Of a DNA stretch of 29,394 bases, positions 1 through 29,394 are shown one piece after another. The translations under genes and the position numbers were made by a program. How positions within the stretch are numbered: position 1 is the stretch's first letter; the number at the start of each line of letters is the position of its first letter. The notes beneath the pieces are model-generated. The model was not told where the DNA came from, did not search any database, and worked only from the letters and a program-made list of their open reading frames with translations. Source of the DNA: a virus; IMG/VR virus record IMGVR_UViG_3300028840_005945, positions 1-29,394 of that record, one strand, 5' to 3'.

Positions 1-456
1 CGCCTTCACCTTTCCCTCGGTCTTGATTTCCAGACCGCCGATTACTGGTTTGATGGAGGTTATGGCGGCCCGCTGGCCCGGGGTCAACGTGGCGGGGTCC
101 TTGATGGTCACGGGGGTGCGCAGGTTGCCCGCGTTGTCCGTGTAGTCCTGCCCAATCTCCACCATGTCCACGATGTCGGCCATTGCCAGGTCGGCCAGCC
201 GCTCGTCAATCTTTTCCAGCGTCAGCGTGCTCCGCTCCACCACCACCCGCTCCATCGTTTCAATGTACAGCCGAACGGTGGGGGCCGACAGCAGGTGCTC
301 GGCGCCGATCGGGTCGGGCGCCATCGCAAGCCCCGCCTCCTGGTACGCTTCAGCTGGTGGCATGCCCTGCAGGTACAGGTCAACGAACTCTATTTCCTTG
401 GCTTTCAGCGCCCTGCGCAGTCTTTCAAGCTTCTTTTGGATGTTTTCATCGTTCAT
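1..456 (-). CDS. Terminase small subunit (partial, runs off left edge)
   Basis: This minus-strand frame is open from an ATG at 456 to the window edge (152 codons, no stop). The N-terminal half has the Terminase_2-type pattern: an LKAKEIEFVDLYLQG stretch, then AEAYQEAG, then LLSAPTVRLYIE, as in small terminase subunits with an N-terminal helix-turn-helix. By family knowledge the protein binds the packaging site on phage DNA and delivers it to the large subunit at the portal. A GGAG lies just upstream of the ATG. The gene is divergent from all others in the window and lies about 12.9 kb from the large terminase at 13319. In most phages the two genes are adjacent and co-directional. Plus-strand open frames over the same bases are compositional shadows. 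The C-terminus is missing, so the portal/TerL-binding part cannot be judged. Confidence 0.8.
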   Translation of the reverse strand, partial: MNDENIQKKLERLRRALKAKEIEFVDLYLQGMPPAEAYQEAGLAMAPDPIGAEHLLSAPTVRLYIETMERVVVERSTLTLEKIDERLADLAMADIVDMVEIGQDYTDNAGNLRTPVTIKDPATLTPGQRAAITSIKPVIGGLEIKTEGKVKA

Positions 457-492
457 ATCTCCATTGTAATCTCGGGGGGTTGGGCGGGCAAC

Positions 493-551
493 ATTAAAAT
501 ATTTAATTTTGCACTTGCGAATACTGGTAAAAATATGCACACTGGTACGCA
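493..551 (+). promoter_or_regulatory. Divergent intergenic region with promoter-like boxes
   Basis: An AT-rich gap separates the minus-strand terminase gene from the plus-strand operon. It holds an inverted repeat (ATTAAA at 493-498, TTTAAT at 502-507). It also holds a motif TACTGGTAAAAATAT (522-536) that recurs at 9172-9186 (one base changed) and 9313-9327 (one base changed). Read as a promoter, CTGGTA (524-529), a 16-nt spacer and TACGCA (546-551) match the spacing of the other two copies. The -10 box is poor, so this is inferred from recurrence and position. Confidence 0.4.
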
Positions 552-557
552 GGTTTC

Positions 558-569
558 AACGAAAGGGAA
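558..569 (+). promoter_or_regulatory. Extended RBS motif AACGAAAGGGAA, copy 1
   Basis: The motif lies six nucleotides from a GTG at 575. The same 12-mer occurs at 10417-10428 and 11405-11416, and shorter forms at 1936, 2610 and 3544, always just before a start codon. The GAAAGG core can pair with a CCUUUC 16S 3' end. Its exact antisense is in the hairpin loop at 11654-11671. This copy decides the choice of GTG 575 over the internal ATG at 659. Confidence 0.6.
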
Positions 570-574
570 GCCCA

Positions 575-826
575 GTGACATGCGACATGATGTATGATGA
601 CGACGGCAAGTTGTTGCTGGCCGTGTGTTACAGGAGGCGAATCAACAAGGAGGCTATTATGGCGTGCATGGAACACGTGTGCAATGACTGCGGTCATGCA
701 ATTTTCAACAACGAGGCCGGACCCATGGGATGCCCCAAGTGCGGCGGCGACATGAACCGCTATTTTGATGAGGCCTATGATGACCATGGCGACGACTACT
801 ATGACGGGGACGAGGAATACGAATGA
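575..826 (+). CDS. Small zinc-ribbon protein with acidic tail
   Basis: I place the start at GTG 575 (83 residues) because the AACGAAAGGG leader sits at standard spacing. An internal in-frame ATG at 659 has an AAGGAGG six bases upstream and would give a 55-residue form, so two isoforms are possible. Two Cys pairs, CNDC and CPKC, about 18 residues apart form a likely zinc ribbon. They are followed by a very acidic tail rich in Asp, Glu and Tyr. The end overlaps the next start as ATGA. Function unknown; nucleic-acid or protein binding is the usual role of such ribbons, but that is an inference. Confidence 0.65.
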   Translation: MTCDMMYDDDGKLLLAVCYRRRINKEAIMACMEHVCNDCGHAIFNNEAGPMGCPKCGGDMNRYFDEAYDDHGDDYYDGDEEYE

Positions 827-1245
827 GTGGCAAAGCCACATCAAAAAACAAATATGGCAAGAAGCCCAAATTGAGATGTCTGGCCTATTACCCCAGGGAT
901 GCGGAGGGCGATGGGGGGCGGTGCTGTTTACCGCAGGGGCATGATGGCAAGCACCGCACCTCTGGTTCTGTGGAATGGATTGAGTTCAGCGATGCACACG
1001 CCGAATGGTTGCATCCTAACACTAACGGCAAGGACGCCAGAATTTCCGAATTAATGGATGCCCTGGCTCTTGAAAAAAAGCGTGCGGCAACATGGAGGCT
1101 ACTTGCGAAGAAACTTTTCCGATTCAAGCACAAACAGAACAACGGCCTTTGCTCCGACTGCTCCGAAAAGTGGAAATGTGACACATACATCGGAGGGCGC
1201 CGGGCCAATTACTGCATCCAATGGCGCACAAAAGGGGACACATGA
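823..1245 (+). CDS. Hypothetical Cys-rich protein
   Basis: A 140-residue protein starting at an ATG that overlaps the previous stop (ATGA). The N-terminal part has a Cys, then a CC pair, then GHDGKH, resembling the C-x(n)-C-x(n)-GHxGxH pattern found in many small phage proteins and suggestive of metal binding. The middle is a Lys/Arg-rich helix. The C-terminal part has a second Cys group (CSDC, KCD, YC) ending near a Trp. I do not recognise a named family. It belongs to a coupled chain of small Cys-rich genes. Confidence 0.65.
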   Translation: MSGKATSKNKYGKKPKLRCLAYYPRDAEGDGGRCCLPQGHDGKHRTSGSVEWIEFSDAHAEWLHPNTNGKDARISELMDALALEKKRAATWRLLAKKLFRFKHKQNNGLCSDCSEKWKCDTYIGGRRANYCIQWRTKGDT

Positions 1246-1559
1246 CACAGGCCATCTGCACCAGGGTCAATTCGGCGTCTATAGGGCCACTGCTCAACCG
1301 CCTGCAGGTTGAAACGAATGCCATGTGGAGGACAGGGCGACATCTGATTGAAGGCCCCTACGGGGTAGATATTGGGCGCATCGACCTGCTGGCGTTCGAC
1401 CCGTTGCCCCACCCCGATTACGGCAACAGATGCGGCCTGTGTTGCAGTGGTGTAAGGTACAGGGAAAAATACAAGCTAGTAACCCCCAACGAGTTCGTCC
1501 GCCAGGTGGCGCTGGCCACGGCGCTGGACATGAAAATTGAAATGAAGTTTATCATATGA
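1242..1559 (+). CDS. Hypothetical protein
   Basis: 105 residues from ATG 1242, which overlaps the previous stop as ATGA and has AAAGGGG upstream. A longer start at 1221 is possible but lies inside the preceding gene. The protein has a CGLCC cluster near residue 70 and otherwise no motif I recognise. It ends in ATGA overlap with the next gene, so it is probably translated as part of the same coupled chain. Confidence 0.6.
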   Translation: MTQAICTRVNSASIGPLLNRLQVETNAMWRTGRHLIEGPYGVDIGRIDLLAFDPLPHPDYGNRCGLCCSGVRYREKYKLVTPNEFVRQVALATALDMKIEMKFII

Positions 1560-1780
1560 CCATTGAAGGCTTTATATTCCACGTCTGCATGGTGTTGTCG
1601 CTCCTCTGGTGTGCGGCGTTGGGGTACTTCCTGCACCGGTATTTAATCACATTGGATATCATTTTACTTGGTGGAATGTTTTGGTCTTTGGTTGGATGGG
1701 TTTATTGCCTGTGCATTGGTATTATTTTGGCCAACCATCTTGAAAAAATGAAGGTTGTTATGAAAGGCGGCGAGCGATGA
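1556..1780 (+). CDS. Small membrane protein, two predicted TM helices
   Basis: 74 residues, start overlapping the previous stop as ATGA. Two hydrophobic stretches, at about residues 5-24 and 33-58, are separated by a short segment containing HRY. The C-terminus is positively charged (Lys-rich, ending GGER). Base composition is clearly AT-richer than in the structural genes. Size and topology would suit a holin or a membrane accessory protein, but the endolysin is 4.8 kb away and no holin family is recognised, so no function is assigned. Confidence 0.65.
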   Translation: MTIEGFIFHVCMVLSLLWCAALGYFLHRYLITLDIILLGGMFWSLVGWVYCLCIGIILANHLEKMKVVMKGGER

Positions 1781-1878
1781 GTGGATATCCTAGACCGTGG
1801 TACAGGTGCGACTATTGTGGGAGATTAATATTCGCATGTAGATGTTGGATAGTGAAGCGGCTGAAAGGCGGTGAGTGA
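1777..1878 (+). CDS. 33-residue Cys-rich microprotein
   Basis: Starts with an ATG that overlaps the previous stop (ATGA). It has CDYC followed by CRC, a compact possible zinc-binding knuckle, in a Trp- and Arg-rich sequence. It ends GGE, much like the preceding gene's GGER. Its place between tightly coupled genes is the main support. Confidence 0.45.
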   Translation: MSGYPRPWYRCDYCGRLIFACRCWIVKRLKGGE

Positions 1879-1890
1879 TGGTTGCGGCAC

Positions 1891-1959
1891 ATGGCTAAGA
1901 AACTAATAGGGACATTTGATGGCGATTTGTCAACCAACGAAAGGAGACGAGTGGCGTGA
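1891..1959 (+). CDS. 22-residue micro-ORF (possible leader)
   Basis: An ATG at 1891 opens a short frame whose stop overlaps the next ATG as TGATG (1957-1961). The frame reads through the motif CCAACGAAAGG at 1934-1944. Translating it would place a ribosome across the next gene's leader, so it could be a coupling leader rather than a functional peptide. Support is positional only. Confidence 0.3.
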   Translation: MAKKLIGTFDGDLSTNERRRVA

Positions 1960-2150
1960 TGTTTGATATTAAAAGCGCCTGGCGCGGATTATGTGTATAT
2001 AAGCCATTTGCCAACAAAATAAATTATGGAATTCGCATCAAGTGGTTCGGGCGTTGTTGGTTTGAGTTGTGGACTCCCGTGTGGCATGAGAACCGAGGTC
2101 CATACATCAGCATAGGACTATGGTTTATTGCGTTTTATAGGGGTTATTGA
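1959..2150 (+). CDS. Hypothetical small phage protein
   Basis: 63 residues from ATG 1959; a GTG at 1956 immediately before it is an alternative. AAAGGAG lies upstream as part of the recurring CCAACGAAAGG leader. The protein is rich in Trp, Phe and Tyr and ends GPYISIGLWFIAFYRGY, a type of tail I associate with small uncharacterised phage proteins. It has no Cys pairs forming a ribbon. Function unknown. AT-rich like its neighbours. Confidence 0.55.
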   Translation: MFDIKSAWRGLCVYKPFANKINYGIRIKWFGRCWFELWTPVWHENRGPYISIGLWFIAFYRGY

Positions 2151-2158
2151 GCCGAGCG

Positions 2159-2314
2159 ATGACGCAACTGGAATTGCCACTGTCGAGGAGTTGCGCCACA
2201 TGCCGCCACACGTATGAGCGAGTCCTGGACGGTCGATGCTGGCATTGTTATTACCGCCCCATGCCGGATGACGAGCGATGGGGCTACACGGATAGATGGG
2301 AGGCGAAGGAATGA
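2159..2314 (+). CDS. 51-residue zinc-ribbon microprotein
   Basis: ATG at 2159 in a GAGCGATGA context, the same junction seen at 1774 and 2625. It encodes a CATC pair and a CWHC pair 11 residues apart, the layout of a very small zinc ribbon, followed by a charged tail. The stop overlaps the next ATG as ATGA (2311-2314). Confidence 0.5.
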   Translation: MTQLELPLSRSCATCRHTYERVLDGRCWHCYYRPMPDDERWGYTDRWEAKE

Positions 2315-2631
2315 AACACATAGTTATTCAAATAGACGTTGACGGGGATTCGTGTGAGGGTTGTGACCTGTATCAATATTCAGCGTATCTGAATCAGTCG
2401 ATGTGTTCGGTTTTTGGCATGCGTATTGATCTCGATGAAAACGAAAATCCCCAACGCCTCCCCGAATGCCTAGCGGCTGAGATTTCCATTGAATGTGGAA
2501 CATGTAATTATTTTGGACAAAATGATTGTGATACATGCCATTGTGACTTAGCGGGGTTTGATGGTGAGCAATGCAGGGGCGATAACAGCTACAAACACTG
2601 GACCCCACCAACGAAAGGATACGAGCGATGA
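2311..2631 (+). CDS. Hypothetical Cys-rich protein
   Basis: 106 residues from ATG 2311 in ATGA overlap with the previous gene and with GGCGAAGGA upstream. A short extension to 2296 is possible. It has at least nine cysteines: CEGC near residue 16, one near 32, CGTC near 68, then three closely spaced and one near the end. These suggest a multi-metal or disulphide-rich fold. The last codons carry the CCAACGAAAGG leader motif for a following micro-ORF. No family recognised. Confidence 0.6.
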   Translation: MKHIVIQIDVDGDSCEGCDLYQYSAYLNQSMCSVFGMRIDLDENENPQRLPECLAAEISIECGTCNYFGQNDCDTCHCDLAGFDGEQCRGDNSYKHWTPPTKGYER

Positions 2632-2663
2632 GCATAGCAAAGCTCCCATACTTGAAAACCTGA
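2628..2663 (+). CDS. 11-residue micro-ORF
   Basis: An ATG overlapping the stop of the previous gene, nine bases after CCAACGAAAGG, opens an 11-codon frame (MSIAKLPYLKT). It may be a terminal peptide of the operon or simply a fortuitous frame. Listed because it has the same leader motif and junction as the real genes. Confidence 0.2.
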   Translation: MSIAKLPYLKT

Positions 2664-2664
2664 A

Positions 2665-2708
2665 GTTGCATTTTTAAATCTTTGCTTCTTGCATTGCGTT
2701 TTTAAATG
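2665..2708 (+). promoter_or_regulatory. AT-rich direct repeats before second operon
   Basis: Two near-identical elements occur: TTGCATTTTTAAAT at about 2666-2679 and TTGCGTTTTTAAAT at about 2694-2707. The second, with its preceding GCA, is almost repeated at 11352-11370 (GCATTGCGTTTTTTAATTG), again in a gap before a new gene run. This is the only gap between the two gene chains, so a promoter or regulator site is likely. No clear -35/-10 pair is visible. Confidence 0.4.
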
Positions 2709-3023
2709 TGCCAATATCCACCCATGTTCATAAATCGCACCTACATCAAGACCATTCTGGCGGGGTTGCCGCAACCCGAGGACCGCACCGAGAAGGCGCT
2801 GGCCGCCCGCCAGGGCATCACGTACCCCACCTACTGGCGCAGGTGCAAGCGGGGCATCTGGAAACAGGAACAACTGCAGGGGCTGGCCGCCACGCTGTCC
2901 GACATATCTGGGCGCAACGTGGAGGTGTGGGACATAGCGGTGTGCGGAAAGTGCGGGCGCAACCTGTACAACCCGACGGGAACAATCGTCGTGCATTGCC
3001 CCAGGTGCGAGGTGCCGCTATGA
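2706..3023 (+). CDS. Putative HTH protein with C-terminal zinc ribbon
   Basis: 105 residues if started at ATG 2706, or 99 from ATG 2724. Neither has a good Shine-Dalgarno, and the ATG at 2706 overlaps the repeat element, which could mean a leaderless message. Residues about 25-70 (AARQGITYPTYWRRCKRGIW and following) look like a helix-turn-helix with a basic recognition helix. A zinc ribbon follows (CGKC and CPRC). It is first in the coupled chain running to 6365, a usual position for a regulator. The DNA-binding role is inferred from motif shape only. Confidence 0.6.
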   Translation: MCQYPPMFINRTYIKTILAGLPQPEDRTEKALAARQGITYPTYWRRCKRGIWKQEQLQGLAATLSDISGRNVEVWDIAVCGKCGRNLYNPTGTIVVHCPRCEVPL

Positions 3024-3286
3024 ACGACGAAAAGCGCAACGCCCTGGATAATAAGGACTTGGGCGCGATACTTGACGACCTGGAGGCGCTGACGCTGTTC
3101 GACGCTGGGGCCATGCTGGAAACCATCATACCCCGCAACAGCGCCCCGCTGATTTTCGACATATTGACCAAGGCGACCCGCATAGCAGCCTTTGCCGTGT
3201 TCAACGAGCGCAAGGCCACCCTCTACATACTGCGGCGTCTGCTGGCCCGGGTGGAGGCATTGGAGGGCAACCATGAGCGAAATTAG
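3020..3286 (+). CDS. Hypothetical helical protein
   Basis: 88 residues, start in ATGA overlap with the preceding gene. The sequence looks almost wholly alpha-helical, with leucine/alanine-rich segments and a hydrophobic middle (APLIFDILTKATRIAAFAVF) too polar at its edges to be a sure membrane segment. It ends with a short heptad-like stretch. No family recognised. It overlaps the next gene by 14 bases. Confidence 0.6.
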   Translation: MNDEKRNALDNKDLGAILDDLEALTLFDAGAMLETIIPRNSAPLIFDILTKATRIAAFAVFNERKATLYILRRLLARVEALEGNHERN

Positions 3287-3563
3287 ACGCTGGGTATTAC
3301 GCTCCGACACGGTGGCCGAGGAGGCCAGTCTGGCCCCCGGGGACGTTTGCAAGGGGCGGGAGTACTGGAGCAAGGGCACTAGGTTGTGCAAGGCGGTGGA
3401 GGTGGAAAGGCTGGAGGCCAAGTTCGCCGAATCGTGCCAGCTGAACGCCGAACTGAGCGGGCGGGACATTGACCAGCGGATGGAGATTGAGGAACTGCAG
3501 ACCAGAAACAACCGCCTGCGGGCGGAGGTGGCGGACCTGCAGAAACGAAAGGGTAACCAGTGA
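3273..3563 (+). CDS. Coiled-coil protein
   Basis: 96 residues from ATG 3273, with GGAGG eight bases upstream inside the previous gene. Roughly residues 45-92 form a strong coiled coil (VERLEAKF, then IEELQTRNNRLRAEVADLQ). The N-terminal part is short and basic. The last codons contain AACGAAAGGG (3544-3553), the leader for the next gene. Possibly a structural or scaffolding accessory protein; unassigned. Confidence 0.6.
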   Translation: MSEIRRWVLRSDTVAEEASLAPGDVCKGREYWSKGTRLCKAVEVERLEAKFAESCQLNAELSGRDIDQRMEIEELQTRNNRLRAEVADLQKRKGNQ

Positions 3564-3970
3564 GCAAGCGAAAGAAGACCCTGGCCGAAAAGATTTTGGG
3601 TGGCAAGCGGAACCGCATCACCAGGTACACGGTTAACAAGGGCGGCAAATTGTCCGCCTCGAGAACTGGCTGGGTGTGCATGGCCAGGGATGTGGAGCGC
3701 GTGGAAAACCTGATAGCCGTGCGGGACCACGACAACAAGCGACTGCGGGGGGCCGCCAACAAGTTGGAGGCTGTTAACGCCAAGTTGGCCAGCGCCCTGG
3801 AGGCCACCCGAACGGAGATGCTGGAATACAAGGCCATCATGAAGGATGCGATGGACCTGCTGGGGGCGTACGGCGAGAACGAGGGTGAGCTTGTGGAAAA
3901 GATACGGAACGCCTGTAACGGGACCGGCTATTGGGGGCGGCTCTGGCGGGCGTTGCTGGGGCGACAATGA
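3560..3970 (+). CDS. Hypothetical helical/basic protein
   Basis: 136 residues from a GTG overlapping the previous stop as GTGA, six bases after AACGAAAGGG. The first 40 residues are strongly basic and may bind nucleic acid. Residues about 45-95 form a coiled coil. The C-terminus has a short amphipathic segment rich in Trp and Leu. No family recognised. Like its neighbour it is helical, so the two may partner; that is an inference from order. Confidence 0.6.
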   Translation: MSKRKKTLAEKILGGKRNRITRYTVNKGGKLSASRTGWVCMARDVERVENLIAVRDHDNKRLRGAANKLEAVNAKLASALEATRTEMLEYKAIMKDAMDLLGAYGENEGELVEKIRNACNGTGYWGRLWRALLGRQ

Positions 3971-4116
3971 GCAAAATTGAAAACATTTTTCTTTGGATTT
4001 ATTTGGGAATCACGGCCCTTTCAATACTGAGTATTATTTGGCTTGGCATAAAATTGTGCCAGCATCCCGAATTCATATGGCGTGAACATGAGCAAGAAAA
4101 AAATCACAACGACTGA
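3967..4116 (+). CDS. 49-residue single-TM protein
   Basis: ATG in ATGA overlap with the previous gene. One hydrophobic segment spans residues about 6-28, followed by a His/Glu/Lys-rich tail. It is AT-richer than its neighbours. A small bitopic membrane protein of this kind could be a holin or accessory lysis protein, but nothing beyond topology supports that. Confidence 0.55.
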   Translation: MSKIENIFLWIYLGITALSILSIIWLGIKLCQHPEFIWREHEQEKNHND

Positions 4117-4390
4117 CCAGAAGTGCACCGACTGCGGGAAGATGTGCGACCCGCTGTTGCTGTATCCGTTGCCGATAGACAAGTGGCAACGCAAGATGAC
4201 CAAAGAGGAACTCGAGGCCGAGCGCCTGCGCCACAAGGAGGCCCGGCGACTGGGCGGCAACGCCCTGCGGGATTTCAATAAAAAAGCCAGGGCCACCAGG
4301 AAGGCCAGAATCTGTCCAGATTGCCTGAAGCGGTGGCGCAAGGCGGCGCAACAACAACAGAACAAAATGAAGGAACAGGGGCTGAATTGA
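4088..4390 (+). CDS. Putative zinc-binding protein
   Basis: 100 residues from ATG 4088, with an alternative GTG at 4082. It overlaps the previous gene by 29 bases. CTDC plus a third Cys three residues later near the N-terminus and a CPDC pair near residue 79 suggest one zinc site closed over a long basic helical insert (Glu/Arg/Lys-rich). The C-terminus is Gln/Lys-rich. The layout resembles small HNH-like or zinc-finger accessory proteins but no catalytic HNH is present. Unassigned. Confidence 0.6.
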   Translation: MSKKKITTTDQKCTDCGKMCDPLLLYPLPIDKWQRKMTKEELEAERLRHKEARRLGGNALRDFNKKARATRKARICPDCLKRWRKAAQQQQNKMKEQGLN

Positions 4391-4788
4391 AACCGCTGAC
4401 CAGGCAACAGACGCGGATGATGGATTACCTGGTAACGCGGTTCGTGGAGCACCTGCAGGCGCCCACACTGAGAGAGATTGGCGAACACATGGGCGTGACC
4501 AGCACCAACGCCACCAATGACATGCTGAAGTGTCTGGAGCGCAAGGGCTATATTCGGCGACCCCAAGCTGGCGTATCAAGGGGTATACAAATAACCCCAG
4601 GCGCCCGCCTGCACTACGGCCTTTTTTTCGGGGCCAGCAAGGCGGCCAGAGACCTGGCGGAACTGGTGCATTTCATGACGCAAGACGCCGGGCCAAGCGA
4701 TAGGCTAGTGGTGGAACCGCAGACTGTGCAACTGTTGCGGGCCAGGGCGGTGCTGATACTGGAGGGCAAGAATGCCGAAGAAGCGTGA
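4387..4788 (+). CDS. LexA-like winged-helix DNA-binding protein
   Basis: 133 residues from a TTG start that overlaps the previous stop as TTGA and has AGGGG upstream. Residues 1-70 match the LexA N-terminal DNA-binding domain: LTRQQ at the start, APTLREIGEHMGVTS as the helix-turn-helix, a CLERKGYIRR recognition/turn segment, and a wing. No S24 peptidase domain with Ser-Lys dyad follows; the C-terminal half is an unrelated helical segment. It is therefore probably a non-cleavable regulator acting on phage promoters. The target and sign of regulation are unknown. Confidence 0.7.
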   Translation: MKPLTRQQTRMMDYLVTRFVEHLQAPTLREIGEHMGVTSTNATNDMLKCLERKGYIRRPQAGVSRGIQITPGARLHYGLFFGASKAARDLAELVHFMTQDAGPSDRLVVEPQTVQLLRARAVLILEGKNAEEA

Positions 4789-4819
4789 ACTGATAGCGGT
4801 GGTGATTGGCGTGGGTTAG
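4772..4819 (+). CDS. 15-codon ORF ending in amber, in frame with the next CDS
   Basis: ATG 4772 has a strong GGAGGG six bases upstream and overlaps the end of the LexA-like gene. It reads 15 codons to a TAG at 4817-4819. The frame then continues without another stop into the CDS at 4841. This may be the true 5' end of that gene, cut by a nonsense mutation, a sequencing error or a readthrough site. TAG ends several other genes here, so wholesale TAG reassignment is unlikely. Confidence 0.35.
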   Translation: MPKKRELIAVVIGVG

Positions 4820-4840
4820 GAGACGTTCCATTATTATCTG

Positions 4841-5059
4841 ATGGATGTTCGCCTGCCCGACTGGGTGCTCGAGTTGGTGCCGGACGCCTTGGACTGGCGG
4901 CCGGTGCAGAGCATATACGTGGACCAGAAGACAAACATGCCGCGCCGTATAGCGGTGACTTTAACCAACGGGCATTCGGTTGACTACACGGGGGCGCAGG
5001 TGGCGGAGTTCTACAACGTGGCGCCCATGGCCGAGCGGCTGGGGAGGGACGGTGCGTAG
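4841..5059 (+). CDS. Hypothetical protein (72 residues as called)
   Basis: ATG 4841 has only a distant AGGAG (18 bases away), a weak start. The better start is the ATG at 4772 in the same frame, separated by an amber codon at 4817; without it the protein would be 95 residues with the amber position decoded. Sequence VTLTNGHSVDYTGAQVAEFYNV suggests a small beta-rich fold. The stop overlaps the next gene. No family recognised. Confidence 0.5.
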   Translation: MDVRLPDWVLELVPDALDWRPVQSIYVDQKTNMPRRIAVTLTNGHSVDYTGAQVAEFYNVAPMAERLGRDGA

Positions 5060-5276
5060 GATACTTCGCCATTACAGCCTTCGCAACCTGCCTACATACC
5101 CCGTCTATCTGTGCGTGGAGACGTTCATAGGCATGCTGGCGGCGGTCATGAACTGGCCGATCGCCAAGGCCAGGGCGCACGTGCATGGGGAAATAAGGGC
5201 CGGGAGGTATGACCCATATTACAGCGAAAAGATTGACCCTACGGAACCATGGAGGACCAGGGTGATGGGAATATGA
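5052..5276 (+). CDS. Hypothetical protein
   Basis: 74 residues from GTG 5052 with GGAGGG four bases upstream. It overlaps the previous gene by eight bases and the next by ATGA. The N-terminus is basic. The centre (VYLCVETFIGMLAAVMNW) is hydrophobic but holds a Glu, so a membrane segment is doubtful. The C-terminus is Tyr- and Glu-rich. No family recognised. Confidence 0.55.
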   Translation: MRRILRHYSLRNLPTYPVYLCVETFIGMLAAVMNWPIAKARAHVHGEIRAGRYDPYYSEKIDPTEPWRTRVMGI

Positions 5277-5485
5277 GACGCAACACGATAGAGGCCTGGT
5301 GGCAGTGCGCGGGGTGCGCCGCGCAACTGGATGACGACGTGGTGCCCAAGGTGTGCCCGCATTGCGCCTGCTACGACATACGGCTGAACATATCAATCAA
5401 CTTGCCCGGGGTGACGGCGCGGGATATTATTGGGGTGATAGCGGATTACTACAGGTACAAAGAGGAATTTAGCGACGGGGGCTAA
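5273..5485 (+). CDS. Small zinc-ribbon protein
   Basis: 70 residues, start in ATGA overlap with the preceding gene. CAGC and CPHC pairs about 16 residues apart form a plausible zinc ribbon at residues 12-33. A beta-like NISINL segment and a helical DIIGVIADYYRYKEEF tail follow. It is one of several ribbon proteins in this arm. Confidence 0.6.
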   Translation: MRRNTIEAWWQCAGCAAQLDDDVVPKVCPHCACYDIRLNISINLPGVTARDIIGVIADYYRYKEEFSDGG

Positions 5486-5487
5486 CT

Positions 5488-6123
5488 ATGGGAACGGGAT
5501 TGGCGTTCGCGGTGGACAGGGTGGCGGGGCTGGAGATGGATGGCCGCAGGCGGTTCGAGTACATAGAGCGGAGGCGGACGCCGTACGAGGCGCAAAGGGA
5601 CGACTTCGAGCAAGAGTTCGGGGTGCTTTTGCCCGATTACAGGCTGTTGGGGCACTACGGTGACAGGGGCGACGTGCGGGCGTTGTGCAAAAGAGTGCAC
5701 GCCGTCGTCAAATTCGCCGACACCAGCTACGTGGAGTTCGAGTTTCTGCCAGGTTTTTTGACTGATTTGGCCAGCGTGCCCCGGGCCTTCAGGGGGTTCG
5801 TGGACAACGACGACGACCGCCTGGTGCTGGCTGTGCTGATACATGATTACCTGTTCAGCACCCACGGCCTGCCCTTCGCCTACGCCAACGAGCTATTGTA
5901 CCAGGTGGCCCGACAGTGCGGGTACCCCAGGCGCAAGGCGTGGCTGGCTTTGGTGTCCGTATCCAGCCCCGTGGGGCTGTACAGGTGGCGCAAGAACACA
6001 AGGCGGGGCGGGTACAGCCGCCAGCGGGCGCAGATGCTTTTGCCCCGCCCCGTGAAGATTGACGGCAAATGGTACGGCGACCTGCCACTGGTGGGCGACC
6101 GGCCGGGACAGGAGCAGACATGA
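5488..6123 (+). CDS. DUF1353 family protein
   Basis: 211 residues from ATG 5488. The centre carries the hallmark DUF1353 pattern: FLTDLASVPRAFRG (about residues 92-105) followed by VLAVLIHDYLFSTHG (about 113-127), with the conserved Asp, Ser-Val-Pro and His-Asp. DUF1353 proteins are common in phages, often near lysis or tail genes; their biochemical role is not established. The conserved His-Asp suggests metal binding or catalysis (inference). The C-terminus is Arg-rich. It is followed with ATGA overlap by a small gene and then the endolysin. Confidence 0.75.
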   Translation: MGTGLAFAVDRVAGLEMDGRRRFEYIERRRTPYEAQRDDFEQEFGVLLPDYRLLGHYGDRGDVRALCKRVHAVVKFADTSYVEFEFLPGFLTDLASVPRAFRGFVDNDDDRLVLAVLIHDYLFSTHGLPFAYANELLYQVARQCGYPRRKAWLALVSVSSPVGLYRWRKNTRRGGYSRQRAQMLLPRPVKIDGKWYGDLPLVGDRPGQEQT

Positions 6124-6365
6124 AAGACCTGAAGATAATTTGCAGGAACGTGACGCAGGACGAGGCGCTGGTGTACGCGCGCAGGGCGTTGCGGGACAAG
6201 TGGGACGATGTGGTGTACTCCAACATGGTTTCCGTGGAGCGCAAGGAAACGCAGAAATTCGACGTTTACACGGTTACCCGCCCCGATGCGTCAGCGGAAC
6301 AGAAGGAGGCGGTTCCCGAGAACAACGCCCAGTCGGAGGAGGCGGACGGCGAAACCGATGAATGA
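6120..6365 (+). CDS. Hypothetical acidic-tailed protein
   Basis: 81 residues, start in ATGA overlap with the DUF1353 gene. The first about 55 residues look like a small alpha/beta domain. The last 25 are acidic and low-complexity. No family recognised. It overlaps the endolysin start by eight bases, so the two are probably co-translated. Confidence 0.55.
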   Translation: MKDLKIICRNVTQDEALVYARRALRDKWDDVVYSNMVSVERKETQKFDVYTVTRPDASAEQKEAVPENNAQSEEADGETDE

Positions 6366-7209
6366 GTTCCGCACCCTGAAGTTGACCCGCCCTATGATGC
6401 ACGGGGCGGTGGTGCGCCGCCTGCAGGAGTTGGGCGACCTGATTGGTTGCGACACAGGCCCCAACGACGGGATATTCGGCCCCGATACACAGGAGGCGGT
6501 CTACCAGATTCAGGCCAAGCTGGGCATCCTGCAGGACGGCATATGCGGCCCCGTCACCTGGCGGGCGTTGCTGGAGCACATAGACAATTCCTCGGGCGAC
6601 ACGCTGAACAGGTTCTTTGTGGACATACGGGGCGCCCACCCGGCGCCCAAGAACTACGGGCGCAAGCGCAAGCTTGCGGAAATTGAGGGCGTGACACTGC
6701 ATCAGACGGGGTGTGAGATGCCATCGAACCCCAGGGGCTGGGAACGGCTGAACGCTCATATCGGCGTGACGCAGGAGGGCAAGGTGGTGCTGGTGAATGA
6801 CTTCACCGACATGATTTGGCACGCCCAGGGCCTTTCCCAAAACACAATAGGCATTGAGTTCGAGGGCAACTTCCACGGCGTGCGGGGGCGCACGAACACG
6901 CTTTGGAAAGGGGGCGGTGGCCCGCATTACTTTAATTTGGCCATGGGCATGGCGGCCAACACCCTGTTCGATTATCTGACCCGCTGGTTCGCCGAGCGGA
7001 AATTGCGGTGGCAATTCATCAACGCCCACCGCCAGAGCAGTGACACCAGGAGGGGCGACCCGGGAAGCGAGGTGTGGAAGGGAGTGGCGTTGCCTTGGTG
7101 CGACCGCCTTGGGGGCGAGCAGATGGACGGGGGTGAGGGATACCATCTGAAAGAGGGGCGCGGGGTGCCAGGGGTGTGGAACAACGGACTTTACAAGACC
7201 AAATACTGA
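6358..7209 (+). CDS. Endolysin: peptidoglycan-binding plus Amidase_2 domain
   Basis: 283 residues from ATG 6358, with GGAGGAGG further upstream. Residues about 12-75 form a PG_binding_1 domain (VRRLQELG, then NDGIFGPDTQEAVYQIQ, then GPVTW). Residues about 85-250 form a zinc N-acetylmuramoyl-L-alanine amidase of the Amidase_2/PGRP type. Likely zinc ligands are H115 (TLHQTG), H224 (NAHRQ) and D234 (DPGSEVW), with the GIEFEGN strand at about 165-171. By family knowledge it cleaves the lactoyl-Ala bond of murein for host lysis. No signal peptide is visible, so it should need a holin. The adjacent genes are not clear holins. Confidence 0.88.
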   Translation: MNEFRTLKLTRPMMHGAVVRRLQELGDLIGCDTGPNDGIFGPDTQEAVYQIQAKLGILQDGICGPVTWRALLEHIDNSSGDTLNRFFVDIRGAHPAPKNYGRKRKLAEIEGVTLHQTGCEMPSNPRGWERLNAHIGVTQEGKVVLVNDFTDMIWHAQGLSQNTIGIEFEGNFHGVRGRTNTLWKGGGGPHYFNLAMGMAANTLFDYLTRWFAERKLRWQFINAHRQSSDTRRGDPGSEVWKGVALPWCDRLGGEQMDGGEGYHLKEGRGVPGVWNNGLYKTKY

Positions 7210-7256
7210 GCGGCCGTGGCTTTCGCGTTGCCATGGAAGAAGAAAAAGGAACGAAA

Positions 7257-7610
7257 ATGACGAACAAGAACGCTGTTGTTACCTGTGATGACGGGACCGA
7301 GGTTTCGGTCTATTGCGCCCATAAGGACCTTGTGCTGACCGAACTGGTGAAGGGCAACCCGGAAAACCCGAACCAGCACCCGCCGAACCAGATTGACCTG
7401 CTGGCCAAAATCATCCGACATCAGGGGTGGCGCAACCCCATAGTAGTCTCCACCCGCTCGAAGATGGTGGTGAAGGGGCACGGGCGCCTGCAGGCCGCCA
7501 GGGCCTTGGGGTGCGAAAGGGTGCCGGTGGATTACCAGGACTACGACAGCGCCGAGGCCGAGTTCGCCGACTTGCTGGCGACAACAAGCTGGCCGAACTG
7601 TCTCACATAG
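7257..7610 (+). CDS. ParB-like domain protein, 5' part of frameshifted ParB-methyltransferase
   Basis: Starts at ATG 7257 with AAAAGGA upstream. It reads as a ParB/Srx-type nucleotide-binding domain: NQIDLLAKIIRHQGWRNPIVV, then VVKGHGRLQAARALGCERVPV, then FADLLA, as in phage ParB-N domains fused to DNA methyltransferases. At 7578-7580 the frame should continue as DNKLAELS, a hallmark following this domain. That sequence is in the -1 frame from 7580. In the zero frame the protein ends nine codons later at TAG 7608. One missing base (GC for GCC) explains it. No slippery heptamer is present. It could be a real mutation or a sequence error. Confidence 0.75.
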   Translation: MTNKNAVVTCDDGTEVSVYCAHKDLVLTELVKGNPENPNQHPPNQIDLLAKIIRHQGWRNPIVVSTRSKMVVKGHGRLQAARALGCERVPVDYQDYDSAEAEFADLLATTSWPNCLT

Positions 7611-8629
7611 ACCAGGAGCTTGAACTGGCTGGCAGGGAATTTCTGGAGGCGGCCAATTTCGACCTCGAGTTGGCAGGCTTCGAGCTTGGGGATGGCGACG
7701 GCGAGGACGAGGACCCGTACGCCAGCGACCCGAGCATGGCGGGCAACCTACGGGAGCGGTTCATAGTGCCGCCCTTCAGCGTGCTGGACACCCGACAGGG
7801 GTATTGGCAGGAGCGCCGGAAGCATTGGCAGGCGGTAATCAATGACAAGGGCGAGACGCGGGAGCAGACCCTGTTCGCCGAGGACAGCCTGGGGGCCAAG
7901 ATTGGGACGGTGAGCATACTGGACGCCGTGCTGGCGGAGATTGTGGTCGAGTGGTTCGGTTTGCCCCATGGCAAGGCGTTCGACCCGTTCGCCGGTGACA
8001 CCGTGTTCGGCTTTGTGGCGGGCACCAAGGGACAGACCTTCACGGGGATAGAACTGCGTGATGCCCAGGCCAAAATCAATCAGATGCGGTGTTCAGATGC
8101 GGGGTTGCCCTGCACATACCACAACGACGACGGCCAGAACTTGCTCAAGTACATCCCCAACGAGAGCCAGGATTTGCTCTTTAGTTGCCCGCCCTATCTG
8201 GACTTGGAGAAGTACAGCGATGACCCCAGGGACTTGAGCAACATGTCGCACTCGGAGTTTTACACGGTTTACAGCGCCGTGTTCAAGGCCGCCTACACCG
8301 CCCTCAAGCCCGATCGGTTCGCTTGCGTTGTCACCTCCGAGGTGAGGGACAAAGACGGCCTGTACGCCGGTCTGGTGCCCAAAACCATACAAATAATGGA
8401 GGAGGCCGGGTTCAGGTACTACAATGAACTGATTCTTGTCAACTCCGCGGGTACCGTGCCTATAAGAGTGACCAAGAGCATGAACGCCGGTCGCAAGGTG
8501 GGGCGGGTGCATCAGAACGTCCTGGTGTTCTACAAGGGCGACCCCAAGGCCATCGGGCAGACGTTCCCCGAGTTTCTGGACGAGGACGCGGCGTACGCCA
8601 CGGAAGGCGGTGATTACGATGAAGGCTAG
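7580..8629 (+). CDS. DNA methyltransferase (3' part of split ParB-methyltransferase)
   Basis: Reads in the -1 frame relative to the ParB-like part, beginning DNKLAELS. No well-placed ribosome site opens it; an ATG near 7738 lacks a Shine-Dalgarno. Motif I is DPFAGDT, followed by FTGIEL. Motif IV is SCPPYLDLEKY, about 75 residues later. This is the order of amino-methyltransferases with motif I before motif IV. The C-terminal end, AGRKVGRVHQNVLVFYKG, is typical of phage adenine/cytosine-N4 methyltransferases. With the ParB part it would be about 457 residues. It probably modifies phage DNA against restriction; the target base and site are unknown. An AdoMet-related gene follows directly. Confidence 0.75.
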   Translation, partial: DNKLAELSHIDQELELAGREFLEAANFDLELAGFELGDGDGEDEDPYASDPSMAGNLRERFIVPPFSVLDTRQGYWQERRKHWQAVINDKGETREQTLFAEDSLGAKIGTVSILDAVLAEIVVEWFGLPHGKAFDPFAGDTVFGFVAGTKGQTFTGIELRDAQAKINQMRCSDAGLPCTYHNDDGQNLLKYIPNESQDLLFSCPPYLDLEKYSDDPRDLSNMSHSEFYTVYSAVFKAAYTALKPDRFACVVTSEVRDKDGLYAGLVPKTIQIMEEAGFRYYNELILVNSAGTVPIRVTKSMNAGRKVGRVHQNVLVFYKGDPKAIGQTFPEFLDEDAAYATEGGDYDEG

Positions 8630-8903
8630 AATGTACAGATACGGGCAATGGATACCCGATACGGACCCTGCGGCTTTGCGGCGGCGGTTTCTGAACATGT
8701 TGGATGACTGCGGGTTCGAGATACTTGATGAGATGCAACATCACTTCAAGCCCCAGGGCTGGTCATGGGCCGTGTTGCTGGCCGAATCTCACCTGGCCAT
8801 ACACACCTTCCCCGAGGAGGGGCAGACCTGGGTCGAGCTTTCCAGCTGTGTACAGCCCCCCTACAAGCGGTTCCTTGAGTTGTTCGCCGGGGCCGACGAA
8901 TGA
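8619..8903 (+). CDS. SpeD-like (S-adenosylmethionine decarboxylase family) mini-protein
   Basis: 94 residues from ATG 8619, overlapping the methyltransferase by 11 bases; a GTG at 8610 and an ATG at 8631 are alternatives. LLAESHLAIHTFPE (residues 53-66) is the signature of the class 1 SpeD family. E56-S57 is the expected self-cleavage site that makes the pyruvoyl cofactor. H62 and C77 sit at the same spacing as His68 and Cys83 relative to Ser63 in bacterial SpeD. Usual family length is about 120-130, so the C-terminal part of the fold is missing. By family it would decarboxylate AdoMet. Some SpeD homologues have become ornithine or arginine decarboxylases, so the substrate is open. Confidence 0.8.
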   Translation: MKARMYRYGQWIPDTDPAALRRRFLNMLDDCGFEILDEMQHHFKPQGWSWAVLLAESHLAIHTFPEEGQTWVELSSCVQPPYKRFLELFAGADE

Positions 8904-9133
8904 CCGAGCCGGATGTCAAGTCGGAGATAATGCGGCTGGCGCAGGAGCGGGCCAGAGCCGGGAAGCCACCCATGGCCGACGCCGAGATACTTGACCGCTG
9001 GAAGCGGATACGGGACGGGGCGCTGGCGTGGCTAGAGCAATCCGTGCTGTACGCCAAGGGCGTGAAGGAGGCGGAGCAACTGTACAACAGGGCGTGCAGG
9101 GAGATAGCGCAGATGGAGCGTCGTATCCGCTGA
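8900..9133 (+). CDS. Hypothetical helical protein
   Basis: 77 residues, start in ATGA overlap with the SpeD-like gene and the last gene before a regulatory gap. It is entirely helical by inspection (KSEIMRLAQERARAG, then LEQSVLYAKGVKEAEQLYNRAC), basic, and without metal-binding motifs. No family recognised. Its coupling to the SpeD-like gene makes it a candidate partner, but no other evidence links them. Confidence 0.6.
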   Translation: MTEPDVKSEIMRLAQERARAGKPPMADAEILDRWKRIRDGALAWLEQSVLYAKGVKEAEQLYNRACREIAQMERRIR

Positions 9134-9148
9134 AATCGGTGTGTAAAC

Positions 9149-9165
9149 TTTGCGGAGTACGCAAA
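9149..9165. promoter_or_regulatory. Operator-like palindrome TTTGCG-N5-CGCAAA
   Basis: A perfect 6-bp inverted repeat with a 5-base spacer sits 16 bases after the end of the last gene and 9 bases before the promoter-like element at 9174. Size and position fit the operator of a dimeric repressor. The LexA-like protein (4387) is a candidate binder in this window, though the half-site differs from known LexA boxes. Confidence 0.4.
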
Positions 9166-9173
9166 TCTTTGCA

Positions 9174-9201
9174 CTGGTGAAAATATCCTAAAAAGTACAA
9201 T
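9174..9201 (+). promoter_or_regulatory. Candidate promoter (CTGGTG-N16-TACAAT)
   Basis: The recurring motif GCACTGGTGAAAATAT (9171-9186) supplies a -35-like CTGGTG. A good -10-like TACAAT follows at 9196-9201. The same box spacing occurs at 524-551 and 9315-9342. It would drive the genes from 9389. Confidence 0.45.
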
Positions 9202-9235
9202 CTTTCCAATCCGATAGACCAATTACAGAATAAGT

Positions 9236-9271
9236 GTGCGCAAATTTTAGCGAATTAGCGTTTTAGCGCAC
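9236..9271. repeat. Tandem octamers inside a short inverted repeat
   Basis: Three contiguous octamers, TTTTAGCG, AATTAGCG and TTTTAGCG, occupy 9245-9268. The flanks GTGCGC (9236-9241) and GCGCAC (9266-9271) are perfect inverted repeats. Iteron-like arrays of this kind can bind a replication initiator or a regulator; no initiator gene is visible here, so the role is open. Confidence 0.45.
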
Positions 9272-9314
9272 GGGCTTGCGACCGTGTATCGTGTTGAGAT
9301 AATTGGATTGTGTA

Positions 9315-9342
9315 TTGGTAAAAATATTGGTACAAGTATTGC
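9315..9342 (+). promoter_or_regulatory. Candidate promoter (TTGGTA-N16-TATTGC)
   Basis: Third copy of the TATTGGTAAAAATAT motif (9313-9327), with TTGGTA and a -10-like TATTGC at the same 16-base spacing. It lies about 45 bases upstream of the ATG at 9389 in an AT-rich gap. With the element at 9174 it may form a tandem promoter. Confidence 0.4.
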
Positions 9343-9388
9343 AGTAATAACAGGTATGAACCGCAACGCAACAGCAAAGGGAAGCAAG

Positions 9389-9649
9389 ATGAAAAACACA
9401 AACAATGAATTAATGGTTGAGAGGATTGACTGGCTGGCAAACACCAACAAGGTGGCGGCGTTGCATTGCCTGGAGACGGCGAAGGCCAGCATCGAGGAGA
9501 TAATAATGGGCATACAGGCGGGGCACGCCTACCACGGCGGCATCCACAACGTGCTCACGCAGTTGGGCCTCGCTGAGAACAACATGGCGAAATGCCAGTC
9601 CATGGGCGAGGCCGCCCGCTGGGTTGCGCTGGCTCAAGAGGAGGAGTGA
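9389..9649 (+). CDS. Hypothetical protein
   Basis: 86 residues from ATG 9389, seven bases after AAAGGG in a variant of the recurring leader (GCAAAGGGAAG at 9374-9384). The sequence is helical with LANTNKVAALHCLETAKASIEEIIMGIQAG, rich in Ala and Met. No motif or family recognised. It is first in the run after the regulatory gap, a position typical of early-expressed accessory genes. Confidence 0.65.
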   Translation: MKNTNNELMVERIDWLANTNKVAALHCLETAKASIEEIIMGIQAGHAYHGGIHNVLTQLGLAENNMAKCQSMGEAARWVALAQEEE

Positions 9650-9650
9650 C

Positions 9651-10043
9651 ATGGATATTGAAACCGCGTTGGAATTGAAATTGGCCAATATTTTTGACGG
9701 GCGGGACGCCGAAATACTGGTGGGCGACGGATTTCTGGTGTTCGAGGTGGATGGCGATGAGGTTGCGGACATAACGTTTGCCACGCTGGACGACATGTGG
9801 GAGTGGGCGCATACCGTGCACCGCGCCAAGGAACGGGGGCTTTGCGCCCCCCGCCGCAGGTACCGCGCGCAACGCCGCCCAGGCTGGAGCGCGTGCCAGA
9901 TGGCGGGGTGGGTGTACACATACGAGCACCCCCGATACGGCTGGGTTGAACTGCGGAACGCGGACCTGCGCCGCAGGTTGCATGAACTGGCGGACGCCAG
10001 GGGCGGCGACGTGTGCGAGGTTGTGGGGGCGGTGCTGATATGA
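9651..10043 (+). CDS. Hypothetical protein
   Basis: 130 residues from ATG 9651 with GAGGAGG upstream. The first half is acidic with alternating hydrophobic residues (AEILVGDGFLVFEVDGDEVADITF), suggesting a beta sheet. The middle is strongly Arg-rich; the C-terminal third contains GWVYTYEHPRYGWVELR. No family recognised. Start overlaps nothing; the stop overlaps the next ATG as ATGA. Confidence 0.6.
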   Translation: MDIETALELKLANIFDGRDAEILVGDGFLVFEVDGDEVADITFATLDDMWEWAHTVHRAKERGLCAPRRRYRAQRRPGWSACQMAGWVYTYEHPRYGWVELRNADLRRRLHELADARGGDVCEVVGAVLI

Positions 10044-10396
10044 AAAACCTCACTGAAAAACAAAGACAATGCCTTTATTTGCTGTTGGCCCACGGGCACC
10101 TCACCCGCGGGTACAGCGTGACCGGGTGGACTTGGAAGGGGCGGGCGCCCAAGGAGCGCACCATAAAGGCGCCCACCGTGCGCTCCATGGTGGCCAAGGG
10201 CCTGGCGCGGGTGGATGGCGACTTGAAATGGGGGCCTTGCCATCGGAAATTGCCGGTGTTGCGGCCCACGGAAAAGGGGCTGGCGCTGGCCATGCGGATG
10301 ATGCGACTGGTGGAGTGCCCGCGTTGCAGGGCCTCGCATTGGGTGGCCAACCCCAATCACGGGCGCTGGGGCCTTTGCCAGCGTTGCCAGAGTTAA
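10040..10396 (+). CDS. Winged-helix-like protein with zinc ribbon
   Basis: 118 residues, start in ATGA overlap. LTEKQRQCLYLLLAHGHLTRG followed by APTVRSMVAKGLARVD and LPVLRPTEKGLAL is the helix pattern of a MarR-type winged helix with wing. The C-terminal 30 residues hold CPRC and CQRC pairs, a zinc ribbon. It is probably a small DNA-binding regulator or accessory protein. The match is by pattern, not by a named family. Confidence 0.6.
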   Translation: MKNLTEKQRQCLYLLLAHGHLTRGYSVTGWTWKGRAPKERTIKAPTVRSMVAKGLARVDGDLKWGPCHRKLPVLRPTEKGLALAMRMMRLVECPRCRASHWVANPNHGRWGLCQRCQS

Positions 10397-10399
10397 CAG

Positions 10400-10414
10400 G
10401 GCGCCAGCGGCGCC
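10400..10414 (+). promoter_or_regulatory. GGCGCC hairpin before leader motif
   Basis: GGCGCC-AGC-GGCGCC folds as a perfect 6-bp stem with a 3-base loop, two bases before an AACGAAAGGGAA leader (10417-10428). No U-tract follows, so it is not an ordinary terminator. It could protect or gate the ribosome site of the gene at 10433. Confidence 0.35.
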
Positions 10415-10416
10415 AC

Positions 10417-10428
10417 AACGAAAGGGAA
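10417..10428 (+). promoter_or_regulatory. Extended RBS motif AACGAAAGGGAA, copy 2
   Basis: Four bases before ATG 10433. Extended outward, 16 bases (10416-10431) are perfectly complementary to the loop of the hairpin at 11636-11689. This is the longest match among the leaders. Confidence 0.65.
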
Positions 10429-10432
10429 AGAC

Positions 10433-10639
10433 ATGAGCAGGGAAGACGAGTGGAAAAGCGTGTGCGAGCTTGGGGAACTGGCCCGCAAGGGTCGCATCCC
10501 GCAAAGGGCATACAACAACGCCGAGCGGGAGTACTTTGACAGGTACCCCAACAACGTGGACAAGGGCGGGAGGACCTGGATTTACCCCGTGAGCGCAAGG
10601 GTGTGGGACCAGGAGACAAGGGTGGTGGACCATGGATAG
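10433..10639 (+). CDS. Hypothetical protein
   Basis: 68 residues from ATG 10433 behind the extended leader motif. Charged, with a helical N-terminal half (EDEWKSVCELGELARKGRIP) and an aromatic C-terminal part. It overlaps the next gene by eight bases. No family recognised. Confidence 0.6.
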   Translation: MSREDEWKSVCELGELARKGRIPQRAYNNAEREYFDRYPNNVDKGGRTWIYPVSARVWDQETRVVDHG

Positions 10640-10838
10640 GACGCAACTGCTGGCGCTGGTGGCCAAGGCGAACAGGATAAACGTGTGGGTGGGGCACGCC
10701 CGCATCTATCTGCGGGTATCCAAGGCTGAGTTCCTGCGGGGCATGGCCAGACGGGACCGATCGGAGCCTGGGGTGGACCAGTTTTACAACCCGACCAAGG
10801 TGCACTATGACCACGGCGGGAACCTCTGGGTGTCCTGA
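10632..10838 (+). CDS. Hypothetical protein
   Basis: 68 residues from ATG 10632, overlapping the previous gene by eight bases and sharing one base with the next (TGATG). VWVGHARIYLRVSKAEFLRGMARRD suggests a small alpha/beta fold. No Cys and no known motif. Confidence 0.55.
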   Translation: MDRTQLLALVAKANRINVWVGHARIYLRVSKAEFLRGMARRDRSEPGVDQFYNPTKVHYDHGGNLWVS

Positions 10839-11344
10839 TGTGCAGGCGCAGGCGAAAAGAGGGGCTGTGGGCCAGGAGCGAGGACGCCCCGGAATATCAA
10901 CTGCTACCCGCCAGCCGCGGGCCAACGGGGCGGCCCCGCATATGCAACAGCGCGGACATGGTGATACAGATAGGGCGGCATCTGACGGGCGCCGAAAAGC
11001 GCCAGATGAGGATGCAGGAGTTCTTCGGGGCGGTGGCGCTGAACAACAAGAACGAGATTTTGGGCCTGCGGATAGTGGCGGTGGGGGCGGCGAACGGGTG
11101 CATGGTGAATCCCGTGGACGTGTTCAGGTACCTGCTGGAGACGACGGCCTGCAGGTGGGCCGCCTTCCATAACCACCCCAGCGGTGACCCCACGCCCAGC
11201 CCCGATGACGTGGCGCTGACCAGACGCCTGCAGGAAGCGGGAAAGTTAATGGGATTGCAACTGCTGGAGCATGTGATAACCGGCCCCGAAATGTCACCCG
11301 ACAATTACACCAGCCTGCGGGACAGCGGGATACTGGTGGGATGA
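10838..11344 (+). CDS. RadC-like JAB/MPN domain protein
   Basis: 168 residues from ATG 10838. From about residue 35 it follows the RadC C-terminal (MPN+/JAMM) domain: E61 (MQEFF), HNHPSGDPTPSPDD at 111-124 (H111, H113, S121, D124), then LTRRLQEAGKLMGLQLLEHVI. All expected JAMM zinc residues are present. The N-terminal UPF0758/HhH part of full-length RadC is absent, as is common for phage and plasmid copies. The domain is metallopeptidase-like; the molecular role of RadC proteins is unresolved, and copies on mobile elements are often linked to anti-restriction or recombination genes. Confidence 0.82.
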   Translation: MCRRRRKEGLWARSEDAPEYQLLPASRGPTGRPRICNSADMVIQIGRHLTGAEKRQMRMQEFFGAVALNNKNEILGLRIVAVGAANGCMVNPVDVFRYLLETTACRWAAFHNHPSGDPTPSPDDVALTRRLQEAGKLMGLQLLEHVITGPEMSPDNYTSLRDSGILVG

Positions 11345-11351
11345 ACCCGCC

Positions 11352-11370
11352 GCATTGCGTTTTTTAATTG
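11352..11370 (+). promoter_or_regulatory. GCATTGCGTTTTTTAATTG element
   Basis: Near copy of the element at 2691-2708. It lies in the 76-base gap between the RadC-like gene and the gene at 11421, upstream of another AACGAAAGGGAA leader. Recurrence in two gene-free gaps is the evidence; it may be a promoter upstream region or a regulator site. Confidence 0.35.
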
Positions 11371-11404
11371 CGTGGCGCGCCGCTGGTGTGGTACCGTTGC
11401 GCTT

Positions 11405-11416
11405 AACGAAAGGGAA
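11405..11416 (+). promoter_or_regulatory. Extended RBS motif AACGAAAGGGAA, copy 3
   Basis: Four bases before ATG 11421. It decides that start over an upstream in-frame one. 13 bases (11405-11417) are complementary to the loop of the hairpin in the same gene's 3' region. Confidence 0.65.
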
Positions 11417-11420
11417 AACC

Positions 11421-11636
11421 ATGATAGATTTCACCGTTGAGGAGTTGAGGGCCATATACGGCGCCCTGCGGGAACAGCAGGGGGCGCTGATTGAGGAGGC
11501 GCTGGAGCACGTGGACGACAGGGCGCACCTGATGGACGTGGCGGAGGACCAATCCGTCAATTTCGTCACCAGCCTGAAGGTGCGGGTGATGCTCAAGCGG
11601 ATGGGCGTGGATGTTGGGGTTGATTTGGAAAAATAG
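11421..11636 (+). CDS. Hypothetical protein
   Basis: 71 residues from ATG 11421. Helical and acidic: FTVEELRAIYGALREQQGALIEEALEHVDD, then a basic VRVMLKRMGVDVG. No family recognised. Its leader carries the AACGAAAGGGAA motif and its 3' flank begins directly with a hairpin whose loop is antisense to that motif, so it may be autoregulated. Confidence 0.65.
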   Translation: MIDFTVEELRAIYGALREQQGALIEEALEHVDDRAHLMDVAEDQSVNFVTSLKVRVMLKRMGVDVGVDLEK

Positions 11637-11689
11637 GCCGGGCGGGGTGGGGGTTCTTTCCCTTTCGTTGGACCCTCCCCGCCCTGGCC
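11636..11689 (+). ncRNA. Candidate antisense hairpin RNA against the leader motif
   Basis: The arms 11636-11651 and 673-689 of the 11.6 kb region pair as GGCC/GGCC, GGG/CCC, CGGGG/CCCCG and GGG/CCC: 15 GC pairs with one bulge (T11685) and one T-T mismatch. The loop holds TTCTTTCCCTTTCGTTGG (11654-11671), the exact reverse complement of CCAACGAAAGGGAAAGAA. It therefore matches 16 bases at 10416, 13 at 557 and 11405, 11 at 1934 and 2608, and 10 at 3544. All these lie at ribosome-binding sites. No promoter of its own or terminator is evident, so it may act as part of the 11421 transcript. It is an inference from sequence alone. Confidence 0.45.
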
Positions 11690-11706
11690 GTTCTTGAAAA
11701 ACGGCC
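11686..11706 (+). promoter_or_regulatory. Second hairpin, GGCCGTT/AACGGCC
   Basis: A perfect 7-bp stem with a 7-base loop. Its left arm reuses 11686-11689, the last four bases of the preceding hairpin, so the two cannot both be fully formed. It could be an alternative fold (switch) or simple structural flank. Confidence 0.4.
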
Positions 11707-11722
11707 GCGCTTGCAATAGAAT
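11694..11722 (+). promoter_or_regulatory. Candidate promoter TTGAAA-N17-TAGAAT
   Basis: Good sigma-70-like boxes at optimal 17-base spacing, upstream of the gene at 11737. The expected start would fall inside that gene's AAAGGGA ribosome site (11724-11730), giving a very short or leaderless message, which weakens the call. Confidence 0.35.
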
Positions 11723-11736
11723 GAAAGGGATGAGAC

Positions 11737-12006
11737 ATGGAAAAACCGGTGCTTACAAAGACGGCGGAATGCGCGCTGAAGGAATTGCGGGCGGACGCCA
11801 TAACGTTGCGTAACGAATCGCTGGCGGTTATCATAGCCGCCGATTGCGGGGTGCTGGAGAAGACCAGCATGTCGGTCACCGCATGGAGCAACTGGTTCGA
11901 ATCGCAGGCGGCCGCGGTTAAAACGGCGGCCGAGATTGACCGCGAGGAGCGGCGCCTGATGGGCCTGTTGCACTTGACGGCCAAGGACTTGGAGGGCCAT
12001 AGATGA
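11737..12006 (+). CDS. Hypothetical protein
   Basis: 89 residues from ATG 11737 with GAAAGGGA seven bases upstream. Helical throughout, Ala- and Glu-rich, with a basic patch near EIDREERRL. No family recognised. It overlaps the lipoprotein candidate as ATGA and begins the gene run leading into the packaging genes. Confidence 0.62.
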   Translation: MEKPVLTKTAECALKELRADAITLRNESLAVIIAADCGVLEKTSMSVTAWSNWFESQAAAVKTAAEIDREERRLMGLLHLTAKDLEGHR

Positions 12007-12281
12007 TTGAAAAACTGTTCGAGACTTTGACCATAATTGGCGCCGCCATACTCCTGCTACTGCTGGAGGGGTGCGTGGGGCAGTGCGTGAAATACGAGAC
12101 CAGGTGCAGGGGGGACGTGGTGCAGATTTGCAACGCCGATGAGTGGTGGGAGGATGTGGTCAACTGCGCCGTTATAGACCCCGGGGAATGGCGTTGCGTG
12201 GAGGGCGATACGGACACGCAACCGGACACGGGGACGGAGCCGCTGGCGGAATGCGCCAGGGTGGGAGACAGTGACACATGA
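12003..12281 (+). CDS. Putative Cys-rich lipoprotein
   Basis: 92 residues, start in ATGA overlap. Hydrophobic N-terminus (IIGAAILLLLLEGC) followed by Cys looks like a signal with lipobox, though Glu at -2 is unusual. The mature part has evenly placed cysteines (CVKYETRC, VVQIC, VNC, WRC) and a Thr/Asp-rich tail, suggesting disulphides outside the cytoplasm. A spanin or superinfection lipoprotein is possible by location and topology, but no partner Rz-type gene is clear. Confidence 0.6.
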   Translation: MIEKLFETLTIIGAAILLLLLEGCVGQCVKYETRCRGDVVQICNADEWWEDVVNCAVIDPGEWRCVEGDTDTQPDTGTEPLAECARVGDSDT

Positions 12282-12838
12282 AACAGATAACCAAGTACAA
12301 TGTTCAAAGGTTCCTGGGCGCCGCCAAGCGCAAGTACAACGTGCGCATAGTCACCAAGGGGAGCGCCCTGTACGGAATCATCAAGTGGGCCGTGGACGCC
12401 ATGGACATAGGGGCGGTGGACAAGTGGCTGAGCCGCTGGTCCATAACCATAGGGCGCCTGATTTGGCTGAGCTTCAAGCCCGGAGTGGGGGACGAGGCGG
12501 AACTGAAGGACCAGATAACCACCATCTGCCACGAGCTAATCCACGCCCAGCAATGGAAAAGGGACAAGGCCAGTTTCGTGTTCAGGTACGTGTTCAGCCA
12601 ATCCCGCCGCTCCCATTACGAGGCGGAGGCGTTGCACGCCAACGTGGAGATGACTTACGCGCTGGGCGGGAAGCCCGACTACAGGGCGATCGCCGAAATG
12701 CTCAAGTCGTACCTGGTGCGCTCCTCCGATATTGAGGTGACCAAGAAGCACCTGCTTATAGTGGATAGGGTGGCCAAGGTCGGGGGCCGCACGGAGGAGG
12801 TCACTAAATGGGCGTGTCAATGGTGGGGAATTTCATAA
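12278..12838 (+). CDS. Putative HExxH metallopeptidase-like protein
   Basis: 186 residues, start in ATGA overlap. TTICHELIHAQQWKRD at residues 81-96 contains a clear HExxH (H85, E86, H89). The sequence SHYEAEALHANVE (about 112-124) can supply a third, Glu, zinc ligand, as in families with an HExxH followed by YExEA. The N-terminal 75 residues are alpha/beta. It is probably cytoplasmic (no signal). By motif it should bind zinc. Substrate unknown; a proteolytic role in morphogenesis or host take-over is only a guess, since a separate HK97-type protease is present at 17106. Confidence 0.65.
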   Translation: MKQITKYNVQRFLGAAKRKYNVRIVTKGSALYGIIKWAVDAMDIGAVDKWLSRWSITIGRLIWLSFKPGVGDEAELKDQITTICHELIHAQQWKRDKASFVFRYVFSQSRRSHYEAEALHANVEMTYALGGKPDYRAIAEMLKSYLVRSSDIEVTKKHLLIVDRVAKVGGRTEEVTKWACQWWGIS

Positions 12839-12957
12839 AACAGGCCGCCAGGATGGGCGCCGCCGCCCGCGACCCCCAATTCAGGAGGGCGCTGGCGCGC
12901 GGCGTGGTGACCATAGCCTGGCGAGCGTTGAGGAGGAGTATAGGTTATGTCAAATGA
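12808..12957 (+). CDS. 49-residue basic protein
   Basis: ATG 12808 has an ideal AGGAGGT six bases upstream, inside the end of the preceding gene. The protein is strongly basic and helical (FIKQAARMGAAARDPQFRRALARGVV), with many Arg and Ala. It overlaps the next gene by 11 bases. The quality of the ribosome site argues for a real gene. Function unknown. Confidence 0.5.
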   Translation: MGVSMVGNFIKQAARMGAAARDPQFRRALARGVVTIAWRALRRSIGYVK

Positions 12958-13315
12958 GAAGCACACGCACGCCACGAGCGAGGCGATGGCCATGTTGCGG
13001 CGCCTGGTGGACGCCTGCGGCAAGGTGAAGGCCCAGATAGAGGGCACGGGCAAGGTGATGGACGCCACGGCGCTGGCCTCCCTTCACCTCTCCGCCTCCA
13101 TAAACAGGCTGAACGCCTTGCGCAAGGACGCCCCTGGGGCGCCCGTGTCGGCCCCGCCGCCCGAGCCAGCCAAGGACAAGAAGGAGGAACCGAAGAAGGA
13201 TGACGTTGGCGGACAGGCGCCCGAGACGCCAGACGAGGCCACGCCGCCCGCCAACAAGAAGAAGATGGGCGGCAAGAAGAAGGCGGCCACCAAGAAGAAG
13301 CCCGCCAAGAAATAG
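12947..13315 (+). CDS. Lys/Pro/Ala-tailed basic protein
   Basis: 122 residues from ATG 12947, with GAGGAGGAG upstream. Residues 1-62 are helical (MAMLRRLVDACGKVKAQIEG). Residues 63-122 are low complexity: Pro/Ala/Lys/Glu, then repeated KKK and KKP blocks like those in H1-type or nucleoid-associated tails. It should bind nucleic acid or acidic surfaces nonspecifically. It sits directly before the large terminase, where a small terminase might be expected, but it shows no Terminase_2 pattern. Its role in packaging or DNA condensation is an inference. Confidence 0.6.
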   Translation: MSNEKHTHATSEAMAMLRRLVDACGKVKAQIEGTGKVMDATALASLHLSASINRLNALRKDAPGAPVSAPPPEPAKDKKEEPKKDDVGGQAPETPDEATPPANKKKMGGKKKAATKKKPAKK

Positions 13316-13318
13316 GCG

Positions 13319-14764
13319 ATGAACGAACTGCAATCGTGGCTCGCCGAGCGCCGCGTTGCCAGCCCGCACGCCATACCGGCGGAGCACAGGGCGGATTTCG
13401 AGCGAACGTTCAGGGACACGGTGGTGTTGTGGCCCCAGCCGGGGGGCCAGGAGCGGTTCCAGAACTGCTCGGCCGACATCGCCCTTTACGGGGGCGAGGC
13501 TGGCGCTGGCAAATCGTGGTCACTGCTGTTCGACCATTTGAAGTGGATACACATTCCCAATTATTCAGGCGTGGTGTCCCGCAAGACATACAGCCAGATA
13601 TTCGACGCCGGTGGGCTGTGGGACGAGGCCAAGGAGCTTTTCGGGCTGTTCAGGGGACGGGACACCAAGGGCGACAAGCCCAAGTTCGTCTTCCCCTCGG
13701 GCGCCAAGATATTCTTCAAGCACAGTCAGCACGCGGCCAGAATAGCGGAGTATTGGCAGGGGCTGCAAAGCCCCGTGATTTCCATAGATGAGGTCACGCA
13801 GTTCGAGCAACGCGAGTTCCAGTACATAATGAGCCGCAACCGTAGCATGACGGGCATCAACAGCTACGTGCGGGCCACTTGCAACCCGGACCCGAACAGC
13901 TGGGTCAAGAAAATGATTGAATGGTGGCTGGCGCCGGATGGGTACGTCATACCCGAGCGCAGTGGGGTGGTGCGCTATTTCGTGGTTAAGGATGACGCGT
14001 TCGTGTGGGCCGACACCAGGGAGGAACTGGTGGAGCGGTTCGGCCCCAAGACGGAGACCAAAAGCTTCACGTTCATAAGGGGGTATCTGGATGACAACGT
14101 GAAACTACTGGAGAAGGATCCGGGGTACAGGGCCAGTCTGGAGAATCTGTCGGCGGCGGATTACAAGGCGCTGTGTCAGGGCAATTGGAACGAGATTGAC
14201 AACCCGAACGCCCTGTTCACCCGCGCCAACTTCAACAAGAACCGCGTGGAAAGCATGGATTTCGAGCGCATGGAGCGCACGGTGGTGGCGATCGACCCGC
14301 AGGGAAGCAAAGGTGAGAAGACGGATGACACGGGCATAGTGGTCGCGGGCAGACTGGGGCGGGACATATACGTGTTCGCGGACAAGACAGGTAATTACAA
14401 GCCCATAGAATGGGCTAAAGTGTCCTGCGGGTTGTATGACTTCTACAAAGCGGATAGAATCATAGCTGAAAAGAACTTCGGCGGTGACATGGTTGAGAGC
14501 ACCATAAACACCTACCGAGGCGATATATATCCCAAGCTCGTCACGGCCACCAAGGGCAAAGCCGTGCGGGCGGAACCGGTGGCGACCCTGTATGAGCAGG
14601 GATTGGTTCACCATGTGGGCCATAACCTCAAGGAGCTAGAGGACGAGATGGCGAATTACCAACCCGGGCAAAGCAAATCGCCGAACAGAATGGACGCCCT
14701 GGTGTGGGCGGTGCACGAGTTGGCGATAAAACAGCCCGCCGAACCCAGAATTAGGATGTTGTAA
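13319..14764 (+). CDS. Terminase large subunit
   Basis: 481 residues from ATG 13319. ATPase domain: Walker A GGEAGAGKS at 58-66, Walker B VISIDE at 153-158, coupling motif ATCNP at 186-190. Nuclease domain of RNase H type starts near 322: D326 in VVAIDPQGS, IIAEKNFGGDMV, and MDALVWAV near the end. By family knowledge it cuts concatemeric DNA and pumps it into the prohead. Length is normal for the family. It leads the structural operon; the portal starts one base after its stop. Its small subunit partner is at the left edge of the window in reverse orientation. Confidence 0.93.
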   Translation: MNELQSWLAERRVASPHAIPAEHRADFERTFRDTVVLWPQPGGQERFQNCSADIALYGGEAGAGKSWSLLFDHLKWIHIPNYSGVVSRKTYSQIFDAGGLWDEAKELFGLFRGRDTKGDKPKFVFPSGAKIFFKHSQHAARIAEYWQGLQSPVISIDEVTQFEQREFQYIMSRNRSMTGINSYVRATCNPDPNSWVKKMIEWWLAPDGYVIPERSGVVRYFVVKDDAFVWADTREELVERFGPKTETKSFTFIRGYLDDNVKLLEKDPGYRASLENLSAADYKALCQGNWNEIDNPNALFTRANFNKNRVESMDFERMERTVVAIDPQGSKGEKTDDTGIVVAGRLGRDIYVFADKTGNYKPIEWAKVSCGLYDFYKADRIIAEKNFGGDMVESTINTYRGDIYPKLVTATKGKAVRAEPVATLYEQGLVHHVGHNLKELEDEMANYQPGQSKSPNRMDALVWAVHELAIKQPAEPRIRML

Positions 14765-14765
14765 G

Positions 14766-16220
14766 ATGCCAGGATTTAGGGAGTTCGCCAAGTCGCTAGT
14801 GTCGGCGCCGCAGGCCGAGGAGCTAAAGTGGTATTATGACGCACCGGCGGAGGGGCCGCCCGCCATGGAGATGAAAAGCGCGGGTTCGCCCCTGCTGGCC
14901 TCCAGTTTCGTCGGGCACCTGCAGGATACGGACAACTGGGACCTTTCGTTCGCCGTGCTCATACAGTATTTTGAAAGGTGCGCCCCTTTCAGCGACGCCG
15001 TGAACCGCATAGCCGAGGGGTTCGCCGAGTTGCCGCTGTACGTGCGCAGGAAAAGCACGGGCGAGATGATGGCGAAACATCCGCTCCTCACCCTGTTGCA
15101 GTACCCGAACGACAGCATGAGCCAGGCGGATTTCCTGTTGCACTTCGCATCCATGTTCCTTATAACCGGCAACCCCTACATCCAGTCGTTCGGTCCCATC
15201 ACCAGGCCGCCCGCCAGTCTGGACATATTGAACCCCCAGCACAGCACCGTCAACCCCGATCGCATGGGGGACATGGATACCATCCGCATCCAAAGCGAGT
15301 TCATGAACGTGGTCTTCAGGGGTGACAACATAGACGGGCGCAAGCGGTTCAGGGCCAAGTCGGACGATAACGAGTTGTGGCCCGTCTTCAGTTTCAACCC
15401 CCGCAGAGGCACCCGCCATTTCTTCGGCACCCCCATAGCCAAGCCGCTTTACAACGACATTGAGCAGTACATATACAGCGGCCGCCACAACAAGTCCCTC
15501 CTGAAGCGGGGCGCCCGCCCCGGCGGCGTCTTCAGCACCAACGACAACAAGTACCCGCTGACCGACGCCCAGTTCAGGCGCATGCAGGACCAGGTTGATT
15601 TGTATTTCGTGGGCGCCGACAACGCTGGCCGCCCCATGCTTTTCGAGAACGTGAAGTACGAGGAGACCATAATCAATAACAGGGATATGGATTACAAGAC
15701 CCTGACGCTGAACACCAGAACGGCCATATACCGTCAGTTCAAAATTCCGTTGCCCACGGTGGAGCAGGACGCCCAGACGTTCAGCAATTACCAGACCAGC
15801 CAGGTGGCGGAGTACGACAAGGCCATCTTGCCCGTCGCGCGTTTCCTTTTGGGCCAGTTGACATCGGCGCTGATGTACCGCTTCGAGAAGGACTGGCGGG
15901 ATTACGAGCTTTGGTACAACGAGAAGGAAATACCCGAGTTGGCGCCCCGCCGCATGGAGGTGGTGAAGACGCAGAAGGAAATCAACGTCAGCACCGTCAA
16001 CGAGTTGCGGGTGTTGCTGGGGCTTGAGGAGCGGGATGGCGGGGACGTTATACTGCGACCGGCGAACGAGATACCGGCGCTGGAGGGGCTGGGGGAGGAG
16101 CCACCGGCGGCCGAGGGGAAAGGGAACGGCGCCACCCGCAAGGCGCTGGAGGCGGCGGTGGACTACCGGGGGCGCCCCGTGTTCACCAAGGACGAGATTG
16201 ACCACTTGACCAGGGCCTAG
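14766..16220 (+). CDS. Portal protein (HK97-like family)
   Basis: 484 residues from ATG 14766. The pattern ERCAPFSDAVNRIAEGFAELPLYV, then HPLLTLLQYPNDSMSQADFLLHFASMFLITGNPYI, then the stem/clip region with NSRHNKSLL-like and ARPGG segments, followed by FKIPLPTVEQDAQTFSNYQ, is typical of Phage_portal family proteins. It forms the dodecameric channel at the capsid vertex, docks the terminase and starts head assembly. Position after the large terminase supports this. The C-terminus is a low-complexity acidic/Gly tail. Confidence 0.9.
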   Translation: MPGFREFAKSLVSAPQAEELKWYYDAPAEGPPAMEMKSAGSPLLASSFVGHLQDTDNWDLSFAVLIQYFERCAPFSDAVNRIAEGFAELPLYVRRKSTGEMMAKHPLLTLLQYPNDSMSQADFLLHFASMFLITGNPYIQSFGPITRPPASLDILNPQHSTVNPDRMGDMDTIRIQSEFMNVVFRGDNIDGRKRFRAKSDDNELWPVFSFNPRRGTRHFFGTPIAKPLYNDIEQYIYSGRHNKSLLKRGARPGGVFSTNDNKYPLTDAQFRRMQDQVDLYFVGADNAGRPMLFENVKYEETIINNRDMDYKTLTLNTRTAIYRQFKIPLPTVEQDAQTFSNYQTSQVAEYDKAILPVARFLLGQLTSALMYRFEKDWRDYELWYNEKEIPELAPRRMEVVKTQKEINVSTVNELRVLLGLEERDGGDVILRPANEIPALEGLGEEPPAAEGKGNGATRKALEAAVDYRGRPVFTKDEIDHLTRA

Positions 16221-16222
16221 AC

Positions 16223-17008
16223 ATGGCCACCCAAGCGGAAAAGGAGAGGGCGGCGGCCAGGCAACTGCGCATGAAGTTGCGGCTGGAGAGCGAGTTGCGG
16301 GGCAAGGTGCGCCGCCTGCTGGGGCGCCAGAACGCCAGGTTCCTGTCCCTGTTCCAGAGCACCGGCCTGACGCTGAACACCGAGGAGTTCAGGCCCGAAC
16401 TGTTCAACATACTGCTGTCCCATTACGAGAAGGCGGGCGCCCGATTTCAGCGGCTGGTGCTGAAGGAAATCAACAGGGCGCTGAAGGATGCGGGCGAAAG
16501 ACAGATAGGCGAAAACAGCCCCGAGATGGTCAGCCTGCTCCTGATCCTGGCCTCCTCCAGCGCCCGCGCCTCGGTGGACCAGATATTGGGCACGTCGCAA
16601 CGCCAGATTCTGGCGGCGCTGGCCCGCAACGATCGGGACGCCGCCAAGGCCTTCCAGGAACTGCAGGCGTACACGGCGGCCAGGGCCGCCAGCATAGCGG
16701 CCACGGAGACGCAGAAGGCCACGGAGGGCACAAAGGCGGCGACGGTGCGGGAGGCGCAGGGCATGGTCGCCGGGGGCCTGACGGCGGCGGCGCAACTGGA
16801 GGCGATAAAGGAGTGGGTGCCAAGGAACGACAGCAGGGTTAGACCGGCGCACGAGGCCGCCCGCTTCCAGCGCCAGCCGGTGCGCCTCCCTTTTGTGGTG
16901 GGCGGGGAACTGCTGATGTTCCCGGGTGACTGGTCGCTGGGGGCAAGCCCCGGCAACCTGGTCAATTGTCGTTGCGTGGCCCTGTACACCTTCGGCGTTC
17001 TGCTCTAA
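16223..17008 (+). CDS. MuF-like minor head protein
   Basis: 261 residues from ATG 16223. The C-terminal third, WVPRNDSRVRPAHEAARFQ followed by PGDWSLGASPGNLVNCRC, matches the SPP1 gp7 / Mu gpF head morphogenesis family (conserved DxRxR-x-H and NCRC motifs). The N-terminal two thirds are long helices. Such proteins are minor capsid components that sit near the portal and may be injected. No toxin domain is attached to the C-terminus. Order portal, MuF, protease, capsid is conventional. Confidence 0.85.
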   Translation: MATQAEKERAAARQLRMKLRLESELRGKVRRLLGRQNARFLSLFQSTGLTLNTEEFRPELFNILLSHYEKAGARFQRLVLKEINRALKDAGERQIGENSPEMVSLLLILASSSARASVDQILGTSQRQILAALARNDRDAAKAFQELQAYTAARAASIAATETQKATEGTKAATVREAQGMVAGGLTAAAQLEAIKEWVPRNDSRVRPAHEAARFQRQPVRLPFVVGGELLMFPGDWSLGASPGNLVNCRCVALYTFGVLL

Positions 17009-17105
17009 TCATACACGTTAATTGCTGGTCACCGTAATTCATTACGTGTCGGAACGCTTGAAATCTGGGATACTGGTGGCGTACTGTTAACGAATGGAGC
17101 TTGCC

Positions 17106-17810
17106 ATGCAGACAGCGAAGGACAGAAGCTACAAACCGGACAACGCGCCCGTGTGCGTGCCTTTCGAATGCAAGGCCCTGCCAACGGTGGAGGACCCCGA
17201 TTTCTTCTATTTCGAGGGGTACGGCTCCACATGGGGCAACATAGACCGCTATGATGACGTGATTGTGAAGGGGTGCTTTGATGAAAGTCTGAAGGAGTTG
17301 ACGCCGGATTTGCGGTGGCAACACAATTTCGATGACATCATAGGCGTGTTCGTGGATATACGCACGGATGACAGGGGCCTCTTCGTGAAGGGCAAGATGC
17401 CCAAGGCGGACACGCTGGTGGCCGGGCGGGTCATACCGCAGATGAAAGTCGGCTCCGTCCGCTCCATGTCCATAGGTTTCCGTGTAAAGGAATTTGATTA
17501 TGATGAGGAGGGAATCCGCATCATAAAGCGCGCCAACCTGTACGAGATTTCCCTTGTTTCCCAGCCGGTGAACCCCAAAGCGTCGGTCACCGACATGAAG
17601 AAGTTCGAGTTGGGGGACGTGGAAAAGGTGCGTACGCGGCGCGAATACGAGGACCTACTGAGGGATTCAGGGGCGTTCTCGCGCAAAAGCATAGTGTACC
17701 TTGCCAGCCGTTTTCAGGAGGCGGGGCCGAGCGATTCGGCGGCGCCCGAGGACACGGCGGAACTGGTGCGCGAACTGAAGCAATTCGCCAAAAAACTAAA
17801 AACTTTGTGA
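17106..17810 (+). CDS. Prohead protease (HK97 family)
   Basis: 234 residues from ATG 17106 with TGGAGC upstream; a start at 17094 in the same frame is less well placed. The HK97 prohead protease (U35) pattern is clear: FEGYGSTWGNIDRYDDVIVKG, WQHNFDDIIG (catalytic His), VRSMSIGF (catalytic Ser), YEISLVSQPVNPKA (catalytic Glu). It should mature the head by removing the N-terminal delta domain of the capsid protein encoded next. The C-terminal 60 residues are helical. The 97-base gap before it holds AACGAATGGAG, a weaker version of the leader motif. Confidence 0.9.
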   Translation: MQTAKDRSYKPDNAPVCVPFECKALPTVEDPDFFYFEGYGSTWGNIDRYDDVIVKGCFDESLKELTPDLRWQHNFDDIIGVFVDIRTDDRGLFVKGKMPKADTLVAGRVIPQMKVGSVRSMSIGFRVKEFDYDEEGIRIIKRANLYEISLVSQPVNPKASVTDMKKFELGDVEKVRTRREYEDLLRDSGAFSRKSIVYLASRFQEAGPSDSAAPEDTAELVRELKQFAKKLKTL

Positions 17811-17819
17811 GGTAAGAAA

Positions 17820-19052
17820 ATGTCAGACCAAGACAAGAAAAATCAGGAATACGCGGAGGCGATAAACGCCGTGCGCGAGGCCCACGATGCCATCGAGAAG
17901 AAATCGGCCAAGTTCGAGGGCGGCATCGCCGAACTCGAGGAGAAGATGCAAAGGGCGAACAAGGCCCTGGACAAGATGGAGGAGGAGAACCAGAAGCTAA
18001 TCGGCCAGTTGGCCGAGGAGCGCAAGGGCGCCGAGGCGCAGGCCGAGGCCGTGAAGGAACTCGAGACCAAGGTCGCCAAGCTGGGTCAAATCCCCGCCAG
18101 CGCCGGGGGCGAGAAGGCCCAGCGGCTAGAGGCCGAAATCAAATCCCTGCGGGCGTTCGCCGAGGGCAAGACCGAGGAGCAGATGGAGAAGGCGGGCTTG
18201 GAGACCAAGTACCTGCGCAGTGACAGCAACCCGGACGGGGGCTTCCTGATGCGGGACGCGTATGATGACCAAATCATCAAGCCCATCACCGAAATCAGCC
18301 CCGTGCGCCAGGTGGCCAGGGTCAAGACCATTGACGCCCTGGCGGTGGAGATGGCGGCCCGCGAAACGCTGGTCACGGCGTACTGGACGGGCGAGGGCGA
18401 GGATGGGACTCCGTCCCATAGCACCTATCGCCAGCCCCGCATCCCCGTGCACAGCATGATGGTGGTCACCGAGGCCACCAACACCGCTTTGAACGGTTCC
18501 TTCTGGGACCTCGAGACGGAAATCACCGGCGACTTCGTGGAGGCCAGGCAACTGCTGGAGGGGCAGGCTTTCGTGAACGGCAACGGCGTGAAGAAACCCA
18601 CCGGATTCCTGCAGAGCGGGCTGACCGAAATCAACTCGGGCGAGGCGAACACCTTCGGTTTCGACGTCCTGATTGGCCTGACGGGCGAGTTGAAGGACGG
18701 ATATATGCCCATGTATTGCATGAACAGGCGCACACTGGCACACATCCGCACCCTCAAGGACGATGTCGGAAACTACATCTGGAGGGCTGGCAACGTGGGG
18801 GCGGGCGTGCCCAACCAAATCAATGGCGACCCGTACGTGCTGATGAACGACATGCCTGACATCGCGGCCGACGCGGTGCCGGTGGCCTACGCCGATTTCA
18901 TGAAGATGTACTGCGTCGTGGACGCCTTCAACGCCATCTTCCTGCGCAACCCCTACATCAAGAGGGGCTTCGTGGAGTTCAGCGTTGAAAGCTGGGTCGG
19001 TGGACAGGTGGTTCTCAAGGAGGCGGGCATACTGCTTAAGTGCGCCGTCTAA
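17820..19052 (+). CDS. Major capsid protein (HK97 fold)
   Basis: 410 residues from ATG 17820, with GAGGT upstream. Residues about 1-108 are a coiled-coil, Lys/Glu-rich delta (scaffold) domain. From about 118 comes the HK97 core: SNPDGGFLMRDAYDDQIIKPI, then SPVRQVARVKTID, then a TSEATN-like segment VVTEATNTALNGSFWDLE, and later GDPYVLMNDMPDIAADAVPVAYADF. The protease upstream probably cleaves between the two parts. By fold it builds the icosahedral shell. The gene is followed directly by an intrinsic terminator. Confidence 0.93.
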   Translation: MSDQDKKNQEYAEAINAVREAHDAIEKKSAKFEGGIAELEEKMQRANKALDKMEEENQKLIGQLAEERKGAEAQAEAVKELETKVAKLGQIPASAGGEKAQRLEAEIKSLRAFAEGKTEEQMEKAGLETKYLRSDSNPDGGFLMRDAYDDQIIKPITEISPVRQVARVKTIDALAVEMAARETLVTAYWTGEGEDGTPSHSTYRQPRIPVHSMMVVTEATNTALNGSFWDLETEITGDFVEARQLLEGQAFVNGNGVKKPTGFLQSGLTEINSGEANTFGFDVLIGLTGELKDGYMPMYCMNRRTLAHIRTLKDDVGNYIWRAGNVGAGVPNQINGDPYVLMNDMPDIAADAVPVAYADFMKMYCVVDAFNAIFLRNPYIKRGFVEFSVESWVGGQVVLKEAGILLKCAV

Positions 19053-19079
19053 ACGGGAACGAACGCGGATAACGGAACA

Positions 19080-19106
19080 CCCCCCGCCTGGCGGGGGGCG
19101 TTTTTT
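19080..19106 (+). terminator. Rho-independent terminator after the capsid gene
   Basis: CCCCCCGC and GCGGGGGG (19080-19087, 19091-19098) form a perfect 8-bp GC stem with a 3-base loop, followed by CG and six Ts. It ends the head transcript, or reduces read-through into the neck and tail genes to favour capsid protein. Confidence 0.92.
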
Positions 19107-19139
19107 GAAAACAGAAACTTTGAGTAAAGAGGTCACAAG

Positions 19140-19481
19140 ATGGCAAACAAAGACCAGGTAACCAAAATTAAACCCGACGCGACCATAGTCTCCGGGGTCA
19201 CCATTGTGGACACCCAGGGGTACGAGTCGCTGACTTTCATCAGCGCCGTGATTGACACCACCGCGTACAGCCTTGAGCACGGCGATGACCCGGCGCTGGC
19301 GGACGCCGTGGCGGTGCCCGCTGATTTCGTGTTGGGCGAGACGGCGTACACGGCGGCCGGTACCGGCAAGGTCGGGTACGTGGGCAAGAAGCGGTTCGTT
19401 CGATTCACGGTGGTTAATCCGGCCGTTGACGAGACGATCGTCGCGGTACTGGGCACCCCACACGAGGCGCCCGTAGAGTAA
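19140..19481 (+). CDS. Putative capsid-associated (decoration-like) protein
   Basis: 113 residues from ATG 19140, 33 bases after the terminator. GYESLTFISAVIDTTAYSLEHGDDPAL, then KVGYVGKKRFVRFTVV and an ending GTPHEAPVE resemble a family of small beta proteins found after HK97-type capsid genes. A role as a head surface protein is inferred from position. It has its own ribosome site (AAAGAGGTC). Confidence 0.6.
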   Translation: MANKDQVTKIKPDATIVSGVTIVDTQGYESLTFISAVIDTTAYSLEHGDDPALADAVAVPADFVLGETAYTAAGTGKVGYVGKKRFVRFTVVNPAVDETIVAVLGTPHEAPVE

Positions 19482-19535
19482 ACGGCACGAACTGGCGCGG
19501 CGCGGCCCAAAATCCTTTGTCCGTTGACCAAAGCG

Positions 19536-19564
19536 TTGCGTCGCCGTGTCGCGCCGTATATTTT
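19536..19564 (+). promoter_or_regulatory. Candidate promoter TTGCGT-N17-TATTTT
   Basis: In the 94-base gap between the capsid-associated gene and the neck genes. Boxes at optimal spacing; the upstream copy TTGACC (19524) is too far from a -10. It would give a short leader before ATG 19576 (AAGGGG upstream). Fits a second transcript for neck and tail after the terminator at 19080. Confidence 0.35.
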
Positions 19565-19575
19565 AAGGGGCCAGC

Positions 19576-20274
19576 ATGGGGACACCAATACCGAGCATCT
19601 ACGACTACAGGGTGATTAGTCGGATAGGGTCCGCGCCCGTCACCGCCGCCGAGGTGGTGGCCCAGGTGAAGGGCGACCCTGATTGGCTTAACGACCCTGA
19701 AATAGCGGCTTTTTTTGATGTTTTGATAAAAGCGGCGATAGACGTTGGTGAGCGGCTTTGCAAGCGCGTGCTCTGGCAAGCCAATTTCAAGGCGTACCTC
19801 GATTTCTTCATCAACCGGGTGGGCATCCCAATAAACTTTTACAGGGGTTTCCGCATAAACACGCAGGCCCCTTATGAGGTGCGGCGGGCGCCCCTGGTGT
19901 CCATATCCAGCATCACCAGAACGGTGAACGGCGTTCCCGTGGTCATAGACCCGGCGGATTACTACTTCACCCCCAGCGAAACCGATTTCTCTTTCGTGGT
20001 CCCCGCCAGCGGTAAGGATTGGCCCACCGATGGCGACGAGATTTTGCATTCCATAGAATTTGATTTCGTGGCGGGTTACACCGCCGCCAACATCCCGTCG
20101 GATTTGAAGCACGCGTTGCTTTTGCACCTGGCGGCCATGTGGGCGAACAGGGGCGATTGCTCGGGGGCGTGGTCTGGCGTGAACGCCGCGGGATGCGCGG
20201 GTTGCCCGTTGCCTCCCGGCGCGCAGGCCATCTATAGCCAGCATCGCATCTACGACCTCAGACAGGGCTTGTGA
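19576..20274 (+). CDS. Head-tail adaptor (HK97 gp6-like)
   Basis: 232 residues from ATG 19576. PVTAAEVVAQVKGDP, then FFDVLIKAAIDVGERLCKRVLW, resembles the Phage_QLRG / gp6-like connector N-terminus (APVTLAEAKAHLR-type, followed by an IxxAxxxxExxxxR helix). The central part is beta-rich with EVRRAPLVSISSITRTVNG. It should form the ring under the portal. It is longer than the gp6 minimum (about 100) because of this second region, as in many contractile-tailed phages. The C-terminus carries a CSGAWSG and CAGC cluster. Confidence 0.75.
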   Translation: MGTPIPSIYDYRVISRIGSAPVTAAEVVAQVKGDPDWLNDPEIAAFFDVLIKAAIDVGERLCKRVLWQANFKAYLDFFINRVGIPINFYRGFRINTQAPYEVRRAPLVSISSITRTVNGVPVVIDPADYYFTPSETDFSFVVPASGKDWPTDGDEILHSIEFDFVAGYTAANIPSDLKHALLLHLAAMWANRGDCSGAWSGVNAAGCAGCPLPPGAQAIYSQHRIYDLRQGL

Positions 20275-20275
20275 T

Positions 20276-20662
20276 ATGCCGCGTTGCAAGCCCATAAGGG
20301 TTGACCACCGGGCCATCTGCTCGGGCGACATGGATCGCCGGATACAGATAAAGAGCAGGGCCATACAGGCGCCCACCACCGACGTGGATTTCGGCGAGAA
20401 TTTTGAGCAGGTGAAGACGGTGTGGGCGGCGGTCAAGAGCGTCAGGGGGCGGGACACGTTTTTTGTGACCAACCTGGATGTCGAGGTTTCGCACATATTT
20501 TACGTGCGTTGGTACCCGGGGCTGACGGCGGAGGATTGGATTGTGTACAAGGGTGAGAATTACAACATACTGCTGGTGGAGGACCTTGACCAGCGGGGCG
20601 AGTTTTACGTGGTTTACTGCAACGTGCGGGGCGAGGACGACAAGGAGCCTAATTATGCCTAA
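20276..20662 (+). CDS. Head-tail joining protein (head closure)
   Basis: 128 residues from ATG 20276, one base after the previous stop. DMDRRIQIKSRAIQAPTTDVDFGENFEQVKTVWAAV is the SPP1 gp16 / Phage_H_T_join pattern: RI-x-I start and VWA segment. FYVRWYPGLTAEDWIVYKGENYNI completes the small beta barrel. It closes the filled head and links it to the tail. Confidence 0.82.
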   Translation: MPRCKPIRVDHRAICSGDMDRRIQIKSRAIQAPTTDVDFGENFEQVKTVWAAVKSVRGRDTFFVTNLDVEVSHIFYVRWYPGLTAEDWIVYKGENYNILLVEDLDQRGEFYVVYCNVRGEDDKEPNYA

Positions 20663-21110
20663 AATCACCATCCGCCCCGGCAAGTGCAACCGAGAGGTGT
20701 ACGCCCAACTGAGGCGGCTGGAGAAGAAGACCCGCAGGGGCGTGCAGAACGCCATGCTGGAGATGCGGACGGAACTGAAGAAGACGGCCGTGGAGGACAT
20801 GAAAAAGCCCAAGCATGGCCGATGGTACAGGGTCTACGTGGGCAAGGGCGGCCGCAGGCTCAAGCGGCCAAGGATGCACAGGGCGAGCGCCAAGGGCGAA
20901 AGCCCGGCGATACTGACGGGGGCGCTGGCCAAGTCCATCCACTCCACCATTAAGTTCGGCACCCTCATGACGTTCGGGGCGAACACGCCGTACGCCAGGC
21001 GGCACGAGTTGGGGGGCAGGCGGTACCTGTTGCGGGCCATCAGCGAACGCAGGGGCGACATACGCAACTGGTTCGAGCGGGAACTGCGCAAGGAACTGAG
21101 GAGTTTTTAG
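20655..21110 (+). CDS. HK97 gp10-like neck/tail completion protein
   Basis: 151 residues from ATG 20655, with AAGGAG eight bases upstream and an 8-base overlap with the joining protein. AQLRRLEKKTRRGVQNAM at the start, RRLKRPRMHRASAKGESPAILTGALAKSIH in the middle and PYARRHELGGRRYLLRAI near the end are the hallmarks of HK97-gp10 family proteins. The protein is very basic. It acts at the head-tail interface. The conserved HELG-type sequence (family YA..lEfG) is present as HELGG. Confidence 0.8.
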   Translation: MPKITIRPGKCNREVYAQLRRLEKKTRRGVQNAMLEMRTELKKTAVEDMKKPKHGRWYRVYVGKGGRRLKRPRMHRASAKGESPAILTGALAKSIHSTIKFGTLMTFGANTPYARRHELGGRRYLLRAISERRGDIRNWFERELRKELRSF

Positions 21111-21113
21111 GGC

Positions 21114-22193
21114 ATGAAGGCCAGGGACATAATACTGCAATTGAGGGAGAACCTGCCACGGTTCACCGACCTGTTCAGCGAGTGGGTGGCGCCCGACAAT
21201 CTGGCGGTGGCTGGCAACGTGGTCACCGTGACCAAGGCGGCGCATGGCCTGGCGGATGGACACTTGCTGACGGTGACGCACGCCAGGGTCGCCAACCCGG
21301 TGGACACGGTAACGGGGAACGCCAGCGAGGCGTTCCTCGAGACGGCCAACAACCATGATTTGACGGAGGGGTACCAGAATTCCGTCAGGCTGGAATCGCT
21401 GACCACGCCAGCGGTGGACGGGAACTACAGGTTGCTGACGGTGCCGGGCAGGAAGGAACTAAGTGTGGAGGGGCTGGCGGTGCCCGCCCCGGCGGATTTG
21501 ACGTTGAAGGAGGATAGGGAGATAGGCATCAACGGCCTGTTCCCCATAACCTACATAGACGACGACAATTTTAGCTATGTTATACCCTGGGACTTTGGGG
21601 TGGCGCCCCCGACCTTCGACGTGCAGGGCACCAGGTTGCACACCGCGGTGCGGGTGAGCGGGGCCAGCGAGGTGGAGCGGCTGATAGAGGCGTACGACGC
21701 CCAGCCGCCGGACGCCCTGTGGGCGTTCGTGGTGCTGGGGGACACCAACATAAACAAGGACCGCTATGTGGGGACGGACGCCGACATGGAGCAGGGGGTG
21801 CAGAACGCCTGGAACGGGCTGTTGCTATCGCCCTTCAGCGTCTACACCTTCGCCCCCGTGGAGCAGATAACGGGGCGATACGCCAGAGACGTGAACGAGG
21901 ATGTTAGGCCATGCCTGTATCGCAGTCTGCTGGGCGCCACCTTCGCCACCGGCTTCGCGCACGAGGCCGACAGCGGGGTGTACCCGCAGGGGGATGGGAA
22001 GCACGAGTACCGCAAGGCGTACTACATCCACAATTTCGAGTTCCAGCAGGTCGCCCAGATAGCCAATTCAGACACGTTACTTGTCAGCCCGACGGGCGCG
22101 TGGCGTGATTTGAGGTTTGATTTCATCAATGTAATGACCGATAATGGAGAGGTAATCGTATCCACCGAGGTCGATTTCGACGAAAACGCATAG
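21114..22193 (+). CDS. Putative tail terminator/neck protein with inserted beta domains
   Basis: 359 residues from ATG 21114. No family is sure. The start (MKARDIILQLRENLPRFTDLFSEW) and the end (RDLRFDFINVMTDNGEVIVSTEVDF), with AFVVLGDTNINKDR in between, suit a tail terminator or completion protein. It lies exactly where Mu-like phages place one, just before the sheath. Residues about 25-165 are a beta-rich region (DNLAVAGNVVTVTKAAHGLADGHLLTV) that looks like an insertion in this short protein. A structure prediction would decide. Confidence 0.55.
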   Translation: MKARDIILQLRENLPRFTDLFSEWVAPDNLAVAGNVVTVTKAAHGLADGHLLTVTHARVANPVDTVTGNASEAFLETANNHDLTEGYQNSVRLESLTTPAVDGNYRLLTVPGRKELSVEGLAVPAPADLTLKEDREIGINGLFPITYIDDDNFSYVIPWDFGVAPPTFDVQGTRLHTAVRVSGASEVERLIEAYDAQPPDALWAFVVLGDTNINKDRYVGTDADMEQGVQNAWNGLLLSPFSVYTFAPVEQITGRYARDVNEDVRPCLYRSLLGATFATGFAHEADSGVYPQGDGKHEYRKAYYIHNFEFQQVAQIANSDTLLVSPTGAWRDLRFDFINVMTDNGEVIVSTEVDFDENA

Positions 22194-22204
22194 GAGAATT
22201 TTAA

Positions 22205-23752
22205 ATGACACAAATTAGCCAGCCTGACACCACCGTCAACATAATTGGCGCCAACGTCACGGCCCGGAACGCGGCCCAGAGGGCGCTGTTTTTAGGCCAG
22301 AAACTTGCGGGAGGGACCGCCGTCGCGGGCGCGTTGACCAGGGACGTTGAGGATTCCCAGGTCGCCGGGCTGGTGGGGACGGGCGGTATGCTGGAGGACG
22401 CCATCACGGCCTTCCGCGAAATCAACCCGCTGACCCCGATCGACCTTATCGCGCTGGATGACCCGGCCGGTTCGCAGTCGGTCGGCGAGTTCATATTCTC
22501 GGGCGCCCCCACCGAGGCGGGCACGCTCGAGTTCGGCGTGGGTTCGCCCCGCAACGGCGTGGCCTCCATAGCCGTGCTCACCACCGACACGCCCACGAGC
22601 CTGGCGGCCAAGTTGGCGGCGGCGTACGCCACGAAAACGAGTTGCGTGTGCGCCCTGGCGGTGGATGGGGTGGATGACACGCAGGTCAACGTCACGTACA
22701 GGCACGCGGGCACCGAGGGCGACGAGGTTCCGTTGCGCGTGGTCGGCAAGGTGGCGGGCCTCTCCGTCGCCATAACCGCCATGACGGGCGGCGCCGGTGT
22801 GCCCACCCTGCCAACCATATCGACCATCGTGGGCAACACCCGTTACCAGCAGGTCATGCAACCCGGCTCCTACGGCGTGGCCAACCTCAAAACGTTGCTG
22901 GACGCGCGTTGGAACGTTCAGAACAGGGTGCTGGACGGCGTGGGCATAGTGACGCTGGCGGACACCAAGGCGAACCACGTGACGGCGTTGAACCTGCTGA
23001 ACAGCCAGAACATCGTGTACCAGTGCGAGGGCGTGGAAAACGAGGCGGATTACAAGGGGCCGAGCATCTTCGAGAACCTGTTCGCCAGGAGCGCCATGAT
23101 TGGCGCCATCAAGGCCCTGCGGCTGACGGACGGCGCGAACATCACGCGGTACGTGAACGCCGCGGGCGGCCCGAACGACGGAACGGGCGGCCCGGCCCTG
23201 GCCTCGCTACCGTACTTCAACACCCCGTTGCCGTTGCCGGTGATGGAGGTTGGTTTCGGGTTTGACGACACCGAAATCGAGGAGATCGTGGCGGCGGGCG
23301 GTTTTGTGGTCGGCAACAACGTGGCCAACAACGGCATCATAATCGGCGAGGTGCCCACCACGTACAAGACGGACGCGGGCGGCAGCGAGGACCCGTCCTT
23401 CAAGTACCTGAACTACGTGGACACCAGTTCGCAGGCCCGCGAGTTCATGTTCAACAACATCAAGAAGGACTGCGCCCAGAGCAGGCTGACGCTGGGTGAC
23501 CTGGTGCCGAACAGGAACATCAACAACGAGGCCTCCATCCGCGCCAAGTTCATAAGATACTTCGGCATACTTGCCAAGGACCCGTACGTGCTGGTTCAGG
23601 ATGGCGAGGAGGCACGCAATTTCTTCATCCAAAACCTTAGTGTGGCGATCGACCTGGTGACGGGCCTGGTGACCGTGAACATGAAGGTGCCAATAGTAAC
23701 CCAGCTGAGGACCATCGTTGCGAATCTGCAACTGGCCTTCAGCCTGAACTAA
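22205..23752 (+). CDS. Contractile tail sheath protein (Mu gpL-like)
   Basis: 515 residues from ATG 22205 with GGAG upstream. Domains: N-terminal NAAQRALFLGQKLAGG; central beta region with GTLEFGVGSPRNGVASIAVLTTDTPTSLAAKLAAAY; a domain with VLDGVGIVTLADTKANHVTALNLLNSQNIVY; and a C-terminal core with DPSFKYLNYVDTSSQAREFMFNNIKKDCAQSRL typical of Mu-type sheaths. It forms the contractile outer tail layer. The length is close to Mu gpL (about 495). Together with the tube gene it proves a myovirus-type tail. Confidence 0.93.
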   Translation: MTQISQPDTTVNIIGANVTARNAAQRALFLGQKLAGGTAVAGALTRDVEDSQVAGLVGTGGMLEDAITAFREINPLTPIDLIALDDPAGSQSVGEFIFSGAPTEAGTLEFGVGSPRNGVASIAVLTTDTPTSLAAKLAAAYATKTSCVCALAVDGVDDTQVNVTYRHAGTEGDEVPLRVVGKVAGLSVAITAMTGGAGVPTLPTISTIVGNTRYQQVMQPGSYGVANLKTLLDARWNVQNRVLDGVGIVTLADTKANHVTALNLLNSQNIVYQCEGVENEADYKGPSIFENLFARSAMIGAIKALRLTDGANITRYVNAAGGPNDGTGGPALASLPYFNTPLPLPVMEVGFGFDDTEIEEIVAAGGFVVGNNVANNGIIIGEVPTTYKTDAGGSEDPSFKYLNYVDTSSQAREFMFNNIKKDCAQSRLTLGDLVPNRNINNEASIRAKFIRYFGILAKDPYVLVQDGEEARNFFIQNLSVAIDLVTGLVTVNMKVPIVTQLRTIVANLQLAFSLN

Positions 23753-23765
23753 TCAGGAGACGGTC

Positions 23766-24164
23766 ATGGCAAAGTACGCGCTTTCAAAGCCATCTGTAAT
23801 CGTACACAACAACCCCGTTGGCATACTGCCCAACACCTGCAAAATAGATGAGGGCGAGGGTGAGACGACCGTGCGCACGCAGAGCGCGGGAGGCGGGAAC
23901 GTCGACCTGGTAATCACCGACAACGCCGAGGACAAGATGGGCAAGGTTTCATTCGACGTGCCCAACACGACCGAGGCGATTGAACTGGCCAGGAGCTGGA
24001 AAAAGAACCCGGGGGTGAACGTGGTGGAGGTGACGGGGAAGACGCCGGACGGCAAGAACTTCTCCCGCGTCTACAACAACGCCAGCATAGTCAACAACTA
24101 CGAGGCCGAGCTTTCCGCCGACGGCAAGCTTTCCCTCGAGTGGGTTGGCGACCAGCCGCTCTGA
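23766..24164 (+). CDS. Tail tube protein (Mu gpM-like)
   Basis: 132 residues from ATG 23766 with CAGGAG upstream, 13 bases after the sheath stop. VIVHNNPVGILPNTCKIDEGEGETTVRTQSAGGG and KVSFDVPNTTEAIELARSWKKNPG fit the Mu gpM/tail tube family: a small two-sheet beta barrel that stacks as hexamers inside the sheath. The gene ends with a double stop (TGATAG). Confidence 0.88.
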   Translation: MAKYALSKPSVIVHNNPVGILPNTCKIDEGEGETTVRTQSAGGGNVDLVITDNAEDKMGKVSFDVPNTTEAIELARSWKKNPGVNVVEVTGKTPDGKNFSRVYNNASIVNNYEAELSADGKLSLEWVGDQPL

Positions 24165-24203
24165 TAGCCACTTTAAACGCAACAACGGACAAAGGATTTA
24201 GAG

Positions 24204-24671
24204 ATGGTGAACTACAGACAAATTGAGTTTGAATTGCGGGACCCCATAGACGCCCACATACGTGGGGAGGCGCGCGAGTGCAGGGTGGTGGTGCTGACGG
24301 CACCGGCCAGCAAACATCGCGCCCAGGTGGCCCGCATAAAGAATTTCTGCGCCTACCATGTGGATAAACACATAACGGCCAAGGCCAGGCCCCAGGCCGA
24401 GGCGCCCAAGGGTGGCAAGAGCGAGTCCGAGGACGACAACAAGTTCACGGGCGAAACGCTGTCCACCATACTGGCGCTCGCCGAAATCGAGGACGACAAG
24501 GCGATGGAGACGGTGTACAACCTGTTCCAGAAGCTAATAACGGACGGGTGCGGCTCCGTGGACGGGGAGACCATGAACGCCCACCTGTTCGACAAGATGT
24601 CGTTCGGCGACATGGAGCGCATGTTCGGCGAGTACGTGGTAACTTTTTTATTGGACTCCCTCGTGAACTAG
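24204..24671 (+). CDS. Tail assembly chaperone, unshifted product
   Basis: 155 residues from ATG 24204, AAAGGA seven bases upstream. It lies between the tube and the tape measure, where the tail chaperone pair of siphoviruses and myoviruses is found. The first half is beta-rich with a basic ARECRVVVLTAP. A Lys-rich linker leads to a helical C-terminal part (KAMETVYNLFQKLITDGCG, DKMSFGDMERMFGEYVV). It ends six codons after a slippery site. By analogy with lambda gpG the short product is the major form and binds the tape measure protein during tail assembly. Confidence 0.88.
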   Translation: MVNYRQIEFELRDPIDAHIRGEARECRVVVLTAPASKHRAQVARIKNFCAYHVDKHITAKARPQAEAPKGGKSESEDDNKFTGETLSTILALAEIEDDKAMETVYNLFQKLITDGCGSVDGETMNAHLFDKMSFGDMERMFGEYVVTFLLDSLVN

Positions 24672-24829
24672 CGACTCCCGAGGGCTGGCAGAAAATAGAT
24701 GACTTGATAGTGGTGCTTTGCAGGTACATGCAAGGCGCCTTAAGTTACCGGGACGCCCATTGCATGCCTCTACCCGACCTTTTCGCCTTGGATGACACGA
24801 TAACCAGGGTGGAGGAAAAAGGGCGTTGA
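24204..24829 (+). CDS. Tail assembly chaperone, -1 frameshifted extended product
   Basis: Same start as the short product; 149 codons are read through TTA at 24648-24650, then translation resumes in the -1 frame from 24650 (IGLPRELATPEGWQKIDD...) to TGA 24827-24829, giving 208 residues. The extension, about 59 residues, is the gpGT-like T part. It has no ribosome site of its own, and an open frame of similar composition is present only because of the shift. Family knowledge: the ratio of the two products is set by frameshift efficiency and is needed for normal tails. Confidence 0.88.
24644..24684 (+). promoter_or_regulatory. Programmed -1 frameshift signal
   Basis: The heptamer T-TTT-TTA (24644-24650) is an X-XXY-YYZ slippery site in the correct zero frame. 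Seven bases later CCCTCG (24658-24663) and CGAGGG (24679-24684) can form a perfect 6-bp stem with a 15-base loop. That spacing is typical of a stimulatory structure. The zero-frame stop (24669-24671) is inside the loop. Confidence 0.9.
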
Positions 24830-24842
24830 AAGGCCGCCGCCC

Positions 24843-27008
24843 ATGGCATTCACAATCTCCTACAACATAAAGGCCATAGACCAGTTCTCGGCGGTGTCAA
24901 AGAAGGTCACCGAGTCGGCGAACAAGATGGACCTTTCCATGCGGAAACTGTCCAAGGGCATCAGCGTCACCAGCCGAGCGTACACCAAGTTGAACACGGC
25001 CGGGGCGGGCGTGGACAAGACCTCGGAGAAACTGCTGGCGGAGCAGGAGCGGCTTTTGAAGTCGCTGAACGACATAAACAGGGCGACGCGCAGGGTGGAC
25101 CGTAGCACACGCCAGGCGGCCAAGGGTTACGACGCCATGACGGGCGCAAGCAAGCGGGCGGAGCGGGCGGGGGTCAGCCACGCGGACAAGATGCGGATGA
25201 TGGGCGGCGCCATGTCCCGCACGGGTCGAATAATACTGACCAGATTTGGCGCCCCCATGGTCGCCGCCGCGGGGGCATCCATGAAGTTCGCCATGGATTT
25301 CAACGAGTCCATGGCCAGCATTGCCACCCTTATACCCGGCAACGCCGGGCGCATACAGGAACTGAAAACCCAGATACAGGATTTGTCCATCCAGACGGGT
25401 ATAAGCACTGACGATATATCGAAGGGCGTGTACTCGGCGATTTCGGCGTGGGGCGACGGGGCGGACACCATGGCCAGAATGAATGTGGTGGCCAAGGCCA
25501 GCAAGGCGGGCCTCGCCAGCACGGAAGAGACGCTGGGTCTGTTGACCAGCCTGACGGAGATTTTCGGCGACAACTCGGCCGCGGCCACCGAGCACCTGGC
25601 GGACCTGGCGTTCGTGACCAACAAGTTGGCCATCAAGGCGCCCTTCGCCGACATGGCGGCCAGCATGGGGAGCGTGGCGCCGCTGGCGAAGCAGATAGGG
25701 GTATCACAAGAGCGGCTGTTCGCCACGCTGACGGCGGCGGCTGGGGTCACCGGCAACGTGTCCGAGGTCAGCACCCAAATATCCGCCCTTTACACTGGCA
25801 TCATAAAAGAGACCCCCGCCATGTCCAGGGTGGTGCGCAAGACGAACAGGGAAATGGGCACCAGCTTCAAGACGGCGGCGCAGGCGATGAGCGCCATGGG
25901 CGACATACAGTTCCTGAACCAGATACGAAAGCACACGGACGGCACCACCGGTTTCGCCGAGGCGCTGGGCGGACGCAAGGAGGGGCTGGTGCTGGCCATG
26001 TCCCTGCTGAACAGCAGGACGGAGAAATACAACGAGGCCATCACCGAGATGACCAAGCGTTCGGGGCAGATGGAGGTCGCCTTCAACGAGGTGTCGAACG
26101 GCGTGAACGCCCAGGGCGAGAAGTGGAAAAAGACCAAGGCCCGCATGATGGTGTTCGCCCAGCGCATGGGTGACAGGCTGTTGCCGATGGCGGAACGTTT
26201 GCTGGACAAGTTGGAGCCTTTGCTGAACTGGCTGACCAACATGGATGACGCCAGCTTTGACGCCGCCGCGGCCTTCACCAGTCTGGCCATAAAGGCCGGT
26301 CTGGTATTCACCGCCGTGGGCAAGATACTGGAACTCAAGGCCGGTTTCTCACAGTTCATGACCACCATGGGGTCCGGCGCCGCCGGGGCCGAGGGGTTCG
26401 GGGCCAGCCTGAACACGCCGATAAACAAGGCCAGCATAATGAAGGGCGGCATCAAGGGCGTCATAGGTTCCATGGGGGCGCTGGTGGCGGCCTTCACCGT
26501 GGGCCACCAGGTGGGGACGGCGTTGTGGGATGGGGTGCTGAAGCCCATGCTGGACGACTCGGAAAAACTGGTGACCAACCTGGAGAACGCCACGGCGAAG
26601 ATGAGCACGCGGCAAATGGAAAAGGACACCTTGAAGCAGTTGGAGGCCAAGAAGCGGGCGCTGGAGAGCAAAAGGGCGGACATGGGGTTGCTGGACAAGC
26701 TGTGGATGGGGGAGGACTACGAGCGGTCCATGCAGATCAGCGCCGAAAAGCTGGCGGAGATACAGGTGCGGATCGACAGGATAAAGGCGGCGCAGAAGGA
26801 GGTTGGGAACATAGAGGGCGGGTACACGGCCGAGGAGGCGCTGAAGGCCAGGGCGATGGGCAAGGAGGCGTACATGGCCAGCAGACAGGAGCCGCAGGAG
26901 ATACACATAACGCTGGAGACCAAGGACAAGGGCGGCGTGGTGGAGAGTGTGAAGGTGAAGGGCAAGGGCGATTACGCCAAGGTCAACACGGGCAGAAATG
27001 CGAGGTGA
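24843..27008 (+). CDS. Tail tape measure protein
   Basis: 721 residues from ATG 24843. Residues 1-110 form a coiled coil. From about 115 comes a TP901-type core: GRIILTRFGAPMVAAAGASMKFAMDFNESMASIATLIPGN, then ISKGVYSAISAWGDGADTMARMNVVAKASKAGLAS, typical of this family. There are hydrophobic helices around 470-570 and a charged coiled coil near the C-terminus. It fixes tail length and is ejected with DNA. By the usual rule of about 1.5 angstrom per residue the tail would be near 110 nm (inference). Position after the chaperone pair supports the call. Confidence 0.9.
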   Translation: MAFTISYNIKAIDQFSAVSKKVTESANKMDLSMRKLSKGISVTSRAYTKLNTAGAGVDKTSEKLLAEQERLLKSLNDINRATRRVDRSTRQAAKGYDAMTGASKRAERAGVSHADKMRMMGGAMSRTGRIILTRFGAPMVAAAGASMKFAMDFNESMASIATLIPGNAGRIQELKTQIQDLSIQTGISTDDISKGVYSAISAWGDGADTMARMNVVAKASKAGLASTEETLGLLTSLTEIFGDNSAAATEHLADLAFVTNKLAIKAPFADMAASMGSVAPLAKQIGVSQERLFATLTAAAGVTGNVSEVSTQISALYTGIIKETPAMSRVVRKTNREMGTSFKTAAQAMSAMGDIQFLNQIRKHTDGTTGFAEALGGRKEGLVLAMSLLNSRTEKYNEAITEMTKRSGQMEVAFNEVSNGVNAQGEKWKKTKARMMVFAQRMGDRLLPMAERLLDKLEPLLNWLTNMDDASFDAAAAFTSLAIKAGLVFTAVGKILELKAGFSQFMTTMGSGAAGAEGFGASLNTPINKASIMKGGIKGVIGSMGALVAAFTVGHQVGTALWDGVLKPMLDDSEKLVTNLENATAKMSTRQMEKDTLKQLEAKKRALESKRADMGLLDKLWMGEDYERSMQISAEKLAEIQVRIDRIKAAQKEVGNIEGGYTAEEALKARAMGKEAYMASRQEPQEIHITLETKDKGGVVESVKVKGKGDYAKVNTGRNAR

Positions 27009-27011
27009 TTG

Positions 27012-27398
27012 ATGAGTTTTCTGGATAACGCCAGGCCCGGCAGTTTTAAGGGTGTGCCGTTTCTTATGGCCGAACACACGGCGAGGGAGGGGCAGACCCG
27101 GGCCAATTACCTGTTCATTAACACCGGCCGCAGAGTCAGCAAGCCCCTGGGGCTTTTCCCGCCCGAGTTCAGGCTTAACGTGTTCACGCACAGCAACGAC
27201 GCGGACGAGTACGAGCGCAGGCGGGACGCTTTGCGGAGGGCGTTGCAGGAGGAGACGGCGGGTACCCTCATACATCCCTTCCTGGGTCCCGCCAACGTGG
27301 TGGCGGGGGTGTCAGTCGGGCGACAACCCGCTGACCCCGGGGGCGCGCCAGGCCAACCCGGCCAAGGTGAAGGAGTTGGCGGTGGCGGTGAACCGTAG
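27012..27398 (+). CDS. Mu gpN-like (DNA circularisation/baseplate) protein, 5' part of broken gene
   Basis: 128 residues from ATG 27012, preceded by GAGGTGAT. Start SFLDNARPGSFKGVPFLM, then GLFPPEFRLNVFTHSNDADEYERRRDALRRALQEETAGTLIHPFLGP, is the DNA_circ_N (Mu gpN) N-terminal domain. Family members continue for about 30 more residues with a conserved GG-x-ARFS-x-x-FVEAG segment. Here it is missing; after VVAGVSVG the frame runs into a low-complexity Gly/Pro tail and stops at 27398. The 3' part is in the +1 frame from 27319. It may be a deletion or indel, or two genes. Confidence 0.7.
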   Translation: MSFLDNARPGSFKGVPFLMAEHTAREGQTRANYLFINTGRRVSKPLGLFPPEFRLNVFTHSNDADEYERRRDALRRALQEETAGTLIHPFLGPANVVAGVSVGRQPADPGGAPGQPGQGEGVGGGGEP

Positions 27399-28227
27399 CA
27401 TGCAATCGGCCAGCGCCGCCGCCTTCCAGAACGGCACGCCTTTGAACAAGGAGTTCAGCGCCAGCGGCTTCTCCTCCATGTTCGGGTCTTTGAAGGACAC
27501 GTTCGGCAAGGTGGGCGAGACAATAGCCAAGGTTTCGGAGTATACGGGCAAGGCGCTGGCGGCGCAACAGCAGGCCGCCTTCTACGCCAACAATCCGCTC
27601 ATAGGTTTCGCCAAAATGGCGGACACCATATTCGGGATAGACGGGCTGACCACCGACGTGTTCGCCAAGTTCAAGGCGTGCAGGGCGCTGTTCGATTTCG
27701 GCGAGCCGACCAGCGCGTACGATTTGAACGACACCAGCCCCGTGCGCATCAACCCGGACCCCACGACGAACGAGGACGCCGAGCGCCAGACGAACGCCAG
27801 AATAATGAAGAACTACATGCAGACGGCGGTCGGGGCCGAGGCCTTCGCGCAGGCTGGCGCTGGCAAGTACGACACGGTGGATGAAATCAACGACGTGCTG
27901 GCCATACTGCAGGGCCAGTTCGAGCGGATACGGGACGCCATAACGGCCACCCCGGAGCAGGAGATATACGATTTTGACGTGCCCACCCCCGATTACTCGC
28001 AGGCGTACGAGGATTTGAAGGACCTGCGGATAGAGGCGTTCAAGTATTTCGACCAGCTGAAACTGCAGGTGGCGCGGGTTGAGATTATAACGGTGGCCCC
28101 GGTGCCCGCCTCCGTGCTCTCTTATAGGCTGTACGGCGACAGTTCCAGGGCGGGACAGATTTTGGCCTTGAACGGCTTGTCCGACAACATGGCGCTGTCG
28201 GGCGAGATTAAGGTGCTTTCAACGTGA
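27319..28227 (+). CDS. Mu gpN-like protein, C-terminal part in shifted frame
   Basis: Frame +1 relative to the 5' part. From 27319 it reads DNPLTPGARQANPAKVKELAVAVNRSMQ, then a helical region (LKDTFGKVGETIAKVSEYTGKALAAQQQ) and a C-terminal domain ending SYRLYGDSSRAGQILALNG-x-SDNMAL, which is the usual end of gpN-like proteins (LysM-like YGD). If fused at the break it would be about 404 residues, a normal length. An independent start is conceivable: AAGGAG at 27370-27375 with GTG at 27382. Assembles into the baseplate hub region. The stop overlaps the next gene (GTGA). Confidence 0.7.
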   Translation, partial: GDNPLTPGARQANPAKVKELAVAVNRSMQSASAAAFQNGTPLNKEFSASGFSSMFGSLKDTFGKVGETIAKVSEYTGKALAAQQQAAFYANNPLIGFAKMADTIFGIDGLTTDVFAKFKACRALFDFGEPTSAYDLNDTSPVRINPDPTTNEDAERQTNARIMKNYMQTAVGAEAFAQAGAGKYDTVDEINDVLAILQGQFERIRDAITATPEQEIYDFDVPTPDYSQAYEDLKDLRIEAFKYFDQLKLQVARVEIITVAPVPASVLSYRLYGDSSRAGQILALNGLSDNMALSGEIKVLST

Positions 28228-29394
28228 TTTCAGCGAGGGTCAACGGCGTGGAGTACGCCGGTTTCAGTTCGGTCAGCATAACGGACACGGTGGATGAACT
28301 GTGCAATCAGTTCAAGTTCGATTGCACGGCCGACCGCTCCCAGGCCTTCCCCATACCGCGCGGCTCCCGCATGGACGTGCTGGTGGAGGGGTTCACCGTG
28401 TTGCCTGGCGCGGTGGAGATCGCCGATGTCGAATACGACCCCGAAAGTTTCAAGATTAGCGTGGAGGGCAGGGACGCCAGCAAGGTCATACTGAAGACGG
28501 ATTTGCCGCCCAGCTTCCAGTTGAAGGGGCCTATAAAGCTGAAGCGGGTCATGGAGAAGACGCTGGCGGCGGTGGACATAGATTTGGAGGTGGTGGACAC
28601 GGTGGGGAACCTGGACCCGTACACCAGCAAGGAGGTGCTGACGGAGGATGTGGGCATCAGCGTCTGGGAGTTCTGGGTCAAGCTGGCCGAGAAGCGACAG
28701 GTGCTAATAACCAAGAACAGGGCGGGCCAGCTGGTAATCTACCGCCCCGGCTCCCGCAAGTACAACAAGGTGTTGCGCCAGTTGTACAACGACCCGGAGG
28801 GGCTGAACAACATACTGAGTGCCAGGGGGCGATCGGATGACAGCGACAGGCGCAGGGAGAACAACGTGGTCAGCCAGGCCAACGTGTCCGTCCCCAGGGA
28901 CGAGGCGCCGCCCGCTCCGGGCGAGGAATACGACCCGAACGCCGGGGCGCCCCCGGCGCAACAGCCCTTGCAGAACAAGGAGGATATAGAGGCCATCAAC
29001 GAACTGCTGAAGCACGTGGACAAGGGGAGTGAGGAGGAGCGGGTGCTGAAGGAACAACTGGCCATACTGGACGCCAGCAACCCGGCGTTCACCAAAAAAT
29101 TCCAGACCAAGCGGGTGCAGACCAGCGGCACGGTTATTGACACGGACGTGGAGGACGGCGTGCGCTGGGAGACGGCGGAGGACCCCAGCGATGACGACGA
29201 ATGCGAAAGGCTGGCGAAATGGCGGTGCAACCGGGCAAGGGTGGAGAGCATAACGTACAGTTGCAGTACGGCCGATCTGATAGCTGACGAGGAACCTTGG
29301 GAGGCGGGGTACCTGGTGAACGTGGTGGACCAGATAGCGGACGTGAACGCCACCCTGCTGATTAAATCCGTGTCGTTCGTGTCCCGCAAGACCG
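28224..29394 (+). CDS. Baseplate hub protein (Mu gpP-like), partial
   Basis: GTG start at 28224 overlaps the previous stop; 390 codons are seen and the gene runs off the right edge. ARVNGVEYAGFSSVSITDTV and DELCNQFKFD at the start match Mu gpP family hubs, followed by FTVLPGAVEIADVEYDP and a conserved VWEFWVKLAEKRQVLI segment. The C-terminal part has SGTVIDTDVEDGVRWE and PSDDDECERLAKWRCNRAR, also conserved. Residues about 225-300 are an unusual Pro/Ala/Glu-rich linker plus helix not common in the family. It forms the tail hub trimer on which tube and spike assemble. Confidence 0.85.
   Translation, partial: MISARVNGVEYAGFSSVSITDTVDELCNQFKFDCTADRSQAFPIPRGSRMDVLVEGFTVLPGAVEIADVEYDPESFKISVEGRDASKVILKTDLPPSFQLKGPIKLKRVMEKTLAAVDIDLEVVDTVGNLDPYTSKEVLTEDVGISVWEFWVKLAEKRQVLITKNRAGQLVIYRPGSRKYNKVLRQLYNDPEGLNNILSARGRSDDSDRRRENNVVSQANVSVPRDEAPPAPGEEYDPNAGAPPAQQPLQNKEDIEAINELLKHVDKGSEEERVLKEQLAILDASNPAFTKKFQTKRVQTSGTVIDTDVEDGVRWETAEDPSDDDECERLAKWRCNRARVESITYSCSTADLIADEEPWEAGYLVNVVDQIADVNATLLIKSVSFVSRKT

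Follow-up and report, generated by a model that had tools for sequence, protein, structure and literature searches.

The window analyzed here, a viral record of 29,394 bases, carries terminase, portal, capsid, tail sheath, tape-measure, and baseplate genes, which confirms the phage origin assumed in a preliminary description of this DNA. Upstream of the terminase genes it encodes a compact homologue of S-adenosylmethionine (AdoMet) decarboxylase, SpeD, preceded by a methyltransferase homologue and a ParB-like domain. The features referred to below are:

7257..7610, plus strand: ParB-like N-terminal domain, in another frame than the methyltransferase; fused to it in most relatives
7427..8629, plus strand: methyltransferase homologue ORF preceding SpeD; N6_N4_Mtase, PHROG 498 'DNA methyltransferase'
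7730..8626, plus strand: methyltransferase catalytic domain as modeled (299 aa, pLDDT 88); nearest solved folds Trm11, TrmN, and Trm14
7913..7924, plus strand: S-I-L-D segment ahead of motif I; Leu codon at 7919-7921, second best discriminator
7988..8011, plus strand: motif I, FAGDTVFG; Asp codon at 7997-7999 covaries with SpeD
8186..8197, plus strand: motif IV, CPPY; unchanged across the family whether or not SpeD is present
8619..8629, plus strand: overlap of the methyltransferase stop with the SpeD start, 11 bases; translational coupling
8619..8903, plus strand: SpeD, compact class 1b-like AdoMet decarboxylase proenzyme, 94 aa; predicted pyruvoyl Ser57, His62, Cys77

The SpeD ORF encodes Glu56-Ser57, with His62 five residues after the serine and Cys77 fifteen residues after the histidine. 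In HMMER alignments to PDB 1tlu, Ser57, His62, and Cys77 correspond to S63, H68, and C83 of the T. maritima enzyme. The resemblance is far beyond chance: the protein matches Pfam AdoMet_dc (PF02675; E 3e-15, 56.8 bits against a cut-off of 25 bits) and PHROG 27309 'S-adenosylmethionine decarboxylase' (E 2e-31, 89 of 96 positions covered). Its score against the NCBIfam equivalog TIGR03330, 52.9 bits, falls under the cut-off of 75.65 bits, as expected of a shortened form. An AlphaFold2 model built from the window SpeD and 53 relatives (pLDDT 95) has the order strand-helix-four strands-helix and ends after the second helix. Its top Foldseek matches were 1tlu, 1vr7, and 2iii (TM 0.62-0.71), the best solved matches being the SpeD proteins of T. 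maritima and A. aeolicus. By residues, profile, and fold, the ORF is a class 1b SpeD. The preliminary description had pointed to a self-cleavage Glu-Ser, a His, and a Cys at class 1 spacing, and this was borne out by the translation, the 1tlu alignment, Pfam, and PHROG. It had also reported the C-terminal third as missing. That part is indeed absent, the Pfam match stopping at position 79 of 107, but there is nothing peculiar in this: the comparison of a structure prediction with class 1 SpeD, which it had proposed, shows a core sheet intact except for the last class 1b strand, and the short C-terminus is a family-wide trait.

Scanning IMG/VR with the window SpeD as a single sequence gave no match; a two-sequence alignment of the window SpeD and that of Croceibacter phage P2559S, used as query, returned 80 loci. 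All 65 distinct SpeD proteins, the window and 64 phage relatives, retain Glu-Ser-His, His, and Cys, with 12-35 residues left after the Cys. SpeDs of the same size in bacterial genomes (Flavobacteria, Clostridia) adjoin spermidine synthase (SpeE). Because the 65 sequences end alike and the window stop codon overlaps the ATG of the following ORF, compactness is a family trait rather than a truncation, and shortening by sequencing error was ruled out by the 64 relatives and the bacterial SpeDs in the same length range. The compact size is ordinary and is not what is new here. Both prolines of the conserved region, P45 and P65, are invariant in the compact family. The P2559S protein (AFM54845; 106 aa), 45% identical to the window SpeD over the whole alignment, is by published evidence a functional AdoMet decarboxylase: it made up for the deletion of speD in E. 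coli, bringing back spermidine when E. coli speE was co-expressed (Li et al., 2023; PMC9992855). That paper makes no mention of the methyltransferase.

The neighboring AdoMet-type methyltransferase noted in the preliminary description is the ORF at 7427-8629, which overlaps the SpeD start and matches N6_N4_Mtase (PF01555; 33.2 bits, cut-off 26.7) and PHROG 498 (E 2e-84). The nearest solved folds among the matches listed are the exocyclic-amine tRNA methyltransferases Trm11, TrmN, and Trm14 (Z 18-20), which are tRNA guanine-N2 methyltransferases. Motif I departs from that of N6/N4 methyltransferases in having Asp where Gly stands. The first ~50 codons of the ORF (ahead of about 7577) share their DNA with the ParB frame and do not keep the family register, the conserved part beginning at about 7580. 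The ParB-like and methyltransferase parts lie in different frames, with a one-base shift near 7577-7580. Since this break, at 7577-7610, falls inside a conserved stretch (ADLLA / DNKLAEL) through which relatives read, the window copy may be defective or may carry a one-base assembly or sequence error.

The two genes are linked almost obligately. In 77 of the 80 SpeD loci from the IMG/VR scan, a methyltransferase homologue lies upstream on the same strand, and in 75 of these 77 it ends at -45 to +5 bases from the SpeD start, overlaps of 20 or 11 bases being the commonest. A second scan was seeded by the methyltransferase alone and hence was not selected for SpeD; SpeD lay directly downstream in 71 of 78 new loci, ~20 of the 71 being a longer form 33-48% identical to the compact ones. 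Two isolated phages carry the pair: P2559S, where a ParB-like/methyltransferase fusion gene stands directly before speD as in the window, and Pseudomonas phage ZRG1, where the methyltransferase is paired with a longer SpeD of 129 aa. Among bacterial compact-SpeD loci, eight that are prophage-like have the enzyme with motif I FAGD and no SpeE, most others have SpeE and no FAGD enzyme, and none has both, a distribution suggesting that the FAGD enzyme takes SpeE's place beside SpeD. A search of 20 SpeD-bearing viral records for SpeE (PF01564) found none, with control genomes positive. An insertion hotspot was rejected as the cause of the linkage because relatives with motif I FAGG share the same site by the terminase genes yet never carry SpeD.

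Some loci depart from this arrangement. AdoMet synthetase was rejected as a regular third member of the module, as it stands beside the linked pair in two loci alone, L062 and L326. In L062 (3705-8668) an FAGD methyltransferase is followed by a ParB-methyltransferase copy without motifs I and IV, then SpeD, then MetK, a full AdoMet synthetase gene; L326 has a MetK homologue too. At L064:4437-6291, overlapping genes encode in turn ParB on its own, a divergent N6/N4 methyltransferase whose motif reads FMGQG and lacks the Asp, and a compact SpeD; here SpeD may have been paired independently with a different methyltransferase. Two related phage records of 250-290 kb have a compact SpeD with neither the methyltransferase partner nor SpeE (L010:6001-6333 and L041:6001-6336).

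The presence of SpeD tracks a single residue of the methyltransferase homologue. Aligning both enzyme sets gave motif I as FAGD[ST]VFG with SpeD and FAGGSVRG without it, SpeD-less relatives having Gly or a deletion at the Asp position. We tabulated 303 methyltransferase domains from five sources, in which overlapping scans repeat some contigs: 204 had Asp and SpeD, 8 had Asp without SpeD, 91 had neither, and none had SpeD without Asp. Dereplication at 99% left 108, 5, 77, and 0, respectively. The association has a Fisher p of 8e-32 in the tree set, with kinship ignored. In a tree of 121 enzymes from which the motif columns were left out, a branch with full support sets the distant FAGGSVRG forms apart, and forms lacking both Asp and SpeD are nested at five separate places within the Asp- and SpeD-bearing clade. 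The nested forms read FAGG-MFG, FSGGA-FG, and similar, with motif I one residue shorter; L110, L121, L124, L251, L256, L300, and L313, which carry this one-residue deletion, fall at about five independent places. Judging from this tree, Asp and SpeD have been lost together about five times independently. Over six independent Asp contrasts, SpeD changed in the same direction in 5.9 on average and never in the opposite one, for a sign test p of about 0.03; by itself this test is modest, the weight of the case coming from how many separate lines there are.

A scan of alignment columns found that Asp alone fully separates the SpeD-linked enzymes from both the distant SpeD-less clade and the nested losses. 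The runner-up, Leu (with SpeD) or Phe (without) in the S-I-L-D segment, reverts in 5 of 7. As the best column is this Asp and the runner-up lies just ahead of motif I, change is concentrated at the expected cofactor site, and the covariation suggests a cofactor other than AdoMet. Behind the nested Asp-less forms we saw no substitute enzyme for SpeD, and terminase-type genes follow directly. For the enzymes with Asp and no adjacent SpeD, we searched elsewhere in their records and found no SpeD; since five such enzymes remain after dereplication in the sequence examined, host SpeD or AdoMet may serve them.

The reaction, rather than a single SpeD gene lineage, is what is conserved across the pairs. 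A SpeD tree, based on few columns and with many open forks, has two deep lineages, compact and full-length, both of which pair with the same methyltransferase-type enzyme. Each lineage contains methyltransferase-linked and SpeE-linked members, requiring 2-4 partner switches on those few columns. The window enzyme belongs to a supported group (98) of the enzyme tree that includes partners of full-length SpeD, which means that one SpeD has been swapped for another while the enzyme stayed the same.

SpeE has a class I methyltransferase-like fold, and motif I reads GGGDGG in all 46 spermidine synthases that we examined. In the human enzyme, as in a model of the Datura one, the Asp of this motif is bonded to decarboxylated SAM through the free amine and presumably repels the carboxyl group of SAM; with a D103I substitution, aminopropyl transfer was lost and weak methyl transfer from SAM appeared, and D101I in the T. 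maritima enzyme lowered kcat by a factor of about 2000 (Junker et al., 2013; PMC3725402). We infer from motif register, not from superposition, that the phage Asp corresponds to the Asp of GGGDGG: in the GxGxG register GGGD stands against FAGD, and the ribose-binding acid follows 20 versus 18 residues later. Against the N4/N6 methylase 2zie, HMMER aligns the phage Asp with the Ser/Thr position of FAGTG. Profile-profile alignment of the methyltransferase homologue with SpeE gave nothing significant and was too weak to test the equivalence; spermidine synthase was not among the matches listed for the catalytic-domain model (VIA-align), which decides nothing on kinship. With no profile match and no significant SpeE alignment, the homologue is not a member of the PF01564 family. 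Though outside it, the partner enzyme may work like spermidine synthase, which it resembles in the position of the Asp by register, in being the partner of SpeD, and in the proposed cofactor use; it differs in carrying ParB and N6/N4-methyltransferase features, the substrate of SpeE being putrescine, and sequence kinship between them is not detectable.

We consider it probable that the pair is a two-gene phage DNA-modification module in which SpeD makes decarboxylated AdoMet and an aminopropyltransferase derived from a methyltransferase uses it on DNA; here the pairing and the covariation are observed, and the cofactor, product, and substrate are our proposal. By analogy with its P2559S relative, for which the activity is published, the window SpeD would cleave itself at Ser57 to form a pyruvoyl group and would decarboxylate AdoMet. 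The ParB-linked methyltransferase homologue next to it would take up this product, and the motif I Asp that the homologue has gained would hold the free amine of decarboxylated AdoMet and repel the carboxylate of AdoMet. With this Asp in what by register is the place where spermidine synthase holds decarboxylated AdoMet, the group transferred would be 3-aminopropyl rather than methyl. The homology to the N6/N4 DNA methylase family, the ParB domain, and the place beside the terminase genes suggest DNA as the target, the acceptor most likely being an exocyclic amine of the phage DNA: adenine N6, cytosine N4, or guanine N2. We speculate, by analogy with the aminated thymines of phages phiW-14 and M6, that such a cationic base might shield the DNA from host nucleases, helping the phage to escape restriction, and might partly neutralize its charge for packaging.

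Several other readings of the locus have to be weighed against an aminopropyl-transferring module. SpeD might be an ordinary auxiliary metabolic gene that, with host putrescine and host SpeE, yields more spermidine for packaging or translation beside an unrelated methyltransferase. The spermidine restored by P2559S SpeD in the presence of E. coli speE (PMC9992855), the wide occurrence of SpeD in cyanophages, and the two jumbo phage records with a compact SpeD and no methyltransferase all fit this reading. We nevertheless judge it unlikely, since it leaves unexplained why SpeD overlaps a single enzyme family almost without exception, why its presence depends on one active-site residue, and why the losses are concerted, and it sits poorly with FAGG relatives that occupy the same terminase-side place without SpeD and with the lack of SpeE in the 20 SpeD-bearing records. 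The last point and the tracking of a single methyltransferase residue likewise count against polyamine supply for packaging as the main role, which the preliminary description had offered as one of three. Another of these, the lowering of AdoMet to blunt restriction or, put more broadly, other AdoMet-dependent defense, draws on the fact that SpeD consumes AdoMet, and phage T3 is known to use an AdoMet-lowering strategy. It seems to us the least credible of the alternatives: the gene is coupled to the phage's own AdoMet-type enzyme, which would be starved if it used AdoMet, the relative at L062 carries its own AdoMet synthetase, and the Asp covariation is left unexplained. Coordination with the phage's own methyltransferase is the strongest of the three, given the linkage in both scans and the Asp covariation. 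The preliminary description thus stands on SpeD identity, compactness, and the methyltransferase link, but not on polyamine supply or AdoMet depletion as the main role.

The remaining alternatives concern the chemistry. Several phage SpeD homologues are pyruvoyl ornithine or arginine decarboxylases (PMC9992855, PMC10407285), an option raised in the preliminary description and very improbable for the compact SpeD (SpeDC/SpeDA type): its 45% identical family member from P2559S has AdoMet decarboxylase activity and brought back spermidine in E. coli lacking speD (PMC9992855), and whereas the arginine decarboxylases (SpeDA) are marked by the loss of a conserved proline (PMC10407285), both prolines of the conserved region are kept throughout the family. 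The ornithine decarboxylases (SpeDC) are told apart by four diagnostic residues. The partner might instead take decarboxylated AdoMet as a methyl donor, for example to sustain modification once AdoMet runs low or the host's AdoMet-dependent enzymes have been shut off. Its methyltransferase descent and unchanged motif IV CPPY would agree with this, and the covariation speaks to a change of cofactor, not to the group moved; we find it doubtful, as spermidine synthase uses the same Asp to point the aminopropyl carbon at the attacking amine (PMC3725402). Slightly less doubtful, though still improbable, is a module that targets RNA (tRNA or rRNA) rather than DNA, as the Trm11, TrmN, and Trm14 folds could imply. 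A shared fold does not fix the substrate, however, and the fused or adjacent ParB-like domain, the N6_N4_Mtase match, and the terminase-side place speak for DNA.

Each part of the proposed module has known relatives. The class 1b SpeD proteins of T. maritima (TM0655) and P2559S share the catalytic Ser, His, and Cys and the fold with the window SpeD, and P2559S has the same type of gene pair; the window SpeD differs in lacking the last strand and in having a methyltransferase homologue, not speE, as its partner. The ParB-linked, SpeD-less PHROG 498 proteins of Enterococcus phage phiFL3A (gp36) and Listeria phage B054 (gp77) resemble the window enzyme in sequence (45% identity), domain order, motif IV, and terminase-side place, but have motif I FAGGSVRG instead of FAGD[ST]VFG and in the set examined never stand by SpeD. 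The cationic bases of phiW-14 and M6 are made by other enzymes, by a route through hydroxymethyl-dU in which, to our knowledge, decarboxylated AdoMet plays no part; we know of decarboxylated AdoMet solely as a polyamine precursor. Like the base proposed here, putrescinylthymine (phiW-14) and aminoethyl-dU (M6) bear amines, and they hinder restriction (PMC5977210, PMC6449724).

Taken as a SpeD, the gene is ordinary; taken as a module, the pair is probably a nucleic-acid modification system of a new type. We lean, with a little less assurance than for the module itself, toward a widespread class of phages that produce decarboxylated AdoMet for themselves and in which a converted DNA methyltransferase puts 3-aminopropyl on bases of the phage DNA, which would make it the first nucleic-acid aminopropyltransferase, with the cofactor switch set by one motif I residue that tracks the gene making the cofactor. 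A search of the open literature, preprints excluded, returned no relevant report of decarboxylated AdoMet together with DNA modification, ParB, or an adjacent phage DNA methyltransferase; as judged from open literature without preprints or most subscription journals, the novelty of aminopropyl DNA modification is not proven. If the proposal is right, it would add a new base modification and a new use of decarboxylated AdoMet, and the family would hold a natural cofactor-switch series within one type of enzyme, Asp with SpeD and Gly without. Some phage speD genes, including one proven to encode an active decarboxylase, would then be re-read from polyamine auxiliary genes to DNA-modification genes, and a cationic base, if real, would matter for the escape from restriction, for packaging, and for sequencing phage DNA.

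A few further observations were made in passing. A compact SpeD at L321:3001-3294 lies on a Woesearchaeota MAG contig with neither SpeE nor methyltransferase nearby. At L079:165-377, near a contig end, a SpeD-like stretch is in frame with apparent ParB sequence, as a fusion or an assembly artifact. In the window itself, a RadC-like JAB-domain protein (10838-11344; Pfam RadC, E 5e-28) lies between the SpeD region and the terminase, and upstream of the module the product of 6361-7209, with Amidase_2 and peptidoglycan-binding domains, is a probable endolysin.

What the first reader, a model, noticed from the sequence alone, without database searches (positions are those of the whole stretch)
11636..11689. 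Hairpin whose loop is the exact antisense of a leader motif shared by at least six genes
Seen: a 15-pair GC-rich stem presents TTCTTTCCCTTTCGTTGG (11654-11671) in its loop. Its reverse complement occurs at ribosome-binding sites: 16 bases at 10416-10431, 13 at 557-569, 13 at 11405-11417, 11 at 1934-1944 and 2608-2618, and 10 at 3544-3553. Six coincident hits at start codons cannot be a random composition effect. Inference: a phage antisense RNA (cis for the gene at 11421, trans for the others) blocks or gates translation of early genes. An alternative is a DNA-level protein-binding site shared by leader and hairpin.
Basis: partly seen in the sequence, partly recalled or inferred. Interest (0 to 1): 0.85.

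Follow-up and report, generated by a model that had tools for sequence, protein, structure and literature searches.

The report
Phage hairpin antisense to early-gene ribosome-binding sites
This phage carries a hairpin whose loop is complementary to the ribosome-binding sequence shared by its early genes, and the same pairing recurs in many other phages, so it is probably an antisense RNA that turns a whole set of early genes down at once.

Summary
A 15-pair GC-rich hairpin (11636-11689) shows in its loop the exact antisense of the ribosome-binding sequence AACGAAAGGG found before six early genes. The leader motif itself is not special: AACGAAAGG before a start codon is a ribosome-binding-site class in many phages. 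The antisense loop is special. In the only close relative that covers this region (L010/G001, 73% DNA identity) the stem has changed sequence but still pairs, the loop core is kept, and the loop differs in step with the leader of gene 10433. A separate RNA family of unrelated phages, searched with its loop left unspecified, gave 106 members with CUUUCGUU in that loop. 100 of them carry AACGAAAG leaders on the same strand; all 6 members without it have none. Cluster K1 mycobacteriophages have a hairpin whose loop is antisense to their unrelated Start-Associated Sequence, but two related genera keep the hairpin with a changed loop. Most likely an antisense RNA element that pairs with early-gene ribosome-binding sites and represses them. 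Expression and direction of effect are untested.

The parts
11636..11689 (+). hairpin, 15 pairs (8+7) with a 2-nt bulge; directly follows the stop codon of gene 11421
   Evidence: folds with z -2.6; stem sequence replaced but pairing kept in L010 8288-8351
11654..11671 (+). loop TTCTTTCCCTTTCGTTGG, antisense of the ribosome-binding consensus
   Evidence: core TTTCCCTTTCGT kept in L010
10416..10431 (+). leader of gene 10433; 16-nt match to the loop, longest in the window
   Evidence: orthologous leader in L010 is also the longest match to that phage's loop (14 nt); swapping loops shortens both to 12 nt
557..569 (+). leader of the early gene at GTG 575; 13-nt match
   Evidence: duplex energy -31.5 kcal/mol
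1934..1944 (+). leader before start at 1956/1959; 11-nt match
2608..2618 (+). leader before ATG 2629 (11-codon ORF); 11-nt match
3544..3553 (+). leader of gene at GTG 3560; 10-nt match
11405..11417 (+). leader of gene 11421, whose 3' end carries the hairpin; 13-nt match
   Evidence: duplex -24.5 kcal/mol
11720..11730 (+). leader of gene 11737, weaker match with one G-U pair, about 50 nt after the loop
   Evidence: 8 nt exact; -18.4 kcal/mol; same form in L010
10433..10639 (+). gene of the best-matching leader, 68 aa, no known family
11421..11636 (+). small gene (71 aa) directly upstream of the hairpin, no known family
11694..11722 (+). promoter-like TTGAAA-17-TAGAAT just after the hairpin; similar TTGATA-17-TAATAT at the same place in L010
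   Evidence: consensus match only, not above chance by count
11345..11400 (+). stretch upstream of gene 11421 with GCATTGCGTTTTTTAATTG, similar stretch before the homologue in L010; possible promoter or operator
   Evidence: by inspection

Best explanation
The hairpin is an RNA element, carried at the 3' end of the gene-11421 transcript or released from it, that presents an anti-ribosome-binding-site loop. The loop pairs with the AACGAAAGGG sequence before early genes, best with gene 10433, and blocks ribosome access. It would thereby lower a set of early genes together, while late structural genes, which have other or weaker sites, escape. Shown here: the hairpin, the complementarity, its conservation with stem turnover, the concordant difference with the gene-10433 leader, and co-occurrence of antisense loop and leaders in a separate phage RNA family. 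Inferred: transcription, pairing in the cell, and that the effect is repression.
For: Complementarity to six leaders, far above shuffles. In L010, at the same place between the same two genes, the stem sequence differs but pairs (z -3.5) while TTTCCCTTTCGT stays. Loop and gene-10433 leader differ together between the two phages (CAACG to CACG, GGGAAAG to GGGAAAA); exchanging loops cuts the match from 16 and 14 to 12 nt. Late genes 13319-24843 lack AACGAAAGGG, as do those of G001. Separate RNA family R1, loop left free in the search: 106 of 112 scaffold matches have CUUUCGUU, in 25 different variable hairpins; leaders on the same strand 0.54 per kb, opposite strand 0.013, other phages 0.009; 100 of 106 against 0 of 6 contigs with leaders; hairpin pairs compensate. 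Cluster K1 mycobacteriophages: invariant anti-SAS loop on a stem with some compensatory changes.
Against: No transcript evidence. Only one relative covers the region, so the concordant change rests on a single pair of phages. A 16-nt duplex cannot form entirely inside a 13-18-nt loop; the inner stem must open or only part of the match is used. In L010 the leader of the gene-11421 homologue matches only 7 nt plus G-U pairs. Antisense 8-mers are not enriched overall in leader-using phages compared with control words (15 against 15 and 19); the signal is in position and conservation. R1 contigs are related to one another, so the counts are not independent. Mycobacteriophages of the genera Amginevirus and Unicornvirus keep the hairpin but its loop no longer matches their unchanged SAS leaders.
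Confidence: 0.62

Rival explanations
1. Mainly a transcription terminator (or 3'-end protecting hairpin) of gene 11421, placed just before the next promoter; the antisense loop is incidental.
For: Position directly after the stop codon and before a promoter-like sequence in both phages; in L010 it is followed by GATTTGATATTTTT.
Against: In the window no T run follows (CCGTTCTTG), whereas the terminator after the capsid gene has one (CCCCCCGCCTGGCGGGGGGCGTTTTTT). A 13-27-nt loop is unusual for a terminator, and a terminator does not explain a loop kept while the stem changes. A double role is possible.
Confidence: 0.2
2. Local switch: the loop pairs with the ribosome-binding site of gene 11737, about 50 nt downstream, only in read-through transcripts; transcripts from the intervening promoter escape. 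This resembles the logic of some T4 late genes (from memory).
For: Promoter-like sequence between hairpin and gene 11737 in both phages; 10-11 pairs including one G-U conserved in both.
Against: The match to this leader is the weakest of the set (8 nt exact, -18 to -19.5 kcal/mol against a background median of -16.0); it does not explain the longer matches to gene 10433 and the first early gene.
Confidence: 0.1
3. DNA-level site: a protein binds the double-stranded motif ACGAAAGGGA in leaders and in the hairpin.
For: The motif is the same in leaders and hairpin; many phages have repeated operator-like sites (general knowledge).
Against: Leaders sit at ribosome-binding-site spacing; the hairpin conserves pairing rather than sequence; in family R1 the antisense block lies in an RNA hairpin loop on the leader strand.
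Confidence: 0.05
4. Chance or descent by copying: a small inverted duplication of a leader fell between GC-rich arms and has no role.
For: A 9-nt antisense copy elsewhere (14942) shows that short copies arise.
Against: Kept in a 73% identical relative while the surrounding stem was replaced; recurrence in unrelated phages.
Confidence: 0.03

Closest known systems
Start-Associated Sequences (SAS) of cluster K mycobacteriophages (PMC3203893)
   Same: A highly conserved sequence at the ribosome-binding site of many non-structural genes only; four K1 phages have one copy in the opposite orientation not at a gene start, and that copy lies in a hairpin loop.
   Different: SAS is GGGATAGGAGCCC, unrelated in sequence; the papers read here do not mention a hairpin or antisense role and call the SAS function unknown. 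In Amginevirus and Unicornvirus the loop no longer matches.
C4 antisense RNA of phages P1/P7 (from memory)
   Same: Phage antisense RNA with hairpin loops complementary to sequences near a ribosome-binding site.
   Different: C4 acts on its own linked immunity transcript; here one loop fits a ribosome-binding-site class shared by many genes. No Rfam match at gathering threshold.
Bacterial small RNAs with C/U-rich loops that bind Shine-Dalgarno sequences of many mRNAs (from memory)
   Same: Single-stranded CU-rich loop, multiple targets, translation block.
   Different: Here complementarity extends beyond the Shine-Dalgarno core to a phage-specific flank, and the targets are phage genes.
R1 RNA family of uncultured phages (this work)
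   Same: Apical loop CUUUCGUU on the leader strand, antisense to AACGAAAG leaders; member L344 shares 16 nt (CCTTTCGTTGGACCCT) with the window hairpin.
   Different: R1 is a free-standing gene-like RNA with a conserved scaffold, often followed by a terminator; the window hairpin lacks the scaffold (model R1 finds nothing in the window).

Membership tests
Any RNA family of Rfam 15 | covariance-model score above the family's gathering score | tested here: not met
   no match for window or L010; weak microRNA scores are far below threshold
R1 phage RNA family | scaffold GGTGC..CTA..TAAAGC..AGCAGCC | tested here: not met
   no R1 match in window or L010
R1 phage RNA family | hairpin loop with CUUUCGUU antisense to same-strand AACGAAAG leaders | tested here: met
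   window loop holds CTTTCGTT; L010 loop has CTTTCGTGG, one T fewer
SAS-type leader system | repeated near-identical sequence at ribosome-binding position of non-structural genes | tested here: met
   six in window, at least four in G001, none before structural genes
SAS-type leader system | the SAS sequence GGGATAGGAGCCC itself | tested here: not met
   window leaders are AACGAAAGGG
Intrinsic terminator | GC-rich stem followed by a T run | tested here: not met
   no T run after 11689; weak T-rich tail only in L010
Trans-acting antisense RNA | complementarity to several targets conserved between relatives | tested here: met
Trans-acting antisense RNA | RNA is expressed and changes target translation | not testable with these tools
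   no expression data held

The most novel reading that the evidence does not exclude
Several unrelated phage lineages mark their early genes with a dedicated ribosome-binding-site sequence and encode an RNA whose loop is antisense to it, forming an RNA-based regulon switch (early translation off) that evolved more than once, with SAS of K1 mycobacteriophages as one instance.
Probability: 0.45. Interest if true: 0.9.

Novelty: new variant of a known kind. Interest (0 to 1): 0.78.

Why it matters
Phages are thought to time their genes mostly through promoters and transcription factors. A loop that fits one ribosome-binding-site class would let one RNA control many genes at the level of translation. 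It offers a testable answer to an open question, what the Start-Associated Sequences of cluster K phages are for, and to why some of those phages hold one copy in reverse. It also points to a widespread phage RNA family without an Rfam match.

Tried and rejected
Minus-strand gene using the hairpin sequence as its own ribosome-binding site: no start codon follows in the window. Portal-gene antisense site 14942: coding, not conserved. Microbacterium phage AnnaSerena, which has SAS-like leaders: no reverse copy in the 49.7 kb examined. Phage G003: a terminator hairpin with loop TTTCCTTTCGTG matching one leader by 12 nt; suggestive but a single case. Mycobacteriophage genera Amginevirus and Unicornvirus: hairpin kept, loop changed, leaders unchanged; counted against. 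Close relatives through terminase, capsid, gene 12278, gene 11737 and gene 10433 searches: only G001 covers the region. Host: capsid search found nothing in genomes, terminase only distant relatives; host remains unknown. Annotated phage records: no DNA match to window 9000-14000, the R1 elements or the G003 element. Total counts of antisense 8-mers: not enriched.

Full report
What is there. The window is a 29,394-base tailed-phage contig with terminase, portal and capsid genes from 13.3 kb on and many small early genes before them. The hairpin at 11636-11689 directly follows the stop codon of a 71-aa gene. Its 15 pairs are split 8+7 by a 2-nt bulge, and the fold leaves TTTCCCTTTCGTT open.

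Is it chance? With up to 3 mismatches the 18-nt sequence is found twice, against 0.03 expected. Shuffled loops match 0.27 leaders by 9 nt on average; the real one matches six. The only other plus-strand place complementary to as many leaders is a 9-nt stretch in the portal gene, which the relative does not keep.

What the leader is. AACGAAAGG before a start codon occurs many times in unrelated phages, clustered in one module of each contig. It is a ribosome-binding-site class. In the window and in relative G001 it stands before early genes and not before structural genes. So the six leaders alone do not show a shared regulator.

What the relative shows. L010 (contig G001, 42 kb, 73% DNA identity over the structural part) has a hairpin at the same place, between the homologues of genes 11421 and 11737. 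The stem sequence is different but pairs, with z -3.5, and TTTCCCTTTCGT is identical. In each phage the longest match to the loop is the leader of the same gene, 10433: 16 nt in the window, 14 in G001. Two differences between the loops (CAACG/CACG and GGGAAAG/GGGAAAA) appear in that leader too; with loops exchanged both matches fall to 12 nt. This is the pattern expected of base pairing, but it is one comparison.

A separate phage RNA. Among other leader-using contigs, five share an intergenic element with CTTTCGTT in an apical loop, usually followed by a terminator hairpin and T run. I then searched IMG/VR with a pattern that fixed only the scaffold and left the loop free. Of 112 loci with the full scaffold, 106 have CTTTCGTT in the free loop, in 25 different variable hairpins; 100 of the 106 have AACGAAAG leaders on the same strand. 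The 6 without the antisense have no leaders at all (Fisher p 4e-7, with the caution that the contigs are related). Leader density is 0.54 per kb on the RNA's strand, 0.013 on the other, and 0.009 in 77 other phage loci. Hairpin pairs compensate, for example AGAG/CTCT, ATGG/CCAT, ACGG/CCGT. Rfam 15 has no match. The window hairpin has the same loop, and 16 nt in common with member L344, but not the scaffold.

A third case. Cluster K mycobacteriophages carry Start-Associated Sequences at early ribosome-binding sites, and four have a single reverse copy with no gene start (PMC3203893). I find this copy in a hairpin loop (CCTCCTATCC) in a mostly unannotated gap near the right end of K1 genomes; the loop is invariant in twelve phages and the stem is 92% paired, with modest covariation. 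Against generality, Ekdilam (Amginevirus) and Unicorn and Shandong1 (Unicornvirus) keep the hairpin with other loops although their leaders are unchanged. Papers read here do not describe such a hairpin and call the SAS role unknown.

How it probably works. Pairing of the loop with the leader covers the Shine-Dalgarno core and should block ribosome binding. In the window the RNA would come from the 3' end of the gene-11421 transcript; in the R1 phages it looks like a gene of its own. The result would be joint repression of early genes, possibly when late expression begins. Transcription, pairing in the cell and direction of effect are inferred. A terminator role may coexist but does not explain the loop.

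Verdict. The leader is an ordinary ribosome-binding-site class, gene 10433 is the best-supported partner, and the phenomenon appears wider than this phage.

Noticed in passing
L256:16703-16860, L252:10685-10840, L250:7445-7605, L253:1236-1400 (-), L255:456-620 (-), L286-L400: A widespread phage RNA family (model R1) with conserved scaffold GGTGC..CTA..TAAAGC..AGCAGCC, often a terminator, and 3' block GCCCGCAA..GAGGGTA; no Rfam match. The scaffold's own function is unknown.
   Followed up: partly
L222:38613-38668 and homologues L223-L228, L235, L261-L264: Conserved hairpin with anti-SAS loop in a mostly unannotated gap near the right end of cluster K1 mycobacteriophages; in Angelica it lies inside annotated gp92.
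   Followed up: yes
L244:3247-3300: Unrelated phage G003: terminator hairpin with loop TTTCCTTTCGTG and six T, antisense to a leader by 12 nt, after a long structured non-coding stretch.
   Followed up: partly
window 9161-9383: Non-coding stretch 77% identical to L010 7040-7266, with repeated ACTGGTAAAAATAT-like words also at 520-550; probably a promoter or control region.
   Followed up: no
window 2670-2720 and 11350-11370: Repeated TTGCRTTTTTAAAT words, also seen upstream of the gene-11421 homologue in L010; candidate phage promoter or operator.
   Followed up: no
window 7257-8629: ParB-like ORF and following DNA-methylase ORF overlap out of frame around 7576; in L010 the first ORF runs on in frame, so the window may hold a frameshift or a real difference.
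   Followed up: no
window 10838-11344: RadC/JAB-domain gene between genes 10632 and 11421; absent at this place in L010.
   Followed up: no
window 19078-19106: Canonical terminator after the major capsid gene (CCCCCCGCCTGGCGGGGGGCGTTTTTT).
   Followed up: no
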